A stretch of DNA of 64,000 bases from positions 1,386,624-1,450,623 of the forward strand of contig NZ_JAENHL010000008.1 in assembly GCF_016595235.1 (NCBI RefSeq), in the 5' to 3' direction. This DNA is from Taklimakanibacter albus. GTDB lineage: Bacteria > Pseudomonadota > Alphaproteobacteria > Rhizobiales > Aestuariivirgaceae. Position numbers and translations under genes: made by a program. Numbering within the stretch: position 1 is the first letter of the stretch; every line of letters starts with the position of its first letter. Positions 1 to 64,000 of this stretch are shown here, in pieces. The notes under the pieces are model-generated. The model saw only the letters and a program-made list of their open reading frames with translations, was not told where the DNA came from and made no database searches.

Positions 1-343
1 CGATGCCCGATGAGAGGAACAGGCCCTCGATACAGTTGCGCCGGTAGAGATCGAGCGTCAGCTGCACCACCTCGGCGACGGAGAGCCTCGCGCGCTCGAC
101 ATTGCTGGAGCGGCGGCTCACGCAATAGGCGCAGTCATAGCGGCAAAAATTGGTGAGCAGGATCTTGAGCAAGGAAACGCAGCGGCCATCAGGCGTATAG
201 GCATGGCAAATGCCGGCACCAGTCGTCGACCCGATGCCGCCGTCGCGGGCATTGCGCTTGGCGCCGCCCGATGAGGCGCAGGACGCATCATATTTCGCGG
301 CATCGGCGAGGATTTCGAGCTTACGCAGCAGGGACAACGGCAT
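1..343 (-). CDS. Putative DNA modification/repair radical SAM protein (5' part, runs off window)
   Basis: The 114 visible residues are the N-terminus of a radical SAM protein of the 'putative DNA modification/repair' family (TIGR03916 type), usually about 400 aa. The [4Fe-4S]/SAM cysteines are visible as CxxxCxxC in the stretch NFCRYDCAYC, followed by the family-typical RRNCIEGLFLSSG. The start is ATG at 343, giving MPLSLLRKLEILADAAKYD. In related bacteria this family is paired with a uracil-DNA-glycosylase-like gene, which would lie outside the window. A LexA-type box lies 14-28 bases upstream of the start, so SOS control is likely. The C-terminal part is missing only because the window ends. 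Confidence 0.88.
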   Translation of the reverse strand, partial: MPLSLLRKLEILADAAKYDASCASSGGAKRNARDGGIGSTTGAGICHAYTPDGRCVSLLKILLTNFCRYDCAYCVSRRSSNVERARLSVAEVVQLTLDLYRRNCIEGLFLSSGI

Positions 344-356
344 TGCGTCAGTCTAT

Positions 357-371
357 GTTCTCTTTTTGTTC
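357..371. promoter_or_regulatory. Putative LexA (SOS) box GTTC-N7-GTTC
   Basis: The sequence GTTC-TCTTTTT-GTTC reads GAAC-N7-GAAC on the minus strand. It matches the direct-repeat LexA operator described for alphaproteobacteria. It ends 14 bases before the ATG of the radical SAM gene, a position where a bound repressor would block transcription. The match to both half-sites is exact; no binding is demonstrated. Confidence 0.7.
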
Positions 372-418
372 TTTTCAAGACTTATTGGATGAGCAACCGT
401 AATTCGCCCGCGGCATCG

Positions 419-895
419 TCAGCCGAGCGTCACTTCACCCGCTTTGTCGCGATACTCCTGTTTCGGATCGAAGCCGAGCAGCATCTTGATGCCGGCCATC
501 AGGCTCGATGCATCGATCCAGACCTCGGCGCGTTCCGCGTCGAAACGCAGAAGCGCCAGCTTGGGATCATCCTTCCCTTCGAACCAGGCCGCGACGAACG
601 GGTTCCACAACCGCTCGATGACTTTGGGATCGGTATCTTCACGCAGGGAACCATGCAATGTGGCGAAGAGATCATGCGATTTGGAGGCGAAAGTGGCCAG
701 TGCCTCGTGATCCTCGGCCAGCCGGTGCATGATCTCGGTGTCTTTGGCGGTGAAGAACCAGATCGGGCCGCCCTCGCTCTCGATCTGCGCCGTCATCGGA
801 CGGGCGCTGTCCTCGCCCGCGAGCCCCAGCATGACCGTCCTGTCCGACTTGAGCGCGCGCCAAAGTTTTTCCCTGAGTTCCCGTTCCTTCGCCAT
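419..895 (-). CDS. Pyridoxamine 5'-phosphate oxidase family / general stress protein 26-like
   Basis: This 158-aa protein has the flavin-binding split-barrel layout of the PNPOx-like 'general stress protein' family. An N-terminal strand region (RTVMLGLAGEDSARPMTAQIE) is followed by GGPIWFFTAKDTEIMHRL and a C-terminal AEVWIDASSLMAGIKMLLG segment. Such proteins bind FMN or F420-like cofactors and their substrates are usually unknown. The start is ATG at 895 and the length is normal for the family. It stands alone between the SOS-type radical SAM gene and the metNIQ-like transporter, with no visible functional link to either. Confidence 0.8.
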   Translation of the reverse strand: MAKERELREKLWRALKSDRTVMLGLAGEDSARPMTAQIESEGGPIWFFTAKDTEIMHRLAEDHEALATFASKSHDLFATLHGSLREDTDPKVIERLWNPFVAAWFEGKDDPKLALLRFDAERAEVWIDASSLMAGIKMLLGFDPKQEYRDKAGEVTLG

Positions 896-957
896 GTTCG
901 ACCTCGCAGACTGAAGAGTGTGTAAGGTCTAACCCTTGGCGCGCGGACAGGTTCCTG

Positions 958-1611
958 TTACCGGTGATCGAAATACCGCGCGACCCGGTCACCGATTGCC
1001 TGAATGAGAGAAACCAGGGCGATCAGCACGACGATGACGGCGATCATCACTTCGGTCTGAAAGCGCTGATAGCCATAACGGATGGCGAGATCGCCGAGGC
1101 CGCCGGCACCCACCGCCCCCGCCATCGCGGACGCACCGATCAGCAGGACGAGCGTCACCGTGAAGCCGGAAACGAGGCTCGGCAGGGCTTCGGGCACGAG
1201 GACCTCGCGCACGATGGTCCAGCGGCTGCCGCCCATCGCCTTGACCGCATCGATCAGGCCGCGATCGACCTCGCGCAGCGCCACCTCGGCGACGCGCCCG
1301 AAATAGGGAATGGCCGAGATCGCGAGCGGGACGATGGCGGCGGCGGTGCCGATCGACGTGCCGACGATCAGCCGCGTCAAGGGAATCAAGGCGACGAGCA
1401 GGATGATGAAGGGGAGCGAGCGCACCGCATTGACGACCGAGCCCAATATCTTGTTGACCCAAAGGTTCTCCCAGATGCCGCCAGCGGCGGTGCCGACGAG
1501 CACGAGGCCCAGCGGCAGACCCAGCACGAAGCTGATGGCGCCCGCGACGAAAGTCATCGTGAGCGTCTGTCCGAGCGAGACGAGGAGTGCCTGATAAGGA
1601 AGATCGATCAT
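958..1611 (-). CDS. metI: Methionine-type ABC transporter permease
   Basis: This 217-aa inner-membrane permease has about five hydrophobic segments and the EAA-type cytoplasmic loop (ALREVDRGLIDAVKAMGGS) that contacts the ATPase. It begins MIDLPYQALLVSLGQTL. I chose ATG 1611 because a GGAG lies 10 bases upstream and because it leaves 7 bases after the metN stop; a longer open frame reaching 1722 would overlap metN and lacks MetI homology. Family members import D/L-methionine. The neighbouring desulfonation-type genes suggest the cargo may be another organosulfur compound, which is inference. Confidence 0.85.
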   Translation of the reverse strand: MIDLPYQALLVSLGQTLTMTFVAGAISFVLGLPLGLVLVGTAAGGIWENLWVNKILGSVVNAVRSLPFIILLVALIPLTRLIVGTSIGTAAAIVPLAISAIPYFGRVAEVALREVDRGLIDAVKAMGGSRWTIVREVLVPEALPSLVSGFTVTLVLLIGASAMAGAVGAGGLGDLAIRYGYQRFQTEVMIAVIVVLIALVSLIQAIGDRVARYFDHR

Positions 1612-1618
1612 TTCAGTC

Positions 1619-2386
1619 TTACTCCAGGCCAAGCTGCGCCGCGGCGAGCAAACGTCTGGTGAGGTCGGCCTCAGGCGCCGCGAAGACGCGCTCGGTCGGC
1701 CCCTGCTCGATGATGCGGCCATGATCCAGCACGATCACCCGGTCGGTGACGGCGCGGATCACACTCATCTCATGGGTGATGAGCAGGATGGTCAAACCAA
1801 GCCTGCGGTTGATATCCTTGAGAAGGCTTAAGATCGCGGTGGTGGTTTCGGGATCGAGCGCCGAGGTGGCCTCATCGGAGAGGAGCAGCGCCGGTGACGC
1901 GGCAAGGGCGCGGGCAATGCCGACCCGCTGCTTCTGCCCGCCCGACAATTGCGCCGGATAGGCATCCGCCTTGGCATCGAGTCCGACCAGCCGCAGCAGG
2001 TCTTCGACGCGGGCTTTCCGCTCAGCGCGGCTCCTGCCGGCGATCTTCAGCGGCAAGGCGACATTATCCGCGACCGTCTTGGCCGAGAGCAGATTGAAAT
2101 GCTGGAAGATCATGCCGATGCGCCGGCGCACTTTCTGCAGCTCGCTTTCATCAAGCGGCACGATGTCCCGCAACACGTCGTCACTGTCGAGCACTTCGAT
2201 CGAGCCCGTATCCGGCTTCTCCAGCCCGTTGATGCAACGGATCAGCGTCGACTTGCCGGCGCCGCTGCGGCCGATGACACCCAGGATCTCGCCGCGCCGC
2301 ACATCCAGCGAGATATCCTCGATCGCCGCATAGGCGCCGAACTTCTTGGTCACGCCGGACAAGCGCAGCATGGTTGGATTGTTCAT
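1619..2386 (-). CDS. metN: Methionine-type ABC transporter ATP-binding protein lacking the NIL domain
   Basis: This is a 255-aa ABC ATPase. The Walker A motif is GRSGAGKST (about residue 38), the signature is LSGGQKQRV, the Walker B is [12 protein letters not shown] and the switch His sits in LITHEMSV. Classical MetN is about 343 aa and ends in a NIL (ferredoxin-like) domain that binds methionine and inhibits transport. This protein stops at GLE soon after the nucleotide-binding domain, so that feedback domain is absent. It forms an operon with metI (7 bases downstream) and the substrate-binding gene upstream. Confidence 0.88.
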
Positions 2387-2459
2387 GATATCGGTATCCG
2401 GAAAACAATCATGCGCCCATTCGGGCGCATGATCGAGAGCAATTCGATTAATGAAGGTT

Positions 2460-3263
2460 TCACCAGGCCGGCAAGGCCGTACCCTTATAAACCTTCGCCA
2501 AGGTCTCCTTCACCGTGTCATTCTGATAGGCGGCAACGAGCGTCTTCACCCAGTCTTCGTTCTCGCGGCCCTGCTTGACGGCGATGAAGTTACGATAGGG
2601 ATTGTCGTCGACCGCTTCCGTCGCGACGCGGTCCGCGGGCGTCAGATTGGACTTGATGGCCCAGTCGGTGTTGACGACCGCGGCGTCGAGATCATCGATC
2701 GAGCGGCCGACGATGCCGGCATCGAGCTCCTGGATCTCGAGCTGCTTGGGATTCTCGACGATATCCACCGGCGTCGCCAGGATCCCCGCTTCCGGCTTCA
2801 GCTTGATGAGGCCTTGCGCCTCCAGAAGGCGGAGTGCCCGGCCTTCATTGCTCGGATCGTTCGGCACGCCGACGACTGCCTTGTCGGGCAGCTCGGCCAG
2901 GGATTTGTGCTTCTTCGAATAGAGGCCTATCGGCCACACGGCAGTGTAACCCACCGGCGCAATGTGATAGCCGCGCGTCTTGATCTGGTTGTCGAGATAG
3001 GGCTTGTGCTGGAAAGCATTGGCATCGAGCTCGTTGTTCTCCAAAGCCTCGTTGGGCTGAGTATAGTCGTTGAAGACGACGAGCTCGATGGTCAGTCCCT
3101 TCTTCGCCGCTTCCTGCGACACGACGGCCCAGACATCCTCGTCCTCGGCGCTCATGATGCCGACGCGAATTGACTGATCGGCGATGGCGCGATCGACGAG
3201 AGTGAGAGAGGAAATGGCCAGCGCAGCCGCCAGCAGCGCACGGCGGGAAAAATGAAGAGACAC
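2460..3263 (-). CDS. metQ: Methionine-type ABC transporter substrate-binding protein (NlpA/MetQ family)
   Basis: This is a 267-aa periplasmic binding protein of the NlpA lipoprotein family, identified by [49 protein letters not shown] and [11 protein letters not shown] chose GTG 3263 because AGGAG lies 8 bases upstream and translation then begins with a signal peptide ([19 protein letters not shown], cut near AIA). An ATG reading from 3353 would add 30 residues that do not look like a signal sequence. No lipobox Cys is obvious, so the protein may be periplasmic rather than a lipoprotein. It is the first gene of the metQ-metN-metI operon. Confidence 0.87.
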
Positions 3264-3354
3264 GACAGTAACTCCTGAGATTGGTCCTGATGACCAGCGA
3301 AGGTTGAGATATGTGGGGAGCACTAGCGGCTGAGGAAAGAGCTGCCGACCCATT

Positions 3355-3379
3355 TTTTCTTACGCATTACGTAAGAAAA
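3355..3379. promoter_or_regulatory. Perfect 10-bp inverted repeat in the metQ / flavoprotein divergent region
   Basis: TTTTCTTACG and CGTAAGAAAA form perfect arms around a 5-base CATTA spacer. The repeat lies in the 212-base gap between metQ (minus) and the acyl-CoA-dehydrogenase-like gene (plus). It sits between two diverging promoters and has no T-run suited to termination, so an operator for a shared regulator is the most likely role. No regulator gene is adjacent. Confidence 0.55.
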
Positions 3380-3475
3380 TCTCACCCGCCTGCCCTGGTC
3401 CGACCATCCGCCGCTGAAGATTTTCTCACATCGTAGATTAGAATTCCGAAGCCCGGCGCGGGTCGCCCGCATGTC

Positions 3476-4681
3476 ATGATCCCGGCCATGCTGCTGCCGT
3501 TCGAATCCAGACGAGTCAATGACCGCCCGCATCAGAGCGCGCTCGATGCGATCCGCGCGCGCGTCGAGGGCATTCTCCCACAACTCGCCGCGAGCGCGGC
3601 CGAGCATGACAGGACCGGCGAGCCTCCCGCCGCCAATCTCGCGCGGATCGCCGATGCGGGCCTCCTGCGTCTCGTCATTCCCCGCCTTGCCGGCGGCTAT
3701 GGCTATGGTCTCAGTGCTGCGAGCGATGTCATCGGCCGCATCGCCGAGGCGGAGCCCGCGTCGGCTTTGATCCTCGCCATGCATTATCTGCAACATGGCA
3801 CGATCGGTACGCGTGGCTTCTCCGGCCAGATCATCGAGCGGATCCGCAAGGACGCCATCATGGGGCTGTCGCTCATCAATGCGCTGCGGGTGGAGCCCGA
3901 GCTCGGCACACCGATGCGCGGCGGCATTCCCGCCACGGTGCTCAAACCCGCCGAAAATGGCTGGCGGCTTTCCGGCCACAAGATATTTTCGACCGGCATT
4001 CCTCTCCTGAGCTGGCTTGCCGTATGGGCGGCGACGGATGAACCACAGCCGCGCATCGGCACCGCGCTCGTGCGTGCCGCGTCACCGGGCATCCGTATCG
4101 TCGAGACTTGGCGGCATCACGGCATGCGCGCCACCGCCAGCCACGACGTGATCTTCCAGGACGTGTTCATTCCGGCGGAAAATGTCGGCGAGCTGCGGCC
4201 GGCCCATGAGCTTCCGGCGCGCGATTCCCAGCAGGCCATATGGAGCAGCCTGCTGATCGCGGCCGTCTATGACGGCATCGCCCGCTCGGCGCAGAGCTGG
4301 TTCCTGGATTTCCTGCGCGAGCGCGTGCCGGCCAATCTCGGCAAGCCGCTCGCGACGCTGCCGCGTTTTCAGGAGATCGCCGGCGAGATCGCAACGCTGC
4401 TCGCCATCAATAGCCGCCTCATCCGCACCGCCGCCGCCGAAGCCGACGCCGGCGAGATACCCGATCCGCAGGAGGCCGGCGCGATCAAAGTGACCGTCAC
4501 CGGCAATGCCATCAGCGCGGTCGAGGCGGCGCTCAAGGCGACCGGCAATCCCGGTCTCAGCCTGAACAACCCGCTCGAGCGCCACTATCGCGATGTGCTC
4601 TGCGGCCGCGTGCACTCGCCGCAAGAGGATTCGGTGCGGATCGCCGCCGGCCGCGGCGCGCTCCAGGATGCGAGATCATGA
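3476..4681 (+). CDS. Acyl-CoA dehydrogenase-like flavoprotein (SfnB/DszC-type monooxygenase)
   Basis: This 401-aa protein has the acyl-CoA dehydrogenase fold. The N-terminal helical domain includes AEHDRTGEPPAANLARIADAG, the middle domain has GWRLSGHKIFSTG, and a C-terminal helical bundle follows. The line of family members nearest in layout (SfnB, DszC) uses reduced FMN and O2 to attack organosulfur compounds rather than acyl-CoA. The neighbours support this: a metQNI-like transporter diverges upstream and an SsuD-like monooxygenase overlaps its stop by 4 bases (ATGA). Translation starts at 3476 or at the in-frame ATG at 3488. The substrate is not predictable from sequence. Confidence 0.8.
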   Translation: MIPAMLLPFESRRVNDRPHQSALDAIRARVEGILPQLAASAAEHDRTGEPPAANLARIADAGLLRLVIPRLAGGYGYGLSAASDVIGRIAEAEPASALILAMHYLQHGTIGTRGFSGQIIERIRKDAIMGLSLINALRVEPELGTPMRGGIPATVLKPAENGWRLSGHKIFSTGIPLLSWLAVWAATDEPQPRIGTALVRAASPGIRIVETWRHHGMRATASHDVIFQDVFIPAENVGELRPAHELPARDSQQAIWSSLLIAAVYDGIARSAQSWFLDFLRERVPANLGKPLATLPRFQEIAGEIATLLAINSRLIRTAAAEADAGEIPDPQEAGAIKVTVTGNAISAVEAALKATGNPGLSLNNPLERHYRDVLCGRVHSPQEDSVRIAAGRGALQDARS

Positions 4682-5754
4682 GTATCGAGTTCATCGGGCT
4701 TGTCGAAATGCGCGAGGCCTCGGAAACCATCGTTGCACGCGGCGGCGCCATCGATGTCGATTTCATCGAGACCTCGGCCAAGGCGCATGAGGCGAGCGGC
4801 TTCGACCGTGTGCTCGTCGCCTATCATGCGACGATACCGGACAGCCTGCTGGTTTCCCAGCATATCGCGGCCGTCACCCGCAGGCTCAAGCTGATGGTGG
4901 CGCACCGGCCCGGCTTCACGGCGCCCTCGGTCACGGCGCGCCAGTTCGCCACGCTCGATCATCTCACTCATGGCCGTGCCGGCATCCATATCATCACCGG
5001 CGGCGATGATGCGGAACAGCGCCAGGATGGCGACTTCCTCGGCAAGGAGGAACGCTACGCGCGCACCGATGAATATCTGGAGGTCATCAAACGGGTGTGG
5101 ACCGCGGAGCACCCCTTCGATCACAACGGCCGCTTCTATCGCAGCGAGCGGACATTCAGCACCATCAAGCCGGTGCAGCGGCCGCATCTGCCGGTCTATT
5201 TCGGCGGCGCCTCCGACGCCGCGATCAAGGTTGCGGCCCGGCATGCCGACATTTATGCGCTGTGGGGTGAATCGCTCGAGCAGGTGAAGGAGCTGACGGC
5301 GCGCGTGCGCGCCGAAGCGGCAGCGCTCGGCCGCAGCATCCGCTTCAGCATCTCATTCCGGCCCATTCTCGCCGACACGGAAGAAAAGGCATGGGCACGC
5401 GCCGACGATACGCTGGCCCGTGCCCGCGCCGTCATCGAACGCTCAGGCTTCAAGCGGGAGAGCGGGCCCGTCAATGAAGGCTCGCTCAGACTGCTCAAGG
5501 CTGCTGCCCAAGGCTCGCGTCTCGACAAGCGCGTATGGACCGACATGGCCGCTCTGACCGGGGCCAAAGGCAATTCGATCGCGCTGGTGGGAACGCCGGC
5601 GCAGGTCGCCGAAGCGCTCATCGACTATTACGATCTCGGCATCACGACCTTCCTCATTCGTGGCTTCGATCCCCTCGATGACGCCATCGATTATGGCCGC
5701 GAGCTCATACCCTTGACGCGCCGGCTGATCGCCGAGCGGCGCAAAGATGGCTAG
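4678..5754 (+). CDS. SsuD-like LLM-class FMN-dependent alkanesulfonate monooxygenase
   Basis: This 358-aa protein matches the bacterial-luciferase TIM-barrel family in the same order as SsuD. Landmarks are AHRPGFTAPSVTARQFATLD, HGRAGIHIITGGDD, ERYARTDEYLEVIKRVW and PVYFGGASDAAIKVAARHAD. SsuD uses FMNH2 and O2 to release sulfite from alkanesulfonates. Its start overlaps the stop of the upstream flavoprotein by 4 bases, so the two are co-translated. No dedicated flavin reductase is present in the window. The exact sulfonate is unknown. Confidence 0.85.
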   Translation: MSIEFIGLVEMREASETIVARGGAIDVDFIETSAKAHEASGFDRVLVAYHATIPDSLLVSQHIAAVTRRLKLMVAHRPGFTAPSVTARQFATLDHLTHGRAGIHIITGGDDAEQRQDGDFLGKEERYARTDEYLEVIKRVWTAEHPFDHNGRFYRSERTFSTIKPVQRPHLPVYFGGASDAAIKVAARHADIYALWGESLEQVKELTARVRAEAAALGRSIRFSISFRPILADTEEKAWARADDTLARARAVIERSGFKRESGPVNEGSLRLLKAAAQGSRLDKRVWTDMAALTGAKGNSIALVGTPAQVAEALIDYYDLGITTFLIRGFDPLDDAIDYGRELIPLTRRLIAERRKDG

Positions 5755-5873
5755 ACCAGAAACGGCAGAAGCACCGTCACGGCGAGGCCCAGCACGAAGG
5801 TTGCCGCGAAGATGATGAGCAGGCCGAGCGGTGGTCCATCAGTCGGCTCGTGCTGATAATCCTGCGGTGTCAT
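5751..5873 (-). CDS. Small 40-aa single-span membrane protein
   Basis: A 40-codon frame on the minus strand reads MTPQDYQHEPTDGPPLG and then about 23 hydrophobic residues ending LLPFLV. This is the layout of a small single-pass inner-membrane protein with a charged N-terminus. An AAGAAGG lies about 10 bases upstream of the ATG. The stop overlaps the last codon of the SsuD-like gene on the other strand. Its function is unknown. It could also be a chance frame, but the clean hydrophobic segment and the ribosome site favour a gene. Confidence 0.42.
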   Translation of the reverse strand: MTPQDYQHEPTDGPPLGLLIIFAATFVLGLAVTVLLPFLV

Positions 5874-5930
5874 CGGCCTGCGCCCTTCTTTTGCCCGACC
5901 CACAGGCTCGCGCAATTCGATGCCGGCGGA

Positions 5931-5966
5931 CAGAACAAAAAACTAAAGGCAGATCTGACTTTATCT
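5931..5966 (+). repeat. 36-bp direct repeat, left copy
   Basis: This 36-base element begins CAGAACAAAAAACTAAAGGC and ends TTTATCT. It recurs in the same orientation at 13849-13884 with three mismatches. The left copy overlaps the last two codons of fcl. Together the copies bracket the fucose/peptide island. The element is not a hairpin. It may be an insertion footprint or a dispersed genomic repeat. Confidence 0.75.
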
Positions 5967-6917
5967 CTCGCGGTTTTGCAGATACCACGCATAGGTTGCC
6001 TGCAGAGCAGCCTCGAAAGGCCTTCGCGCCTTCCACCCCATCGCGGCGAGCCGGGAAGTGTCCATGAGCTTGCGCGGCGCGCCGTCCGGCTTCGTCGTGT
6101 CATAGACGATGCGGCCGGTGAAGCCGGTGAGGCGGGCGATCGCCTGCGCCAGCTCGGCGATGCTCATATCCTCGCCCGTGCCGATATTGATATGAGACTG
6201 CCTGGGCTGCGTATTCGCCCTGTAGGTCTCCTGCGGCAGATCCATGACGAACAAGGAAGCCTCGGCCATGTCATCGACATAGAGGAATTCGCGCCGCGGC
6301 GTGCCGCTGCCCCAGACCACGATTTCCGGGGCGCCGGCGCGGGCCGCCTCGTGAAACCGGCGGAGAAGTGCGGGCAGCACATGGGAATTCTCGGGATGGA
6401 AATTGTCACCGGGGCCGAAGACATTGGTCGGCATCACCGAACGATAATCGACGCCATATTGCCGGTTGTAGCTCTCGCACATTTTTATGCCGGCGATCTT
6501 GGCGACGGCATAAGGCTCGTTTGTGGCTTCGAGCTCTCCGGTCAGGAGAGCGTCCTCGCGCATCGGCTGTGGCGCGGCGCGCGGATAGATGCAGGACGAG
6601 CCGAGAAACAACAATCGCCTGACGCCGGCGGCATAGGCCTGATGGATCACATTGCTCTGGATCATCAGGTTCTGATAGATGAATTCGGCGGGATAGGTGG
6701 CATTGGCATATATGCCGCCGACCTTGGCGGCGGCGAGGATCACGACGTCAGGACGCTCGCTTTCCATGAAAGCACGCACCGCGGCCTGGTCAGTGAGATC
6801 GAGCTCGGCGTGGCTGCGGCTTACGGACTCGATGTCCGCGCGCGCAACCAGCCGGCGCAAGATGGCCGATCCCACCATGCCTTCATGCCCGGCGAGATAG
6901 AGTTTCGTGGCGCGCAT
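5961..6917 (-). CDS. fcl: GDP-L-fucose synthase
   Basis: This is a 318-aa extended short-chain dehydrogenase. The NADP-binding motif GHEGMVG is at residues 10-16. The catalytic set is Ser107/Ser108 in GSSCIYP, Tyr136 in PYAVAK and Lys140. It epimerises and reduces GDP-4-keto-6-deoxymannose to GDP-L-fucose, the second step after Gmd. Its ATG follows the gmd stop codon directly with no gap. The final codons lie inside the 36-bp repeat. With gmd, the manC-like gene and a GT10 gene nearby, the fucose donor pathway is complete. Confidence 0.93.
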
Positions 6918-8072
6918 TCAGCTATCCGCCGCCAAGCCGTGGTCTCTCAGGAAGGCATCGCGCCGGGCGACTTTCAGATCTTCCGCCACCATTTCGGCGC
7001 AGGTCTCCCGGGCGGTGATTTCGGCGCGCCAGCCGAGTTTTTCCCGCGCCTTGGACGGATCGCCAAGCAAGTCCTCGACCTCCGCGGGGCGGAAATAGCG
7101 CGGATCAATGCGGATGATGACATCACCCGGCTTGATCCCCGGCGCCAGATCCGACGTGACGGCGTCCACGACCCCGCGCTCCTCGACTCCACTGCCCTCG
7201 AAACGCAGCACGACGCCCAGTTCCCCAGCTGTCCAGAGAATGAAGTCACGCACGGAGAATTGCTCACCCGTGGCGATCACATAGTCTTCCGGCTCATCCT
7301 GCTGAAGCATCAGCCATTGCATGCGCACATAATCCCTGGCGTGTCCCCAGTCGCGCTTGGCATCGAGATTGCCCAGATGGAGACAGGGCTCGAGCCCTTG
7401 CGCAATTCTCGTCATCCCCCTGGTGATCTTGCGCGTCACGAAGGTCTCGCCGCGGCGCGGACTCTCATGGTTGAAGAGGATGCCGTTGCAAGCAAAGAGA
7501 CCATAGGCCTCGCGATAATTGACCGTGATCCAATAGGCATAGAGCTTGGCCACCGCATAGGGGCTGCGCGGGTGGAACGGTGTCGCCTCGTTTTGCGGCG
7601 TCTCCTGCGCGAGCCCGTAGAGCTCGGATGTCGAGGCCTGATAGAAGCGCGTCTTCGTCTCCAGCTTCAGGAAACGGATCGCCTCGAGCAGACGCAACGT
7701 GCCCAAGGCATCGATATCGGCCGTGTATTCGGGCATCTCGAAGCTCACCGCCACATGACTTTGGGCGCCGAGATTGTAAACTTCGTCGGGTCTGATTTCG
7801 GCGAGGAGGCGCGTCAGATTGGAGCTGTCGCCGAGATCGCCATAGTGAAGCATCAGCCTTGGATCGGGGACATGCGGGTCCTGATAGAGGTGGTCGATCC
7901 GCTGTGTGTTGATCGACGAGGCGCGGCGCTTGATCCCATGCACCTCATAGCCCTTCCCGAGCAGGAATTCGGCCAGATAGGATCCGTCCTGGCCGGTGAT
8001 GCCGGTAATGAGAGCGCGCCTGGCCCCTGATGTCATCTTTCGAGACATAATCGAGATCGCCATGGACCGCAA
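6918..8072 (-). CDS. gmd: GDP-mannose 4,6-dehydratase
   Basis: This protein (up to 384 aa) has the family N-terminus [20 protein letters not shown], the catalytic STSELYG segment and the [10 protein letters not shown] active-site Tyr/Lys. It converts GDP-mannose to GDP-4-keto-6-deoxymannose. The start is uncertain. The TTG at 8072 has GGAGG 10 bases upstream, ATG codons lie at 8063 and 8048, and ATG 8036 gives the family-typical length but has a poor ribosome site. The stop abuts the fcl start, so the two are translationally coupled. It diverges from the manC-like gene across 56 bases. Confidence 0.93.
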
Positions 8073-8128
8073 GAAAGCTCAGCCTCCCGGCAATTGACGA
8101 CAAAGACAAACACCTCCATGCTTTTGCC

Positions 8129-9433
8129 GTGCTGATTACTCCCCTCATCGTCTGTGGCGGCGCCGGTACACGGCTGTGGCCCGCCTCGCGCGAAAGCCGG
8201 CCGAAGCAGTTTCTTTCACTCTTTGACGGCGGCCTGTCGACGTTCCAGGAGACCGTGCGGCGCGCGACGGACGCCACGCTGTTCACCCCGCCGGTCATCA
8301 TCACCCATCGTAGCTACCGGTCGCTCGCCGCGGCGCAGCTGGATGAGCTGGGTGTCCGCGCCGATATCCTGCTCGAGCCCGACGCCCGCGCTTCGGGGCC
8401 CGCGATATTGGCCGGGGCCTTGTTCATTGCGCTCAGCCGGGGTAACGAGGCGCCTATCCTGGCGCTTGCCGCCGACCATGTGATCCACGATATCGCAGCC
8501 TTTCGGGCCGACTGCCGCGCGGCGCTCGGCGCGGCGCGATCGGGCCATATCGTCACTTTCGGCATCGCGCCCGATCGCCCGGCGACCGGCTATGGCTATA
8601 TCGAGGCCGGTGCCGCCATGGAGCCCGGCATTCGGGCGGTGAAGAGATTCGTGGAGAAGCCGGATGAGGAAACGGCCGCTCTTTATGTCCGCCAAGGCTA
8701 TCTCTGGAATTCCGGCAACTTTCTGTTTGAAACGACAGCGGTGATCGATGCCTATGGAGAGACCGATCCCGCGACATTGGCCGCGTTGCGGGAGGCCGTG
8801 AGTCATACGCGGACAGAGGGGCAGGACCATCATCTCGACGCCACCGCCTTCGACCGGGCGGTGAGCCTGTCCTTCGACTATGCCGTCATGGAGAAGACCT
8901 CCCGGGCGGCGGTGGTCAGCGCCTCGTTCGACTGGTCGGATGTCGGCTCCTGGGCGACGATCCATGAGCTGTCCCGGCGCGATGCGGCCGGCAATGCCGT
9001 GAAGGGGGATGCCGCTTTCGTTGCGGCCAGAGACAATCTTGTCCTCAGCGACGGTCCTCTCGTGGCTTTGGCGGGCGTCAACGATCTTGCCGTCGTGGTG
9101 ACCTCCGATGCGGTGCTCGTCTCCCGCCGCGATGATTCATCCGGCGTGAAGAAGCTCGTGGAGCAGTTGAAGCAACATTCCTCATCTTCTGGCCACCCGG
9201 GGATTCGCCAAATGGATCTCTTGCCTGGCGAACGGATTTCCGTGCCGAGCGTCCTCGATCGCGCCAGGCATTGGCTCGTTCTCATGGGCACGGCCGGTGT
9301 GACGATTGCGGGAGCAACCCGGCAGTTGCAGAAAGCCGAATCCATTCAGATCCCGCCGGAAGCCGAATGCGCCCTGGAAAATATAGGGCCCGGCGCATTG
9401 CGGATTGTCGAGATTGAGCTTCCTCCCGACTAA
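8129..9433 (+). CDS. Mannose-1-phosphate guanylyltransferase with a degenerate isomerase-type cupin
   Basis: This 434-aa protein starts at GTG 8129, the only start in frame. The N-terminal nucleotidyltransferase has the signature GGAGTRLWPASRESRPKQF at about 10-28, then LALAADHVI, FVEKPDEETA and FDWSDVGSW. It makes GDP-mannose from mannose-1-phosphate and GTP, feeding Gmd and Fcl. The last 80 residues follow the type II phosphomannose-isomerase cupin (MDLLPGERISV, ARHWLVLMGTAGVTI), but the usual metal-binding QMHHHR segment reads SVPSVLDRARHW. The isomerase half therefore looks inactive, and mannose-6-phosphate must come from elsewhere. Confidence 0.9.
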   Translation: MLITPLIVCGGAGTRLWPASRESRPKQFLSLFDGGLSTFQETVRRATDATLFTPPVIITHRSYRSLAAAQLDELGVRADILLEPDARASGPAILAGALFIALSRGNEAPILALAADHVIHDIAAFRADCRAALGAARSGHIVTFGIAPDRPATGYGYIEAGAAMEPGIRAVKRFVEKPDEETAALYVRQGYLWNSGNFLFETTAVIDAYGETDPATLAALREAVSHTRTEGQDHHLDATAFDRAVSLSFDYAVMEKTSRAAVVSASFDWSDVGSWATIHELSRRDAAGNAVKGDAAFVAARDNLVLSDGPLVALAGVNDLAVVVTSDAVLVSRRDDSSGVKKLVEQLKQHSSSSGHPGIRQMDLLPGERISVPSVLDRARHWLVLMGTAGVTIAGATRQLQKAESIQIPPEAECALENIGPGALRIVEIELPPD

Positions 9434-9436
9434 GGC

Positions 9437-10369
9437 TCACTTCGCCTCGGCCCGCGTGCGCTCGACGAGAACGCGGGCGCAGACTTGGAAGGCATCGAAA
9501 TAGGCCGCCAGATCATCGGTGCCGAGCCGATCCTTGTAGACCTGCGCATTCTTGCTGGAGAACATCCAGGTGCCGCCACCCGGGTTGATTTCGAGAAGAT
9601 GAAGCCCGCCCTCCTTGTCGCGCAGGATATCGCAGGCCTGCAGCGCCACCTCCGGCATGGCGCCATAGGCCTTGGCCGCGAAGGCAAGCATGTCGGACTC
9701 TTGCGTGACATGGGCCGTCATGTCGGGCGGCGCCGGCAGGAAATCGGGCACCTCGAAGGGTCCGGTCTTTCCGGCGAGCGCCAGAGGCTTCGTCGCGCGG
9801 CGCAGATAGCTGAAGATCGGCACGCCGAAAAGCGTGAGCACGCGGCAGCTCATCGCATGGCCGCAATCGATATAGGCCTGCGCCACCATCGGCGCGCGGC
9901 GACCGGGATGGTCTTTCGGATAGTCTTCCGGCGGCCGGTAGCGCACATTCTCGGTCAGCTGCAATTCGATGCCCTGGCCCCAGGCGGCAAACGCGTAGGA
10001 CGCCTTCACGATCGTATGGGGCCCGTAGTCTTTCGGCGACAGGATCGTGTCGGGCCGGATCTCCGTAAAACGCGGCACCCGCATGCCGCCGGCGGCGAGC
10101 TTCTGCATCTCGACGAGCTTGGACATCGGTTGCCCGGCATAGACCTTGCCGCGCGCCGGCGCGAAGGCAAGCAGCCTGATCGGCGAAAAGACGAGGCTCG
10201 GCCGCGCCGCCGCCTTCTTGCGCGTATAGGATGAGGGCATCTCGTTCGAGACGACGAACACTTCGATGTCGGGCGCCAGCTCTTCGACATGGCGCTTGAT
10301 CGCCTCGAAGTCGGCGACCGCCTGCCATCCCGCGCTATGGACCAGGACGAGATTGAATTTCGCCGTCAT
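9437..10369 (-). CDS. ATP-grasp-fold enzyme, paralogue 1
   Basis: This 310-aa protein appears to be an ATP-grasp ligase. An N-terminal alpha/beta part (NLVLVHSAGWQAVADF) is followed by the ATP-binding segment PHTIVKASYAFAAWGQG, the PMVAQAYIDCG strand and the Mg-binding LHLLEINPGG (Glu and Asn). It shares these blocks in the same order with the protein at 33471-34406. ATP-grasp enzymes join carboxylates to amines or thiols through acyl-phosphates and are common modifying enzymes in peptide natural-product pathways. Its start overlaps the stop of the GT2-TPR gene by 4 bases, so both follow the peptide and the PqqD-like gene. The substrate is unknown. Confidence 0.72.
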   Translation of the reverse strand: MTAKFNLVLVHSAGWQAVADFEAIKRHVEELAPDIEVFVVSNEMPSSYTRKKAAARPSLVFSPIRLLAFAPARGKVYAGQPMSKLVEMQKLAAGGMRVPRFTEIRPDTILSPKDYGPHTIVKASYAFAAWGQGIELQLTENVRYRPPEDYPKDHPGRRAPMVAQAYIDCGHAMSCRVLTLFGVPIFSYLRRATKPLALAGKTGPFEVPDFLPAPPDMTAHVTQESDMLAFAAKAYGAMPEVALQACDILRDKEGGLHLLEINPGGGTWMFSSKNAQVYKDRLGTDDLAAYFDAFQVCARVLVERTRAEAK

Positions 10370-11478
10370 GGGGCAGTGCTCGCCGCAAGCGCTCTGGCCC
10401 GCAGGCGGTAGGAGAGATCATCGGGCGCGAAACGTGCCGCCTTGTCGAACCAGGCCGCGGCCTCGGTCTGCCGGCCGAGGCGCAACGCCGCCACCGCCGC
10501 CAGCTCGCAGGCCTGCTCCTCGAAGATGCGACGATCGAAAGCAAGCATCCTGGCAGTCAGCGCATCGGGATCGATGGCGGCGAGGCGCCCCGCAATGGCG
10601 AGCGCGTCTTCCGGCCGACCGGCGGCGAGGAGCGCGCGGCCCTGCAGGAAGGTCAAAGCGTGATCTTCCGGCAGACGCGCCAGGCCGTCCTCGACAAGCG
10701 CCAGCGGATCTTCACCCGCTTCGAGCGCGCGGCGCGCCAGGAACTGTGTGATCAGGCTGGCGGCGGCGTTCTGCTTGTCGGAAGGCCGGCGGGCGGCGGC
10801 GGCGAGGCCTGCCAGCGCCGCGGTCTTGGCTTCTTCCGGACGGTCCATCGCCGCCAGCGTCTCGGTGAGATGCTGCCACAAATAGGCGCGGTCGGGATCA
10901 ATGCGCACCGCCTCTTCGAGAAGGCCGAGGTTGCGTGCATGCTTGTGCGCCTGCACGCCGTCATAACCCAGATGATCGATCTCGGCCTCCGTCTGCTGGA
11001 TGGTAAGGCCTTCGCGGGCGCTGATCGCCCGGATGACGGGCTCGACCGTCTCGTGAATCCGGCCTTCGAAGCGCAGGCGCGGATCGTTGCGGAAGAGGCG
11101 CCATTCGCGATAGCGCGTATAGCCTGTTTTCGGCCTGAAACGTACGAGGCCGGCAAGCGCGCCGGCATCGATATAATCACCGAGCGCGCCGCCGGACGGC
11201 AAATTCAGGCGCTCATCAGCATCGATATAGAGCACCCATTGGGTGCGCACCGCATCGAGGCCCCTGTTGCGCGCGGCGGCGAAGTCCCCCGTCCATGGGT
11301 GATGCAGCAGCCGGACATTGGCGGTGCTGCTGGCGATATCGATGGTTGCATCGCGCGAGCCGGTGTCGACGATGACGATCTCATCGACGGTTCCTGTGAG
11401 CGAGGCCAGGCAGCCTGGCAGGAAATGCTGCTCGTCCCGCACGATCATGGCGGCGCAGACACTCACCCGGCCGGTCAT
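10366..11478 (-). CDS. GT2-family glycosyltransferase with TPR tail
   Basis: This is a 370-aa protein. Residues 1-190 are a GT-A glycosyltransferase domain: VCAAMIVRDEQHFLPGCLAS, the donor-binding VDTGSRDAT, a DxD-type YIDADERL and the REWRLFRNDPRLRFEGRIHE block. Residues 200-370 are alanine-rich helical repeats of TPR type (ALFQG-like ALTFLQGRALLAAGRPEDAL and AAWFDKAARFAPDD). GT2-TPR proteins can act on peptide or protein acceptors. It lies between the ATP-grasp gene (4-base overlap) and the 51-aa peptide gene (46-base gap), so an acceptor role for the peptide is an attractive inference. Donor and acceptor are unproved. Confidence 0.85.
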   Translation of the reverse strand: MTGRVSVCAAMIVRDEQHFLPGCLASLTGTVDEIVIVDTGSRDATIDIASSTANVRLLHHPWTGDFAAARNRGLDAVRTQWVLYIDADERLNLPSGGALGDYIDAGALAGLVRFRPKTGYTRYREWRLFRNDPRLRFEGRIHETVEPVIRAISAREGLTIQQTEAEIDHLGYDGVQAHKHARNLGLLEEAVRIDPDRAYLWQHLTETLAAMDRPEEAKTAALAGLAAAARRPSDKQNAAASLITQFLARRALEAGEDPLALVEDGLARLPEDHALTFLQGRALLAAGRPEDALAIAGRLAAIDPDALTARMLAFDRRIFEEQACELAAVAALRLGRQTEAAAWFDKAARFAPDDLSYRLRARALAASTAP

Positions 11479-11524
11479 GGCGCGCCCCGCCCTTTCATGG
11501 CGCGGCCGCTGTGCTCGGGACTCT

Positions 11525-11680
11525 TCAGCCGTTGCCGGTCGAGGCCATCTGGGCGAGCGGCTTCACGTCATCGAGCGCGTAAGAGAGAATTCTCGGCGCT
11601 TCATATCTTGCGCCGGCAAGTGCCGCCACCTTCTTAAGTGCGTTGGTAGAGTCGATCGCGTTTGTATGGGCAGCAGCCAT
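11525..11680 (-). CDS. Candidate RiPP-type precursor peptide with YxxPxI leader motif (51 aa)
   Basis: This 51-aa peptide starts at ATG 11680 with AAAGGG 6 bases upstream. It opens MAAAHTNAIDSTNALKKVA and contains RYEAPRIL, giving Tyr26, Pro29 and Ile31. This YxxPx[IL] pattern is how lasso-type and related leaders bind PqqD-like recognition domains. The putative core is the last 15-19 residues, ending MASTGNG, with no Cys. A longer frame from 11878 overlaps the PqqD-like gene and is unlikely. The gene sits directly after a PqqD-like gene and before GT2-TPR and ATP-grasp genes. No lasso cyclase or peptidase is nearby, so the product class is unknown. A regulatory small protein is an alternative. 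Confidence 0.55.
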   Translation of the reverse strand: MAAAHTNAIDSTNALKKVAALAGARYEAPRILSYALDDVKPLAQMASTGNG

Positions 11681-11744
11681 ATCATACCCTTTCCGGCACA
11701 GATCATCCCTCGACCGCCACTTGTAATTGCGCCGCTCCGGACTG

Positions 11745-12020
11745 TCAACGCACGGCCTCGATGAGTCCTTCATCGCGCAGAGAGGCGAGACAGGTTTCGA
11801 CATCGGACGTGGGATGAGCCGCGAGACCGAAAGCGGCGGTAAGTACTGAAGCGATGGCATCGGCGTCATGCGCGCCATCGCAGAGCTCGAACACTGCTGC
11901 CGCGGTGGGGTTCAGAAAGTGGACCTTTCCGCGCGCGACGTCGCTGACGAAATAGCCGCCTTCGATCTCATTGCGGACGAGCCCTTCGATGCGGCGGTAG
12001 AACGGGTCAGCTTTCGTCAT
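11745..12020 (-). CDS. PqqD-family peptide chaperone (RiPP recognition element)
   Basis: This 91-aa protein of the PqqD/RRE winged-helix fold has beta strands in VRNEIEGGYFVSDVARGKVH, then the hallmark NPTAAAVFELCDGAHDADAIA, then a helix ending LRDEGLIEAV. Stand-alone RRE proteins hold the leader peptide for modifying enzymes. I prefer ATG 12020; a GTG at 12062 would add 14 residues. It is the first minus-strand gene of peptide, GT2-TPR and ATP-grasp, and diverges from the GT10 gene across 65 bases. Its fit to the YxxP peptide just downstream is the main evidence for a peptide-modification locus. Confidence 0.8.
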   Translation of the reverse strand: MTKADPFYRRIEGLVRNEIEGGYFVSDVARGKVHFLNPTAAAVFELCDGAHDADAIASVLTAAFGLAAHPTSDVETCLASLRDEGLIEAVR

Positions 12021-12085
12021 GTGATGGAACTCTAACCGCCTTGCCCCTGATTGAGCAATCACACTCTGCTCGCTAGGTTCTCACC

Positions 12086-12976
12086 ATGCTGGTCCTGATC
12101 CACGATTCGATGGGCGGAAACATACCCGCGGCGCCATTTCCGCCGGACGTGGAGGTCACCACCGACCGGGCGCGCCTTACTGAAGCGGATGCCGTCGTCT
12201 TTCACATCCCCGACTGGCGGCAGGATCAGATGATCGCCAGGTCCGAATGGGACTGGCGGTTTCCTTTCGAGAAACGGCCGGGGCAGCGCTGGATCGGCTG
12301 GTCGATGGAATGCGACGAGCATTATCCCTGGTCGCGCAATATCAGGTTCATGCGCCATTTCGACTTGACCATGACCTATCGGCTCACCTCGGACGCGCCG
12401 GTCACCTATGTGATCCCGCATGTGATGGTCGAGGCTTTCCGCCGGCCGCCGGTCCCGAAGCATGAGCCGGTGCTCGCCGCGTCCTTCGTGTCGAGCCGGT
12501 ATGATCATAGCGGACGCCAAGCCTATTTGCAGGAATTGGCACGGCATATGGCGATCGATTCCTATGGATCCTTCATGCGCAACCGCACTCTGGCCAATGA
12601 TCGCGGCATCCCGTCAAAGCTCGCCGCGATCGCGCATTACCGCTTCACCATCGCGTTCGAGAACGCCTGCAGCCGTGACTATGTCACCGAGAAATTCTTC
12701 GAGCCGCTGCAGGCGGGCTCCGTGCCGGTCTATCTCGGGGCGCCGAATATCGAGGATTTCGCCCCTGGCGAAAACTGCTTCATAAAGGCGGCCGACTTTC
12801 CCGAGCCTAGAAAATTGGCTGCATATCTCAAAGAACTGGCCGCGGATGAAGAGGCCTATTCGGCCTATTTCACCTGGCGACAAGAACCCTTTCGCCAGAG
12901 CTTCAAGAAGCTCCTGGATCTGGAGTCCGAGCCCTGGCTTCACCGCATGTGCCGGGGGCTTCGGACACTGCGATGA
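12086..12976 (+). CDS. GT10-family alpha-fucosyltransferase
   Basis: This 296-aa glycosyltransferase has the strongly conserved C-terminal GDP-fucose-binding block of alpha-1,3-fucosyltransferases: YRFTIAFENACSRDYVTEKF followed by FEPLQAGSVPVYLGAPNIED and then FAPGENCFI. It transfers L-fucose from GDP-fucose, which the neighbouring ManC-like, Gmd and Fcl proteins would supply. No signal peptide or long membrane segment is visible, so it should act in the cytoplasm. It diverges from the PqqD-like gene. The acceptor could be the 51-aa peptide, a lipid-linked glycan or lipopolysaccharide; sequence alone does not decide. Confidence 0.88.
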   Translation: MLVLIHDSMGGNIPAAPFPPDVEVTTDRARLTEADAVVFHIPDWRQDQMIARSEWDWRFPFEKRPGQRWIGWSMECDEHYPWSRNIRFMRHFDLTMTYRLTSDAPVTYVIPHVMVEAFRRPPVPKHEPVLAASFVSSRYDHSGRQAYLQELARHMAIDSYGSFMRNRTLANDRGIPSKLAAIAHYRFTIAFENACSRDYVTEKFFEPLQAGSVPVYLGAPNIEDFAPGENCFIKAADFPEPRKLAAYLKELAADEEAYSAYFTWRQEPFRQSFKKLLDLESEPWLHRMCRGLRTLR

Positions 12977-12991
12977 GAATGGCGACAGTGC

Positions 12992-13007
12992 CTTTTATGT
13001 TACACCG
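12992..13007 (+). promoter_or_regulatory. Promoter-like motif shared with 33434 (copy 1)
   Basis: CTTTTATGTTACACCG matches 15 of 16 bases with 33434-33449. It lies in the AT-richer gap before the outer-membrane barrel gene and contains a TATGTT -10-like hexamer. It could be a promoter or a regulator site common to this gene and the second ATP-grasp gene. Confidence 0.35.
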
Positions 13008-13107
13008 TCGGTAGAAATGCCCCGATCCATCCCGTGGCAGTTGACGGTTCCGGTCCGTATCGTCAGAGTACGGACGAGGGAATCGTCAGGTCTCCAGGGG
13101 ACTTCTC

Positions 13108-13830
13108 ATGGTGAATAAGCTTCTTTTGACAGGTGCCGGCTTCCTTCTGGTGAGCGCCAGCATGAATGCGGCGCGGGCCGCCGATATCGTTGAGCCCGCG
13201 GTCTATGACTGGACCGGCCCCTTCATCGGCCTGCAAGGCGGTTACGCCTGGGGCAACAATGATACATCAACCGAGAATTCCGAGAATGGTCCGCCCGTCT
13301 TTTCGTTTGAAGAGGACAGCGGGTCCCTGAATCTCGATGGCTTCGTCGGCGGCCTGCATGCCGGGTATAACTGGCAGTCGGACAGCCTGGTCCTCGGCGT
13401 CGTGGGCGATATCGAATTCGCCGATTTGAAGGGCGATACCGAAGTCTCGATCAATGATTTCCCCCTTTCAGATCTCGAGGGCAAGATCGACTGGCTGGGT
13501 TCACTCAGGCTGCGTGCCGGCTTTGCGGCTGATCGCGCTCTTTTGTATGCCACCGGCGGCCTCGCGGTCGGCGGCGCCGAGCTCTCGATCGATAACAATC
13601 TCTCGGACGCGGATGCCGACAACCAGGAGACCAAATGGGGCTGGACGATCGGTGGCGGCGTCGAATATGCCGTGACCGACGAGCTGAGCGCGTTCCTCGA
13701 ATATCGCTATACCGATCTCGGCAAGATCGACGTCAAGCTCGACCTTCCCGAAGGCCAGAGAGAAAGCGAGGCGGATCTGGATTTCCACGCCGTTCGCGCC
13801 GGCCTAAGCTGGCATTTCAACGGCTTGTAA
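13108..13830 (+). CDS. Outer-membrane beta-barrel protein (RopB/Omp31-like porin family)
   Basis: This is a 240-aa protein. It has a signal peptide (about residues 1-24, ending ARAA), the family opening YDWTGPFIGLQGGYAWG, repeated amphipathic strands (GFVGGLHAGYNWQSDSLVLG, LLYATGGLAVGGAEL, AFLEYRYTDLG) and a terminal strand AVRAGLSWHF. Such 8-stranded barrels are abundant outer-membrane proteins in Hyphomicrobiales. AGGGGA precedes the ATG at good spacing. It is the last gene before the right-hand 36-bp repeat, so it may travel with the island, or it may be a resident gene beside it. Confidence 0.9.
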   Translation: MVNKLLLTGAGFLLVSASMNAARAADIVEPAVYDWTGPFIGLQGGYAWGNNDTSTENSENGPPVFSFEEDSGSLNLDGFVGGLHAGYNWQSDSLVLGVVGDIEFADLKGDTEVSINDFPLSDLEGKIDWLGSLRLRAGFAADRALLYATGGLAVGGAELSIDNNLSDADADNQETKWGWTIGGGVEYAVTDELSAFLEYRYTDLGKIDVKLDLPEGQRESEADLDFHAVRAGLSWHFNGL

Positions 13831-13848
13831 ACAGCCCACTGTAACCGA

Positions 13849-13884
13849 CAGAACAAAAAACTAAAGGCAGACCGGAATTTATCT
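13849..13884 (+). repeat. 36-bp direct repeat, right copy
   Basis: This is the second copy of the element at 5931-5966, with 33 of 36 bases identical. It begins 18 bases after the stop of the outer-membrane barrel gene and about 60 bases before the SfnB-like gene. The copies share orientation and lie 7.9 kb apart. Confidence 0.75.
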
Positions 13885-13946
13885 GAGCTGACCCCTGTCG
13901 GCCGCGCCGATAGATATAAAGCGCGAACATTCCGATGGAGGCCTCC

Positions 13947-15167
13947 ATGACCAGCCTTGCCACAGCGCCGAGCTTCGATCCGGCGCCCACCGCCCATGTG
14001 ATCACGTCCGATGAAGAAGCCGTGGCACTGGCGCGCAGCCTGGCGGTCGAGTTCGCCGCCGAAGCCTCCGAGCGTGACCGCACACGGCACCTGCCCGCCG
14101 CCGAGATCGACCGGTTCTCGAGCACCGGCCTGTGGGCCATCACGGTTCCCAAAGCCTATGGCGGCGCCGAAGTCTCTTTCGCAACGCTCGCCGAAGTGAT
14201 CAAGATCGTCTCTGCCGCCGATCCCTCGATCGGCCAGATGCCGCAGAATCATCTGGCCGCGCTCGATGCGATCCGCGCCTCGGCCTCGGAGGAACAGAAG
14301 AAATTGTGGTTCGGGCGCGTGCTCAAAGGCTATCGGCTGGGCAATGCGTTTTCCGAGGCCAAGAGCCGGCATGTCGGCGCCTTCGAGACGACGATCCGAC
14401 CCGAGGGCGACGGCTATGTCGTCAATGGCGAGAAATTCTACGCGACCGGCGCGCTGTTCGCCCATTACATCCATATCGGCGCCGTCGACCCCCATGGCAA
14501 AGTCCATCTCGCCATCGTTCCGCGCGATGCGCCGGGCCTCACCATCACCGACAGCTGGTCGGGCTTCGGCCAGCGCACGACGGCGAGCGGCAATGTTTCG
14601 ATCGCCAATGTCCGCGTCGACCCGTCGGGCGTGATCCCGGCCTATCTCGGCGGCGAGAACCCCTCCTCCAACGGTGCCGTCTCGCAGATCATCCAGGCCG
14701 CCGTCGATGCTGGCATCGCTTTGGCCGCGGTCGAGGAAACCATCCGCTTCGTGCGTGAGCACACAAGGCCCTGGATCGACAGTGGCCAGGAACACGGCCA
14801 TGAGGATGTGTTCACCATCGCGCAGATCGGCGATCTCAAGATCAGGCTGCAAGCCGCCGAAGCGGTGCTCGAAGAGGCCGGCAAAGCCATCGACCGGATC
14901 GTTCACCAGCCGACCGACGACAATGTGGCGGAGACAGCCGTAAAAGTCGCCGAGGCCAAGGTGCTGACCACCGAGATCGCTATCCTCGCCACCAACAAGC
15001 TGCATGAGCTCGGCGGCACGCGCACGGTGCTCGGCCAGCACAATCTCGACCGGCACTGGCGCAATGCCCGCACCCATACGCTGCATGATCCGGTGCGTTG
15101 GAAATATTTCCATATCGGCAATCACGTGCTCAATGGTGTCAGGCCGCCGCGTCACGCGTGGAACTGA
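13947..15167 (+). CDS. SfnB-family sulfur acquisition oxidoreductase
   Basis: This 406-aa acyl-CoA-dehydrogenase-fold protein closely follows the SfnB family. Landmarks are ASERDRTRHLPAAEIDRFSS, LWAITVPKAYGGAEVSF, GYVVNGEKFYATGALFAHYI, GFGQRTTASGNV and the C-terminal RNARTHTLHDPVRWKYFHIG. SfnB-type enzymes take part in using dimethyl-sulfone or other organosulfur compounds when sulfate is short. ATG 13947 is chosen because GGAGG ends 5 bases before it; ATG 13935 overlaps that site. It leads an eight-gene operon for sulfur scavenging. Confidence 0.88.
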   Translation: MTSLATAPSFDPAPTAHVITSDEEAVALARSLAVEFAAEASERDRTRHLPAAEIDRFSSTGLWAITVPKAYGGAEVSFATLAEVIKIVSAADPSIGQMPQNHLAALDAIRASASEEQKKLWFGRVLKGYRLGNAFSEAKSRHVGAFETTIRPEGDGYVVNGEKFYATGALFAHYIHIGAVDPHGKVHLAIVPRDAPGLTITDSWSGFGQRTTASGNVSIANVRVDPSGVIPAYLGGENPSSNGAVSQIIQAAVDAGIALAAVEETIRFVREHTRPWIDSGQEHGHEDVFTIAQIGDLKIRLQAAEAVLEEAGKAIDRIVHQPTDDNVAETAVKVAEAKVLTTEIAILATNKLHELGGTRTVLGQHNLDRHWRNARTHTLHDPVRWKYFHIGNHVLNGVRPPRHAWN

Positions 15168-15194
15168 CGGGCCGGCGCGAGCCCTGGATTACTC

Positions 15195-16583
15195 ATGCCG
15201 AAACAGATCCGCCTCAACGCCTTCGAGATGAATTGCGTCGCGCATCAGTCGCCGGGACTGTGGCAGCATCCGCGCGACCGGTCGAAGGATTATGCAAGGC
15301 TCGATTACTGGGTGGAGCTGGCGCAGACGCTGGAGCGGGGAAAGTTCGACGGCCTGTTCCTCGCCGATGTGCTCGGCGTCTATGACGTGTTCGGCGGCAC
15401 CGCCGATGCCGCGCTGAAGCACGCCATCCAGGTGCCGGTCAACGACCCGCTGCTCCTGGTGCCGGCCATGGCGCAGGCAACCCGGAATCTGGGCTTCGGC
15501 GTGACCGTCACTCTCTCCTATGAGCCGCCCTTCCCCTTCGCGCGGCGGATGACGACGCTCGACCACCTGACGCAAGGCCGGATCGGCTGGAACGTGGTCA
15601 CGGGGTATCTCGACAGCGCGGCACGCAGCATGGGCCGCGACAAGCAGAAAGCCCATGACGAGCGTTATGCGGTCGCCGAAGATTATATGGATGTCGTCTA
15701 TCAGCTGTGGGAAGGCAGCTGGGCCGACGACGCCGTGCTTCGCGACCGCAAAGGCGGCGTGTTCACCGACCCGAGACGGGTGCGCCGGATCTCACATCGC
15801 GGTCCGCATTACCGGCTCGACGCGATGCATCTGGGCGAACCGTCGCCGCAGCGCACGCCCGTCCTCTATCAGGCGGGCTCGTCGCCCGCCGGCCGCGCCT
15901 TTGCCGCCCGTCATGCCGAATGTGTGTTCATCTCTGGCCCCTCCAAGCAGGTCATCGCGCCCCGGGTCGCGGCGATCCGCAAGCTCGCCGCCGAGGCCGG
16001 GCGCGATCCGCAAAGCTTGCTGATCTTCGCCTTGATGACCGTCATCACCGCACCCAACCATGCCGATGCGCAGGCGAAACTCGCCGATTACCGCCGTTAT
16101 GCCAATCCCGAAGGGGCGCTTGCTCTGATGTCGGGCTGGACCGGTGTCGATTTCTCGCGCCTCGATCCGAACCAGATCGTCCAGCATGTGGAGAGCGAGG
16201 CCGGGCGCACCGCGCTCGAGAATATCACGCGCGCCGATCCGCAACGGGCCTGGACGGTGAGCGAAGTCGCCAGTCACGTGGCGATCGGGGGCATCGGCCC
16301 GGTCATCGTTGGGTCTCCCGACCATGTCGCCGACGAGCTCGAATCCTGGATCGACGAGACCGATATCGACGGGTTCAATCTGGCTTTCGCGGTGAGGCCC
16401 GAGACATTCAGCGATGTGGTCGATCTCGTTGTTCCCGTCCTGCAGAAGCGCGGCCGCTACAAGCGCGACTATGCGCCAGGAACTTTGCGCGAGAAATTGT
16501 TCAGGCAGGGCCAAGCCCGCCTTGGGCCGGAGCATCCGGCGGCCCGCTATCGCTGGCGCGCGCAAGAAAAACTACAGGCATAG
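15195..16583 (+). CDS. NtaA/SnaA/DszA-type LLM FMN-dependent monooxygenase
   Basis: This 462-aa flavin monooxygenase belongs to the nitrilotriacetate/DszA branch. It opens with RLNAFEMNCVAHQSPGLWQHPRD and DYWVELAQTLERGKFDGLFL. It also has ARRMTTLDHLTQGRIGWNVV, the ERYAVAEDYMDVVYQLWEGS block and PVLYQAGSSPAGRAFAARHA. These enzymes insert oxygen next to C-S or C-N bonds using FMNH2 supplied by a reductase not found here. It is co-directional with sfnB-like and 2OG-oxygenase genes, and the sulfonate ABC transporter downstream suggests an organosulfur substrate. Confidence 0.88.
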   Translation: MPKQIRLNAFEMNCVAHQSPGLWQHPRDRSKDYARLDYWVELAQTLERGKFDGLFLADVLGVYDVFGGTADAALKHAIQVPVNDPLLLVPAMAQATRNLGFGVTVTLSYEPPFPFARRMTTLDHLTQGRIGWNVVTGYLDSAARSMGRDKQKAHDERYAVAEDYMDVVYQLWEGSWADDAVLRDRKGGVFTDPRRVRRISHRGPHYRLDAMHLGEPSPQRTPVLYQAGSSPAGRAFAARHAECVFISGPSKQVIAPRVAAIRKLAAEAGRDPQSLLIFALMTVITAPNHADAQAKLADYRRYANPEGALALMSGWTGVDFSRLDPNQIVQHVESEAGRTALENITRADPQRAWTVSEVASHVAIGGIGPVIVGSPDHVADELESWIDETDIDGFNLAFAVRPETFSDVVDLVVPVLQKRGRYKRDYAPGTLREKLFRQGQARLGPEHPAARYRWRAQEKLQA

Positions 16584-16660
16584 TTTAGCATAAGTCCTTT
16601 GCTCCGCGTGGCTCGCGCATGCGATCCAAACAGGCACCGATCGTTTGTGCGAGATGTGCC

Positions 16661-17716
16661 ATGCCGGAACTCCATACCGAGAAACTCCCCATCCTGGATC
16701 TGAGCGAGCTCGACGAGGCGGCCAACCGGCGCCAGGCGTTTCTCGCCCGCCTGCGCGAGACCGCGCATGGCATCGGCTTCTTTTATGTCTCAGGCCATGG
16801 CGTACCGCAGCATCTCATCCGCGATGTGCTTGCCCAGTCGCGCCAGTTCTTCGCGCTTCCAGAAGCCGACAAGCTCGCCATCCAGATGGTGAACTCGGCG
16901 CAGTTCCGCGGCTACAACCGCGCCGGCCTCGAGCACACACGTGGCAAGCCCGACTGGCGCGAGCAGATCGATATCGGCGCCGAGCTGCCGGAGCGCGCCA
17001 TCGACCGTTCCGCGCCGCCCTGGACAAGGCTGCAGGGGCCCAATCAATGGCCGGCCGCCCTGCCGTCGCTGCGTCCTGTCATTCTCGACTATCTGGGCCT
17101 CGTCACCGATCTCGCGGTGCGCATCACGCGCGCTTTCGCCGAAGCGCTTGAACAGCCGGCCAATATCTTCGAGCCGATCTACACACCGGCGCCCAATCAG
17201 CTCCTCAAGATCGTACGGTATCCGGGGCGCGAGAAAAGCGAAGGCGACCAGGGCGTCGGCGCCCACAAGGACAGCGGCTTCGTCACCGTCCTGCTGCAGG
17301 ACACCCAATCAGGCCTGCAGGTCGAGGGTAAGTCGGGCTGGATCGATGCACCGCCCATTCCCGGCACTTTCGTCATCAATATCGGCGAGGTGCTCGAAAT
17401 GGCGTCCAACGGTTATCTGCGCGCCAATGTCCATCGCGTCGTGTCGCCGCCCGCCGGCGGTGACCGCCTGTCGGTGCCGTTTTTCTTCGGCGCCAGGCTC
17501 GACGCGACCATTCCGGTCCTGGCATTGCCGCCGCATCTCTCGGCCCATGCGCAAGGTGTCACCCAGGATCCGCAAAACCCGCTCTTCCGCGATGTCGGCA
17601 AGAACTACCTCAAAAGCCGGCTCAGATCGCATCCCGACGTGGCGCGCCGGCATCATGCCGACCTGCTGGAGCCACGTGAGCGAGACGGCGCCCCGGCCGT
17701 CGCCTCCGCCTATTGA
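16661..17716 (+). CDS. Isopenicillin-N-synthase-like 2-oxoglutarate/Fe(II) dioxygenase
   Basis: This 351-aa protein has the DIOX_N and 2OG-FeII fold. Landmarks are LDLSELDEAANRRQAF, GIGFFYVSGHGVP, the iron site HxD in GAHKDSGFVTVLLQD, the distal His in ANVHRVVSPP and the 2OG-binding Arg-x-Ser in GDRLSVPFFF. ATG 16661 gives the family N-terminus; an upstream ATG at 16619 adds 14 residues. In sulfur-scavenging operons such enzymes may hydroxylate sulfonates or sulfate esters, as TauD and AtsK do although these are of a different subfamily. The substrate is unknown. Confidence 0.85.
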   Translation: MPELHTEKLPILDLSELDEAANRRQAFLARLRETAHGIGFFYVSGHGVPQHLIRDVLAQSRQFFALPEADKLAIQMVNSAQFRGYNRAGLEHTRGKPDWREQIDIGAELPERAIDRSAPPWTRLQGPNQWPAALPSLRPVILDYLGLVTDLAVRITRAFAEALEQPANIFEPIYTPAPNQLLKIVRYPGREKSEGDQGVGAHKDSGFVTVLLQDTQSGLQVEGKSGWIDAPPIPGTFVINIGEVLEMASNGYLRANVHRVVSPPAGGDRLSVPFFFGARLDATIPVLALPPHLSAHAQGVTQDPQNPLFRDVGKNYLKSRLRSHPDVARRHHADLLEPRERDGAPAVASAY

Positions 17717-17748
17717 GCTTTTCATTCCGATCATCAGGGAGAACTATC

Positions 17749-19083
17749 ATGACCGCCGACTCGAAACATCCCGAGACGCTCGCCCTTCACGGCGGAACTT
17801 ATCGCTCCGACCCGGTGTCGGGCGCCGTCGCGGTGCCGCTCTATCAGACGACGTCCTACCAGTTCCAGGATACGGGACACGCCGCGCGGCTTTTCGCGCT
17901 GGAAGAGATCGGAAATATCTATACCCGCGTCCAGAACCCGACCCAAGATGCGTTCGAGCAGCGCATCGCCGCCGTCGAAGGCGGCGTCGCGGCGCTCGCG
18001 GTCGCTTCCGGCCAGGCAGCGTCCGCCTATTCGGTGCTGAATCTCGCGCAGGCCGGCGACAATATCGTCTCCTCGACCGACCTCTATGGCGGCACAGTCA
18101 CGCTGTTCTCGCAGACACTCAAGCAGTTCGGGGTCGAGGTGCGTTTCGTCGATCCGTCGGACCCTGAAAATTTCCGCCGCGCCACCGATGCCAAGACGCG
18201 CGCTTACTACGCCGAATCATTACCCAATCCGAAGCTGCATGTCTTCCCGATCCGTGAGGTGGCAGCGATCGGACGCGAGCTCGGTGTGCCGCTGATCATC
18301 GATAACACCGCTTCACCCTTGATCCTGCGGCCCTTCGATCATGGCGCGGCGATCGTCGTCCATTCGGCCACGAAATATATCGGCGGCCACGGCACCAGCA
18401 TCGGCGGCGTCATCATCGACGGCGGCAATTTCCCCTGGGAGGCGCATGCCGAACGTTTTCCCCTCCTCACCCAGCCCGACGGCGCCTATCACGGCGCGAT
18501 CTGGACCGAGGCGGCGAAGCCCTTGGGCCCCATCGCCTATATCCTCAGGGTGCGCGTCAAGCTCTTACGCGACATTGGCGCCGCGGCCTCGCCCTTCAAT
18601 GTCTGGCAGTTCATCCAGGGCCTCGAGACCCTGCCGCTCCGGGTGCGCCAGCACAATGAAAATGCGATCAAGGTCGCCGACTTCCTGTCCAAGCGGGCGG
18701 ACATCACCCAGGTCATCTTCCCCGGCCTGCAGACCGGCAAACTACGCCAGCGCGCCGATCACTATCTGAAAGGCGGCTATGGCGCGCTCATCGGCTTCGA
18801 GCTCAAGGGGGGCATCGACGCCGGGCGGAAATTCATCGACAGCCTCAAGCTTCTCTATCATGTCGCCAATATCGGCGATGCCCGCTCGCTCGCCATCCAT
18901 CCGGCCTCGACGACACATCAGCAGCTGTCGGCGGAAGAGCAGCTCGCCGCCGGCGTGACGCCCGGCTATGTGCGCCTCGCGATCGGCATCGAGCATCCCG
19001 ACGACATCATCGCGGATATTCGCCAGGCGCTCGACGCGGCCAAAGAAGCGCATGAGCCCTCGGGCGTCTCGCGCGCCGCCTGA
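17749..19083 (+). CDS. metY: O-acetylhomoserine sulfhydrylase (MetY-type PLP enzyme)
   Basis: This 444-aa Cys/Met-metabolism PLP enzyme opens PETLALHGGTYRSDPVSGAV. It carries the PLP-phosphate-binding ALAVASGQAASAYSVLNLAQ, the cofactor Asp in PLIIDNTASP, the Schiff-base Lys in VHSATKYIGGHG and the C-terminal RLAIGIEHPDDI. It adds sulfide to O-acetylhomoserine to give homocysteine. ATG 17749 follows GGGAGA at good spacing; the frame upstream to 17713 overlaps the dioxygenase. In this operon it would capture sulfur freed by the monooxygenases once sulfite is reduced. Confidence 0.92.
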   Translation: MTADSKHPETLALHGGTYRSDPVSGAVAVPLYQTTSYQFQDTGHAARLFALEEIGNIYTRVQNPTQDAFEQRIAAVEGGVAALAVASGQAASAYSVLNLAQAGDNIVSSTDLYGGTVTLFSQTLKQFGVEVRFVDPSDPENFRRATDAKTRAYYAESLPNPKLHVFPIREVAAIGRELGVPLIIDNTASPLILRPFDHGAAIVVHSATKYIGGHGTSIGGVIIDGGNFPWEAHAERFPLLTQPDGAYHGAIWTEAAKPLGPIAYILRVRVKLLRDIGAAASPFNVWQFIQGLETLPLRVRQHNENAIKVADFLSKRADITQVIFPGLQTGKLRQRADHYLKGGYGALIGFELKGGIDAGRKFIDSLKLLYHVANIGDARSLAIHPASTTHQQLSAEEQLAAGVTPGYVRLAIGIEHPDDIIADIRQALDAAKEAHEPSGVSRAA

Positions 19084-19118
19084 TCCCGAATCCGTTCGTT
19101 GAGCCAAGGAGACATCGC

Positions 19119-20147
19119 ATGACCATTCCAGCCGGACGTTCAGGCGGCGTGTCGCGCCGCAAGCTTCTCAAGGTTTCAGCCGCGGCGGGCGCCGCAGGTT
19201 CTCTCGGCATCGCCGGCAGCCGGCTCTTCGCGCCGGCGATCGCCGGGCCGGCGCCCAAGGTGCGCCTCGCCTGGACGGAAGTTGCCGCCTGCCATTCGCC
19301 TTTGGGCTTCGGCCTGGCGAAGGGCTTCTATGCCAAGCACAATGTCGATGTCGAACTCTTCTATCAGGGCGCCAGCGGCCAGACCCTCATCCAGGCGCTC
19401 GCCACCAACAAGGCCGATGTCGGCGCCGGTCTCGTGCTCGACTGGCTGAAACCGCTCGAGCAGGGCTTTGACGTCAAACTCTTCGTCGGCTCGCATGGCG
19501 GCTGCCAGCGCCTTCTCGCCTCACCGGCCTCAGGGATTACCGATCTCGCCGGCCTCAAGGGCAAACGTATCGCTATCTATGATCCGGGCTCGCCGCCCAA
19601 GATCGCCTTCGCGGTCACGCTCGCCAAGGCCGGCTTCGATCCCGAGCAGGACTTCACCTGGCAGGTGTTCCCCTTCGACCTTCTCGGCGAAGCGGTGGCG
19701 CGCGGTGACGCCGATGCGGCGGCCCATCTCGACCCCTGGGCCTATTCCATCCAGAAGCAGCATAATCTCGTCCAGCTCGCCGACACGCAGACGGGCGTCT
19801 ATGAAGGCCGCGTCTGCTGCGTGCTTGGCGCCAATGGTCCTTTCCTCGCGGCGAACAAGGATGCGGTGCAGCGCGTCGCCGCCGCCAATCTCGAGATCCA
19901 CGAATATACCGCCAATCATCCCGACGAAGTGGCGCAGTGGTATGCCGACACGCTCAAGCCCGGCATCTCGAAGGAGGATCTGACCGCCAATCTGTCGACC
20001 CTGGTGTTCCACAACCATCCCGTCGGAAAGGAGCTGGTGAAGCACATCAAACATTCGGTCGAAGATTTGAAGCTGACCAAGGTCATCGATCCCGGTACCG
20101 ATCCGGAAGAGTTCGCCAACCGCATCACCCTGGATATCTTTGCGTGA
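19119..20147 (+). CDS. Sulfonate/nitrate-type ABC transporter substrate-binding protein (Tat signal)
   Basis: This 342-aa periplasmic binding protein of the SsuA/TauA/NrtA type has a twin-arginine signal (SRRKLLKVSAAAGAAG). Landmarks are LGFGLAKGFYAKHNVDVELF, TLIQALATNKADVGAGLVLD, ITDLAGLKGKRIAIY and DAAAHLDPWAYSIQK. It should bind an aliphatic sulfonate or related organosulfur anion. Its stop overlaps the permease GTG start by 4 bases, giving a tightly coupled SBP-permease-ATPase unit. The Tat signal suggests it folds in the cytoplasm before export. Confidence 0.88.
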   Translation: MTIPAGRSGGVSRRKLLKVSAAAGAAGSLGIAGSRLFAPAIAGPAPKVRLAWTEVAACHSPLGFGLAKGFYAKHNVDVELFYQGASGQTLIQALATNKADVGAGLVLDWLKPLEQGFDVKLFVGSHGGCQRLLASPASGITDLAGLKGKRIAIYDPGSPPKIAFAVTLAKAGFDPEQDFTWQVFPFDLLGEAVARGDADAAAHLDPWAYSIQKQHNLVQLADTQTGVYEGRVCCVLGANGPFLAANKDAVQRVAAANLEIHEYTANHPDEVAQWYADTLKPGISKEDLTANLSTLVFHNHPVGKELVKHIKHSVEDLKLTKVIDPGTDPEEFANRITLDIFA

Positions 20148-21139
20148 GCGATCTGACCCAGATCATCGAAGCGGGGAAGCTCCAGGACCGGGCCAGCCCC
20201 TGGCCTCTATGGACGACTGGCTTCCTCGCCGCTTGCGCCTGGGGGCTCGGCGCCATCGTCACGATCGCCTTTCCCGATGTCGTTCCCTGGGGCGCGACGC
20301 AGCTCTTCGCCACTCTGATCGGCGCCGGCGCCGCAATATTACTGGTTTTGTCGTTCGTCGTTCAGCGCCTGGGCGCCGGCGGCCGCCTGATCGTCCATTA
20401 CGGGCCCTGGCTCATTGCGCTGGGCCTGTGGTTCACCTTCTGGGAGATCTCCACCGCCAAGCTCGGCTGGCTGCCCAAGCCGTTCTTCTCGCCACCTCAG
20501 GGCCTCCTCAATGTCTATGTGGTCGACTGGCAGCGCCTGCTTCTGTGCATCGCCTATACGTTGCGCCTGTGGGCCATCGGCTTCGGCAGCGGCATTGTCG
20601 TCGGCTACGTCATCGGCGTGGCGCTCGGCTGGTCGCGCGGTGTCAGCTATTGGGGCATGCCGGTGCTCAAGCTCATCGGACCGGTGCCGGCGACAGCCTG
20701 GATCCCCTGCACCTTCTTTTTCTTTCCGACCACTTTCGCGGCGAGCTGCTTCATCGTGGCGCTGGCTTCCGGCATCCCGGTCGCAATCCTCACCGCCTCG
20801 GGCGTCGGCGCGGTCAACCGGTCCTATTACGATGTCGGCCGGATCCTCGGCGCATCCAACTGGTATCTCATCCGCAATATCGCGGTGCCGGCGGCGCTGC
20901 CACATGTCTTTGTCGGCCTGTTCATGGGACTTTATTATTCCTTCGCCGTGCTGGTCGTCGCCGAGATGCTCGGCGCCAAATATGGGCTCGGCTGGTACAT
21001 CCAGTTCCAGACCGCCTATTCGGCCTATGCCAATGTCTATGCGGCGCTGCTGATCATGGCCTTCCTCTGCGCCTCGATCGTCCGGCTCCTCTTCGCGGTG
21101 CGCGATCGCCTGCTCGGCTGGCAGAAAGGCTTCATCTGA
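20144..21139 (+). CDS. Sulfonate-type ABC transporter permease with extra N-terminal spans
   Basis: This is a 331-aa permease starting at GTG 20144, which overlaps the upstream stop. It is longer than SsuC (about 260 aa) because of two additional N-terminal membrane segments (WTTGFLAACAWGLGAIVTIAF and LFATLIGAGAAILLVLSFVV). The conserved permease core carries LRLWAIGFGSGIVVGYVIGV, the EAA-type loop RSYYDVGRILGASNWYLI and AVLVVAEMLGAKYGLGWYI. It imports the ligand of the adjacent binding protein. An in-frame extension to 19937 is a read-through of the SBP gene and is not real. Confidence 0.88.
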   Translation: MSDLTQIIEAGKLQDRASPWPLWTTGFLAACAWGLGAIVTIAFPDVVPWGATQLFATLIGAGAAILLVLSFVVQRLGAGGRLIVHYGPWLIALGLWFTFWEISTAKLGWLPKPFFSPPQGLLNVYVVDWQRLLLCIAYTLRLWAIGFGSGIVVGYVIGVALGWSRGVSYWGMPVLKLIGPVPATAWIPCTFFFFPTTFAASCFIVALASGIPVAILTASGVGAVNRSYYDVGRILGASNWYLIRNIAVPAALPHVFVGLFMGLYYSFAVLVVAEMLGAKYGLGWYIQFQTAYSAYANVYAALLIMAFLCASIVRLLFAVRDRLLGWQKGFI

Positions 21140-21963
21140 TGACCAGCGCCATCACGCCCCTGAATGTGCTCGAGCGGCGCAACATCGCCGTCGACATTCA
21201 CAAGGTGAGCCATCATTTCGACCTGTTCGGAACCAGCCTGCCGGTGCTCGACACGATCGACCTTGCGGTGGCGCCCGGCGAGTTCGTCGCCCTTCTCGGC
21301 CCCTCGGGCTGCGGAAAATCCACCCTGCTCCGACTCATCGCAGGCCTCGACCGCCCGGCGACAGGCGATATCCGCGCCGACAATCGGCTGGTCACGGCGC
21401 CCGACCGCTCGCGCATCCTCGCCTTCCAGGATCCGACCCTCTTTCCATGGCGAACCGTCTGGTGGAATGTCGCAACCGGGCTTGAGGCGCAAGGCACGCT
21501 CGAGCGTCACCGCAAGCGGGTGGACGATGCGCTGGCGCTGGTACGGCTCAGCGAATTCGCCACCGCCTATCCGCATCAGCTGTCGGGCGGCATGGCACAG
21601 CGCGTCGCGCTGGCGCGCGCCCTCGTCAATGACCCCAAGCTGCTGCTGCTCGATGAGCCCTTCGGCAAGCTCGACTCCTTCACCCGCATGGGCATGCAGT
21701 CGGAACTGCTGGCGCTCTGGCTGCAGCAGGCCTTCACCGCGATCCTGGTCACCCATGACATCGAGGAGGCGCTGCTTCTCGCCTCACGGGTGATCGTCTT
21801 GAGCGACCGGCCGGCGCGCATCCTGCACGAGCTCACCATCGATCTCGACTATCCGCGCCGCCGCGACGATCCGGCCATCATCAATCTGCGCCGCGAGATT
21901 GCCGGCGAGCTCGGTCTCGAGCCCGCGGACGCACCCAATATCCAGAAGCGGGCCGTCTCATGA
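21139..21963 (+). CDS. Sulfonate-type ABC transporter ATP-binding protein
   Basis: This is a 274-aa SsuB/TauB-like ATPase. Walker A is GPSGCGKST, the Q-loop is in ILAFQDPTLFPWRTVWWNV, the signature is LSGGMAQRVALARAL, Walker B is LLLLDEPFGKLD and the switch is VTHDIEEAL. The ATG overlaps the permease stop by one base (TGATG), and its own stop overlaps the start of the small membrane protein by 4 bases. It energises sulfonate-type uptake. Confidence 0.9.
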   Translation: MTSAITPLNVLERRNIAVDIHKVSHHFDLFGTSLPVLDTIDLAVAPGEFVALLGPSGCGKSTLLRLIAGLDRPATGDIRADNRLVTAPDRSRILAFQDPTLFPWRTVWWNVATGLEAQGTLERHRKRVDDALALVRLSEFATAYPHQLSGGMAQRVALARALVNDPKLLLLDEPFGKLDSFTRMGMQSELLALWLQQAFTAILVTHDIEEALLLASRVIVLSDRPARILHELTIDLDYPRRRDDPAIINLRREIAGELGLEPADAPNIQKRAVS

Positions 21964-22247
21964 CGCTCCCACGCGTCCTGGGTCTTCTCGGCGCCGCGGC
22001 GCTCACGATCGCCGCCGGATGGTGGTGGCTCGTCTTCCGGCAGGTCATCGACAATGGCTATATGTCGCTCAGTGGTGCCGTGCTCTGCGCCGGAACCTCG
22101 TCGGCCGCCTGCGACCTCGCCATGGCGCTGTGCGGCGCCAAACATCCTTTCGGCATCGAGACCTATTCGGCGAACCTCTTCTGGCTGGCCTTGGCAAGCC
22201 TCTTTGCGAGCCTTGCCGCCAGGACCTATACCCAACTAGCAGACTAG
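21960..22247 (+). CDS. Small membrane protein at the end of the sulfonate transporter operon
   Basis: This 95-aa protein has two hydrophobic segments (about 5-25, LGLLGAAALTIAAGWWWLVF, and about 72-90, NLFWLALASLFASLAA). Between them is a 45-residue loop with three Cys (LCAGTSSAACDLAMALC). The ATG overlaps the ATPase stop (ATGA), which strongly supports translation. The function is not recognised; a transporter accessory role is inferred only from the operon position. It converges on the giant autotransporter gene with a 5-base gap. Confidence 0.7.
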   Translation: MTLPRVLGLLGAAALTIAAGWWWLVFRQVIDNGYMSLSGAVLCAGTSSAACDLAMALCGAKHPFGIETYSANLFWLALASLFASLAARTYTQLAD

Positions 22248-22252
22248 AAAGC

Positions 22253-25200
22253 TCAGAACGGCACCGAGACCTTGGCATTGCCCTGATAGGACTCGACGTC
22301 TTCGCCCATGACGCCGACACCGCTCAGGCCGATGACCAGGCCGCCTTGCGAGAGCACATCGAGACCGAGCTCGAGCCGGCCCAGCGTGCTGTCGAATTCG
22401 GCATCGGCATAGAAGGGCGAAACATCGCCCGAGGGCCCGACGAGCCCGGTATAGACCCGCGTATCGGGATCGATGTACTGCACGACCGCGAGCTTGGACC
22501 AGGCGCGCAGCAGAGCCCCGCCGTCGCTCATCGACGTCTCGCCGCCGAACTCCACGAAGGGCATGACGAAGCCATTCGCATTGATGTGGTCCTGAACCGC
22601 GAGATTGCCGAGCCCGCCATCCTTTTCCGTGAAGTCGTCCTGGAAAAGCGCGGAGACGGCAGCATCGACGCCGAAGCGGAAGTAGCTGTCGTCGAAGTCG
22701 TAGGCATGCGCGATCTGGATACGGGTCGCCGCAATGCCCACTTGCTGCGTGGCTTCGGCATTGCCGCCAAGATCGGCAAGCGCCACGCGGCGGGTGGTGT
22801 CGAACCAGCCATAACCGCCGATGAGCGACGCCGCGGCGGTGGTGCCGCCGACGCGTCCCTTGAACACGACGCCGGCCTGGACGCGATCACCCTCGACATT
22901 GGCGAGATCCGCCAATTGGGCGTCGGTCGATTCATAGGAAAGACCGAAGCCGACGAAGCGGTCGTCGCCGATGCTCTTCTGGATGCCGCCCGCGACCTGA
23001 TAGACGTCTTCGTCATAGCCGCTGTACTGGAAGGACTTGTCGTAGCTTGTGGTTCTCCCTGAGACGCGCATCCAGCCGCATTCGCCCTGGGCGACGAAAT
23101 GAAACTCGCCGGAAACCTGGCGGCAGCTCATCAACGCCTGGCTGAAATCGTCCACCGCCATCAGGGTCGAGGCGAGATTGCTCGCATAGACCTCCGGCGT
23201 CAGCATGGCGTAGGCGTTCTGTAGATCCTCGAGCGTCGGCAGGAGGAACAGGTAACCGACCAGAGGCGCCAGCTGGGTCTTGGAATCGGCAATCTGGAAC
23301 CGGTTGACATAATCGCCGACCCGTGTCTGGTTGCGATTCATTCCGCCGCCGATACCGGCAAAATCGATGTCGTAGCTCAACACGACATCCTCGGGATTCG
23401 GATAAAGGATCTCATATTTGGCGACGGCGGAAGCCGGCGCCTTGAGACCGAGCGACTTGTCGGTGACGCCGCCATCGGCGCTCAAAATGGTCACCTCGTG
23501 ATAACCCGGCGAAACCTGCGTCGGATTCACGATCTTCAGATCCACCGTGCCCTTGAGCGCGGCTTCACCGGTGGCATTGATACGATCGGCAAGGCCGGTG
23601 ATCGCATTACCCGCCACGAAGTCGAGATCGACTTCATAGAAGCCCGTTGTCGACTGCTCGATATTGCCCTTCAGCGCCGTCGTGTAGACGGTGTCGATGG
23701 CGTTGCTGGCACCGGGCGCCAGGATGCCGTTGTTCAGCAGCTTGTTCGTACCGTCATTGAGGTTGACGAGCTTGCCCATGTCGAAGCGCGCCGTTTGCGC
23801 ATTGGTATAGCCATTGGCGCCGGTTCCGAGATCGACGATGCCAGCCATGTAGAAGTTGTTGAGGATCGAGTCGTTCCCCGACGTGCCGGTCACGGCATAA
23901 CCTTCGATCTCATCGTCGGTGAAGACATAGCCGTTGTTGGTGAACAAGTTCGTCGCGCCGCCGTCGAAAGCGACGGATGTGCCCGAAGTGCCGCCCACTG
24001 CATATTTGCCGGCCGCCAGCGTGACCTTGATGTCGCCGCCCACGTCGCCGACGCTCTGGGCGAAGACCGCCGTCGAGCGGGCGCCCTCGGTGACGACCGA
24101 GCCGTTGAGATCGAGCGTTACGGTGCCGCCATTGCCGGTGCCGCCGGCGCTGCCGGCGAAGAACGTGTCGTGGACGAAGCCACCGGTGCCGACGAGTCCG
24201 GCAAAGGCGCCGTTGACGAGGCCACCGCCGCCGCCGATCGATTGCGCGATCACGCCGAAGGCGTCGCCGCCCTTGGTGACCACGTCGTTGTTCTGGATGA
24301 GCGTGACAGCTCCACCATTGCCGGTATTGTCACTGCGCAATGTGGTCGTGACCGCGCTGGCATCGGTGGTCACGAAACCACCGCCACCGCCGATCGACTG
24401 CAGGAGGATGCCATGTGCCTGAGCACCCGCGGTCTGGACGGCGCCGTTATTGGTGAGCTTGACCGAACCGCCATTGCCGCTGGCGCCGTTGGTGCCGCCG
24501 AGATTCACGAAGAGCTCATCGACAGCGAGAACCACTTGGGTGCCACCACCGGAGCTGACGCTCTGCTTGATGAGGGCGACGGCGAGATCGCCCGCAGTGC
24601 CGGTGCCGTCATTCTTGGTGAAATCGATATCGCCGCCATCGAGAGTACTGCCGCCATCCGCGCCGGCCGTCACGGTCGCCGACGACAGAAGCGCCATGAC
24701 CGAGGCCGCCGACATCGGGCCGGCGCTGCGCGCCGCCAACGGAGCCGGAGCCCCGTCCTTGATGTTGAAGGTGCCATAGCCGCCGCCGCCGCCGATCGAC
24801 TGGGTCAGGCTGCCGAAGGACGCCTTGCCATCCGTGAAGATGACGCCGGACTGGGTGATCTTGATGTCGCCGCCGGACTCGTTGGTTCCGTCCGTGCCGC
24901 CGAGACGCAGATCGATGCCTCCGGCAACCATGCCCTGTATCGAGGTGAGCTGGATATTCGAGCGGCCGCCGCCGCCGCCGACCGTCTGGACGAAGAGGCC
25001 CGAGCCCAGATCGCCCCACATGCCGATTTCACCGGTCAGCGTGCTGTCGGTGATGTCGCCGCCATTGTTGTTGCTGCCGTCCTTGCCGCCGAGCTGCTGG
25101 AGGATCTTGAGCGGATCCATCTCGCTTTCGTCGTTGAGCGCCAGCTTGGCGAAGATATTGCCGCCGCCGCCGCCGACGGCCTGCACGCCGGCGCCGGTGG

Positions 25201-28200
25201 CGAAATTGCCGGTCGCATAGCTGCCGCCATTGGTAACGACCTTGACGGCGCCCGCCGTGCTGTTGGTGGTACGGTCACCACCCGCCAGCAGCGTCACAAC
25301 CGGATCTTCGGTGATGCGGGTTTGGGTGTTGTCGTCATCGACGCCCGGCAGAGCATTGCCGCCGGCGAGGCTGGTGATGCCGGTGAAGTCCATGACGAAA
25401 TCGCCGCCGCCGCCATTCAGGCTTTCCGCCTTGATGGCCTGTGCGCCTTCACCCGAGACGGTGATCTTGCCCGTATTGATGACGGTCACGCTGCCGCCTT
25501 CACCGCCCGAATAACATTCAAGCGCGGTGCAGCCGGCGCCGAGCGCGAAGGACAACGGATTGGCAATGAGCGTCGACAGGCCGCCGATGCCGATGCCGAC
25601 ATTGGCATTGCCGCCGCCGCCGCCGATCGACTGCGCCACGATGCCATGCGAGCCTTTGCCGGTGGTGATGATCTCGCCGCTGTTCTCGACGTTGACCACG
25701 CCGCCATCGCCGCCCGATCCGCCGAGGCCGCCGAGTGCCAGCACCGGTGCCATGCTCTTCGAAGAGATCACCGCATTGACGGCCAGCGCAATGCCGCCAT
25801 TGCCGCCGCCGCCGCCGATCGACTGGGCGAGGATGCCATAGGCTTCTTCGCCGGTCGTGGTGATCTTGCCTTCATTGATGACGGTGACCTTGCCGGCATC
25901 ATTGCCGGTGCCACCCTTGCCGCCGATATTGAGGCCGATGAGCGCGCTGTTCTTGCCGGTGCCGGCGAAGTTCAGCGAGACCACCGAGCTGCCATTGCCA
26001 CCGCCGCCGCCGACGGACTGCGCGAAGATGCCATGGGCTTTCTTGCCCTCGGTGTAGATCACGCCGCCTTTGTCGTCCGCGTCCGGGCGGTTGGTGACCA
26101 GCACTTCGCCGCCTATGCCGCCTTCGCCGCCAGTGCCGCCGATATTCGCAACGATGCGCTTCGAGCCGTTTTCGCCCTGCGGAACGGAGAGCGAGAGATT
26201 GGCGACGAGACCGGCATCGCCGCCGCCGCCGCCGAGCGACATGGCCTGAATACCGAAGGCCCCTTCGCCCTTGGTCCAGATCGTACCTTCGTTCAGCACC
26301 TCGGCCATGCCGCCGGTGCCGCCTTTGCCACCTTCACCGCCGACAGCCATCTCGAGCGAGTTGCTGTTGCCCTTGAAGGCCAGGGTTCCGGTAAAGACCA
26401 GGCCGCCATCGCCGCCGCCGCCGCCCACCGAGCGGGCCTGGATGCCGAAGGAATCCTTGCCTCCGGTGGTGATGAGGCCGGAATTGGTCACCCAGACTTT
26501 CTTGCCATTGGCGCCTTCACCGCCCTTGCCGCCGATATTGACGGATCCCGAATTGTTATCCTTGCCCTCGCCGCCGCTGGCGAGCGTCACCTGGATGATC
26601 TGGCCGCCGGTGCCGCCGCCACCGCCCGTCGATTGCGCTGTGATGCCGGCGGCGCTGGCGCCTGTCGTCGTCAGCTGCGCCTTGTTCTTCACAGTGACGG
26701 TGCCGGCATCGGAGCCGGTGCCGCCTTCGCCGCCGACGCCGACACGCGCCGAGAAATTCTCCTTGATGACGGGTGTCAGCACACCGCCGCCGATACCGCC
26801 GCCGCCGCCCACCGACTGGGCGAAGATCGCATGCGATCCGGTGCCTCCGGTCCCTATCGACCCGGACGTCTCGACGAGGACGTCGCCGCCAATGCCGCTG
26901 TCGCCGCCTTTCAAGCCGACCTGAATGCCGGCGCTGCCCGCTTGCGCCTCATCGCCCGAGCCTTGCGTCGCCTTCACGCCGATCGCGATCGTGCCGCTCT
27001 TGCCGCCGCCGCCACCAACGCTCTGCGCCAGGACGCCGACCGAGCGCTCACCTTTGGTCGTCAGGTCGCCATCCGATGTCACCGTGACGTCGCCGCCATC
27101 GGCGCCGGTGCCGCCTTCGCGGCCGATACCGACATTGATGGCGTTCTTCGACTTCACCGCAACGGCGGTGCTGGTCCGGGTATTGCCGCCGCCGCCGCCG
27201 ACCGACTGCGCGAAGATCGCGCCCGAATCATCGCCTTCGGTCGAGATATTGCCGGTGTGGTGGACGATGACGACGCCACCCTTGCCGCCGTCACCGGTGC
27301 CGCCGCCTACGGCTACATTCACGCCGGTGGCGTCTTTGTTGATGCCGCCCACGATGTTGATATTGGCGTTGCCGCCGCCGCCGCCGATCGACTGCACGAA
27401 AAGCGCGTCGGAGCGGTCGCCGTGAGTCTCGATGTCGCCCTTTTGGTTCACCGTGACATCGCCGCCGATGCCGGCGGCGCCACCTGAACCACCGATGCCG
27501 ACTGAGATCTGCTTCGGCTGGCTGTCTCCGGCACTGCCATTGAGGGAGATGCCGATATTCATGCCGGCATTGCCGCCGCCGCCGCCGATCGACTGGACGG
27601 TCAGGCCATTCGACTCATCGCCAGTCGTCTTGAGCAAGGCTTGCGTCACAAGTCCGCGATTGACCGTCACCGTACCGGCATTGCCGCCAGCGCCGCCGCT
27701 GCCGCCGACACCGACGACGATGGGATTGCCCTTCGGCGAAATGACGCCTGCCACATTGAGGCCGCCGACACCACCGCCGCCGCCGATCGACTGGACCAGG
27801 ATGCCGCCGCCACGCTCACCGAATGTCTGCTTGGCCCGATCATAATCTTCGTCGTCCGGCGCAATCGCGACGTTGCTCGACACCACGACCTTGCCATCGC
27901 TGTCGAGCGTCACCGCGCCTGCATCAGCGCCGGTGCCGCCATTACCGCCAATGCCGATGGCGGCGCTGTAGCCCGGCCCCAAGGCGAGATTGCCGGCAAC
28001 ATTCAGACCGCCGCTGCCACCGCCGCCGGCGATCGACTGAACCAATATGCCGATGGAATCGGTGCCGCCGACCTCGACCTCGCCGACCTGCTTCACATCG
28101 ACAATGCCGCTCTTGTTGCCGTCGCCGCCGAAGCCGCCGAGACCGAAGACGAGCGACGGATTGCTCTTGCCATCGCTGGCGATATTGATGCCGCCGCTGA

Positions 28201-31200
28201 TATTGATGCCGCCGTCGCCGCCACCGCCGCCGATCGACTGTGCCACGAGGCCGCGGGCCTGATAGCCATTGGCCTTGAGCTTGCCCTCGACATCGGCATC
28301 GACGCGCTTGCCCAAACCACCATCGCCGCCGAAGCCGCCGACACCCGCCGTCAGATTTCCGTTCAGGGTAATGCTGCCCGAGACGTTGGTGGCGCCGTTG
28401 CCGCCGCCGCCGCCGATCGATTGCGCGATGACCGCGGATTTATAGTCGCCGACCGACTGGAACATGATCGGCGCCTTGGCGGTGAGATTGACGAACTCGG
28501 CGTCACCGCCGCCGCCGCCGAAGCCGCCGAGGCCAAGCGACACCGCATAGCTCTTGCCGAAAACCGCGCTGCCCGAAATGGAGCCCGACACGTTGAGGCC
28601 GCCATTGCCGCCGCCACCGCCGATCGACTGGGCGATCACGCCGTTCGAGCCGTTCGCCCAGCGGTTGACGCCGTCGACGAGCGTCGGCGCGCCCCCATTC
28701 ACACCCATTGTGCCATCGGCGATGACGTTGCCGGTCACGACCGCCGTCACGCTGCCGGCATCGCCGCCTTTGCCGCCGAAGCCGCCAATACCGATAGAGG
28801 CGGCGCCGGCATCGGCCGCGAAGGACAAACCGAGACTGCCGGTGACATTGATCGCGCCATTGCCGCCGCCACCGCCAATGCTCTGGATCGTCACACCATC
28901 GGCCAGATCGCCATGCGTGGTCACGTTGCCGATCACATCGAAATCGACATTATTGCTCCTGCCGCCATTGCCGCCGAAGCCGCCGAGGCCAAAGCCGAGG
29001 GCGCCGCCGTCGCTGACCGAGGCGCTGACAGAGCCCGTGACATTGAGGCCGCCATTGCCGCCGCCGCCGCCGAGCGACTGCACCAGGATGCCATCGGCAT
29101 CGTGGCCTTGCGTGGTGATATTGCCGGTATGGCTGCCGGTCACGGTCAGGGCGTCGCCACCCTTGCCGCCGAAGCCGCCGATACCGACACCGATCGCCGC
29201 GGACTTGCCGCCGGTGAGCGACACATTGCCGGTGACATTGATGCCGCCGGAGCCGCCGGAGCCGCCGAGGCTCTGGATCACGGCGCCTTTCGCGCCGTCG
29301 CCTTCCGTCGTGATATTGCCGGTGGAGTTGGAAACGACATCCCAGCCCTTGCCGCCATCGCCGCCGAAGCCGCCGACACCGACGCCCAGCGAGCCGCCAT
29401 CATCGGAAGATCCCGAAATGCCGGCCGTCACATTGAAGCCGCCATTGCCGCCGCCGCCGCCGAGGCTCTGCACGAAGAGCGCCGTTGCGTCTTTTCCTTT
29501 GGTCTCGATATCGCCGGTGATGGTCGACGTCACCTTGCGGGCATCGCCGGCGCCGCCGCCGAAGCCGCCGACACCGACACCCACCGCACCTGCGAGCTTC
29601 TGCGAGAGGGAAATGCTGCCCGTCACATTGAAGGCGCCATTGCCGCCGCCGCCGCCGATCGACTGGACGATGACACCCTGGGATTTATCGCCGCTGGTTT
29701 TGACATTGCCGATGATCGTCGCGGTCACCGCCTCGGCGTTCTTGCCGCCGCCGCCCATGCCGCCGACACCAACGCTGACGGCGAGCGCCCCGTCGCCCCC
29801 GGCGGCGATGCCACCCGAGACATTGAAGCCGCCATTGCCGCCGCCGCCGCCAATCGACTGGGCGACAAATCCGTTCGACGACTTGCCGGAGGTCGTGATG
29901 TTGCCCGTCTGATCGGCAATCACGATGCCCGCCGTGCCGCCACTGCCGCCCGCGCCGCCGACACCGACCGCGACCGCGCCGGCGCCCGTCGAGGCGGCGC
30001 CGATCGCACCTGATACGTTGAAGCCGCCATTGCCGCCACCGCCGCCAATCGACTGCGCCAGATAGCCGGTGGAACCGTCTTTCGTGGTTTCGATATTGCC
30101 GGTGACGCTGACATCGACCTTCTCGGCATTACCGCCACCGCCCGCGGCACCGCCGACGCCGACGGCAACCGCGCCCGCGCCTTTGCCGGAGACCGAAATC
30201 GCCGCTGAAACATTGAAGCCGCCATTGCCACCGCCGCCGCCGATCGATTGCGCGGTGAAGCCGTTCGAATCGAGGCCGGTCGTCGTGATACTGCCGATGA
30301 CGTCGGCGATGACCACCTGGCCATTGCCGCCAAGTCCCGCAGCGCCGCCGACGCCCACGGCGGCGGAGCCCGATCCGGTTCCCGCACCGGTGATGGTGCC
30401 CGAGACATTGAAGCCGCCATTGCCGCCGCCGCCGCCGACGCTTTGAACGACGACCGCATCGGCGTCGGTTCCGCTCGTGGTGGCATTGCCGGTCAGCTTC
30501 GCCGTGACCGCCTCGCCATGACCGCCGCCGGCGCCCGAGCCACCGACGCCGATCGATATCGCCCCGGATCCGGTGCCGGCACCCGCGATGGTGCCGGTGA
30601 CATTGAAGCCGCCATTGCCGCCACCGCCGCCCACCGACTGAACGACGAGAGCGTTCGACCCGGCGCCCGTGGTCTTGATATTGCCGGTCACCGTGCCATT
30701 GACGATGCCGCCATTACCGCCGGAGCCACCCGAGCCGCCCACACCGATGCCCACCGCGCCACTGCCGGTGCCCGAACCCGCGACTGCGGCGGCAACCGAG
30801 AAGCCGCCATTGCCGCCACCGCCGCCGACGGACTGGATGACAACGCCATCGGATTCCTTGCCGCCGGTCTCGACATTGCCCGTATAGGTGGCGATCACGG
30901 TTCCGCCCGTGCCGCCCGTGCCGCCCGATCCGCCGACGCCGATCGCACCGGCGCCCGCGGTGGCGCCCGCACCCGCCACGGCAATCGACACCGAATATCC
31001 GCCCGAGCCACCGCCGCCACCCACCGATTGCGCGATCAGGCCCTCGGAGAAGTCATTGGTCGTCTTGATCGATCCGCCGGCATTGACGGTGACCAGATCG
31101 CCATTACCACCGCCGCCACCCGCGCCGCCGACGCCGATCGAGCCGGCAATCGCCGCGCTCTCGCCGGCCGCCGCCGAAATGGCAATCGCATAGCCGCCGC

Positions 31201-33151
31201 TGCCGCCGCCGCCGCCGACCGACTGCACCATAATGCCGTCGGAATTCACACCCGTGGTGGTGACATCCGCATAGCCCGTGAGCTCGACCTCGCCGCCCTT
31301 GCCGCCACCCCCGGCCTTGCCGCCAATGGCGATCGCCAGACTGCCGGCGTAGCCCACAGTGGTCTGCACGCTGGCGCCGCCATTGCCGCCGCCGCCGCCC
31401 ACCGATTGAACGGTCACGCCATTCGAGCGCTCACCATGCGTCTTGATGATCGCCGGATCGTTGGAATTTTGCGACAGATTGACCGTCGCCTTCTTGCCTT
31501 CGCCGCCGGTGCCGCCGGTGCCGCCCAGGGAAAAGCCGACGAAAGCGGAGCCCGAATAGGCGCCGCCGCCATTGCCGCCGCCACCGCCGACGCTCTGCGC
31601 CAGGAGGGCGGTCGAATCATTGCCCCAGGTTTCGAGGTCGCCGGAATTATTGACCGTGACGGTATCGGCATTGCCGCCGCCGCCACCGGCACCGCCGATC
31701 GTGACCATCCCACCGCTGGTGCCGCCATTGCCGCCACCGCCGCCGATCGATTGGGCGAGAATGGCCTGCGAGGAAACGCCGTTGGTGACGATCTTGCCGG
31801 AATTGTTGACCACGACGATGCCGCCGGCACCGCCGCCCGTGCTGCTGCCGCCGATCGAGACGAGGCCACCGCTATTGCCGCCATCGCCGCCGCCACCGCC
31901 CACCGACTGGGCGAAGATGCCGATGGAGCGCGCGCCGTCGGTGGTGATCACCCCGGCCGACGAATTGGTGACCGTGACCGATTTGCCGGCGCCGCCGAAG
32001 CCGCCGCTGCCGCCGAGGGAAACGACGCCGCCGCTCCAACCGCCAGCGCCGCCGCCGCCGCCGACGCTCTGGGCGAAGATGCCATGGGCGTCGACCTCCC
32101 GCGTATGGATCAATCCGGAATTGCCGACGATAACCGTGTTGCCATTGCCGGCGCTCGCGCCGCTGCCACCATAGGCGAACGCCCCCGTGGCACTGCCGCC
32201 CGAGCCCGCATAACCGCCGATGCTCTGAGCGAAAATACCGATGCCGCCTATCCCAAAGGTATCGACGCCCGCGGCGTTGCTCACATTCACCGTGCCGCCG
32301 TCCTTGGGCGCGGCCCCGCTGCCGCCTTGGCCGGCGATCGCGGCGCCGTTGAGAGAACCGCCGCTACCGCCAACGCCGCCATTGCTTTGCGCAAAGATGC
32401 CGGAAGCCCCTTTGCCCTGCACGGTGATGAGTCCACTGGTCGTCGTTACGGCGACAGAGCCGCCGGCGCCGCCCTTACCACCGTCTCCACCTTCGCCCCA
32501 GACACCGAGAATCGAGGTTACATTGCCGCCATCGCCGCCATTGCCGCCATTCGCTTCGGCAAGGATGCCGTGAACCTTTTCGCCGGACGTCGAAAGGTCG
32601 CCGCTGCTGTTGACGGTTACGGAGCCGCCATTCCCGCCCGCGCCGCCATGTCCGGCATTTATGATCACCGGCGCGACAAAGGGCGGGATAGGTATGGGAA
32701 CGATGAAGGAGACGCCGGTTCCACCCTCGCCACCATTGCCGCCATTCGCCCGCGCGATGAGACCAGCACCGGTATGGGGCGTGCCGGTGTAATTCAATAT
32801 CGTCGTCGTGCCGCCGCCACCGCCGTCGGCATTTTCACCGATGCCATCGGTGCCGTTGCTGCCATTGCCGCCCGAACCATTGAGGATGATCACGCCGGCA
32901 TTGGTCGACAGCCCATTCGCGGTGAGCGTCGTATTGGCTTGCGAATAGTTGGCGCCGGCCAGCATGTCGCCGGTGCAGGTGATGACGCCGGGCGCTACGG
33001 TGCAGCCCGCAATGGCGATCGACGGCGCGCCCAGCCACAGCGCTGCCGTGGCGACGGAACCTAGAAGCAGTTTACCGAAATGATCGGCCTGGGATGGAGG
33101 CGCAATAGCTTTCGCCGTCGTGAAAAACACGAACCCTGATGCGTGCCTCAT
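22253..33151 (-). CDS. Giant glycine-rich autotransporter (3,632 aa)
   Basis: This single 10.9-kb frame encodes a type Va autotransporter. It has a long signal region (residues 1-48, cut near AIAG), a passenger of about 3,200 residues, and a C-terminal autotransporter beta-barrel from about residue 3345 (after MSCRQVSGEFHFVAQGECGW) that ends in Phe (VSVPF), as outer-membrane barrels do. The passenger is built from about 44 degenerate repeats of 45-60 residues, each centred on QS[IVL]GGGGGNGG and separated by TGxxxTxGxxS strands, which suggests a very long beta-helix. GGGGA precedes ATG 33151. It is probably a surface adhesin. The frame has no interruption. Confidence 0.93.
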   Translation of the reverse strand: MRHASGFVFFTTAKAIAPPSQADHFGKLLLGSVATAALWLGAPSIAIAGCTVAPGVITCTGDMLAGANYSQANTTLTANGLSTNAGVIILNGSGGNGSNGTDGIGENADGGGGGTTTILNYTGTPHTGAGLIARANGGNGGEGGTGVSFIVPIPIPPFVAPVIINAGHGGAGGNGGSVTVNSSGDLSTSGEKVHGILAEANGGNGGDGGNVTSILGVWGEGGDGGKGGAGGSVAVTTTSGLITVQGKGASGIFAQSNGGVGGSGGSLNGAAIAGQGGSGAAPKDGGTVNVSNAAGVDTFGIGGIGIFAQSIGGYAGSGGSATGAFAYGGSGASAGNGNTVIVGNSGLIHTREVDAHGIFAQSVGGGGGAGGWSGGVVSLGGSGGFGGAGKSVTVTNSSAGVITTDGARSIGIFAQSVGGGGGDGGNSGGLVSIGGSSTGGGAGGIVVVNNSGKIVTNGVSSQAILAQSIGGGGGNGGTSGGMVTIGGAGGGGGNADTVTVNNSGDLETWGNDSTALLAQSVGGGGGNGGGAYSGSAFVGFSLGGTGGTGGEGKKATVNLSQNSNDPAIIKTHGERSNGVTVQSVGGGGGNGGASVQTTVGYAGSLAIAIGGKAGGGGKGGEVELTGYADVTTTGVNSDGIMVQSVGGGGGSGGYAIAISAAAGESAAIAGSIGVGGAGGGGGNGDLVTVNAGGSIKTTNDFSEGLIAQSVGGGGGSGGYSVSIAVAGAGATAGAGAIGVGGSGGTGGTGGTVIATYTGNVETGGKESDGVVIQSVGGGGGNGGFSVAAAVAGSGTGSGAVGIGVGGSGGSGGNGGIVNGTVTGNIKTTGAGSNALVVQSVGGGGGNGGFNVTGTIAGAGTGSGAISIGVGGSGAGGGHGEAVTAKLTGNATTSGTDADAVVVQSVGGGGGNGGFNVSGTITGAGTGSGSAAVGVGGAAGLGGNGQVVIADVIGSITTTGLDSNGFTAQSIGGGGGNGGFNVSAAISVSGKGAGAVAVGVGGAAGGGGNAEKVDVSVTGNIETTKDGSTGYLAQSIGGGGGNGGFNVSGAIGAASTGAGAVAVGVGGAGGSGGTAGIVIADQTGNITTSGKSSNGFVAQSIGGGGGNGGFNVSGGIAAGGDGALAVSVGVGGMGGGGKNAEAVTATIIGNVKTSGDKSQGVIVQSIGGGGGNGAFNVTGSISLSQKLAGAVGVGVGGFGGGAGDARKVTSTITGDIETKGKDATALFVQSLGGGGGNGGFNVTAGISGSSDDGGSLGVGVGGFGGDGGKGWDVVSNSTGNITTEGDGAKGAVIQSLGGSGGSGGINVTGNVSLTGGKSAAIGVGIGGFGGKGGDALTVTGSHTGNITTQGHDADGILVQSLGGGGGNGGLNVTGSVSASVSDGGALGFGLGGFGGNGGRSNNVDFDVIGNVTTHGDLADGVTIQSIGGGGGNGAINVTGSLGLSFAADAGAASIGIGGFGGKGGDAGSVTAVVTGNVIADGTMGVNGGAPTLVDGVNRWANGSNGVIAQSIGGGGGNGGLNVSGSISGSAVFGKSYAVSLGLGGFGGGGGDAEFVNLTAKAPIMFQSVGDYKSAVIAQSIGGGGGNGATNVSGSITLNGNLTAGVGGFGGDGGLGKRVDADVEGKLKANGYQARGLVAQSIGGGGGDGGINISGGINIASDGKSNPSLVFGLGGFGGDGNKSGIVDVKQVGEVEVGGTDSIGILVQSIAGGGGSGGLNVAGNLALGPGYSAAIGIGGNGGTGADAGAVTLDSDGKVVVSSNVAIAPDDEDYDRAKQTFGERGGGILVQSIGGGGGVGGLNVAGVISPKGNPIVVGVGGSGGAGGNAGTVTVNRGLVTQALLKTTGDESNGLTVQSIGGGGGNAGMNIGISLNGSAGDSQPKQISVGIGGSGGAAGIGGDVTVNQKGDIETHGDRSDALFVQSIGGGGGNANINIVGGINKDATGVNVAVGGGTGDGGKGGVVIVHHTGNISTEGDDSGAIFAQSVGGGGGNTRTSTAVAVKSKNAINVGIGREGGTGADGGDVTVTSDGDLTTKGERSVGVLAQSVGGGGGKSGTIAIGVKATQGSGDEAQAGSAGIQVGLKGGDSGIGGDVLVETSGSIGTGGTGSHAIFAQSVGGGGGIGGGVLTPVIKENFSARVGVGGEGGTGSDAGTVTVKNKAQLTTTGASAAGITAQSTGGGGGTGGQIIQVTLASGGEGKDNNSGSVNIGGKGGEGANGKKVWVTNSGLITTGGKDSFGIQARSVGGGGGDGGLVFTGTLAFKGNSNSLEMAVGGEGGKGGTGGMAEVLNEGTIWTKGEGAFGIQAMSLGGGGGDAGLVANLSLSVPQGENGSKRIVANIGGTGGEGGIGGEVLVTNRPDADDKGGVIYTEGKKAHGIFAQSVGGGGGNGSSVVSLNFAGTGKNSALIGLNIGGKGGTGNDAGKVTVINEGKITTTGEEAYGILAQSIGGGGGNGGIALAVNAVISSKSMAPVLALGGLGGSGGDGGVVNVENSGEIITTGKGSHGIVAQSIGGGGGNANVGIGIGGLSTLIANPLSFALGAGCTALECYSGGEGGSVTVINTGKITVSGEGAQAIKAESLNGGGGDFVMDFTGITSLAGGNALPGVDDDNTQTRITEDPVVTLLAGGDRTTNSTAGAVKVVTNGGSYATGNFATGAGVQAVGGGGGNIFAKLALNDESEMDPLKILQQLGGKDGSNNNGGDITDSTLTGEIGMWGDLGSGLFVQTVGGGGGRSNIQLTSIQGMVAGGIDLRLGGTDGTNESGGDIKITQSGVIFTDGKASFGSLTQSIGGGGGYGTFNIKDGAPAPLAARSAGPMSAASVMALLSSATVTAGADGGSTLDGGDIDFTKNDGTGTAGDLAVALIKQSVSSGGGTQVVLAVDELFVNLGGTNGASGNGGSVKLTNNGAVQTAGAQAHGILLQSIGGGGGFVTTDASAVTTTLRSDNTGNGGAVTLIQNNDVVTKGGDAFGVIAQSIGGGGGLVNGAFAGLVGTGGFVHDTFFAGSAGGTGNGGTVTLDLNGSVVTEGARSTAVFAQSVGDVGGDIKVTLAAGKYAVGGTSGTSVAFDGGATNLFTNNGYVFTDDEIEGYAVTGTSGNDSILNNFYMAGIVDLGTGANGYTNAQTARFDMGKLVNLNDGTNKLLNNGILAPGASNAIDTVYTTALKGNIEQSTTGFYEVDLDFVAGNAITGLADRINATGEAALKGTVDLKIVNPTQVSPGYHEVTILSADGGVTDKSLGLKAPASAVAKYEILYPNPEDVVLSYDIDFAGIGGGMNRNQTRVGDYVNRFQIADSKTQLAPLVGYLFLLPTLEDLQNAYAMLTPEVYASNLASTLMAVDDFSQALMSCRQVSGEFHFVAQGECGWMRVSGRTTSYDKSFQYSGYDEDVYQVAGGIQKSIGDDRFVGFGLSYESTDAQLADLANVEGDRVQAGVVFKGRVGGTTAAASLIGGYGWFDTTRRVALADLGGNAEATQQVGIAATRIQIAHAYDFDDSYFRFGVDAAVSALFQDDFTEKDGGLGNLAVQDHINANGFVMPFVEFGGETSMSDGGALLRAWSKLAVVQYIDPDTRVYTGLVGPSGDVSPFYADAEFDSTLGRLELGLDVLSQGGLVIGLSGVGVMGEDVESYQGNAKVSVPF
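24030..32400 (-). repeat. Tandem degenerate repeat array coding for the autotransporter passenger
   Basis: About 44 copies of a unit coding for QS[IVL]GGGGGNGG plus flanking beta-strand sequence can be counted, spaced roughly 140-220 bases apart. The DNA is rich in GCCGCC tracts. Central copies (about 28,500-31,000) are the most alike, often sharing FNVSG after the glycine run; outer copies are more diverged. This pattern fits expansion by unequal recombination in the middle. Confidence 0.85.
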
Positions 33152-33470
33152 TTTCCCCTTTGCCCGCCGCCAGCGTTGCCCCCAGAATCGCTCGCAACTC
33201 TGTCGCCGTTATTTATTTCTTAAGTATACCCTCATTGATTTTACGTCCAGTCAAAACAATGAAATCACATCGTTATTTGCGGGCGCTGACAAATACTGCG
33301 CGATCGATGTCGCTATTGTCCCACAGTGGTACGACAGCCAAGTGAAGCTGCTAAAAATGTACAGGGCGTGTCCGGAGCCGGTCGACCGCAACGCCGTCAC
33401 AGCGCACCAATTACGACATTTACCTAAAGTCAACTTTTATGTTAAACCGCCTCTACCGGAGGCAGGTTTC
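33152..33470. other. AT-richer divergent intergenic region (319 bases)
   Basis: This gap separates the autotransporter gene from the second ATP-grasp gene and must hold both promoters. It is clearly lower in GC than its surroundings, especially 33210-33300. No convincing gene is seen; open frames across it are extensions of the ATP-grasp frame without homology. It contains the promoter-like motif at 33434-33449 and a GGAGG at about 33457-33462 serving the ATG at 33471. Confidence 0.6.
33434..33449 (+). promoter_or_regulatory. Promoter-like motif shared with 12992 (copy 2)
   Basis: CTTTTATGTTAAACCG differs from the copy at 12992-13007 by one base. It lies 21 bases upstream of the ATP-grasp start codon. 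Both copies sit in AT-richer gaps upstream of plus-strand genes tied to the island or its paralogue. Confidence 0.35.
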
Positions 33471-34406
33471 ATGGCCGAAACTTATAATCTCGTCCTTGTT
33501 CACTTTCCCGATCGCCAGTCCGTTTCGGACTATCTGACGATCCGAAACATGATGGTCGGGCCGGCCCCCGACATAGACGTCTATGTCCTGTCGGTCGCCA
33601 CGCCCCCGCCCGCCAATTTCTGGCCCACGATGGCCAAGCGGCCAACGCTCATCTTCTCCTTCGCTCCGACACCCATCGATCCCGCGGCGCGCGGGCGACG
33701 GCTCATCTCTCGCGCCGTCAGCAAGATGGAAGAAATCAATTTGATGAAGCAAGCCGGATTTGCAGTCCCGGAGGCCCGGCTGATATCCTCCGGCCTGACG
33801 CTCGATGAAGCGGATTGGGGGCCTTTCACCGTCGTCAAGCCGAACCGCGGCATAAGAGGGCGAGGCGTCCGGCTGGTCCGCACCCGGGATGTCGGCTGGG
33901 TCGATACCGCCAAGCTGCCCGCCGATCATCCCCTTTTCGGGCATGAGTTCGTGGCGCAGCGCTATATCGAGACAGGGCCTTTCATCGCCTGTCATCGCGT
34001 GATGACCATGCTGGGCCGGCCGATCTACTGCGTGGCCTCGACGGCGACCGAAAAACATCCCGAATTCGACAGCGCAGGCAGCGAGCCCCTGAATATTCCG
34101 ATCGCGGCCAACAGCATGAAGAGAAAGATGACCCTCTGCTATGAGGAGGACGTCATCGAGCTCGCCACCTCACTCCATGCGTCCCTGCCGCATCTGCCCG
34201 TCATGGGCGTCGACATCATTCGCGAGCACGCGACCGGCCGGCTCTATCTTCTCGAATTCAACTCGCATGGGTTCGTCTGGCATCTCTCCTCGCAAATCGG
34301 CTGCAGTCATCAACGTGACAACGGGATCAATTACTACAGCCAGTTCCACGCTCTCGAGACGATGGCAGAAGCCCTGACGGAGGCAACGCGCGCGCTTGCT
34401 ACATGA
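33471..34406 (+). CDS. ATP-grasp-fold enzyme, paralogue 2
   Basis: This 311-aa protein starts at ATG 33471 behind GGAGG. It matches the island ATP-grasp protein block by block: NLVLVHFPDRQSVSDY, PTLIFSFAP, MEEINLMKQAGFAVPEARLI, PFTVVKPNRGIRGRGVRLV, EFVAQRYIETGPFIACHRVM and the metal site LYLLEFNSHG. The GxxGRG loop here looks more like a canonical ATP-binding glycine loop than in paralogue 1. It stands alone beside the autotransporter, with no peptide or PqqD-like gene next to it. The substrate is unknown; it may act with the 9.4-12 kb locus or on the autotransporter. Confidence 0.72.
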   Translation: MAETYNLVLVHFPDRQSVSDYLTIRNMMVGPAPDIDVYVLSVATPPPANFWPTMAKRPTLIFSFAPTPIDPAARGRRLISRAVSKMEEINLMKQAGFAVPEARLISSGLTLDEADWGPFTVVKPNRGIRGRGVRLVRTRDVGWVDTAKLPADHPLFGHEFVAQRYIETGPFIACHRVMTMLGRPIYCVASTATEKHPEFDSAGSEPLNIPIAANSMKRKMTLCYEEDVIELATSLHASLPHLPVMGVDIIREHATGRLYLLEFNSHGFVWHLSSQIGCSHQRDNGINYYSQFHALETMAEALTEATRALAT

Positions 34407-34782
34407 CCGGCGTGGCGAAGAAGCAGATCACGCCATAACGCGGCGCCGTGCGGTCCATGTCATAGATGCAGGCGTAGAAAGGATGCTCGGCCTCGGGCGG
34501 GCTTTGGATCCTCTTCCAGGGCACGACGGCATCGACAGGCGCCTGCGCATCGGGATTGACCGTCCGCGCCTGGTCGACGGTCATGGTCAGCCGATACCCC
34601 TCCCGCACCTCGCTGACCCAGGCCGGATCCACCGGTGCGCAATCATGGCCGCCACAACAGTTCGATTGATATACGGGATCGGCTGTGTAGCCGTACCAGT
34701 CATGCGCCAGGACGAAACGCGGGGTGGCCGGGAAGATCCATGCGGCGACAATCACGGCTAAGAACGGCCACAGCTTGCTCAT
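34399..34782 (-). CDS. Secreted hypothetical protein with CCGGHDC motif
   Basis: This 127-aa protein has a signal peptide (MSKLWPFLAVIVAAWIFPAT, cut near VLA) and a mature part opening HDWYGYTADPVYQSNCCGGH and continuing DCAPV. Two later Cys lie in FYACIY and GVICFF. Four to five cysteines and His residues suggest disulfides or metal binding. Similar CCGG-H-DC proteins are familiar as uncharacterised secreted proteins of alphaproteobacteria. The stop overlaps the end of the convergent ATP-grasp gene by 8 bases. Function unknown. Confidence 0.72.
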   Translation of the reverse strand: MSKLWPFLAVIVAAWIFPATPRFVLAHDWYGYTADPVYQSNCCGGHDCAPVDPAWVSEVREGYRLTMTVDQARTVNPDAQAPVDAVVPWKRIQSPPEAEHPFYACIYDMDRTAPRYGVICFFATPVM

Positions 34783-34877
34783 CAGCACACTCCGGCTCGG
34801 AAAAGCGCGGCCCCGCTTTGGCAGGCCGTCTGGTTAACCACGCCGGAAGCACAAAGTTCCCTTTTGGAGAGAGTTGG

Positions 34878-35720
34878 TTAGTCGGGCTTCTGCTTGTGAC
34901 CCGCCATCGTCTTCAGGTAAGCGAGCACGTCGTCGATGAGGGCGTCCCGCTGCGGGTGCGCGGCAAAAGCCGGCATGGTGGCATTGTAGCGGATCGTGCG
35001 CGGATCCATGATCCACTTGCGCAGCCACGCATCGGGCACATATTCGGTGACGCTCACCGGGTAATTGAGTTCGGGCGCCTTGTCGCCGCCTTCGCCATTC
35101 ACCGTGTGGCAAGCCATGCAGTTTTCCCGGAAGGCGACGAAACCTTTCTTCGCCTGGGCCGAGGCGTCTTCCGGCGGGCTGAGCCGCGGAAAGCGGTCGA
35201 CGAAATTCACCAGATCGATGCCGACCACCTGATAAGGCCAGCCATTGGCGCCGTCGGCGCGCAATTCCTCAGAATTGAGATTGTCCCACACCAGATAATA
35301 GGGCCCGAGCGGCACGTCCTTTTCATTCTGGAAGCGGTTCTGGACATTGAACACCGTCTGATCCTGTCGCCGGTAGACGAGATAGCCGGCATGGCGGGTG
35401 AACCGGTCCATCGGCAGGACGGGCTGATAGCCGTCGACGCAGGTGAACAGCACCTCATCGATCTCTTTCCATGTGTCGCCATAGACGGCGGCGAAGAGCT
35501 TGCCGATTTCGAAGCCTTCATATGTCACGTTCTTGTCTTCATGCGGCTCCCAGACGGTGATCTCCGTGACGGGAAGCTTCTGCTTCAGCTCCGCCATGCT
35601 CATTTGCGCGACGGGCTTGCCGCGGACCGAAAAGCGCAGAACCTCGCTGTCCGCGGCAAAGACTGCCGATGTGCATAAGCACAGGGCCACAGCCAGGAAT
35701 CCAAATAACCGCGCCAGCAT
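34878..35720 (-). CDS. Periplasmic c-type cytochrome with N-terminal oxidoreductase-like domain
   Basis: This is a 280-aa exported protein (signal about 1-22, ending VFAA). Residues 25-170 resemble the compact molybdopterin-oxidoreductase-type fold (LRFSVRGKPVAQMSMAEL, LFTCVDGYQPVLPMDRF), though no cofactor residue can be confirmed. Residues 185-280 are a mono-haem cytochrome c with haem site CMACH and an axial Met in NATMPAFAAHP. It should pass electrons in the periplasm. No partner dehydrogenase is adjacent, so its pathway is not evident. Confidence 0.75.
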   Translation of the reverse strand: MLARLFGFLAVALCLCTSAVFAADSEVLRFSVRGKPVAQMSMAELKQKLPVTEITVWEPHEDKNVTYEGFEIGKLFAAVYGDTWKEIDEVLFTCVDGYQPVLPMDRFTRHAGYLVYRRQDQTVFNVQNRFQNEKDVPLGPYYLVWDNLNSEELRADGANGWPYQVVGIDLVNFVDRFPRLSPPEDASAQAKKGFVAFRENCMACHTVNGEGGDKAPELNYPVSVTEYVPDAWLRKWIMDPRTIRYNATMPAFAAHPQRDALIDDVLAYLKTMAGHKQKPD

Positions 35721-35815
35721 CTTCGCCTCCCAAAGATCGCCCGAGCATAACCGGTGACCATCACTCCCGCCAATGACCCGTATTCGGATTCAGCCGGAAG
35801 TGGTAGAAAACCGCC

Positions 35816-36277
35816 ATGACAAGCAATCCCGTTCCACCTCCGCAGCTCGGCCGCAGCGCCGGCATTCCCGCCTCGCCCGAAGAGGCGCAGCTCGACGTCG
35901 TGCCCAATCCGCAGGAAGGCACACTTTATCTCACCCGCTTCACCTGTCCGGAATTCACCTCCTTGTGCCCGGTGACCGGCCAGCCGGATTTCGGCCATCT
36001 GGTCATCGACTACGCGCCCGACAGACTGCTGGTCGAATCAAAGTCGCTGAAGCTTTTCCTGCACAGCTTCCGCAATCACGGCGCCTTCCACGAGCACTGC
36101 ACCGTCTATGTGGCGAAACGTTTCTGCGACGCCGCCAAGCCGATCTGGCTGCGCATCGGCGGCTACTGGTATCCGCGCGGCGGCATTCCGATCGATGTCT
36201 TCTGGCAGACCGGCGAGCCACCCAAGGGGCTGTGGCTCCCCGACCAGGGCGTCGCCCCCTATCGCGGCCGCGGCTGA
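35816..36277 (+). CDS. queF: NADPH-dependent 7-cyano-7-deazaguanine (preQ0) reductase
   Basis: This 153-aa type I QueF has the nucleophilic Cys in [14 protein letters not shown] and the substrate-binding Glu-Ser-Lys motif in [20 protein letters not shown]. It ends with [14 protein letters not shown]. It reduces the nitrile of preQ0 to the amine of preQ1 in queuosine tRNA modification, using NADPH. The next gene, 12 bases downstream, encodes a queuosine-precursor transporter-like protein, consistent with a small queuosine salvage/synthesis unit. Confidence 0.94.
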
Positions 36278-36289
36278 AGGAGAGTGACC

Positions 36290-36859
36290 ATGGAGGACGA
36301 TCTCAAGATACTGCGCCGGCGCGAAGGCATCATCTTCCTCATCGCCTTCGCTCTGTGCATACCGGCGGCGAACTGGCTCATCCTGCATGTCGGCACGGTG
36401 TGTACGCCGCAAGGGCCGTGCCTCGTTCCGGTGGCGCCCGGCATACTGGCGCCTTCCGGCGTGCTGATGGTCGGCCTCGCTCTGATCCTGCGCGATCTCA
36501 TCCAGCGCCGTCTCGGCCTCAAGGTGGCGGCGGCCGGCATTCTCGCCGGTGCGCTCCTGTCGGCATTCTTCGCGCCGCCGCATCTCGTTATCGCCTCGGC
36601 GGCAGCCTTTCTTCTGTCGGAAACTGCCGATCTTCTCGTCTATACACCACTGCAGAAGAAGGGGCTCGTACGGGCGGTCGCCGTCAGCAGCGCCATCGGC
36701 CTCGTCATCGACAGCCTGGTGTTTCTCTATCTGGCCTTCGGCAGCCTCGCCTTTCTCGAAGGCCAGGTGATCGGCAAGGGGTGGATGGTGCTCCTGTCAT
36801 TGCCGGTCATCGCATGGCTCCGGCGGCGCGACGAGAGAATTGGACTCACGCCGGCTTAG
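36290..36859 (+). CDS. VUT-family (YhhQ-like) queuosine precursor transporter
   Basis: This 189-aa integral membrane protein has five or six hydrophobic spans. It carries the family block ASAAAFLLSETADLLVYTPL followed by AVAVSSAIGLVIDSLVFLYL. YhhQ imports the queuosine precursors preQ0 and preQ1. ATG 36290 has GGAG about 9 bases upstream; the GTG at 36284 overlaps that site. Its position right behind queF supports the assignment. Confidence 0.85.
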   Translation: MEDDLKILRRREGIIFLIAFALCIPAANWLILHVGTVCTPQGPCLVPVAPGILAPSGVLMVGLALILRDLIQRRLGLKVAAAGILAGALLSAFFAPPHLVIASAAAFLLSETADLLVYTPLQKKGLVRAVAVSSAIGLVIDSLVFLYLAFGSLAFLEGQVIGKGWMVLLSLPVIAWLRRRDERIGLTPA

Positions 36860-36871
36860 CAGCGCGATTCC

Positions 36872-36955
36872 TCAATGCAGGTAGCCCATGAAATAGAGGA
36901 CGACGATCACCGGAATCGGGATACCGATCAGCCACAACAAGCCACCTTTGAGCAT
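36872..36955 (-). CDS. 27-aa single-span membrane protein
   Basis: This short frame reads MLKGGLLWLIGIPIPVIVVL and then YFMGYLH. AAGGGA lies 8 bases upstream of the ATG. The Trp-Leu-Ile-Gly-Ile-Pro-Ile-Pro pattern with an aromatic-His tail resembles very small membrane proteins recurrent in Hyphomicrobiales genomes; I recall the pattern but cannot check it here. It converges on the VUT transporter gene. Function unknown. Confidence 0.6.
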   Translation of the reverse strand: MLKGGLLWLIGIPIPVIVVLYFMGYLH

Positions 36956-37026
36956 TGAGCCATTCCCTTATTTTTATGGACGCGGGAACAACGCCGCATA
37001 GTCCCTCTTGGTTCCGCGAGGTTGCC

Positions 37027-38331
37027 TCATGCAGTGGCGCGGCGCAGGACCGCGTTGAGAAGAACATTCACACCCGGCGCGGTATAGGCCGGCTCGATAT
37101 GCTCTCTCTCGTTGTGACTGACGCCATCCCGGCACGGCGTGAAGAGCATCACGGTCGGGATGACCTTCGAGATATTATAGGCGTCGTGTCCGGCCGCACT
37201 CATGAGATGCCGGTGGGATACGCCGAGGTCCGAGGCGACGCTGCGGACGAGATTGATCAGCTTCGCATCGAAGGCGACGTCGCCGAAACTCCATTCCCTT
37301 GCAACCGCAATCTCGACATTCGCTTTCAGCGCCGCGAGCGGCAGGAAATCACGGAATTGCGAACACATCTCCGCCGCCGTCGCCGCATCGGGATGCCGCA
37401 GATCGACGGTCAACTCGGCAAGATGCGGAATGATCCCATACCGGTTCGGCTCGACCGTCAGGCGGGAGCAGGTCGTGCGCCCTTCCGGCTCATGCGACCA
37501 GCCGATCTCGTTGAGCCTGGCGATCAGCAGGGAAGCGCCCACCAAAGCGTTCCGGCGCCGGCGCATCGGCGTCGGCCCGGAATGCGCATTCTCGCCGGCG
37601 ACGCAGAGCTCCAGGCCAAAGGATTTGAAACCGCCGGTCACGATCCCGACATGAAGCCCCTCGGCGTCGAGCACATCGTCCTGCTCGATATGGAGCTCGA
37701 AATAAGAGTCGTACTGCGTGGGGCACAAATGATCCGGGCCGAGATAGCCGATACGCTCCAGTTCGGCGGCGAAGGTCGCACGGCCGCCATCCAGCTGGCG
37801 ATGAACCCAGTCGGGGTCGTATATACCCGCAAAGGCCCCTGATCCCAGCATCGGCGGCTGGAAGCGGACTCCCTCCTCATTGGTCCAGCTCACGACCTCG
37901 ATGGGGCGCCGCGTCGCCACAGCGTGATCGTTCAATGTCCGGATGACTTCGAGCCCGGCGAGCACACCCAATATGCCGTCATAACGCCCACCGGCGATCT
38001 GGGTGTCGAGATGGCTTCCGATCAATATCGCGGGCGAGGACTCCTCCAGTCCGGCGCGGCGCGCGAAGATGTTGCCGAAGGCATCGACCCGCACCCTCAG
38101 GTCCGCTTCCTTGCACCAGCTCACGAACGTGTCGCGCATGACCTTGTCGTCGTCGCTCAAGGCCAGACGGCTGAGGCCACCGGCCCGGCCCGGTCCGATC
38201 CGCGCCGAGGCGTCGAGATCGCGCCAGAGCCGTGCGCTGTCGATCTCGATCCTGTTCAGCTTGCCCACCGCCACACGCATTGCCCCGTTGAACCATCTCC
38301 ACTTCTCGCAGAAGCCGCTATATTGACCCAT
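37027..38331 (-). CDS. M20-family Zn-dependent amidohydrolase (N-carbamoyl-L-amino acid hydrolase/allantoate type)
   Basis: This protein is about 434 aa from ATG 38331 (an alternative ATG is at 38280). It shows the dinuclear-Zn M20 pattern: IGSHLDTQIAGGRYDGILGV, then VSWTNEEGVRF, then ELHIEQ and a C-terminal SAAGHDAYNISK. GENAHSGPTPMRRRR is the dimerisation-domain His region. It hydrolyses N-carbamoyl or ureido compounds to amino acids. It diverges from the lysR gene over a T-N11-A operator that is repeated upstream of the aldoxime/nitrile operon, so it probably belongs to the same nitrogen-scavenging regulon. Confidence 0.85.
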   Translation of the reverse strand: MGQYSGFCEKWRWFNGAMRVAVGKLNRIEIDSARLWRDLDASARIGPGRAGGLSRLALSDDDKVMRDTFVSWCKEADLRVRVDAFGNIFARRAGLEESSPAILIGSHLDTQIAGGRYDGILGVLAGLEVIRTLNDHAVATRRPIEVVSWTNEEGVRFQPPMLGSGAFAGIYDPDWVHRQLDGGRATFAAELERIGYLGPDHLCPTQYDSYFELHIEQDDVLDAEGLHVGIVTGGFKSFGLELCVAGENAHSGPTPMRRRRNALVGASLLIARLNEIGWSHEPEGRTTCSRLTVEPNRYGIIPHLAELTVDLRHPDAATAAEMCSQFRDFLPLAALKANVEIAVAREWSFGDVAFDAKLINLVRSVASDLGVSHRHLMSAAGHDAYNISKVIPTVMLFTPCRDGVSHNEREHIEPAYTAPGVNVLLNAVLRRATA

Positions 38332-38332
38332 T

Positions 38333-38369
38333 CGAAAGTGATAATATTCGCTTAGAACATTCTCTAAGT
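38333..38369. promoter_or_regulatory. LysR-type operator/promoter between amidohydrolase and lysR (copy 1)
   Basis: The core CTTAGA-ACATTC-TCTAAG is a 6-bp inverted repeat with T-N11-A geometry, preceded by CGAAAGTGATAATATT. The 37-base block matches 48269-48305 at 28 positions, with most differences in the centre of the palindrome. It ends 8 bases before the lysR start codon, as expected for autoregulation of a LysR gene. Confidence 0.7.
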
Positions 38370-38377
38370 TTACGGCG

Positions 38378-39280
38378 ATGACCATTCCCTCGATCAGCAC
38401 TGTCGATCTCAAGCTCCTGCATGTCTTCATGACGGTGGCACGCAGCGGCGGCTTCGCGCTGGCCCAGACCGAGCTCAATGTCAGCCAGGCGACGATCAGC
38501 ATCCACATCAAGAATCTCGAGACGCGGCTCGGAATGTCGCTCTGCCAACGCGGCCGCGCCGGCTTCGCGCTCACCGAAGACGGCCAGCGCGTCTATGACG
38601 CGACCAATGCGCTGTTCAATCACATCGAGGATTTCCGCAGCGTGGCGCTCGGCCATGACAGGCTGGTCGGCGAGCTGCAGATCGGCATCATCGACAATGC
38701 CGTCTTTCACCACAAATTCCAGCTCGGTGACGCCATCGAGCGCTTCGGCAAGCTCACTCATTCGGTCGATTTCACCGTCCATGTCGCGCCGCCGAACAAG
38801 CTCGAGGAGATGGTCCTCGGCGCCCAGGCCCATATGGCCATCGGCTTCTTCCCGCGCCGGCTGTCACAGCTGAGCTATGCACCGATATTCACCTCGCGCA
38901 TGGAGCTGTTCTGCGGCAAGAAACATCCGCTCTACAAACAGGCACCCAAAATCGACCTCGCCGCCATTGAGGCCTGCGAACATGCCCAGCGCGGCTATGT
39001 GTCGGCCGACCAGTTGCCCGAGAACGAGCGCAATCTCAATTTCACCGCGCGGGCCCATAGTATCGAAGGCCTCGCCCATCTTATCCTGTCGGGACAGTAT
39101 CTAGCCTTCCTCCCGGTTCATTATGCCGAGCAATGGACGGCGAAGAAGCAGATGCGCTCGATCCGGCCCGAGCTTTATGCCTATGACTCGATCTATGAGG
39201 TGATCCGGCGGAAATCCGCCGCGCGCACGCCCGCCGAAGTGAAGTTCTACGACCTGCTCATGACCATGGCCGTCGTGTGA
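38378..39280 (+). CDS. LysR-family transcriptional regulator
   Basis: This 300-aa protein has an N-terminal winged HTH (DLKLLHVFMTVARSGGFALA, then TELNVSQATISIHIKNLETR and LGMSLCQRGRAGFALTEDG) and a substrate-binding co-inducer domain (about 95-295). It is divergent from the amidohydrolase gene and lies next to the 3' end of the aldoxime/nitrile operon. The matching operators at 38333 and 48269 suggest it controls itself, the amidohydrolase and the operon. The co-inducer is probably a pathway substrate or product. Confidence 0.92.
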   Translation: MTIPSISTVDLKLLHVFMTVARSGGFALAQTELNVSQATISIHIKNLETRLGMSLCQRGRAGFALTEDGQRVYDATNALFNHIEDFRSVALGHDRLVGELQIGIIDNAVFHHKFQLGDAIERFGKLTHSVDFTVHVAPPNKLEEMVLGAQAHMAIGFFPRRLSQLSYAPIFTSRMELFCGKKHPLYKQAPKIDLAAIEACEHAQRGYVSADQLPENERNLNFTARAHSIEGLAHLILSGQYLAFLPVHYAEQWTAKKQMRSIRPELYAYDSIYEVIRRKSAARTPAEVKFYDLLMTMAVV

Positions 39281-39303
39281 TCTTCATTTGTGAATGAAGG
39301 CTA

Positions 39304-39351
39304 GAGCGCTTCCCGCCAAAGTTGCTCGACTTTGGCGATAAGGAAGCGCTC
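39304..39351. repeat. Interrupted palindrome, 48 bases (REP-like hairpin 1)
   Basis: GAGCGCTTCC pairs with GGAAGCGCTC, and inside it CGCCAAAG pairs with CTTTGGCG, leaving an 8-base loop. It lies between the convergent lysR and nitrile hydratase accessory genes. It resembles the short palindromic intergenic repeats common in Hyphomicrobiales and could also act as a terminator. Confidence 0.7.
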
Positions 39352-39367
39352 CAGATTATATGTTTAC

Positions 39368-39425
39368 GAGCCCTTTTTCCCGTTTTGATCGAATCGGAAC
39401 GATTCGATCAAAACGGAAAGGGCTC
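39368..39425. repeat. Long palindrome, 58 bases (REP-like hairpin 2)
   Basis: CCGTTTTGATCGAATC and GATTCGATCAAAACGG are perfect 16-base arms around GGAAC. Outer arms GAGCCCTTT and AAAGGGCTC extend the stem. The right arm enters the 3' end of the nitrile hydratase accessory gene. It probably serves as a two-way terminator and belongs to a dispersed palindrome family. Confidence 0.75.
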
Positions 39426-39791
39426 TAAAGGCTGCTGGATGCTGCGGATCCTGTCGACCTCGGCGCGCACGGTTTCGATCTGCCGCTCGACCTCTCCGGC
39501 CGCGATCAATCCCAGCGCCTGAAGCGTCTCCTCGGCGGCGATGAGCCAGGCATCGAAATAGTGTCTTTCGATATATTCATCGGTCTCGCAGCCGTCGGCA
39601 TCTTCGTTGCGCGCTAGGGCGGCGACCAGACGGGCCTGGAAATCGGTCCAAGGAAAGTGACCTTCTTTGACCGCTTCGACGATTAGGGCGAAGATGCGCG
39701 CCTGCCACGGCGCCTGAAACAGTTGGGAATGCTGCGGCCGCGCCTGTTCGAGCGCCGCAATCGCCAGGCGATGGTGATCAGGCTGGCTCAA
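39408..39791 (-). CDS. Nitrile hydratase accessory protein
   Basis: This 127-aa protein resembles the N-terminal half of the nitrile hydratase beta subunit, as the cobalt-type activators do: FQAPWQARIFALIVEAVKEG, FPWTDFQARLVAAL, then ERHYFDAWLIAAEETLQALG. Such proteins bring the cobalt-loaded alpha subunit into the holoenzyme by subunit exchange. The start overlaps the beta-subunit stop by 14 bases. It is the last gene of the operon, and its 3' end runs into a palindromic repeat. Confidence 0.85.
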   Translation of the reverse strand: MSQPDHHRLAIAALEQARPQHSQLFQAPWQARIFALIVEAVKEGHFPWTDFQARLVAALARNEDADGCETDEYIERHYFDAWLIAAEETLQALGLIAAGEVERQIETVRAEVDRIRSIQQPLEPFPF

Positions 39792-40443
39792 GATAGCTCT
39801 CCCACAGATCGGCGTGAATCATATCCGCGGCTTCGGCATCGCGGCCCCAGAGCTCGCGGGCGGTGAAGGCGACGGTGTAACAATGCTGCGGCTCCGGCCC
39901 CCTGCCCGCCGCGACCGCATCGGCGAACTGGAATACGCCGTGACCGGCGACGACCTGTCCCGTCCGGCCGCGCAGATAACGCGGCGCGCGTGTGTGGCCT
40001 GAGGGCGAGTCCTTCGTCACGCGCACAGTCTGTCCCACCGTGAAACGCGGCCTCCGCGCATCATCAGGAAAATTCAGCTGCGCGCCGGAACGCATGATGG
40101 CGACGAGATTTTCCGCATCGACCTTTGGATGGCGGGCGACATCGACGTCGAAAAGCTTGCGCCCGGTGCGCAGCTCCTCCTCGCTCACGAGCCCGGCCTG
40201 CAGCAGCAGGGCTTCCGCTCCGACGATCCATTTCTCGAAATAATCCAACTTCAGATAGTCGGCGGCGGGCATCCGCTCGATCTCCTGGCGGTGCTGGTCG
40301 GCGCTATAGGGCACGGGGCCTCCAAGCAATTCCGCCAGTGCGAAGGCCCGGCGCTGCCACTGCGCCTTGAAGACATAATCCCCCGTCTCGATGGGAACCG
40401 GGCCGAAGCCATGCATGCCACCCAGATCGTGGATTCCGTCCAT
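39778..40443 (-). CDS. nthB: Nitrile hydratase subunit beta
   Basis: This 221-aa protein begins with the family signature MDGIHDLGGMHGFGPVP. It continues with FKAQWQRRAFALAELLGG and DYLKLDYFEKWIVGAEALLL, and has the C-terminal SH3-like barrel PRFTVGQTVRVTKDSPSGHT ending LWESYLEP. GGAGG lies 9 bases before ATG 40443. With the alpha subunit it forms the enzyme that hydrates nitriles to amides. The gene order alpha, beta, accessory is typical of cobalt-type enzymes. Confidence 0.93.
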   Translation of the reverse strand: MDGIHDLGGMHGFGPVPIETGDYVFKAQWQRRAFALAELLGGPVPYSADQHRQEIERMPAADYLKLDYFEKWIVGAEALLLQAGLVSEEELRTGRKLFDVDVARHPKVDAENLVAIMRSGAQLNFPDDARRPRFTVGQTVRVTKDSPSGHTRAPRYLRGRTGQVVAGHGVFQFADAVAAGRGPEPQHCYTVAFTARELWGRDAEAADMIHADLWESYLEPA

Positions 40444-40460
40444 GATAGTCTTCCTCCGAC

Positions 40461-41069
40461 CTAAAGCCGCGCCGTGCCGATCATGCCGTCGCGGGTGACG
40501 AGCCCCGCCAGCTGTTCGAGGGTGAAGGCCTCCGTATCGGCCGGGCGCAGGGGCAGAACCATGTAGCGGATCTCCGCCGTCGAATCCCACACCTTGATCT
40601 CGATATCGGTGCCGATGTCGAGACCGAATTCCTTCAGCACGGCGCGCGGCTCGCGCACGACGCGCGAGCGATAGGCAGCGCCCTTGTACCAGGCCGGCGG
40701 CAAACCGAGCACCGGCCAGGGATAGCAGGAGCACAAGGTGCAGACGACGACATTGTGAAGCTTGGGCGTGTTGGCGACGACGCGCATATGCTCGCCCTGA
40801 TAGCCGGTGAAGCCCATCGCGTGGATGGCGGCGGTGCCGTCGCGGAGCAGCCAGTCGCGGAAATCCGGCTCCAGCCAGGCGCGCGCCACTACCTTGGCGC
40901 CATTGCGCGGGCCGGTTTCGCGCTCATAATATTCGACGATGCGGTCGAGCGCCGCCGGATCGATGAGGCCCTTGGCGACCATCAGCTCCTCGAGCGCCCG
41001 CACCCTCAGGCTCGGGCCCTGTTCCAGCGGATCGTGGTCATGGTCGTGGTCATCATGATCATGCGGCAT
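40461..41069 (-). CDS. nthA: Nitrile hydratase subunit alpha, cobalt type, with His-rich N-terminus
   Basis: This 202-aa protein carries the metal-binding claw VCTLCSC at Cys110, Cys113, Ser114 and Cys115. Thr111 marks the cobalt form; iron forms have Ser there. [20 protein letters not shown] and the catalytic-site surroundings are conserved. The first 13 residues contain five His and six Asp, an unusual metal-binding-like tail that might help cobalt delivery because no cobalt transporter is nearby. ATG 41069 follows GGAGA. It is 10 bases from the amidase stop. Confidence 0.94.
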
Positions 41070-41079
41070 GCAGGTCTCC

Positions 41080-42465
41080 TCACGCGTAACGGCGGCGCAA
41101 ACGGCGCACATCCATCTGCGCGGCTCTGGCCAGTTCGTCATAGTCGATGGTCACGGCGAATATATCCTCCAAATAGCGGGCAATGGCGAGCAATCTCTGG
41201 TCGTTGTGGCGGGCGCCGACGATCTGCACGCTGAGCGCCCGGCCGTCTGCCAGGCGGAAGGCCGGAATCGACACCACCGGATGCCCGGTTTGGTTGAACA
41301 GTGCCGTATAACGGATGGTGGCTTCGAGGACCGGCAGCCTGCGGCCCCGCAAGGACACGGTGTCGGCCTCGCGCGCCGGCGCATCCATCGGCAAGGTCGG
41401 CAGGATCAGAATGTCGACGGCCTCGAATAGCCCTTCCACCGCATCGGCGATCCGGCGGCGACGTACCTGTGCCAAGCCATAGTCCACATCACTGAATGTC
41501 CGGCCCAGCTCGATGCCGTCACGGGCAATATCGGGATGCGCCTGCCACAGGCCGGGAAAATGCTCGGTATGGTATCGGGCGGCCTCGCGCGTCACGGTGA
41601 TCATGTGCGAGTCCATGATGTCGTCCGGTGCGGGCATCCGCAGATCGACCATCCGATGACGAGCGTCCGCGAGCGCCGATGTGAGATGCGCCATCGCCCG
41701 CAGCACCAGCGGGTCGGCGTCGGCGAAATAATCGGGGGCAATGCCGATCCGCAAATTGGGTGCCGGCTCCGCTACCTCCTCCCGCGGCGGATCGAGAACC
41801 GCCTGGATCGCCTGCAGATCGGCCACGCAGCGGGCCAATGGCCCGACATGATCGCAGGACTGCGCCAAGGGACGCACGCCTTTCGCGCTCACCCGTCCCC
41901 AGCTCGGCTTGAAGCCCGCCACCGAGCAGCAGGCCGCCGGAATACGAATACTGCCGCCCGTATCCGTGCCGATCGCGCCATAAGCGAGCCCCGCGCAGAC
42001 CGCCGCTCCGGGGCCGCCGCTCGACCCGCCGGCGATGAGATCGGGCGCGATCGGATTGATGACCTGCGGCGTGCGGGTCCCAAATGCGCCGGCATCGGTC
42101 TCGAGCACGCCGATGATGACGGCGCCGGCGCGACGCAGCCGAGTGACGACATCGGCGTCGCGTCTCGGGCGATAGTCCGCCAGATGCGGCAGCCCGGCAC
42201 GGCAGATGGCCGGTGTCGTGTCGATCAGATCCTTGATGGCGATCGGGACACCGTCGAGCGGCCCCAGAATGTCCCCTCGCGCATGGCGGAACTCAGAAGC
42301 TTTCGCTTCCGCTTCGGCGGTCGCAGGCGTCAGGTCGCTAAAGGCGCGGATGAAGCGATCATCCCTGCCGATCCGGTCGAGAACATCGCGCAGCAGATCA
42401 GGTGCGGAGACTTCCCTCGCATGCAAAGCCTCGGCTGCCGAAACCAACGTCGTGAAATGCGGCAT
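41080..42465 (-). CDS. Amidase-signature family amidase
   Basis: This 461-aa amidase has the Ser-cisSer-Lys triad: Lys78 in [10 protein letters not shown], Ser148/149 in [12 protein letters not shown] and nucleophile Ser172 in [14 protein letters not shown]. It hydrolyses the amide formed by nitrile hydratase to the acid and ammonia, completing the aldoxime-nitrile-amide-acid route. It lies between the permease-dehydratase fusion (5-base gap) and the alpha subunit (10-base gap). Confidence 0.93.
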
Positions 42466-42470
42466 GCGCG

Positions 42471-44525
42471 CTAGGCCCGGTTCAGAGTATTGAGCATGCC
42501 GGTGCGGTCATGACAGTTGAAATATTCGAAGGATTGGTCCTTGGCCCGGATTACGCTCATCTCGTGATAGAGGCGCAATCGCCCATCCTTGAACGTGCGG
42601 TAGTGCCGGGTGCCGGCCGCGAAGATCGCGAGATGGCTGTCGGTCTTCACCCAGGCCTCGAGCTCACCGAGGCTGCGCCAGGCACTCAGGCTGTAGGTCT
42701 TGTCGAGCGGCCCCGCCGACGCGCACAGCGTCATATAACGATTGAAATAGCAGCCAACCCTCCCACCCTCGTCGCGGATGAACTCCATGCCCTCGTCGAG
42801 CTTCGGTTTCACACTGTGCAGATAGAAGTGGCGTTCCTCTGCGTCCGTGTCCGTCCAGTCCTGGCCGGAGCGCAGCAGGCACAGATTGTCGTGTGGTGTC
42901 ACGACGATGTGGCGGCGCAATGTGTCGTTGCTACCGGCAAGCGCGGCTTTCGGCGCCCCCTGGGGCGCCAGATCGTCGGTCTGGGCGCGCGGTATCCGGT
43001 CGCGCGCACTTCCCCAATAGCCATGGGTGTCGGTCATCCCGCTCATCGCGGTGGCGATCGTCGCATAACCCTCCGGATGCGGATGCGAGAACGTCGTTTC
43101 GGTATCGGCGATGGAGGGTGTGTAGCATTCGCGGAAGAAGCCCAGTGCACCGTCGAGCGGCGCACCGGCCCGCCACCAGTCTTCCGGCAGGCTCGCGCAC
43201 CAGCGATCATAGGTCTGCCGATCGTCCCAATAGCCGACGAGAACACTGTTGATGCAGCCCCGCTCATCGACATATTCGGCGCGATCCCAGAAGGAAGGGC
43301 CGAAGGGTTTCGCGAAGCCCTGCTGCTGGAACGCGATCGCGCTGGTGCTCGCCGGCGAAGTTTCGCTGAACTGAACGCCGAAGAACGCCATCGGCAGTGC
43401 CGTTACCTCTGGGCTGAAGCGGGCGGAATAAGACGGCGTCGCCGGCACAAAGCCTTCGGGCGCGGCGAGTGGGCGGGTGCGCGGCGCCTGAAGATGCGAT
43501 GGAATAGCAGGCTCGAGCCCGGATGACGCTGCATGTGACCGACGCAGCCTGTCCACAAGCATGGCCCAGGCTCCCGCCACGCCCTTCGGCAGAAGCAACA
43601 CGAAAATCACCAGCACGAGCCCGATCAGGGTATTGCGCACATCGCCCATGCTCTTGCCGACCTCGACCAGGATCATCATCAGGGCCGCCCCGAAGATCGG
43701 CCCCCAGGTCGATTTGAGGCCACCGACGATCACCATCGAAAGGACGAACATGAGTGTCGACAGCTCGAACAGGCTGGGGCCGGCGAAGCGGAAATGCGCG
43801 GCATAGGAAGCGCCTGCCAGCCCGGTAAAAAAAGCGGTGACGACGAAGGCGATGAGCTGGAACTTGGTCCGGTTGATGCCGCGTGCCGCGGCATAGATGG
43901 CGCTGTCGCTGGTGGCGCGGAAAGCGAGACCCAGCCGGCCGTGGATCACGATGATCGAGGCGATGAAAGAGAGCGCAAAGACGGCCAGGACCGAAAAGTA
44001 GTTGCCGACGATCCAATTGCCTTTCAGCAGTTTGCGGAAACCGAGATCGACGAACTGGGAGAAGCCATTGGTGCCGCCGAAGAAGGGCGTGCAGGTGCCG
44101 CCGGTCGTGATGTAGCAGGCGGAATCGGTGATGATGAGCGTGTAGACCATATAGGCGATGGCGAAAGTGAGGAGCGCCACATAAGCGGCGGCAAGCCTGA
44201 GACAGGCAAGGCCGATGAGCAAGGCCGCGACGCCTGCGGCGAGTCCCGCCACCGGCATGGATGCCCAGGGCGGCAGGCCGAAATAGACCGCGAACATCGC
44301 GACGCAATAAGAGCCGATCGCGAAAAACAGCATCTGCCCGAGCGAGAAGACTCCCGCATGGCCGGTCAGCACATTCCACTGCACCGCGACCGAAGCCCAG
44401 ATGAGGAAGGTGATGAACTCACCCAGGGCATAACGCTCGGTGACGAGGAAGGGCAAGGCCGACAAAGCAGCGAGGAGAAGCACGGCGCCCAGGAGATGCC
44501 GGCTCATTTCTTGCGCCGGCATCAT
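42471..44525 (-). CDS. Fusion: LivM-type ABC permease and aldoxime dehydratase
   Basis: This is one 684-aa frame. Residues 1 to about 325 are a branched-chain-type permease with 8-10 spans (TGHAGVFSLGQMLFFAIGSY; SMVIVGGLKSTWGPIFGA; a C-terminal VLLLPKGVAGAW). Residues about 335-684 are a haem aldoxime dehydratase (OxdA family): HGYWGSARDR, CLLRSGQDWTDTDAEER, GCYFNRYM, the haem-ligand region LRLYHEMSV (His654) and YFNCHDRTGML (His672). The OxdA-like N-terminus (LEPAIPSHLQAPRT) is present but its Met is replaced by Leu (CTC at 43515-43517). ATG 44525 overlaps the LivH stop. An internal ATG at 43562 could give free dehydratase. The reaction makes nitrile from aldoxime. Confidence 0.88.
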   Translation of the reverse strand: MMPAQEMSRHLLGAVLLLAALSALPFLVTERYALGEFITFLIWASVAVQWNVLTGHAGVFSLGQMLFFAIGSYCVAMFAVYFGLPPWASMPVAGLAAGVAALLIGLACLRLAAAYVALLTFAIAYMVYTLIITDSACYITTGGTCTPFFGGTNGFSQFVDLGFRKLLKGNWIVGNYFSVLAVFALSFIASIIVIHGRLGLAFRATSDSAIYAAARGINRTKFQLIAFVVTAFFTGLAGASYAAHFRFAGPSLFELSTLMFVLSMVIVGGLKSTWGPIFGAALMMILVEVGKSMGDVRNTLIGLVLVIFVLLLPKGVAGAWAMLVDRLRRSHAASSGLEPAIPSHLQAPRTRPLAAPEGFVPATPSYSARFSPEVTALPMAFFGVQFSETSPASTSAIAFQQQGFAKPFGPSFWDRAEYVDERGCINSVLVGYWDDRQTYDRWCASLPEDWWRAGAPLDGALGFFRECYTPSIADTETTFSHPHPEGYATIATAMSGMTDTHGYWGSARDRIPRAQTDDLAPQGAPKAALAGSNDTLRRHIVVTPHDNLCLLRSGQDWTDTDAEERHFYLHSVKPKLDEGMEFIRDEGGRVGCYFNRYMTLCASAGPLDKTYSLSAWRSLGELEAWVKTDSHLAIFAAGTRHYRTFKDGRLRLYHEMSVIRAKDQSFEYFNCHDRTGMLNTLNRA

Positions 44526-45400
44526 GAGCGGACGACCTCCTGCTGACCGAACAGACCGGCCGGCTTCCAGATCAAGACGACGATGACGAGGAGAAGCATG
44601 ATGGGAAAGCCGTAGCGGACACCAAGATAATATTGGATCGCCGCCTCGCACAGGCCGAGAGCCAGGGCGGCGATGCCGGCGCCGGTCACGCTGCCGAGGC
44701 CCGCCACCACGCAGATCACAAAAGCGCGCAGCAGCGGATTGGCGCCCATGTCGGGCGAAAGCGTCGCCAGCGACGAGATGAGGATGCCGGCGGCGGCGGC
44801 GAGCACGCCGGCGATGATGAGCACCTGCAGATAAGTGCGGCCCGCCTCGACACCCATGAGCAATGCCGCCTCGCGGTTCATGGCGGTGGCGCGGATGGCG
44901 AGGCCGAAACGTGTATGGGTCAGGAGCCAGGCGATGCCGCCGATGAGCACCGCCGCCATGACCAGGATACCGACCGATTGATAGGTGACGGCGATATCTC
45001 CGATGCGGAACACGCCTTCGATCTGTGCCGGCTGGCGAAATGGATAGGCGCCGTAATATTTGAGGAGAAGATCCTGCAGCAGGATGGCGACGCCCGCCGT
45101 GGCCACGATGATATTAACCTCGAAGCCTTCGGTGTCGAGCATGAAGCGGATGACGAGCAGATGCATGACGGCGCCGATCAGTCCGCCGGCGGCCAGACCG
45201 AACAGGAAAGCCAGCGGCAGCGGCAGGCCCCAGAGGGAAGCCGCCATATAGGTGGCATAGGCGCCGACCGTCATGAAGACCCCATGCGCCATGTTGAACA
45301 TGCGCATGGTGCCATAGGTCAAAGCGAGGCCGACGGAGGCGAGCGCATACATCGCGCCCAGGGTGAGACCGGTGATGAGGATCTGGAGAACGGCCTGCAT
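44522..45400 (-). CDS. Branched-chain/urea-type ABC permease (LivH-like)
   Basis: This 292-aa permease has eight or so hydrophobic spans. Landmarks are LQILITGLTLGAMYALASVG, LTYGTMRMFNMAHGVFMTVG, LAIRATAMNREAALLMGVEA and AFVICVVAGLGSVTGA. ATG 45400 overlaps the LivF-like stop; a frame to 45487 extends back into that gene. It pairs with the LivM half of the fusion protein to import the operon's substrate. Confidence 0.9.
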   Translation of the reverse strand: MQAVLQILITGLTLGAMYALASVGLALTYGTMRMFNMAHGVFMTVGAYATYMAASLWGLPLPLAFLFGLAAGGLIGAVMHLLVIRFMLDTEGFEVNIIVATAGVAILLQDLLLKYYGAYPFRQPAQIEGVFRIGDIAVTYQSVGILVMAAVLIGGIAWLLTHTRFGLAIRATAMNREAALLMGVEAGRTYLQVLIIAGVLAAAAGILISSLATLSPDMGANPLLRAFVICVVAGLGSVTGAGIAALALGLCEAAIQYYLGVRYGFPIMLLLVIVVLIWKPAGLFGQQEVVRS

Positions 45401-45401
45401 G

Positions 45402-46115
45402 TCAGTGTCCGCCGAGATAGGTATTGAGAATATGGCCTGACTGTTTGAGGTCGGCCGAAGAGCCGCTCCAGGCGAAGCGGCCGCCATCCATCAGATGGAA
45501 AGTGGTCGCCACCTTGGCGACACGGCCCGGATTCTCCTCGACGACCAGGATCGACTGGCCTCGGGCTGCAAGCTCGGCCAGCGCCTGATAGATCTGCTCG
45601 ATGATCAGCGGCGCCAGACCGAGCGACGGCTCGTCGATCATCATCAATTTGGCCTTGGCCATAAGGCCGCGGCCGATGCCGACCATGCGGCGCTCACCGC
45701 CCGACAGGCTGCTGGCACGCTGGGCGCGGCGCTCCTTGAGGCGCGGAAACAGCTCAAAGACCTGAGCGAGCGTGGCGCGGATCTCCGCCATGTCCTGGCG
45801 CACATAACCGCCCATCATCAGATTTTCCTCGACCGTCATGCCGGCGAAGAGCTGGTCGCCTTGCGGGACGAGCACCAGACCGGCGCGTGCGCGGCCCGGC
45901 GCGCTTTGCGCGACGGCGGCGCCGTCGAATGCGATCTCGCCCGACCAGGCCGGCAGCAACCCGGAAAGGGCGCGCAGCAAGGTCGATTTGCCATGGCCGT
46001 TCGGTCCGATGATCGCGGTGATGCCGCCCTGCTCCACGGTGAAGCTCACCTCATGCAGAACGCGGATATGGCGGTAGCCGGTCGTCAGGCCCCTTACGGC
46101 AAGAAGCGCGTTCAT
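45402..46115 (-). CDS. Branched-chain-type ABC ATPase (LivF-like)
   Basis: This is a 237-aa ATPase of the LivF/UrtE type. Walker A is GPNGHGKST, the signature is LSGGERRMVGIGRGLM, Walker B is LMMIDEPSLGLAP and it ends HILNTYLGGH. His replaces the usual Ala/Val in the Walker A loop, a tolerated position. Its start overlaps the LivG-like stop by 4 bases, and its stop overlaps the LivH-like start region. Confidence 0.9.
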   Translation of the reverse strand: MNALLAVRGLTTGYRHIRVLHEVSFTVEQGGITAIIGPNGHGKSTLLRALSGLLPAWSGEIAFDGAAVAQSAPGRARAGLVLVPQGDQLFAGMTVEENLMMGGYVRQDMAEIRATLAQVFELFPRLKERRAQRASSLSGGERRMVGIGRGLMAKAKLMMIDEPSLGLAPLIIEQIYQALAELAARGQSILVVEENPGRVAKVATTFHLMDGGRFAWSGSSADLKQSGHILNTYLGGH

Positions 46116-46882
46116 GCCGGCATCTCCAGGCTGTCCGCTTCCGAGCCCAGATAGACCGAGCGCACTTGCGCATCCTTGGCGAGACCGCGTGGCGCGCCGT
46201 CATAGATGAGCTTGCCCTGGTGCATGATCAGAGCACGATCGGCGACGGCGGTGAGAAAGCGCATCACATGCTCGATGAAGACGATGGAGATGCCGCGGTC
46301 GCGGAGCTTCCGCATCAGATCGATGAATTCATCGACCTCCGTCGGCAAGAGACCGCCGACCGGCTCGTCGAGCAGCAGGATCTTCGGCTCATGTACGACC
46401 GCCGTGGCGACCATCAGCTTTTTGCGCGCCAGCACCGTGATATCGGACACCCGCTTCTCGGCGAGACCGGCCAAGCCGAAACTCTCGAGCGAGGCCATCG
46501 CTCTTTCGCGGTCGCGGCGCCCGATCAGAAGCCCGGGCTTGGTGCGGCCGCCACCATAGATGACGGCGGCCAGCATGTTCTGCAGCACGGTGAGGCCGCC
46601 GAAGCCGCTGGTCACCTGGAAGGTGCGCGCCATGCCGTCATGAAACAGCAGGTAAGGCGCCCTGCCCGTGATGTCCTCGCCCTGATAGAGCACCGCGCCT
46701 GAGCTCACCTTGGTCAATCCTGAGATCAGATCGAAGAAGGTCGTCTTGCCGGCGCCATTGGGGCCGCCGATGCCGACCGTCTCGCCGCGATTGATCGCGA
46801 GATCGACACCATCGACGGCAGCGAGCGCGCCATAGAACTTGGCCACATTGCGGCATTCGAGAAGAGGCGGGGCGCCGGGCAC
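46112..46882 (-). CDS. Branched-chain-type ABC ATPase (LivG-like)
   Basis: This is a 256-aa ATPase of the LivG/UrtD type. Walker A is GPNGAGKTT, followed by ISGLTKVSSGAVLYQGEDIT, GMARTFQVTSGFGGLTVLQN, Walker B ILLLDEPVGGLLP and the VFIEHVMRFL switch. The signature is weak (ITVLARKKLMVATAVVHEPK in place of LSGGQ), which is unusual. The gene is 13 bases downstream of the substrate-binding gene. Confidence 0.88.
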   Translation of the reverse strand: MPGAPPLLECRNVAKFYGALAAVDGVDLAINRGETVGIGGPNGAGKTTFFDLISGLTKVSSGAVLYQGEDITGRAPYLLFHDGMARTFQVTSGFGGLTVLQNMLAAVIYGGGRTKPGLLIGRRDRERAMASLESFGLAGLAEKRVSDITVLARKKLMVATAVVHEPKILLLDEPVGGLLPTEVDEFIDLMRKLRDRGISIVFIEHVMRFLTAVADRALIMHQGKLIYDGAPRGLAKDAQVRSVYLGSEADSLEMPA

Positions 46883-46895
46883 AAATCCTACTCCG

Positions 46896-48200
46896 TCACT
46901 TCATCCAGGCCGGCTTCTCGAATTTGGCGATGTCATAGGGCGACGGCGAAATGATATGCCCGTTCTCCGCCTTGTTCTTGATCTGGCTGAAGATGTGCGC
47001 CATGCCGAGCGACGGATCCTTGGTCTGCACAGGATAGGACAGCGCCGCCTGAGTCTGCTGGTCGAAGCGGATGACGCCCATCGGACAACGGAACGTCATC
47101 GCTTTGAGACGCGCCGCGATCTTGCGGTTCTGCTCTTCCTCATAAGGAGTGCCCGGACCTCCGGCGAGGGCCGCGGCCACAGCATAGAGATGCAACGCCG
47201 AATAGGTCTGGCCACCGCCATTGGGCGAGGCCTTCTGGTCGTTGCGGGCGATATAGCTCTTAGTGAAGGCGAGGCCGATCTCGTCCTGCAGAACGCCGAT
47301 ATTGGTCGCATAGAGAACCCCCTGCGAGGCGTCACCGGCGATGTCGCGGAAGGCGGCGAGCGAGGCGCCGTATTGCAGATAGACCAGGCTATCGGTCGGG
47401 TTGGTGAGGAACTGGATCATGAACTGCGCCTGATCCTGCGGGAAGAAATGCGTCACCACGATCAGGCCCGGCGGATTCTCGCGGAGCTTGGCGAGCGTCG
47501 GTCCCCATTCGGAGGTCGGCGCCTGCACGGTCTCATAAAGGGAGACCTCATAACCATAGTCGGCTGCCTTGGCCTCGATGGATTTGGCGATGTTAATCGA
47601 ATAGGTGATGGGCCCGGTGATCAGCGCCAGCTTCTTGTTGGGCAGCTTGAGCTGGCCTGAGGTTTCGAGATGTTTGACGAAATCGAGATAGGCGAAACCG
47701 TAATAGAGCTCGGAGGGACAATACATGAAGCAGCTCCAGTATTTGTCCGGCTCCTTGGCGACGAGATCGGTATGGGCCCGCGCCGTATCGGCATGGAGAT
47801 AGATGAGAGACGCCGCCGACGCGACACCTTGCAAGGCCGTCTGTGAGCCCAGATTGTAGCCCGAGATCAGAACATTGGCATTGTGCTTGTCGATGAGGCG
47901 CTGGCCGGCGCTGATGATGACGTCATCACCCTTGGATTCGGTGTCCTCGAAAGCGAGCTGGATCGGACGACCCAATATTCCGCCCAGCGCATTGATCTCC
48001 TCGGCCGCCATTTCGAGGCCGCGCTTGAATTCGACGCCGTCGGCGGCAACGGCGCCAGTCAAGGGCAGAGGTCCGCCGACGATGACCGGAGAGCTGTCTT
48101 GAGCTTCGGCCGATCGATTAAGACCGGCGAGGAAAGCAAGAGAACCGGCACCGGCTCCCGCTTTGGCAAGAAAGGCACGGCGCGACGATGCATTGGTCAT
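46896..48200 (-). CDS. Amide/urea-type ABC substrate-binding protein (Tat signal)
   Basis: This 434-aa periplasmic binding protein of the Leu/Ile/Val-amide-urea class has a twin-arginine signal (SSRRAFLAKAGAGAGSLAFL, cut near AEAQ). It continues with VGGPLPLTGAVAADGVEFKR, GLEMAAEEINALGGILGRPI and SGYNLGSQTALQG. It is the first gene of the nine-gene minus-strand operon. The LysR-type operator lies 69-105 bases upstream. Its ligand is expected to be an aldoxime, nitrile or amide compound because of the enzymes encoded downstream. Confidence 0.88.
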   Translation of the reverse strand: MTNASSRRAFLAKAGAGAGSLAFLAGLNRSAEAQDSSPVIVGGPLPLTGAVAADGVEFKRGLEMAAEEINALGGILGRPIQLAFEDTESKGDDVIISAGQRLIDKHNANVLISGYNLGSQTALQGVASAASLIYLHADTARAHTDLVAKEPDKYWSCFMYCPSELYYGFAYLDFVKHLETSGQLKLPNKKLALITGPITYSINIAKSIEAKAADYGYEVSLYETVQAPTSEWGPTLAKLRENPPGLIVVTHFFPQDQAQFMIQFLTNPTDSLVYLQYGASLAAFRDIAGDASQGVLYATNIGVLQDEIGLAFTKSYIARNDQKASPNGGGQTYSALHLYAVAAALAGGPGTPYEEEQNRKIAARLKAMTFRCPMGVIRFDQQTQAALSYPVQTKDPSLGMAHIFSQIKNKAENGHIISPSPYDIAKFEKPAWMK

Positions 48201-48268
48201 GGTTTCCTCCCGACTGCATCTGTTTGTCTCGTCGCGATATCTAACGCCGCTCCACTCTTTGAAATATC

Positions 48269-48305
48269 CGAAAGTAATAATATTTGGTTAGATAGAAATC
48301 TAAGT
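48269..48305. promoter_or_regulatory. LysR-type operator/promoter upstream of the aldoxime/nitrile operon (copy 2)
   Basis: GGTTAGATAGAAATCTAAGT contains the inverted repeat TTAGAT-AGAA-ATCTAA with T-N11-A geometry, preceded by CGAAAGTAATAATATTT. It matches the 38333-38369 block at 28 of 37 bases. It lies between the binding-protein gene (minus) and the protease gene (plus). Confidence 0.7.
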
Positions 48306-48382
48306 AAACTTCAGCTGCGCACAAATATGCCCTTGGGTTATATTTTGAACTCCATCGGTTGGTGCGGCGAGTGGAAACGCTA

Positions 48383-49507
48383 ATGCTCGACTTGGATGAA
48401 CTTGTTGCGATCGACAAAGGCTCGACCGAGCTTTTGAAGCTCGGGGGAAGTGCGGGCGGAAAGGAATCGAGCGGCGCCGGGCTCGATCCGAAGGACCGGA
48501 TGGGCCTGCTGGCGCAGCGCCTGGCCACGACGCGCGATCCCGAGCTCGCTCACGAAATCGCCAAAGGCGCCGCATCGGCACTGAGCAAGGCAGGCGACCC
48601 CAAGGCGCAATTCAATTTTCGTGAAGCTCTCGGCCTCGAGGCGGTCGTGCAGATATTCGAACGGCCCAGCCTCAATATTCAGGACGGGTTCGTCAATCCG
48701 GCGGCGCCGGGATACAAGCCCTTCGAGTTCAAGCTGCTGCAGATGCAGGACGAGATCCGCAACGTCGCCGCCGCCGTCGGCCGGATCAGCAAGCCGGACG
48801 GCACACTTGTCGGAACCGCCGTCCATTTCGCCGAAGGCTGTGTGGTGACGGCCCGTCATGTGCTCGAGGAGATCGCGACCCAGAAACCAAACGGCCGCTG
48901 GTCTTTTACCTCACCCGGCAAGACGACCATCGATTTTGTCGGTGAGGCGGGCCGCAAGCCCGAGCCGGGCTTCAAGATCGTGAATGTAAAGTTCTGCGGC
49001 GCCGAGCGGATCAACCGGGAAATTGATTTCGCGCGCCTGGATCTGGCGGTTCTGGAGATCGCGCCGATCGCAGATGCGCCATGGCCCAGCACTGTGATGT
49101 TCGACGGCGGCGAGGACAAGGTGAAGGCGAAGAGCTGGGTCTACGCCGTCGGCTTTCCGGGACGCCCGATACCCTGGAAGATCAAGACGAAACCGCCGCC
49201 AGGTTACGAAGTCGCCTCGGTGATCGCCAAGGTTTTCGACGATGATTTCGAGTGCAAGAAATTCGCCCCCGGCCGGATCAGGAAGTCGCCTGGCTCACTC
49301 GATGACGACAAGGCAAATCGTTGGGTATTCGTGCATGACTGCTCGACGCTGGGCGGAAATTCAGGCTCCGCTGTCGTCGAATTCGCGACGGAAGGCGCTC
49401 GCGTCGTCGGGCTTCATTTTGGCGGCCTCGCCCGCTCGGCCAACTGGGCGCATGCCTTCTCCGCGCTCAAAGAGCAGATGAAAGCGCAAGGGGCAAAATA
49501 CGTTTGA
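48383..49507 (+). CDS. Trypsin-like serine protease (possible conflict-system component)
   Basis: This protein is 374 aa from ATG 48383. Residues 1-125 have no recognised domain. Residues 130-370 are a trypsin-fold protease with the full triad: His159 in GCVVTARHVL, Asp220 in FARLDLAVLEI and Ser327 in STLGGNSGSAVV. No signal peptide is visible, so it should be cytoplasmic, unlike secreted trypsins. It converges on the NTPase/protease pair at 49523-55242, and all three are likely functionally linked. An alternative start lies at 48359. Confidence 0.82.
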   Translation: MLDLDELVAIDKGSTELLKLGGSAGGKESSGAGLDPKDRMGLLAQRLATTRDPELAHEIAKGAASALSKAGDPKAQFNFREALGLEAVVQIFERPSLNIQDGFVNPAAPGYKPFEFKLLQMQDEIRNVAAAVGRISKPDGTLVGTAVHFAEGCVVTARHVLEEIATQKPNGRWSFTSPGKTTIDFVGEAGRKPEPGFKIVNVKFCGAERINREIDFARLDLAVLEIAPIADAPWPSTVMFDGGEDKVKAKSWVYAVGFPGRPIPWKIKTKPPPGYEVASVIAKVFDDDFECKKFAPGRIRKSPGSLDDDKANRWVFVHDCSTLGGNSGSAVVEFATEGARVVGLHFGGLARSANWAHAFSALKEQMKAQGAKYV

Positions 49508-49522
49508 AACTCCTCAACACCT

Positions 49523-52500
49523 CTAGCGCTCGCGAAACTTGCGCGGCAACTCGCTGAGATCGGCGAGATTGAGTTCGAGCCCGATCCACTGATCGTCCTT
49601 ATCTCGCACTTGCGCGCCGATCGTGAACGCCCCCCAGGCGCGTACATCATAAAGCACACATCGGCGTTTCTCCTGGACGCGGCGGATATGGATGGCGCTG
49701 CTCGAAAACGTATGATGCAAATGGAACACGACGGGTCCAACGAGTTCGCTCCCATCAGCCGATTCGACGATCAGGTCGACCTGGAAGGTCCAGGACGACT
49801 TCGTGTCCGTGAACTTTGCCAGCAAACGTCTGCCGTCCCGCTCAGCCAAGCCGCCCCAGCGCCCCTTCTGGGGATCACTGGCATCGATGATCGGCCCAGG
49901 CGAAGGCGGCCGCTCCGCGGTATCGCCGCCTTCAGCCACCACCAGCCGTTCGATATTGCCGCTCCAGGTTCTCTCCGCATGCAGCAGCCGGCGCAGATCG
50001 ACGCCATCCGGCTGGGGAATCGCCTCTTCGATGACGCGCGCCATTCCCGCAAGATCGCTGGCCTCATCCGCAATCCGCATGAGCGAAATGAAATCGCGAC
50101 CGGCGGACGAATCCCAAAGCTCATCCGGGCTTCGCCAGAAGGAGCGATCATACCAGGATCGTCCGATATGAGACACATATTGATCGAGGCGTTCCTTGAT
50201 CTGGTCTGACAGCGCGTTGTCGACCTTCGGCACGCTCCGCGCGCAAGCGTAACCAAACACCGTGACCCAATCCTCGCGCCGCAATGAGAAGAATTTCCGG
50301 ATACGCTGGATGCCCTTTGTCGGCATGACGTCGTAAGCTTCGGAAAGCAACTTGCCCAGCTTCAGGCCCTCGATCCGCAACGGGCCGGTCGCCTGCAGGG
50401 CCGCGTCGATCAAGTCCGCCTGGTCGGGCAGCACCTGCAGCACGAAATCCGCTCCCATTTCGCTCACGATCAGGCGCAGCTCATCGCCGCTGCAGGTGGG
50501 CGAGTTCCCCATCGTGGCCAGCAGCAATCGGGCCGCGGGCGTACAGGAGCGATTTCCGAAGATGGCCGCCATGCGAAGCGACCCGCCATCGAGCCTGGGT
50601 GTCATGGGCCGCAGGTCTTCGATGCAATAGGACAGCCTCTCATCGATCACTTGATAGTAGGATACATTGCCGAGCATCGCGGCCGTGGCGAGATCCTGGG
50701 CGAGACTTCGATAGACCTCCGCCTGCGCGCCGTGGACCGCCTCGGCAAGCTCGGACTCACCGATGTCGTAGAGAGCGTTATGCGCACGCAAATAGCGACT
50801 GGCGAAATCGATCCGCGAGGCCCATGGCGAGGCGGCGCCAACGGTCAATGGCTGCGTTCCCCATTGCCCCGCCTTCGCCAGGATCGTCCTGCGCACAGCC
50901 TCAGCTTCCGGCCGCAAGCGACCAGCCTTTTGCGTCTTGGCAAGCTCGATCACCTCCGGCCGTATCGCCACGTCGTCGAAGTCGCCGAGCTCCGGCGCAA
51001 CCCGTTCCACATGGTCGAATACGATCCACGCGCCGGCCTGGCGCATGCCGGCAAGCTTGCGCGGAGTCACCAGGCGGCTCGTCGTCTTGCCGAGGATATA
51101 CAATTGCGCCCGATCGTCCGGCTCGAAGTCGAAGGCGGCATCACTCAGCCGCGTGCGGCACTCATCGGACCACTGCTCATCGACCGATTCCGGACTCTCT
51201 CCGGCGAGAAGGCGATGATAGATCCATTCGGCGCGACTGCCTGGCAGGGTTCGCCGGTCATGGTAATATTCGATCGCGCGATTGTTCACGTCGTCGAATG
51301 AAAGGACCTTGCCCTCCGCCGTCTTCTCCTTGTGGCGGCGCATGAGCGGCAGGGTCCTGGCCCGCAGCTCCCGCTTGTGGCGAAGCACCTTGCCCGTCGC
51401 CTCCTCGACGACATCGACGAGCCACACTTCCTTTCCGAGCAGATCGAAAGCCTCCTCCGCGGCCACGCGCGTGAGACCGCACATCGGCGCGAGTACTTCC
51501 TGGACGATCTCGATCGTGACATTGCGGAAGACAAGTCCGGGCCAAGCGAGTTTGCCGACGTCGGATCCGCCCCTGACATGACCGAGAACGCGCCGTTGGT
51601 ACAGGGTCCCCACAAAGCTCGCATGTGCCTTCTCGCCTTTCGCCTTTATCTCAAGGGAAAGCTCGTCGCGTTTCTCCGGACTCTCTGACTTCAACAGGTC
51701 CACCGCCACGCGGATCGACAACGGCTCCCGGCGACCCGATTTGTCCTCTGTCGCCTTACCTGCGATCCGTCGCGCCCAGCGGGGGTTCCACTCCTGCCCC
51801 ATGAGCGACTCGCCCAGCTTGTTCGCCATCTCGATCGCATCCGAAACATTCAGCGGTCGCAGCGAAAGGGGCTGAGCCGTTACCACCAGCACTGGAAAGA
51901 GCATTCCCTGTTCGAGCGCCTCGCGCCCGGCGATGACGATGCGCAACTCCGGGAATCCCTCGGCACCGATCAATCTGGCGAGAAAGTTGTCGACCGCCTC
52001 GAGGGTCTGTTGGTCGAATTGCACAACCTCGAATGTATCCAGAACCAGCAGGAAGCGCCGTTCGCCGACGCCGGCGAAATCACGCAGGATGCGACGCAGC
52101 TCCGCATATGGCTCGCGCTCCGGCGTCAGGGCTCCACCAAGCGTCGACCGCAAGGTCTCGGCGAGCTCGCCAAGGTCTCCGGCAGCGCTCGGATACTGGA
52201 AGGACAACTGGCGCAGGACCTCCAGCAGCAGCAGACGGGAATCGGTCGTGCGCACGGTGGCGCGATCGAAATCCATATAGACGAAAGGAAAGGTCCGGCG
52301 ATCGGGCTCACTATGGCGGACGGCATGTTCCAGCACGAATTTTGCGATGAGGGCGGACTTGCCCAACCCTCCGCCCGCGATGACCGTCAGGAGCGAAGCC
52401 TTGGTCAACCCGAACCAGCCCGCGGCGGTCTCGACGCCACGTGCGACACCACGCCTGATCGTTTCTCCGATCGAGAGCGACTCAAGCTCGTCGACGAAGC

Positions 52501-53179
52501 TTCGCAGCCGCTCCAGCTCCTTCTTCCGTCCGGCAAACCGGTCCCATGGCTCACGGCCCGCCCAGCCGCTTTCGGATCCGATGAGGATGCGCAAAGGCTC
52601 CAGCAGCTCCGCATAGCTCAGCGCGCGACGAAGATCCTCCATGGTCGGGATCCCGTCCGGCATCGGGCAACCGGTCAGACTCGCGCGCGCCGTCAACGCG
52701 GCACGCAGCTCGTCAGGGGGTGCCCTGTGGATATCGCCCAGCCTGCCCGCCAGGAAGCAGCGAAGCCAGGCACTGGCTTGGCGGGCGGGATTGCCGGTGA
52801 TCTCATCGAATATGTCGGGACGGCTATCATAGTCGACGGCCTGCCTGAGCAATTCGCCGACCCGCGGCAGTTCCGCGGCCTCACGCAGAAGATCCGCTCG
52901 CGCGCCGTCGCTCAATCGCAGGCGCCGCTGGCCGCCAATGGTGACCACAACCGAGTGGGTGAGAAGTGCGGCCTCCTCATCGCCCGCCAGGATGTCGTCC
53001 GGAAGGGGCGGCCCATATGGAATCGAGCGGAACGTATCGGTGATCGCAGCCATAATGACCGCATCGGTCAATTCCGGGAGCGGTGGAGGTGTATTCGCCG
53101 GTCCGGAACCATCGCTCGTGGCCGACTCCTTGGCCGTCGCGTCGGCAATGTCCTTGAAGATGGCTTTCCAGTCGGTCAT
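49523..53179 (-). CDS. STAND-type NTPase (1,218 aa) with possible C-terminal pYEATS-like domain
   Basis: This large cytoplasmic protein has an uncharacterised helical N-terminus (1-215), the AGRKKELERLRSFVDEL entry and Walker A IAGGGLGKSALIAKF (about 267-281). Walker B FLLVLDTFEVV is at about 376-386, and RIVIAGREALEQ resembles a sensor. A long helical region without clear repeats follows. The last 90 residues (VVFHLHHTFSSSAIHI, VRAWGAFTIGAQVRD) resemble the prokaryotic YEATS domain. STAND NTPases act as oligomerising sensors in cell death and phage defence. It overlaps the upstream protease gene by 4 bases. The pYEATS call is tentative. Confidence 0.75.
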   Translation of the reverse strand: MTDWKAIFKDIADATAKESATSDGSGPANTPPPLPELTDAVIMAAITDTFRSIPYGPPLPDDILAGDEEAALLTHSVVVTIGGQRRLRLSDGARADLLREAAELPRVGELLRQAVDYDSRPDIFDEITGNPARQASAWLRCFLAGRLGDIHRAPPDELRAALTARASLTGCPMPDGIPTMEDLRRALSYAELLEPLRILIGSESGWAGREPWDRFAGRKKELERLRSFVDELESLSIGETIRRGVARGVETAAGWFGLTKASLLTVIAGGGLGKSALIAKFVLEHAVRHSEPDRRTFPFVYMDFDRATVRTTDSRLLLLEVLRQLSFQYPSAAGDLGELAETLRSTLGGALTPEREPYAELRRILRDFAGVGERRFLLVLDTFEVVQFDQQTLEAVDNFLARLIGAEGFPELRIVIAGREALEQGMLFPVLVVTAQPLSLRPLNVSDAIEMANKLGESLMGQEWNPRWARRIAGKATEDKSGRREPLSIRVAVDLLKSESPEKRDELSLEIKAKGEKAHASFVGTLYQRRVLGHVRGGSDVGKLAWPGLVFRNVTIEIVQEVLAPMCGLTRVAAEEAFDLLGKEVWLVDVVEEATGKVLRHKRELRARTLPLMRRHKEKTAEGKVLSFDDVNNRAIEYYHDRRTLPGSRAEWIYHRLLAGESPESVDEQWSDECRTRLSDAAFDFEPDDRAQLYILGKTTSRLVTPRKLAGMRQAGAWIVFDHVERVAPELGDFDDVAIRPEVIELAKTQKAGRLRPEAEAVRRTILAKAGQWGTQPLTVGAASPWASRIDFASRYLRAHNALYDIGESELAEAVHGAQAEVYRSLAQDLATAAMLGNVSYYQVIDERLSYCIEDLRPMTPRLDGGSLRMAAIFGNRSCTPAARLLLATMGNSPTCSGDELRLIVSEMGADFVLQVLPDQADLIDAALQATGPLRIEGLKLGKLLSEAYDVMPTKGIQRIRKFFSLRREDWVTVFGYACARSVPKVDNALSDQIKERLDQYVSHIGRSWYDRSFWRSPDELWDSSAGRDFISLMRIADEASDLAGMARVIEEAIPQPDGVDLRRLLHAERTWSGNIERLVVAEGGDTAERPPSPGPIIDASDPQKGRWGGLAERDGRRLLAKFTDTKSSWTFQVDLIVESADGSELVGPVVFHLHHTFSSSAIHIRRVQEKRRCVLYDVRAWGAFTIGAQVRDKDDQWIGLELNLADLSELPRKFRER

Positions 53180-55242
53180 TGCAAACTATCCCACAGTTTG
53201 CGGTTGGTAGAAGTGCGCGTCAGCGCCCCTTGAAGAAAGGTCAGCCGGTCCGGCCTCATCTTGCTCTCATCGATGAACTCGCTCGAGCCGGCCACGATGC
53301 CGTTGATGAATTCAGGTGTGGGATGGCGGCCCAGGCTCGAGGCAATCTGCTGCACGCAGCGGGAATAATCTCCGATGCCAATGCTGGCAGGGTCGAGGGC
53401 CTCGGCCGTATTCAAGCTGAGCGATTTCAAAGACTGCGGGACGTCGCCGATAAACAGAAGCCGAAGGCGCGATAGCTCGTCATTCGTGGCCTTTGCCAAT
53501 CCAGCCAGGAGCTCGATCAATTCCTTCGAAAGATGCGTGTCCTTCGTCATGATCACGGCGATCCAGATACGCTCCCATCGGGTCTGCGACACCGGCTGGG
53601 CATTTACCTGCTGGGCCGAAGCTTCGAGCTTGAGCCCCTGCTCCTCGATCAATGCAACGCGCTTTTCCTCGGCTTCCCCTTGCACCTGCTTGCGCGCATC
53701 TTCGACGAGTACCTTGATCTGCCGGGCAGTCTCGGCCGCCACGTTCCGCTCATCGACGGTCTGCCGACGGTTGGAGGCCAGGGTTTCCTCGAGGGCGCGG
53801 AGCAAATCGTCGGAGACCCATTTTTCCAGCTTCGACTCGCCGGGCGTCCCAATTCCGGGCCGCGGCGGGAAGGGATTGGACCGGACCGCGAATGGCAATT
53901 GCTGCAGAATGATCCTGAGCGCGTCGTCGGCGAGCTGCGGCAGAGGCTGGCGCTTGCCATCCGCGCCGCGCTCATTGCCGAGGACCACGACGGGATCCTG
54001 CGACTCCCGCCGCGCGGCCCTTAGAATTTCGATCGTAAAGCCCCGCCCCGCATAGGGTGCCGATGCCTCGACCACCAGAACCCGGCTGCCTGGCTTGATT
54101 GCGACGGCTTCGGCTGAGCTGATCCAGTCGATCAGGGCTCTGCGGCCGAGAATAGGCCGGGGCGGCTGCGGGCTCGCCGTGACGCTCCAGATCTCGGCTC
54201 GCTCGGCCTCCTTGCAGCTTTCCTTGAGATACTCGTCGATCTCATGGGCGATATGATCGAAGCGGATTGCCTGGTTCAACACCTCGACGTCGTTGGGCTT
54301 GTAGACACCATGGTGCATTCCGACGAGGCGATGTTTGCCGTCGAAACAGGGGGCGCCCGAGGAGCCGGGGAAAGTCTCCGTCGTGTAGCGGATGCGGATT
54401 TCCTTGTCGTCGGACTCGACATAACGCCCGAAATCCTGCTGCAGATTCGAGCCTTCGGGGTGTTGAGGAATGATGATGCGCTCATCCGGGCCAGGCTTGC
54501 AGTCCGCGTAGCTGAACCAATGGCGCCGTCGCCCACCATTGGCGGCGTAACTCTCGTCGCCGATCTTCTCGGCGAGCTTGACCAGGGCATAGTCGAATTT
54601 GTCCTCGTTGCTCGCTCTCTTCAGCCATTCCTTTGCGAATGGAATGCACCGCAGGTCAGGGTCATCGGGATCTACAGTATCAATGGGGTCACCATAGAGG
54701 TGATCGAAGACCGCGCGGCAGTCTCCCGGCGGATCGGCAAGCATCTCCTCATCGTGCAGGTGATATTTGAGCGTGTGATATGCCGTGATGATGAGATCGG
54801 GACCGATGAGAAAGCCGGTTCCCTTCCGCAGCCCCATGGGTCCCGCGTCGGCGAGAACCACACACATCCTCGGCTCGACATCGGCAATGAAGTGCCGCAG
54901 CTTGGCTGCCGACAGCATGTTCGCGCGCAGAACGAAAGCGGCCTGGTAGGCGATATCCTTGTTGGCCGGGTCCTTGCAGAACTCAACGAATTTCGTGGCG
55001 ATGAGATCGTCCCGATGGAACCGGCGATAGAGCGCACGCGCCAGGAGAGGGATCATGTGCCGGCGATGATAAGCGTCTACGAGCTGGCGCGAAAAACCCG
55101 GATAGTCGTTGACGAATTTCTTCCGCCACTCGTTGATGGGCAGCGCTGCGCCGGGTTGCGGCAGGTCCAGCACGATCGCGAGAGGCACATATTCGCTGAT
55201 GATGCCGGTCAGACGATCCAGTTGTTCGGCTGTGAATGGCAT
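53176..55242 (-). CDS. Trypsin-like protease with N-terminal adaptor-type domain and degenerate C-terminal module
   Basis: This is a 688-aa protein. Residues 1-95 form a helical domain (EQLDRLTGIISEYVPLAIVL) in the position and size of effector-associated adaptor domains. Residues 110-345 are a trypsin-fold protease with His156 in IITAYHTLKYH, Asp217 in DKFDYALVKL and Ser295 in FPGSSGAPCF. Residues 360-688 contain GSRVLVVEASAPYAGRGFTI, which looks like a degenerate P-loop region, and a charged helical stretch (500-550). Its stop overlaps the NTPase start (ATGA). Function inferred: effector protease controlled by the partner NTPase. Confidence 0.75.
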   Translation of the reverse strand: MPFTAEQLDRLTGIISEYVPLAIVLDLPQPGAALPINEWRKKFVNDYPGFSRQLVDAYHRRHMIPLLARALYRRFHRDDLIATKFVEFCKDPANKDIAYQAAFVLRANMLSAAKLRHFIADVEPRMCVVLADAGPMGLRKGTGFLIGPDLIITAYHTLKYHLHDEEMLADPPGDCRAVFDHLYGDPIDTVDPDDPDLRCIPFAKEWLKRASNEDKFDYALVKLAEKIGDESYAANGGRRRHWFSYADCKPGPDERIIIPQHPEGSNLQQDFGRYVESDDKEIRIRYTTETFPGSSGAPCFDGKHRLVGMHHGVYKPNDVEVLNQAIRFDHIAHEIDEYLKESCKEAERAEIWSVTASPQPPRPILGRRALIDWISSAEAVAIKPGSRVLVVEASAPYAGRGFTIEILRAARRESQDPVVVLGNERGADGKRQPLPQLADDALRIILQQLPFAVRSNPFPPRPGIGTPGESKLEKWVSDDLLRALEETLASNRRQTVDERNVAAETARQIKVLVEDARKQVQGEAEEKRVALIEEQGLKLEASAQQVNAQPVSQTRWERIWIAVIMTKDTHLSKELIELLAGLAKATNDELSRLRLLFIGDVPQSLKSLSLNTAEALDPASIGIGDYSRCVQQIASSLGRHPTPEFINGIVAGSSEFIDESKMRPDRLTFLQGALTRTSTNRKLWDSLQ

Positions 55243-55536
55243 TGCGCGCCCAGTCTCATCGATGAGAGGCTTTCATATCGCGAGCCTCCACGCCCTCAGC
55301 TATTCCGGCACGCTGCGAGGCGTCCGACAGCGAATCGCCACCTTACGTCTTCCAACGGACCAACAACCGACGCTATGCGTTTGAAATCAGGAGCCCAAGC
55401 AGCTCGGGCAACCGGGCATTTTCATGCAGTCTTCTTTCGCAACAGTATCTTACGCTAGGATAGAGTCAATAGCCCAACCAGTCCGGCTCTTGAAAGTCTG
55501 GACCCACCTGGAACCGGTCACCTATATAGGCCCGGA
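55243..55536. other. Intergenic region (294 bases) between divergent protease and PLD-like genes
   Basis: No gene is supported here. The last 70 bases are AT-richer and contain CACCTATATAGG 25 bases before the PLD-like ATG, a possible -10 element. No clear inverted repeat longer than 7 bases was seen. The region must also carry the promoter of the protease-NTPase pair. Confidence 0.5.
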
Positions 55537-56589
55537 ATGACTCAAGTTTTTTTTGGCGGCCCGGATCAGCCACCTGGCCTCCTCCGTGATCTTCTGGCCC
55601 GCTTCGTGGACGCCGTGCCCCAGGGCGGCGAGATCCTGTGGACGACCTATTATTTCCGCGATCTCGCTCTCGCCGAGGCGCTTGTCCGCGCCAAGCAAAG
55701 GGGCGTCACCGTCAAGCTCTGCCTCGAGGCGTCACCGAAGCTCTCCACCGCCAACCAGGCGGTGCGGGCGCGCCTCACTGCCGCCGATGGCCTGGGCGAC
55801 GGCTTCAAGCCCGTCAAACATCTGCTGCCGGCGCATCTGCATGAAAAGATCTACTACTTCAGCCACCCCTGGCCGGTCGTCCTCGTCGGCTCGTTCAATC
55901 CGTCCGGCAACACGCCGGAAGACCCCGAGGTGGTGCGCCGGATCGGTGACCAGGATCGCGGTCATAACTGCCTCGTCGCCCTCGACGATCCCGCCGCCGT
56001 GGCGAGCCTCAGGCAGCATGTGCTGTCGCTCCATGCCGGCGCGCAAGGCTGGCCCTTCTATTTCAACCGGGCGGCAAAATCCGATTTCAGCAGCGGCAAG
56101 CTCGGCCTCTTTCATTATCCGCGCTGGGACAATGCGGTCGTCGACCGGCTGATCGGCGAACACAAATATGACCGCATCCGAATCGCCGCGTCGCATTTTC
56201 GCGACAGGTCGATCGCAAGGCTGCTCGGCCGCCAGGTCAAGGATGGCGCCTCCGTCACGGTGATCACCCATGACACGCTGCGACGCGTGCCCAAACGCAT
56301 CGAGACCTTCGCCCAGGCGCAAGGCATCGATTTCATCCGCTATGCGCATCCGGAAAAATTGCCGATGCATTGCAAGTTCATCCTGCTCGAAGCGGGAGGC
56401 GTCCGGCGTGTCCTGTTCGGCAGCATGAATCTCACCCTCACCTCGCGCTACCTCAATAACGAGCTCTTGGTGGCGCTCGACGATATGCCCGATATTTTTG
56501 CTGCATTCGAGGCGCGCTTCGCGCATATGCTGGCGGAGACCCGACAATTCAGGACCCACGCCGAAGGACATAATGGCCATCCGTCTTAA
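55537..56589 (+). CDS. Phospholipase D-like (HKD) domain protein
   Basis: This 350-aa protein has two PLD half-sites: HLHEKIYYF with VVLVGSFNPSGN, and MHCKFILLE with VRRVLFGSMNLT. The canonical HxKxxxxD Asp is not obvious in either copy; Ser/Asn residues follow as GSFN and GSMN, so the active site may be atypical. No signal peptide is visible. Its stop lies inside the start of the GT42-like gene (17-base overlap), so the two are coupled. PLD-fold proteins with such neighbours can act on lipids or polymer linkages; the substrate is unknown. Confidence 0.8.
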   Translation: MTQVFFGGPDQPPGLLRDLLARFVDAVPQGGEILWTTYYFRDLALAEALVRAKQRGVTVKLCLEASPKLSTANQAVRARLTAADGLGDGFKPVKHLLPAHLHEKIYYFSHPWPVVLVGSFNPSGNTPEDPEVVRRIGDQDRGHNCLVALDDPAAVASLRQHVLSLHAGAQGWPFYFNRAAKSDFSSGKLGLFHYPRWDNAVVDRLIGEHKYDRIRIAASHFRDRSIARLLGRQVKDGASVTVITHDTLRRVPKRIETFAQAQGIDFIRYAHPEKLPMHCKFILLEAGGVRRVLFGSMNLTLTSRYLNNELLVALDDMPDIFAAFEARFAHMLAETRQFRTHAEGHNGHPS

Positions 56590-57886
56590 GCCGCGATCGG
56601 CGCTCCAGCGCAGCGGCTGGGTTCCGATCCCCTCGAACCGCTCGATCCTGGTCTCGGTCGCCGACCGGCCGGCGCTCGCGACCATCGAGCCGCTGCTCAC
56701 CGCGTTGCGGCGCGAGCGGATTTCCGTCCTCTTCATCCCTGGCAATCCGCAAGTGAAGCAGGAGCTGATCACCCGCTTCGGCGACGCGGCGGTGATCGAC
56801 GCGCCCTGGAACAACCGCGTGAGCAGCGTGATCTTCCTTCTGATGTCCCGCGCCCGCCTTCTGATCGGCGCCGGACGGATCGACGCCTTGCCCAAGCGCC
56901 TGGTGCGCGAGGCCTATCTCATGGGGATCGGCGTCGCCTTCATCGCAGGCGACAGGTCCGATGCCGATGCGCCCGACACCACGCGGCTCACCGCCGTCGA
57001 TATGTGGCTGGCGCAATCGGCAGAGGTCGAGAAGGCCTTGCAAGCGCGAGGCGTCGCACCGGACCGCATCGTGCTGGCGCCGATGGGCGACCCTGCCTCC
57101 CTCGATTTGCAGTCGGCGACGATGCAGCGCCTCAACTTCCTCCTGGCGCGCCGCCCGCCCGCCCGCAATCCGCTGCAGGCGCTGGTCGCGGGCTGGCTCG
57201 ACAAACCCGCCGGACGGCACCTTCTGAAACTCCGCACCGAACGCATCGAGACGCTCGATGAGCTCAGCGCCACGCTCAAGCATCCTCACGCGATCCTCTG
57301 CCTCGGCAACGGCCCGTCCTCGGAAGATCCGGCGCTGGCGCAGCAGAGCCATGACTGCCTGTTCCGCGTCAATCACCGCTGGCTCAAACGCGGTCTCTAT
57401 GCCGATCCGCAGGTCGTCTTCACCGGACAGAAGCGCACGCTCTTCACCTTGCGCAGCCGGCCGATCTTCGCCTTCCAGACGCGGCGCGCCGAGGCGCTGC
57501 TCGTCACCCATCAGATCTTCAATCCGCTCTGCCGCCATATGCGCTTCGTGACGCTGGAACGACTGCAGATCCTCGGCCAGCTCGACTGGGACGGCGTGCG
57601 CCCGACCAATGGCGCGACGATGCTGGCGGTCGCCGTGGCGCTCCAACCGAAGCGGCTCGTGATCTCAGGGATCGATCTTTTCGAGGATCCGGCCGGCGCC
57701 TATCCGGGGGACACGCAGACGCCCAATGATTATGTCGTCGTCCATGAGCGCACCAGCGAGCTCGATTTCATCCTCGATACGCTCGAACGCTTCGAGGGCG
57801 AGCTCGTCATCCTGAGCAAGCCGCTGGCGGAGAAATGGGCTAGCCGATCATCTGACGGGCGAAAGTCTCGGCAATCGCCAGAATAG
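56573..57886 (+). CDS. GT42-like (CstI/CstII-type) sialyltransferase-fold protein
   Basis: This 437-aa protein starts at ATG 56573 behind AAGGA. Residues 1-230 resemble a glycosyltransferase-B-like half (ILVSVADRPALATIEPLL and repeated VLAPMGDPASLD segments) and are not assigned. Residues about 238-435 follow the CMP-sialic-acid fold of GT42: ILCLGNGPSSEDPAL, FRVNHRW, VVFTGQK, TNGATMLAVAVAL, LVISGIDLFEDP and VVHERTSELDFI. No CMP-sialic-acid synthesis genes occur in the window. The last 47 bases overlap the end of the convergent GMC gene. It may use another CMP-linked nonulosonate. Confidence 0.72.
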   Translation: MAIRLKPRSALQRSGWVPIPSNRSILVSVADRPALATIEPLLTALRRERISVLFIPGNPQVKQELITRFGDAAVIDAPWNNRVSSVIFLLMSRARLLIGAGRIDALPKRLVREAYLMGIGVAFIAGDRSDADAPDTTRLTAVDMWLAQSAEVEKALQARGVAPDRIVLAPMGDPASLDLQSATMQRLNFLLARRPPARNPLQALVAGWLDKPAGRHLLKLRTERIETLDELSATLKHPHAILCLGNGPSSEDPALAQQSHDCLFRVNHRWLKRGLYADPQVVFTGQKRTLFTLRSRPIFAFQTRRAEALLVTHQIFNPLCRHMRFVTLERLQILGQLDWDGVRPTNGATMLAVAVALQPKRLVISGIDLFEDPAGAYPGDTQTPNDYVVVHERTSELDFILDTLERFEGELVILSKPLAEKWASRSSDGRKSRQSPE

Positions 57887-59354
57887 CGGCGTGAATGGGC
57901 CCGGCGGTCAGGCTGGGCAGCACCGATCCGTCGACGATGTGGAGATTGTCGAGCCCGCGCAGCTTCAGCTCCGTATCCACCACCGAACGCAGGTCATGTC
58001 CCATGCGGCAGGTGCCGCAGGGATGATGATGGGTGATGGCGGCCTCAGCGATGAAGCGATCGATCTCCGTTTGCGTCTGCAGCGGGCCCGGCAGGATCTC
58101 GCTTTCGCGCCACTCGGCGAGTTCGGGCCTATGACCAATCTCGCGCGCCGCGGCAAGCGCTTGCCGGAACAGGCTGCGGTCGTGCTCGGTCTGGAGATAG
58201 GCCGGATCGATGCGCAAGCGGTCGCCGGGCTCAGGCCCGGTAATGCTGAGGCTGCCGCGGCTCGTCGGATTGGTCACGCCAAAGAGAAGCGAATAAGCCG
58301 ATCCGGCCGCCGGCGGCGTGAAACGCTCTGACACGATCGGGGCGATGCCGCAGCCGACGACGATCTCCGGCCGGCCGCCTCCGGTGAAATCGCCTGCATG
58401 CATATAGGCCATGGATTCGGAATGCTGCAGCCGGGACGCCGGCACGGTGCGCCTTGCGGCATAGAGATTTCCGGCGCCGAGCAGATGATCCTGCAGATTG
58501 CGCCCGATATCGGGTGCTGCGATCACACAATCGACGCCCGCATCGGTCAGGACATCCTCCGGGCCGATGCCCGAACGCATCAGGAGAGCCGGGCTTTCGA
58601 GTGACCCGGCACTGAGAATGATATTGTCGGCCGTGACTTCCGGACCGTGCATGTCCAGCGCGGTGACCCGGCTTCCCCGAAGCTTCAGGCGGCGGACGGA
58701 ACGGCCGGTGAGGATCGTCAGGTTCTTCCGGCGGCGCACCGCGGGCGTCAGCCAGGCATCCGCCACCGTCACCCGCCTTCCGGCGCGGATGTTGAGGGAA
58801 TTCGGCGTCACGCCGACCATCTCACCGGTATTGTGGCCGCGAATACGTGGCAGGCCGAGAGCGGCGCCCGCTTCGATGAAAGCGCGCGCGACGGGGCTCA
58901 CTTCCTCGGACGGCAGATACACCGGGAGCGGTCCGCCTTTGCCATGCACGCCATCACCGCCAAGGCTGTGATCCTCGATCGCCATGAAGGCCGGCAGAAG
59001 TCTCTCCCAGCTCCAGCGCGCGTCGCCGGTCGCCTCCTCCCAGGCGGCGAAGTCCGCCGGATGGCCGCGCATATGGCCCATGGCATGGAGACAGCTCGAG
59101 CCGCCGAGGATGCGCCCGCGCGCCCAGGGATGAATGCGTCCCGCGGTCCCCGCCTGCGGCTCGGTGCGATAGTCCCAGTCAAAGCTGCGGCCCTGCAAGG
59201 CGGGCCATGCCGCGGGTTTCCAGATGTCGGGATCGGTGGCTTCGCCACCGGCCTCGATCAGCACCACATGGCGCGCCGGATCTTCGCTGAGCCGGGCTGC
59301 CAGCAACGCCCCGGCCGAGCCGCCGCCAATGATCGCCACGTCGTAGCGCGCCAT
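57840..59354 (-). CDS. GMC-family FAD-dependent oxidoreductase
   Basis: This 504-aa protein has the GMC layout: N-terminal dinucleotide motif AIIGGGSAGALLAARLSED, signature 1 WARGRILGGSSCLHAMGHMR, signature 2 ILSAGSLESPALLMRSGIG and the catalytic His region in ITHHHPCGTCRMG with a C-terminal VDGSVLPSLTAGPIHAAILA. It oxidises an alcohol, as choline and glucose dehydrogenases do. Its start overlaps the ELM1-like stop by one base (TGATG), tying it to the glycan-type genes upstream. The substrate is not predictable. Confidence 0.9.
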   Translation of the reverse strand: MARYDVAIIGGGSAGALLAARLSEDPARHVVLIEAGGEATDPDIWKPAAWPALQGRSFDWDYRTEPQAGTAGRIHPWARGRILGGSSCLHAMGHMRGHPADFAAWEEATGDARWSWERLLPAFMAIEDHSLGGDGVHGKGGPLPVYLPSEEVSPVARAFIEAGAALGLPRIRGHNTGEMVGVTPNSLNIRAGRRVTVADAWLTPAVRRRKNLTILTGRSVRRLKLRGSRVTALDMHGPEVTADNIILSAGSLESPALLMRSGIGPEDVLTDAGVDCVIAAPDIGRNLQDHLLGAGNLYAARRTVPASRLQHSESMAYMHAGDFTGGGRPEIVVGCGIAPIVSERFTPPAAGSAYSLLFGVTNPTSRGSLSITGPEPGDRLRIDPAYLQTEHDRSLFRQALAAAREIGHRPELAEWRESEILPGPLQTQTEIDRFIAEAAITHHHPCGTCRMGHDLRSVVDTELKLRGLDNLHIVDGSVLPSLTAGPIHAAILAIAETFARQMIG

Positions 59355-60397
59355 CAGAACAACGCCTGAATGCGCGGCAAGATCACGTCGAGCTCATCGG
59401 GCGCGGTGAAACGCTTTTCCGCGCGCGCCGCACCGAACCAGCCGAGACGGCCTTCCCGGACAAGCCTCTCGAAGAGGCGCGGACGATCGGCACGCACCTC
59501 GATCAGGCCCGCGTCGAACAGCCACTTGGCAGGCTTCAGCCAGAAGGGACAGGGAGCTTCGCCATAGACACGCGCGAACAGGTTTTCGACGACGGCATCC
59601 TTGACCGTCGCCCGGCGCGGCAGGCGATAGACCGATACTTTTTTCCCCGCCGCCAGCGCATCGGCAACCATCGAGACGCTGTCGCTGGTCACCACGACCT
59701 CATCGGCAAGCGCCAGGAAGCGGCGATAGGGATTGTCCTCGCCTTTACGCCACAGATGCACGCGGTGCGGAGACGGAATGGCGCGGGCCAGCACCTCGCC
59801 CGCCTCAGCACCGGTGCGCGGGCTGGTGACGACGAGCAATGTGCCGCCCGTCTTGTGCTGATGGGCCAGGAGATCGCGCGCCAAGGAAGTCGCCGCCGCG
59901 CCATCGAGACGCTCGGGGACCGCCGTGCCACCGACCAGAACCGTGGTCACCGGCCGCGCGAGATCGGGCATATCGCCGCCGGCATCGGGCTGAAGAGCGG
60001 GCGCCTCAACCACCAGCGGCAGAGCCAGCTCGACGACATTCGCAGCTTTCGGCAGGCGATATTGCGCGGTGGTCAAGACGAGATCGAATTGTGCCGGATC
60101 ACCGGCGGGCCGGCCGAGGCAGACCACCTTAATGCGCCCACCCGATCGTTGCTTGAGATCCCGCGCGATGACGCTGGTGCGCGCCTCGCCGCATAGAACG
60201 ACATCGGGCCAGGGCGCATCGAGAGAATCGGAAGCGCCGCGGTCGAGCAGCAGCCGCGCCAGGAACGGCACGTTGGGCGGCCGGAAGACCAGCTGTTTCA
60301 CAGTAGAAGGCCAGCCGAGAGCGGCCGCCAGCTTTTCCATCTGCTGGCGGTCGCCCAACCGGCTATGCGTCAGGATCCAGACCGTCCGCGCGCCCAC
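59354..60397 (-). CDS. Mitochondrial fission ELM1-like protein (GT-B-like fold)
   Basis: This 347-aa protein belongs to the ELM1 family (PF06258) found in many alphaproteobacteria: VWILTHSRLGDRQQMEKLAA, LCGEARTSVIARDLKQRSGG, VCLGRPAGDPAQFDLVLTTA and EVVVTSDSVSMVADALAAGK. The last block resembles the nucleotide-sugar site of GT-B glycosyltransferases. Its bacterial role is not established. It lies 9 bases downstream of the GT8-like gene and overlaps the GMC gene, in an operon that looks like surface-glycan metabolism. Confidence 0.85.
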   Translation of the reverse strand: MGARTVWILTHSRLGDRQQMEKLAAALGWPSTVKQLVFRPPNVPFLARLLLDRGASDSLDAPWPDVVLCGEARTSVIARDLKQRSGGRIKVVCLGRPAGDPAQFDLVLTTAQYRLPKAANVVELALPLVVEAPALQPDAGGDMPDLARPVTTVLVGGTAVPERLDGAAATSLARDLLAHQHKTGGTLLVVTSPRTGAEAGEVLARAIPSPHRVHLWRKGEDNPYRRFLALADEVVVTSDSVSMVADALAAGKKVSVYRLPRRATVKDAVVENLFARVYGEAPCPFWLKPAKWLFDAGLIEVRADRPRLFERLVREGRLGWFGAARAEKRFTAPDELDVILPRIQALF

Positions 60398-60406
60398 CGC
60401 AATGGG

Positions 60407-61321
60407 TCAGGCTGCGAAGAGCGGCTGCTCGGCGAGCGTGCGGGTGCGCGCCAGCACGTCACGCGCGTCGTGGCGCACATGGTTGAGCTTCATCTGCTCG
60501 TCCAGCATGGCCTGGGTCACGATACCCTTATCGACGCATTCCTTGAGCAGCGCGAAGAACAGCCGCTCCTGGTTGTTGTCCGGGTGCTTGTGATAGCTGC
60601 CGAGAAGGCCATATTCGCCGAACAGCGCACGGCGCGTGCGGTGAATGATGTTCGACAGTTTGAAGGACCCGGCGCGCTCGGCGGGACGGAAGTCGACCTT
60701 GAGGCCGGTCTTCCAGGGCTGGGTGCGGCGATGCGTGTTGTGGATCATGCGCGTCTCGCGCGTCAGCGTGTCGAAGTCGTTCCACACCGGCTCGAGGATG
60801 CCGATCGAGTCCTTGGGCTCGAGCTTGAGATTGACCCAGTCGGAATAATCGCGCTTGAAGGCGAACATCTCTTCGAAGCTTTTCTCGACCTGCCAATGCT
60901 TGAGCTTGGCATTGTCGAGCAGCATGACGCTCGAGGCGAATTCCTTGGCGGTCGAGGCGCCGCGTTTGCGCGCCATGATCGCCGTGCCGTTCATCTCGCG
61001 GTTGAGCAGCGGCATGACGTCCGAGACGGCGAACACATCCGGATCGACGACGACGGAGCGGCCTTCATACCTCATCAGCTCAGGCGGCATGAAGCGCAGC
61101 ACGGTGAAGGACTGGAGGTCGTCATTCACCCATTCGCGGGTGAGGCCGCCGCGCAGATATTTGCGGCCCTCATGCGCGTCGAGGAACGGATAGTCCTTGG
61201 TGTGGATGAGCTTGACGTCGAACGCGTTCTTGTCGGAGGCGAAGCGCTCGAAGGAATATTTGGAAACGAGCGCGCCGATGATCTGCTTCTCGTTCGTGTG
61301 AATGTAGATACAGGGTTTCAT
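60407..61321 (-). CDS. GT8-like glycosyltransferase-fold protein
   Basis: This 304-aa protein starts at ATG 61321 with AGGA 6 bases upstream; an in-frame ATG six bases earlier touches that site. It opens KPCIYIHTNEKQIIGALVSK and then SFERF, and has a DxD-type VVVDPDVFAVSDVMPLLNRE followed by SSVMLLDNAKLKHWQ, the order found in GT8-type enzymes. The C-terminus (SYHKHPDNNQERLFFALLKE) is helical. No signal peptide or membrane span is seen. Donor and acceptor are unknown. Confidence 0.7.
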   Translation of the reverse strand: MKPCIYIHTNEKQIIGALVSKYSFERFASDKNAFDVKLIHTKDYPFLDAHEGRKYLRGGLTREWVNDDLQSFTVLRFMPPELMRYEGRSVVVDPDVFAVSDVMPLLNREMNGTAIMARKRGASTAKEFASSVMLLDNAKLKHWQVEKSFEEMFAFKRDYSDWVNLKLEPKDSIGILEPVWNDFDTLTRETRMIHNTHRRTQPWKTGLKVDFRPAERAGSFKLSNIIHRTRRALFGEYGLLGSYHKHPDNNQERLFFALLKECVDKGIVTQAMLDEQMKLNHVRHDARDVLARTRTLAEQPLFAA

Positions 61322-61496
61322 GTGCATTCCTATTGGATGCCGAATTTTAGAGGGACGGACGGTCATCTGCAACCCTCAGGCGGACCTCCTTCGACGCAGG
61401 GCCAGCCTTACGGACAGGGGGGTGGCCGGGCTAAACCGGCCTGCCGGAAACCAAGCGTTATAAGGGGGAGGCCGGCGGCGTCAACGCCTGCCAGGA

Positions 61497-62270
61497 TCAT
61501 TTATAGAAAGCGCTGGGCGGAATGCCGAAATGGCGGCGGAACATCGCCGTAAAGGCGCTCTGGCTGGCATAGCCGCAATCGAATGCCACATCGATGATGC
61601 GCTCGCCCAGCGCCAGTCGCTCCAGCGCCTTGAGGAGGCGCGCCTGCTGGCGCCATTGCGCGAAGGAAAGTCCGGTCTCGCGCTGGAACAGCCGATGAAT
61701 GGTCTTGGCGGTCACGCCGAGGCTCAGCCCCCATGTCTCTGCCGTCGACCGGTCGTCGGGATTGGCGGTCAGCGCCTCGCAGATCCTGCGTAAACGCGGC
61801 TCCGCCGGCATCGGCAGATGGAGCGGAAGCGTCTCCCATTGGCGCAATTCGTCGAGCAGAAGAAGCAGCAGATGCTCATCGCGTGAGCCCGGCGCATAAT
61901 CGAGCGGCACCTTGATCGCCGCCGTCAGCAGCTCGCGCAGCAGCGGCGAGACGGTAATGACACAGCTCGCTCGCGGCAGATTGGGCGCGGCATCCTCGGA
62001 AACAAAGACGGTCCTGATCTTCACATCACCGCGCATGAACACGTCATGGTCGAGATGGGGCGCCAGCCACACTGCCCGATTGGGCGGCACGACCCAGATT
62101 CCGGCCGCAGACCTGACGATCATCACGCCCGCGATCGCATATAGCAGCTGGGCGCGCGGATGGGCGTGGCGGCCGGTCGAGCTGCCGTCCGGATAATCGA
62201 TCTCCATCGCCGCCATCGGCCGGGCGGTGGCATGAAAATCGAGATGACGGGTTCGCCTGTCGCTTTCCAT
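61497..62270 (-). CDS. AraC-family transcriptional regulator with cupin sensor
   Basis: This 257-aa protein has an N-terminal cupin (TGRHAHPRAQLLYAIAGVMI, then WVVPPNRAVWLAPHLDHDVF) and a C-terminal double HTH (TAKTIHRLFQRETGLSFAQW, then GERIIDVAFDCGYASQSAFT, ending HFGIPPSAFYK). It diverges from the DMT transporter gene across 95 bases, the usual arrangement for a regulator that controls its neighbour's expression. Confidence 0.93.
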   Translation of the reverse strand: MESDRRTRHLDFHATARPMAAMEIDYPDGSSTGRHAHPRAQLLYAIAGVMIVRSAAGIWVVPPNRAVWLAPHLDHDVFMRGDVKIRTVFVSEDAAPNLPRASCVITVSPLLRELLTAAIKVPLDYAPGSRDEHLLLLLLDELRQWETLPLHLPMPAEPRLRRICEALTANPDDRSTAETWGLSLGVTAKTIHRLFQRETGLSFAQWRQQARLLKALERLALGERIIDVAFDCGYASQSAFTAMFRRHFGIPPSAFYK

Positions 62271-62365
62271 GTCCCAAACTCGATAACAACTGTTCCATTA
62301 GCGAGATACTGACCCAGGCGCAATCGACTAGACGTGCCGGCCCACCACAATTCCCCGGCAGTCCC

Positions 62366-63274
62366 ATGTTCAGAAAACAGCTCGCTCTTTTATATCCCTT
62401 CACGGCCATCGCGATTTGGGCCGGCAATGTCGTCGTGTCCCGCCTGTCGGCTCATGTCATCGGCCCGCAGGCGATCACCTTCTACCGGCTGGTTTTTGCC
62501 GTCGCTCTGATGAGTCTGTTCCTGGCGCGGCCGCTGTGGCGCAACCGGCAAGCCAGCTGGCCGCATCTCGGGCAGTTCTTCATCCTCGGCTTCCTGGCGA
62601 TGTGCCTGTTCCAGAGCCTTTCCTATGTCGCCGCCGAAACGACGACGGCGACCAATATGGCGATCTTCACGTCCTTGACGCCCCTCCTCACCGTGGCGTT
62701 GAGTGCTGCGGTGCTGGGCGAGAAGCCGACCGTCGGCATGCTCGTCGGTGGCGCCCTGTCGCTCGCGGGTCTCGTTTATCTCGTCAGCGGGGGCATGCCG
62801 CTCAAGCTGATGGAGAACGGCATGCGTATCGGCGATGCGCTGATGCTCGCCGCGGCCATCGTCTACGCGCTCTATTGTGTTCTGGTGAAACGCTGGCAGA
62901 TCCCGGTGTCGAGCTGGCTGTCGACCTATCAGCAGGCGCTGTGCGCTCTCGCCGTCATGTTTCCGGCCTTCCTCGCGACGCCGGCTCCGGCGCGCGCCGT
63001 CAATGAAGAGACCCTGCCGCTCATTCTCTATGCCGGCGGGGTGGCCTCGGTCGTGCTGCCCTTTCTCTGGCTGCGCGGCATCGACCGGCTGGGGCCCAGC
63101 CGCTGCGCGGCGTTCATCAATCTCCTGCCGGTGATGACGGCGGGCGCTGCTATCATGCTGCTCGGCGAACCGCTCAGATCCTATCACCTCATCGGAGGTG
63201 GCCTGACGCTGGCGGGCGTCGTGCTCGCCCAGACCTTGCGCTGTCCCTTGTCACGAACCACCGCCTCGACGTGA
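62366..63274 (+). CDS. DMT-superfamily (EamA) exporter
   Basis: This 302-aa integral membrane protein has ten predicted hydrophobic spans in two EamA repeats: AIAIWAGNVVVSRLSAHVIG with FLAMCLFQSLSYVAAETTTA, and LMLAAAIVYALYCVLVKRWQ with LPVMTAGAAIMLLGEPLRSY. Such proteins export amino acids or other metabolites. The divergent AraC-type gene probably regulates it. Confidence 0.92.
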   Translation: MFRKQLALLYPFTAIAIWAGNVVVSRLSAHVIGPQAITFYRLVFAVALMSLFLARPLWRNRQASWPHLGQFFILGFLAMCLFQSLSYVAAETTTATNMAIFTSLTPLLTVALSAAVLGEKPTVGMLVGGALSLAGLVYLVSGGMPLKLMENGMRIGDALMLAAAIVYALYCVLVKRWQIPVSSWLSTYQQALCALAVMFPAFLATPAPARAVNEETLPLILYAGGVASVVLPFLWLRGIDRLGPSRCAAFINLLPVMTAGAAIMLLGEPLRSYHLIGGGLTLAGVVLAQTLRCPLSRTTAST

Positions 63275-63311
63275 GACAAATACCATGGCCGATCCCTCAG
63301 TCGGCACCGGA

Positions 63312-64000
63312 TCAGGCGGCACGCAGTCTCTGTCTTGTCTGTGGATCAAAGACATGAACCGATGCCGGGTCGGGGCGCAGGCGGATGACATCGCCGACCG
63401 TGGGCACGGGCTCGCCGCGGGTGGTGCGCAGGCTCATCGGCTGGCCGGCGGCTTTGAGATGAACCACCGCCTCATCGCCCAGCACCTCGACCATCTCCAC
63501 CTCGGCAGCCAAAGTGCCTGCCGCGGCGGCGGGCTCGATACGCAGATGTTCCGGCCGGATGCCGACCAGCACCTTGGGCCAGCCGGAAACGGCGCCTTTC
63601 CAGGCCGGCGGAATGGCGACGGCCTGACCGTCGGCAATGAAGCGGCCCTTCTCGGTGTCGACGGCCATTTCCAGGATGTTCATCTTCGGACTGCCGATGA
63701 ACTGCGCCACGAACACATTGGCGGGCTCGCGATAGAGCTTCATCGGCGTGTCGCATTGCATGAGATTGCTGGCACCCGCCTCAGCCAGCGGGGCGAAGAC
63801 GGCGATGCGGTCGCCCATGGTCATCGCCTCGGTCTGGTCATGCGTGACATAGATCGTCGTGGTCGAGAATTTCCTGCGCAGCTTGACGATCTCGGCGCGC
63901 ATGGTGACGCGCAGCTCCGCATCGAGATTGGAGAGCGGCTCGTCGAACAGGAAGGCCTTGGGTCGGCGCACAATGGCGCGTCCCAGCGCCACGCGCTGGC
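63312..64000 (-). CDS. Sugar ABC transporter ATP-binding protein (UgpC/MalK type), C-terminal part
   Basis: The 229 visible residues begin just after the ABC signature ([10 protein letters not shown]). They include Walker [13 protein letters not shown] and the switch [19 protein letters not shown]. The CUT1-type regulatory OB domain follows, with [36 protein letters not shown] and a C-terminal [13 protein letters not shown]. It powers uptake of a sugar or polyol. The N-terminal part, with Walker A, lies beyond the window. Its stop is 37 bases from the end of the convergent DMT gene. Confidence 0.92.

Follow-up and report, generated by a model that had tools for sequence, protein, structure and literature searches.

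Related systems

Several described pathways share features with a gene cassette found in a 64,000-nucleotide stretch of DNA (hereafter the window) from Taklimakanibacter albus, a member of the Aestuariivirgaceae in the Hyphomicrobiales. That of the linear polyphosphorylated peptides (LPP) of Bacillota, as set out in PMC13381572, has a stand-alone RRE and a YxxPx[V/I] precursor, no macrocyclase seen, surroundings rich in glycosyltransferases, and kept Asn and Asp residues that bind the leader, and in all these respects the cassette is like it. That source gives the LPP precursor consensus as YxxPxVLxHQxIxFETxxS, and has N33 of LppB hold the proline kink of the leader and D70 its tyrosine. An ATP-grasp enzyme and a Gly-Asn tail on the peptide are extras of the cassette. 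No SpI-like leader peptidase, as in LPP, was noticed among the scanned genes, in a scan not dedicated to it, and profiles for the HprK-like kinase and NTP transferase of LPP (HPRK, NTP5) have no match in the 16 kb around the window cassette; elsewhere in the same genome HprK_rel_A (cut-off 200) has matches of 40.3 bits, on contig C3, and of 20.7 bits, on C8 at a distance of about 0.5 Mb. With no HprK-like or NTP transferase match in the cluster, and a precursor alignment that departs from the consensus, assignment to LPP was ruled out.

Glycocins are relevant through SunS and ThuS, which have the fold of the GT2-TPR enzyme of the cassette and are the closest to it in the structure library; the acceptor of SunS is a Cys in the core, and a stand-alone RRE with YxxP sets the cassette apart from glycocins. 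Graspetides are defined by Asp or Glu in the core for cross-linking, and they too have ATP-grasp and peptide in one locus, with PsnB among the fold neighbours of the cassette ATP-grasp. Lasso peptides with a discrete RRE (TfuB1) combine a YxxP leader with the RRE, as does the cassette. In HPr-rel-A loci (NCBIfam TIGR04352/TIGR04353) the likeness is to the recognition protein, the window RRE scoring 31.8 bits with TIGR04353, below the cut-off of 35; sister loci of the same order hold PqqD, HprK-like and NTP_transf_5 genes with the same GT2-TPR, whereas the window locus has no HprK-like match. Fusions of an RRE to a glycosyltransferase are mentioned in PMC12710340 and PMC7470986. The combination present in the cassette is not named in the titles and abstract openings of the PMC papers listed by the searches, a scope outside which subscription papers, supplements and preprints fall.

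The locus in the window

The initial annotation, made from the sequence of the window, had described a 51-aa peptide containing RYEAPRIL, with its own ribosome site, after a PqqD-like gene and before GT2-TPR and ATP-grasp genes. These coordinates are confirmed (Table 1), and the ribosome site is GGAAAGGG, preceding the peptide ATG. Absent from that annotation were the GT10 gene, the GDP-fucose genes (5961-8072, minus strand) and the outer-membrane barrel gene. The cassette is probably, though by no comfortable margin of confidence, an RRE-guided, linear RiPP-type glycopeptide pathway with an ATP-grasp step, for which both sites and chemistry are presumed, and it is best placed among RRE-dependent peptide modifications as a new variant, whose product is most likely a glycopeptide.

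Table 1. Genes of the cassette and of sugar-donor supply, with window coordinates
Feature	Position	Strand	Evidence
PqqD-like gene (stand-alone RRE, PqqD fold), 91 aa	12020-11745	-	PF05402 5.2e-11, 43.2 bits, cut-off 23.4
Precursor-like peptide, 51 aa; Tyr26, Pro29, Ser33, Gly49-Asn50	11680-11525	-	Translation, dN/dS, alignment A4, motif counts
GT2-TPR glycosyltransferase, SunS/ThuS/GmaR-like, DADERL motif kept	11478-10366	-	
ATP-grasp enzyme, carboxylate-amine-ligase fold	10369-9437	-	Pfam weak, below cut-off; AlphaFold2 model has ATP-grasp neighbours
GT10 fucosyltransferase	12086-12976	+	PF00852 6e-36
Small outer-membrane beta-barrel protein	13108-13830	+	PF13505 5e-21
GDP-L-fucose synthase-like (GMER), donor supply, outside core cassette	5961-6917	-	PF01370 4.7e-65
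GDP-mannose 4,6-dehydratase (GMD), donor supply	6918-8072	-	PF16363 4.9e-150
Mannose-1-phosphate guanylyltransferase-like (ManC), donor supply	8129-9433	+	PF00483 and PF22640

In T. lacteus (L011) the six genes from ATP-grasp through barrel are kept as a block with flanking genes that differ from those of the window, and GMD and GMER profiles have no match in the 16 kb around it. None of the genes scanned was recognisable as one for a leader peptidase or a dedicated exporter. The barrel protein is one we take to be akin to OMP25/31. NlpA lipoprotein, ABC transporter, acyl-CoA-dehydrogenase-like, luciferase-like monooxygenase and Cys/Met-metabolism genes flank the cassette (958-5754 and 13935-19083), presumably an organosulfur-use region into which it was inserted. 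Further along the window a glycine-rich, autotransporter-like gene of 3632 aa (22253-33151, minus strand; no Pfam match at E <= 0.01) faces, in head-to-head orientation, a second member of the ATP-grasp family (33120-34406, plus strand), and the genome has at least five matches to that family, five being the number of best candidates scored. A plasmid search returned a single 93-base match, under a glycosyltransferase gene, and nothing else.

The peptide gene and its fixed spacing

The 51-codon peptide frame is a real gene. Pairwise dN/dS among the peptides of the window, L010 and L011 is 0.083, 0.145 and 0.127, values resting on few changes (9-28 per pair), and in 8 of 10 comparisons with the window the peptide value is below those of the PqqD, GT2-TPR, ATP-grasp, GT10 and barrel genes; from Ala24 onward the three peptides differ at three positions. 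The reading frame stays open 5′ of the ATG in the window, and the ORF listed for T. lacteus starts at the position that matches this ATG. A scan for small ORFs preceded by an RBS and having [YF]xxPx[hydrophobic] and a GN tail, a pattern designed after the peptides were known, gave 13 in 15 cassette and satellite loci (254,811 bases, the window excluded; the RBS rule missed the L015 peptide and L056 is without any) and none in 39 control loci (599,435 bases). Chance occurrence of the ORF was ruled out by dN/dS and this control. What is asked of RiPPs in general, a genome-encoded precursor under selection with a leader motif, is thus present.

In the motif set of 15 peptides, 13 from cassettes and two from satellite loci (L128, L129), the Tyr and Pro of YxxP are invariant, V, I or M occupies Tyr+5, Phe, Tyr, Leu or Met occupies Tyr+8, and Tyr+7 is Ser in 13 and Thr in two. 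The distance from Tyr to the Gly of Gly-Asn is 23 residues in 13 peptides and 22 in the other two, and Gly-Asn is followed by one residue in 11 peptides, two in three and seven in one. Beyond Tyr+8, Asp/Glu are absent from three of the 15, Lys from seven and Ser/Thr from two, the window peptide having two Asp/Glu there; from Tyr onward Cys occurs in one peptide, which is not that of the window. The reactive groups shared from Tyr on are therefore, besides Tyr itself, Ser/Thr+7, Asn and the C-terminal carboxylate. S-glycosylation cannot be the reaction common to all, since Cys is present in one of 15, nor can cross-linking of Asp/Glu side chains, since three lack these residues past Tyr+8, and it is on this last count that classification as a graspetide was ruled out. 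Ser/Thr+7 may be a sugar site or part of what the RRE binds.

The recognition element

The best PDB sequence match of the window RRE is TfuB1 (2.5e-6), with 9x8z, a ‘PqqD family protein’, at 5.2e-4 and PqqC/D chains lower. Asn37 and Asp73 align with an Asn and an Asp of 9x8z that lie 37 residues apart, just as N33 and D70 do in LppB, and from this residue spacing we infer that 9x8z is LppB. In an RRE alignment with nine rows from cassette loci and four from sister loci, counted by eye, the Asn is found in 13 of 13 rows and Asp/Glu in 12 of 13. The window RRE has a PqqD fold in which the leader-binding residues known from LppB appear to be kept, and it is predicted to bind the leader. Support in an RRE tree was too low for use.

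With the PQQ-specific TIGR03859 the window RRE scores 29 bits, below the cut-off of 46, and no radical SAM match is present among 19 window proteins; on these two grounds PQQ biosynthesis was ruled out. For lasso peptides, the macrolactam cyclase profile PF00733 has no match among the same number of window proteins scanned, and the B2 leader peptidase (PF13471) has none over cut-off in the whole genome, the one match having 18.9 bits against 26 and lying about 1.2 Mb off. The absence of the B2 protease over cut-off genome-wide ruled out this class.

The GT2-TPR enzyme

Combination of GT2 with TPR is a common architecture, and GmaR, which has a bearing here, O-glycosylates flagellin. PDB sequence matches of the window GT2-TPR are GmaR (2.4e-40), SunS (2.3e-34) and ThuS (5.4e-28), and with its model (pLDDT 93) Foldseek found SunS at 8.6e-19, ThuS at 1.2e-17 and the next other protein at 2.3e-9, so the structural match to SunS and ThuS is the better by eight to nine orders of magnitude. 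The enzyme is closest to these peptide and protein glycosyltransferases, and DADERL is present in 16 of 16 aligned GT2-TPR rows. In the GT2-TPR tree the five enzymes from loci of the HprK/NTP type, considered below, group together (95/90), and those of the ATP-grasp type do not form one group. With the SunS-family profile TIGR04195 the score is 61.6 bits against a cut-off of 350. Glycocin status was ruled out on that score, even though fold and PDB matches agree, and on the rarity of Cys. Adjoining the L015 cassette (2309-6328) is a gene whose 1339-aa product is TPR/GT2-like and carries a sulfotransferase domain at its C-terminus.

Graspetide, glycocin, lasso peptide, PQQ and LPP thus each fail at least one tested feature. 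The view in the initial annotation that the pair fits no class it could name is supported, as are its RiPP-like pairing of peptide and PqqD-like protein and its YxxP logic.

The ATP-grasp enzyme and the barrel

The ATP-grasp enzyme (model pLDDT 92.6) has LysX/ArgX, DcsG, PsnB, Ddl and RimK as fold neighbours, at TM about 0.5, a level that suggests reaction type and not substrate, and the model suggests a carboxylate-amine ligase. All 23 aligned rows have K84, K122, R176, D247, E260 and N262. In a tree of 31 ATP-grasp rows (that of L063 void) with unsettled bootstrap, 12 of the 14 cassette enzymes considered below fall with the L084 enzyme in one group (100/100), with L012 and L015 outside. The idea that cassette ATP-grasps are one close clade was ruled out by these two, and as L084, which is without GT2-TPR, is inside, the ATP-grasp is not strictly tied to the peptide. 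The substrate role proposed for the peptide in the initial annotation is supported in part: glycosylation is indirectly favoured by the SunS/ThuS/GmaR-like enzyme and by the additional glycosyltransferases in relatives, and ATP-grasp ligation on the peptide is possible and no stronger, because many members of the ATP-grasp family occur without peptide, RRE or GT2-TPR, some of them adjoining outer-membrane barrel genes.

It is conceivable, if somewhat unlikely, that the partner of the ATP-grasp is the outer-membrane barrel instead of the peptide, and that peptide, RRE and GT2-TPR act without it. All eight whole genomes have a barrel gene within 4 kb of the ATP-grasp gene, where the chance of this in each genome is 0.0055-0.032, and the eight, from four genera, are not independent; against this, the barrel profile is near just one of at least nine distant ATP-grasp paralogues listed for the same genomes. 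At L084 (7172-8933) barrel and ATP-grasp genes are 19 bases apart and no RRE, GT2-TPR or YxxP peptide was found, but since the L084 enzyme sits inside the cassette group of the tree the pair may be a cassette remnant, and the notion that it is an older unit was not borne out. A head-to-head arrangement of a family member with the autotransporter-like gene of the window, and the two satellites, where GN-tailed peptides occur with an RRE and no ATP-grasp match in 19.5 kb, also favour this separation of ATP-grasp and peptide. What speaks for the peptide as its partner is the fixed-spacing Gly-Asn tail in 15 of 15 peptides, where peptides of the HprK/NTP type lack the hydrophobic-xx-GN ending (one ends in GGN), and the 4-base overlap of GT2-TPR and ATP-grasp genes in the window.

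Distribution

Of 397 genomes of the order, 22 have members matching the ATP-grasp profile A1 (best five candidates scored per genome). Eight of them score below 1e-130, including G035 (L015), which does so through the inclusion of its own sequence in that profile, its enzyme being 29% identical to that of the window. The peptide profile A4 matched 13 of 397 genomes at E <= 0.01, eight clearly (E <= 1.1e-6), and these are the same eight; the two 397-genome sets are taken to be identical, genome handles agreeing where listed. As A4 was built from seven of the eight, the independent finds are the Labrys okinawensis match and a second copy in Labrys KNU-23. Five weak matches (E 9e-4 to 8e-3) comprise two HprK/NTP-type loci (G224, G132), one with no cassette gene in 17 kb and a weak barrel match (G272), and two (G226, G233) of which one is within a 509-aa frame and one runs across a stop.

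Two short patterns, run against 84,980 species genomes, revealed at least 31 loci. Fourteen non-redundant loci with ATP-grasp and GT2-TPR (window, L010, L011, L012, L015, L055-L059, L079-L082) were retained, leaving out duplicates (L075-L078, L083, L098, L102), the satellites L128 and L129, L084 and distant paralogues. They come from Taklimakanibacter, Labrys, Reyranella, Bradyrhizobium, Aestuariivirga, and Xanthobacteraceae and Rhodobacteraceae MAGs. In 13 of the 14 a YxxP peptide adjoins the ATP-grasp gene, the GT2-TPR gene or both, and an RRE gene is in the locus in 12, with those of L081 and L082 visible in one scan and hidden by the overlap filter of another. L057 is without an RRE, and Labrys okinawensis (L056) has neither peptide nor RRE in the locus, having RRE, GT10 and peptide together about 48 kb from the cassette. 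The second peptide of KNU-23 is accompanied by an RRE, a barrel gene and a gene judged by eye to be like the NodZ gene of L058.

The PqqD-like gene is present in three of five examined genomes of the genus, with the peptide adjoining in all three, and in 9 of 69 genomes of the family. The initial annotation had proposed a listing of small frames beside PqqD-like homologues, with a recurring YxxP peptide as support, and in all nine family loci a [YF]xxP peptide is indeed next to PqqD, GT2-TPR or HprK-like genes, GN-tailed in five (window, L010, L011, L012, L015) and of another sort in four (L013, L014, L016, L017). A class-wide GT2-TPR profile search (385 genomes, E <= 1e-50, best five candidates each) returned only the T. 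albus genome, so the known distribution is that given by the order search and the pattern scan.

Further glycosyltransferases

In the 14 loci GT4 is present in seven, GT10 in five, Anp1-like genes in four and the barrel in ten; GMD and GMER are both present in four, with a GMD-like gene in a fifth. Mannosyl_trans3-type genes occur in several and NodZ in L058, and in L012, L055, L058, L059 and L080 the GT4 and RRE genes touch or overlap. This wealth of glycosyltransferases beside the peptide, with the donor genes and the barrel, would also fit a peptide that is a carrier priming a surface glycan and staying attached to it; the locus would then make a peptide-primed polysaccharide rather than a natural-product RiPP. 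We regard this as unlikely, as none of the scanned window genes was recognisable as one for a flippase, a polymerase or export and the six-gene cassette of T. lacteus lacks GMD and GMER matches in the 16 kb around it.

A possible pathway

The genes, selection on the peptide, its motif and ruler, the kept binding residues, the enzyme kinships and recurrence are established, and the glycopeptide pathway favoured here would join them as follows. The stand-alone RRE would bind the leader by Tyr26 and Pro29 (YxxPxI), with Asn37 at the proline kink and Asp73 at the tyrosine, and pass the peptide to GT2-TPR for addition of the first sugar, for which every peptide offers two candidate sites, the Ser/Thr at Tyr+7 and the Asn of Gly-Asn; Cys is not a candidate. 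Further glycosyltransferases may lengthen the glycan, in the window the GT10 fucosyltransferase supplied by the GDP-fucose genes. The ATP-grasp would then activate a carboxylate, probably at the Gly-Asn end, held 22-23 residues from the RRE-bound tyrosine, and join it to an amine or other group, and the product would probably reach the cell surface, with the small barrel as its possible holder or conduit. These last two steps, ligation and surface delivery, are the least certain.

A more specific and very unlikely version has the RRE present the fixed-distance Gly-Asn end for ligation by the ATP-grasp to a glycan, an amino compound or the barrel, giving a fucosylated, ribosomally made surface tag. 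If so, the RiPP toolkit would be put to use in tagging proteins or glycans, in place of making a natural product for secretion. As it stands, an RRE-linked peptide family found in cultured soil bacteria related to Rhizobium is added whose gene set (SunS-like glycosyltransferase, ATP-grasp and often fucosyltransferases and outer-membrane barrel) is unlike those of the classes compared, and the fixed residues, Tyr, Pro, Ser/Thr+7 and Gly-Asn, offer handles for mutational tests of the RRE ruler.

A sister type with an HprK-like kinase

In L013, L014, L017, L132 and L133, all of the same order, RRE and GT2-TPR genes are accompanied, instead of by ATP-grasp, by HprK-like and NTP_transf_5-like genes, and the peptides have [YF]xxPx[VI]x[ST]F, with three in L132 and seven in L133. 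This sister type resembles the LPP pathway of Bacillota (PMC13381572). ‘HprK-like’ is a loose name given the low scores with NCBIfam HprK_rel_A (cut-off 200), which are 38 bits for the L014 kinase and 13-14 bits for those of L055 and L080. L055, L080 and L081 have an HprK-like profile match and an ATP-grasp in the same locus, which links the two types. The branch that has ATP-grasp and the branch that has HprK-like kinase and nucleotidyltransferase are both rich in glycosyltransferases and have the motif [YF]xxPx[VIM]x[ST] in common.

The rows of precursor-like genes in the sister loci (three in L132, seven in L133) are pertinent to another explanation, that the peptide stays chemically unmodified and acts as a small partner, regulatory or structural, of the RRE-like protein. 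Modification of the peptide is a prediction and no leader peptidase was seen among the genes scanned, yet such rows, the YxxP-GN ruler and the adjoining SunS/ThuS/GmaR-like enzyme all count against this explanation, which we consider quite unlikely.

L016, with no HprK-like, NTP5 or ATP-grasp match in 16 kb, has between its RRE and GT2-TPR genes a peptide (8150-8425, minus strand) with FVAPSVVTF and a three-fold repeat with Asn and Cys. The precursor-like genes of L133 (9615-11384) and L132 (9459-10099), both from one genus, follow each other in a row and have ANGSG in the tail.
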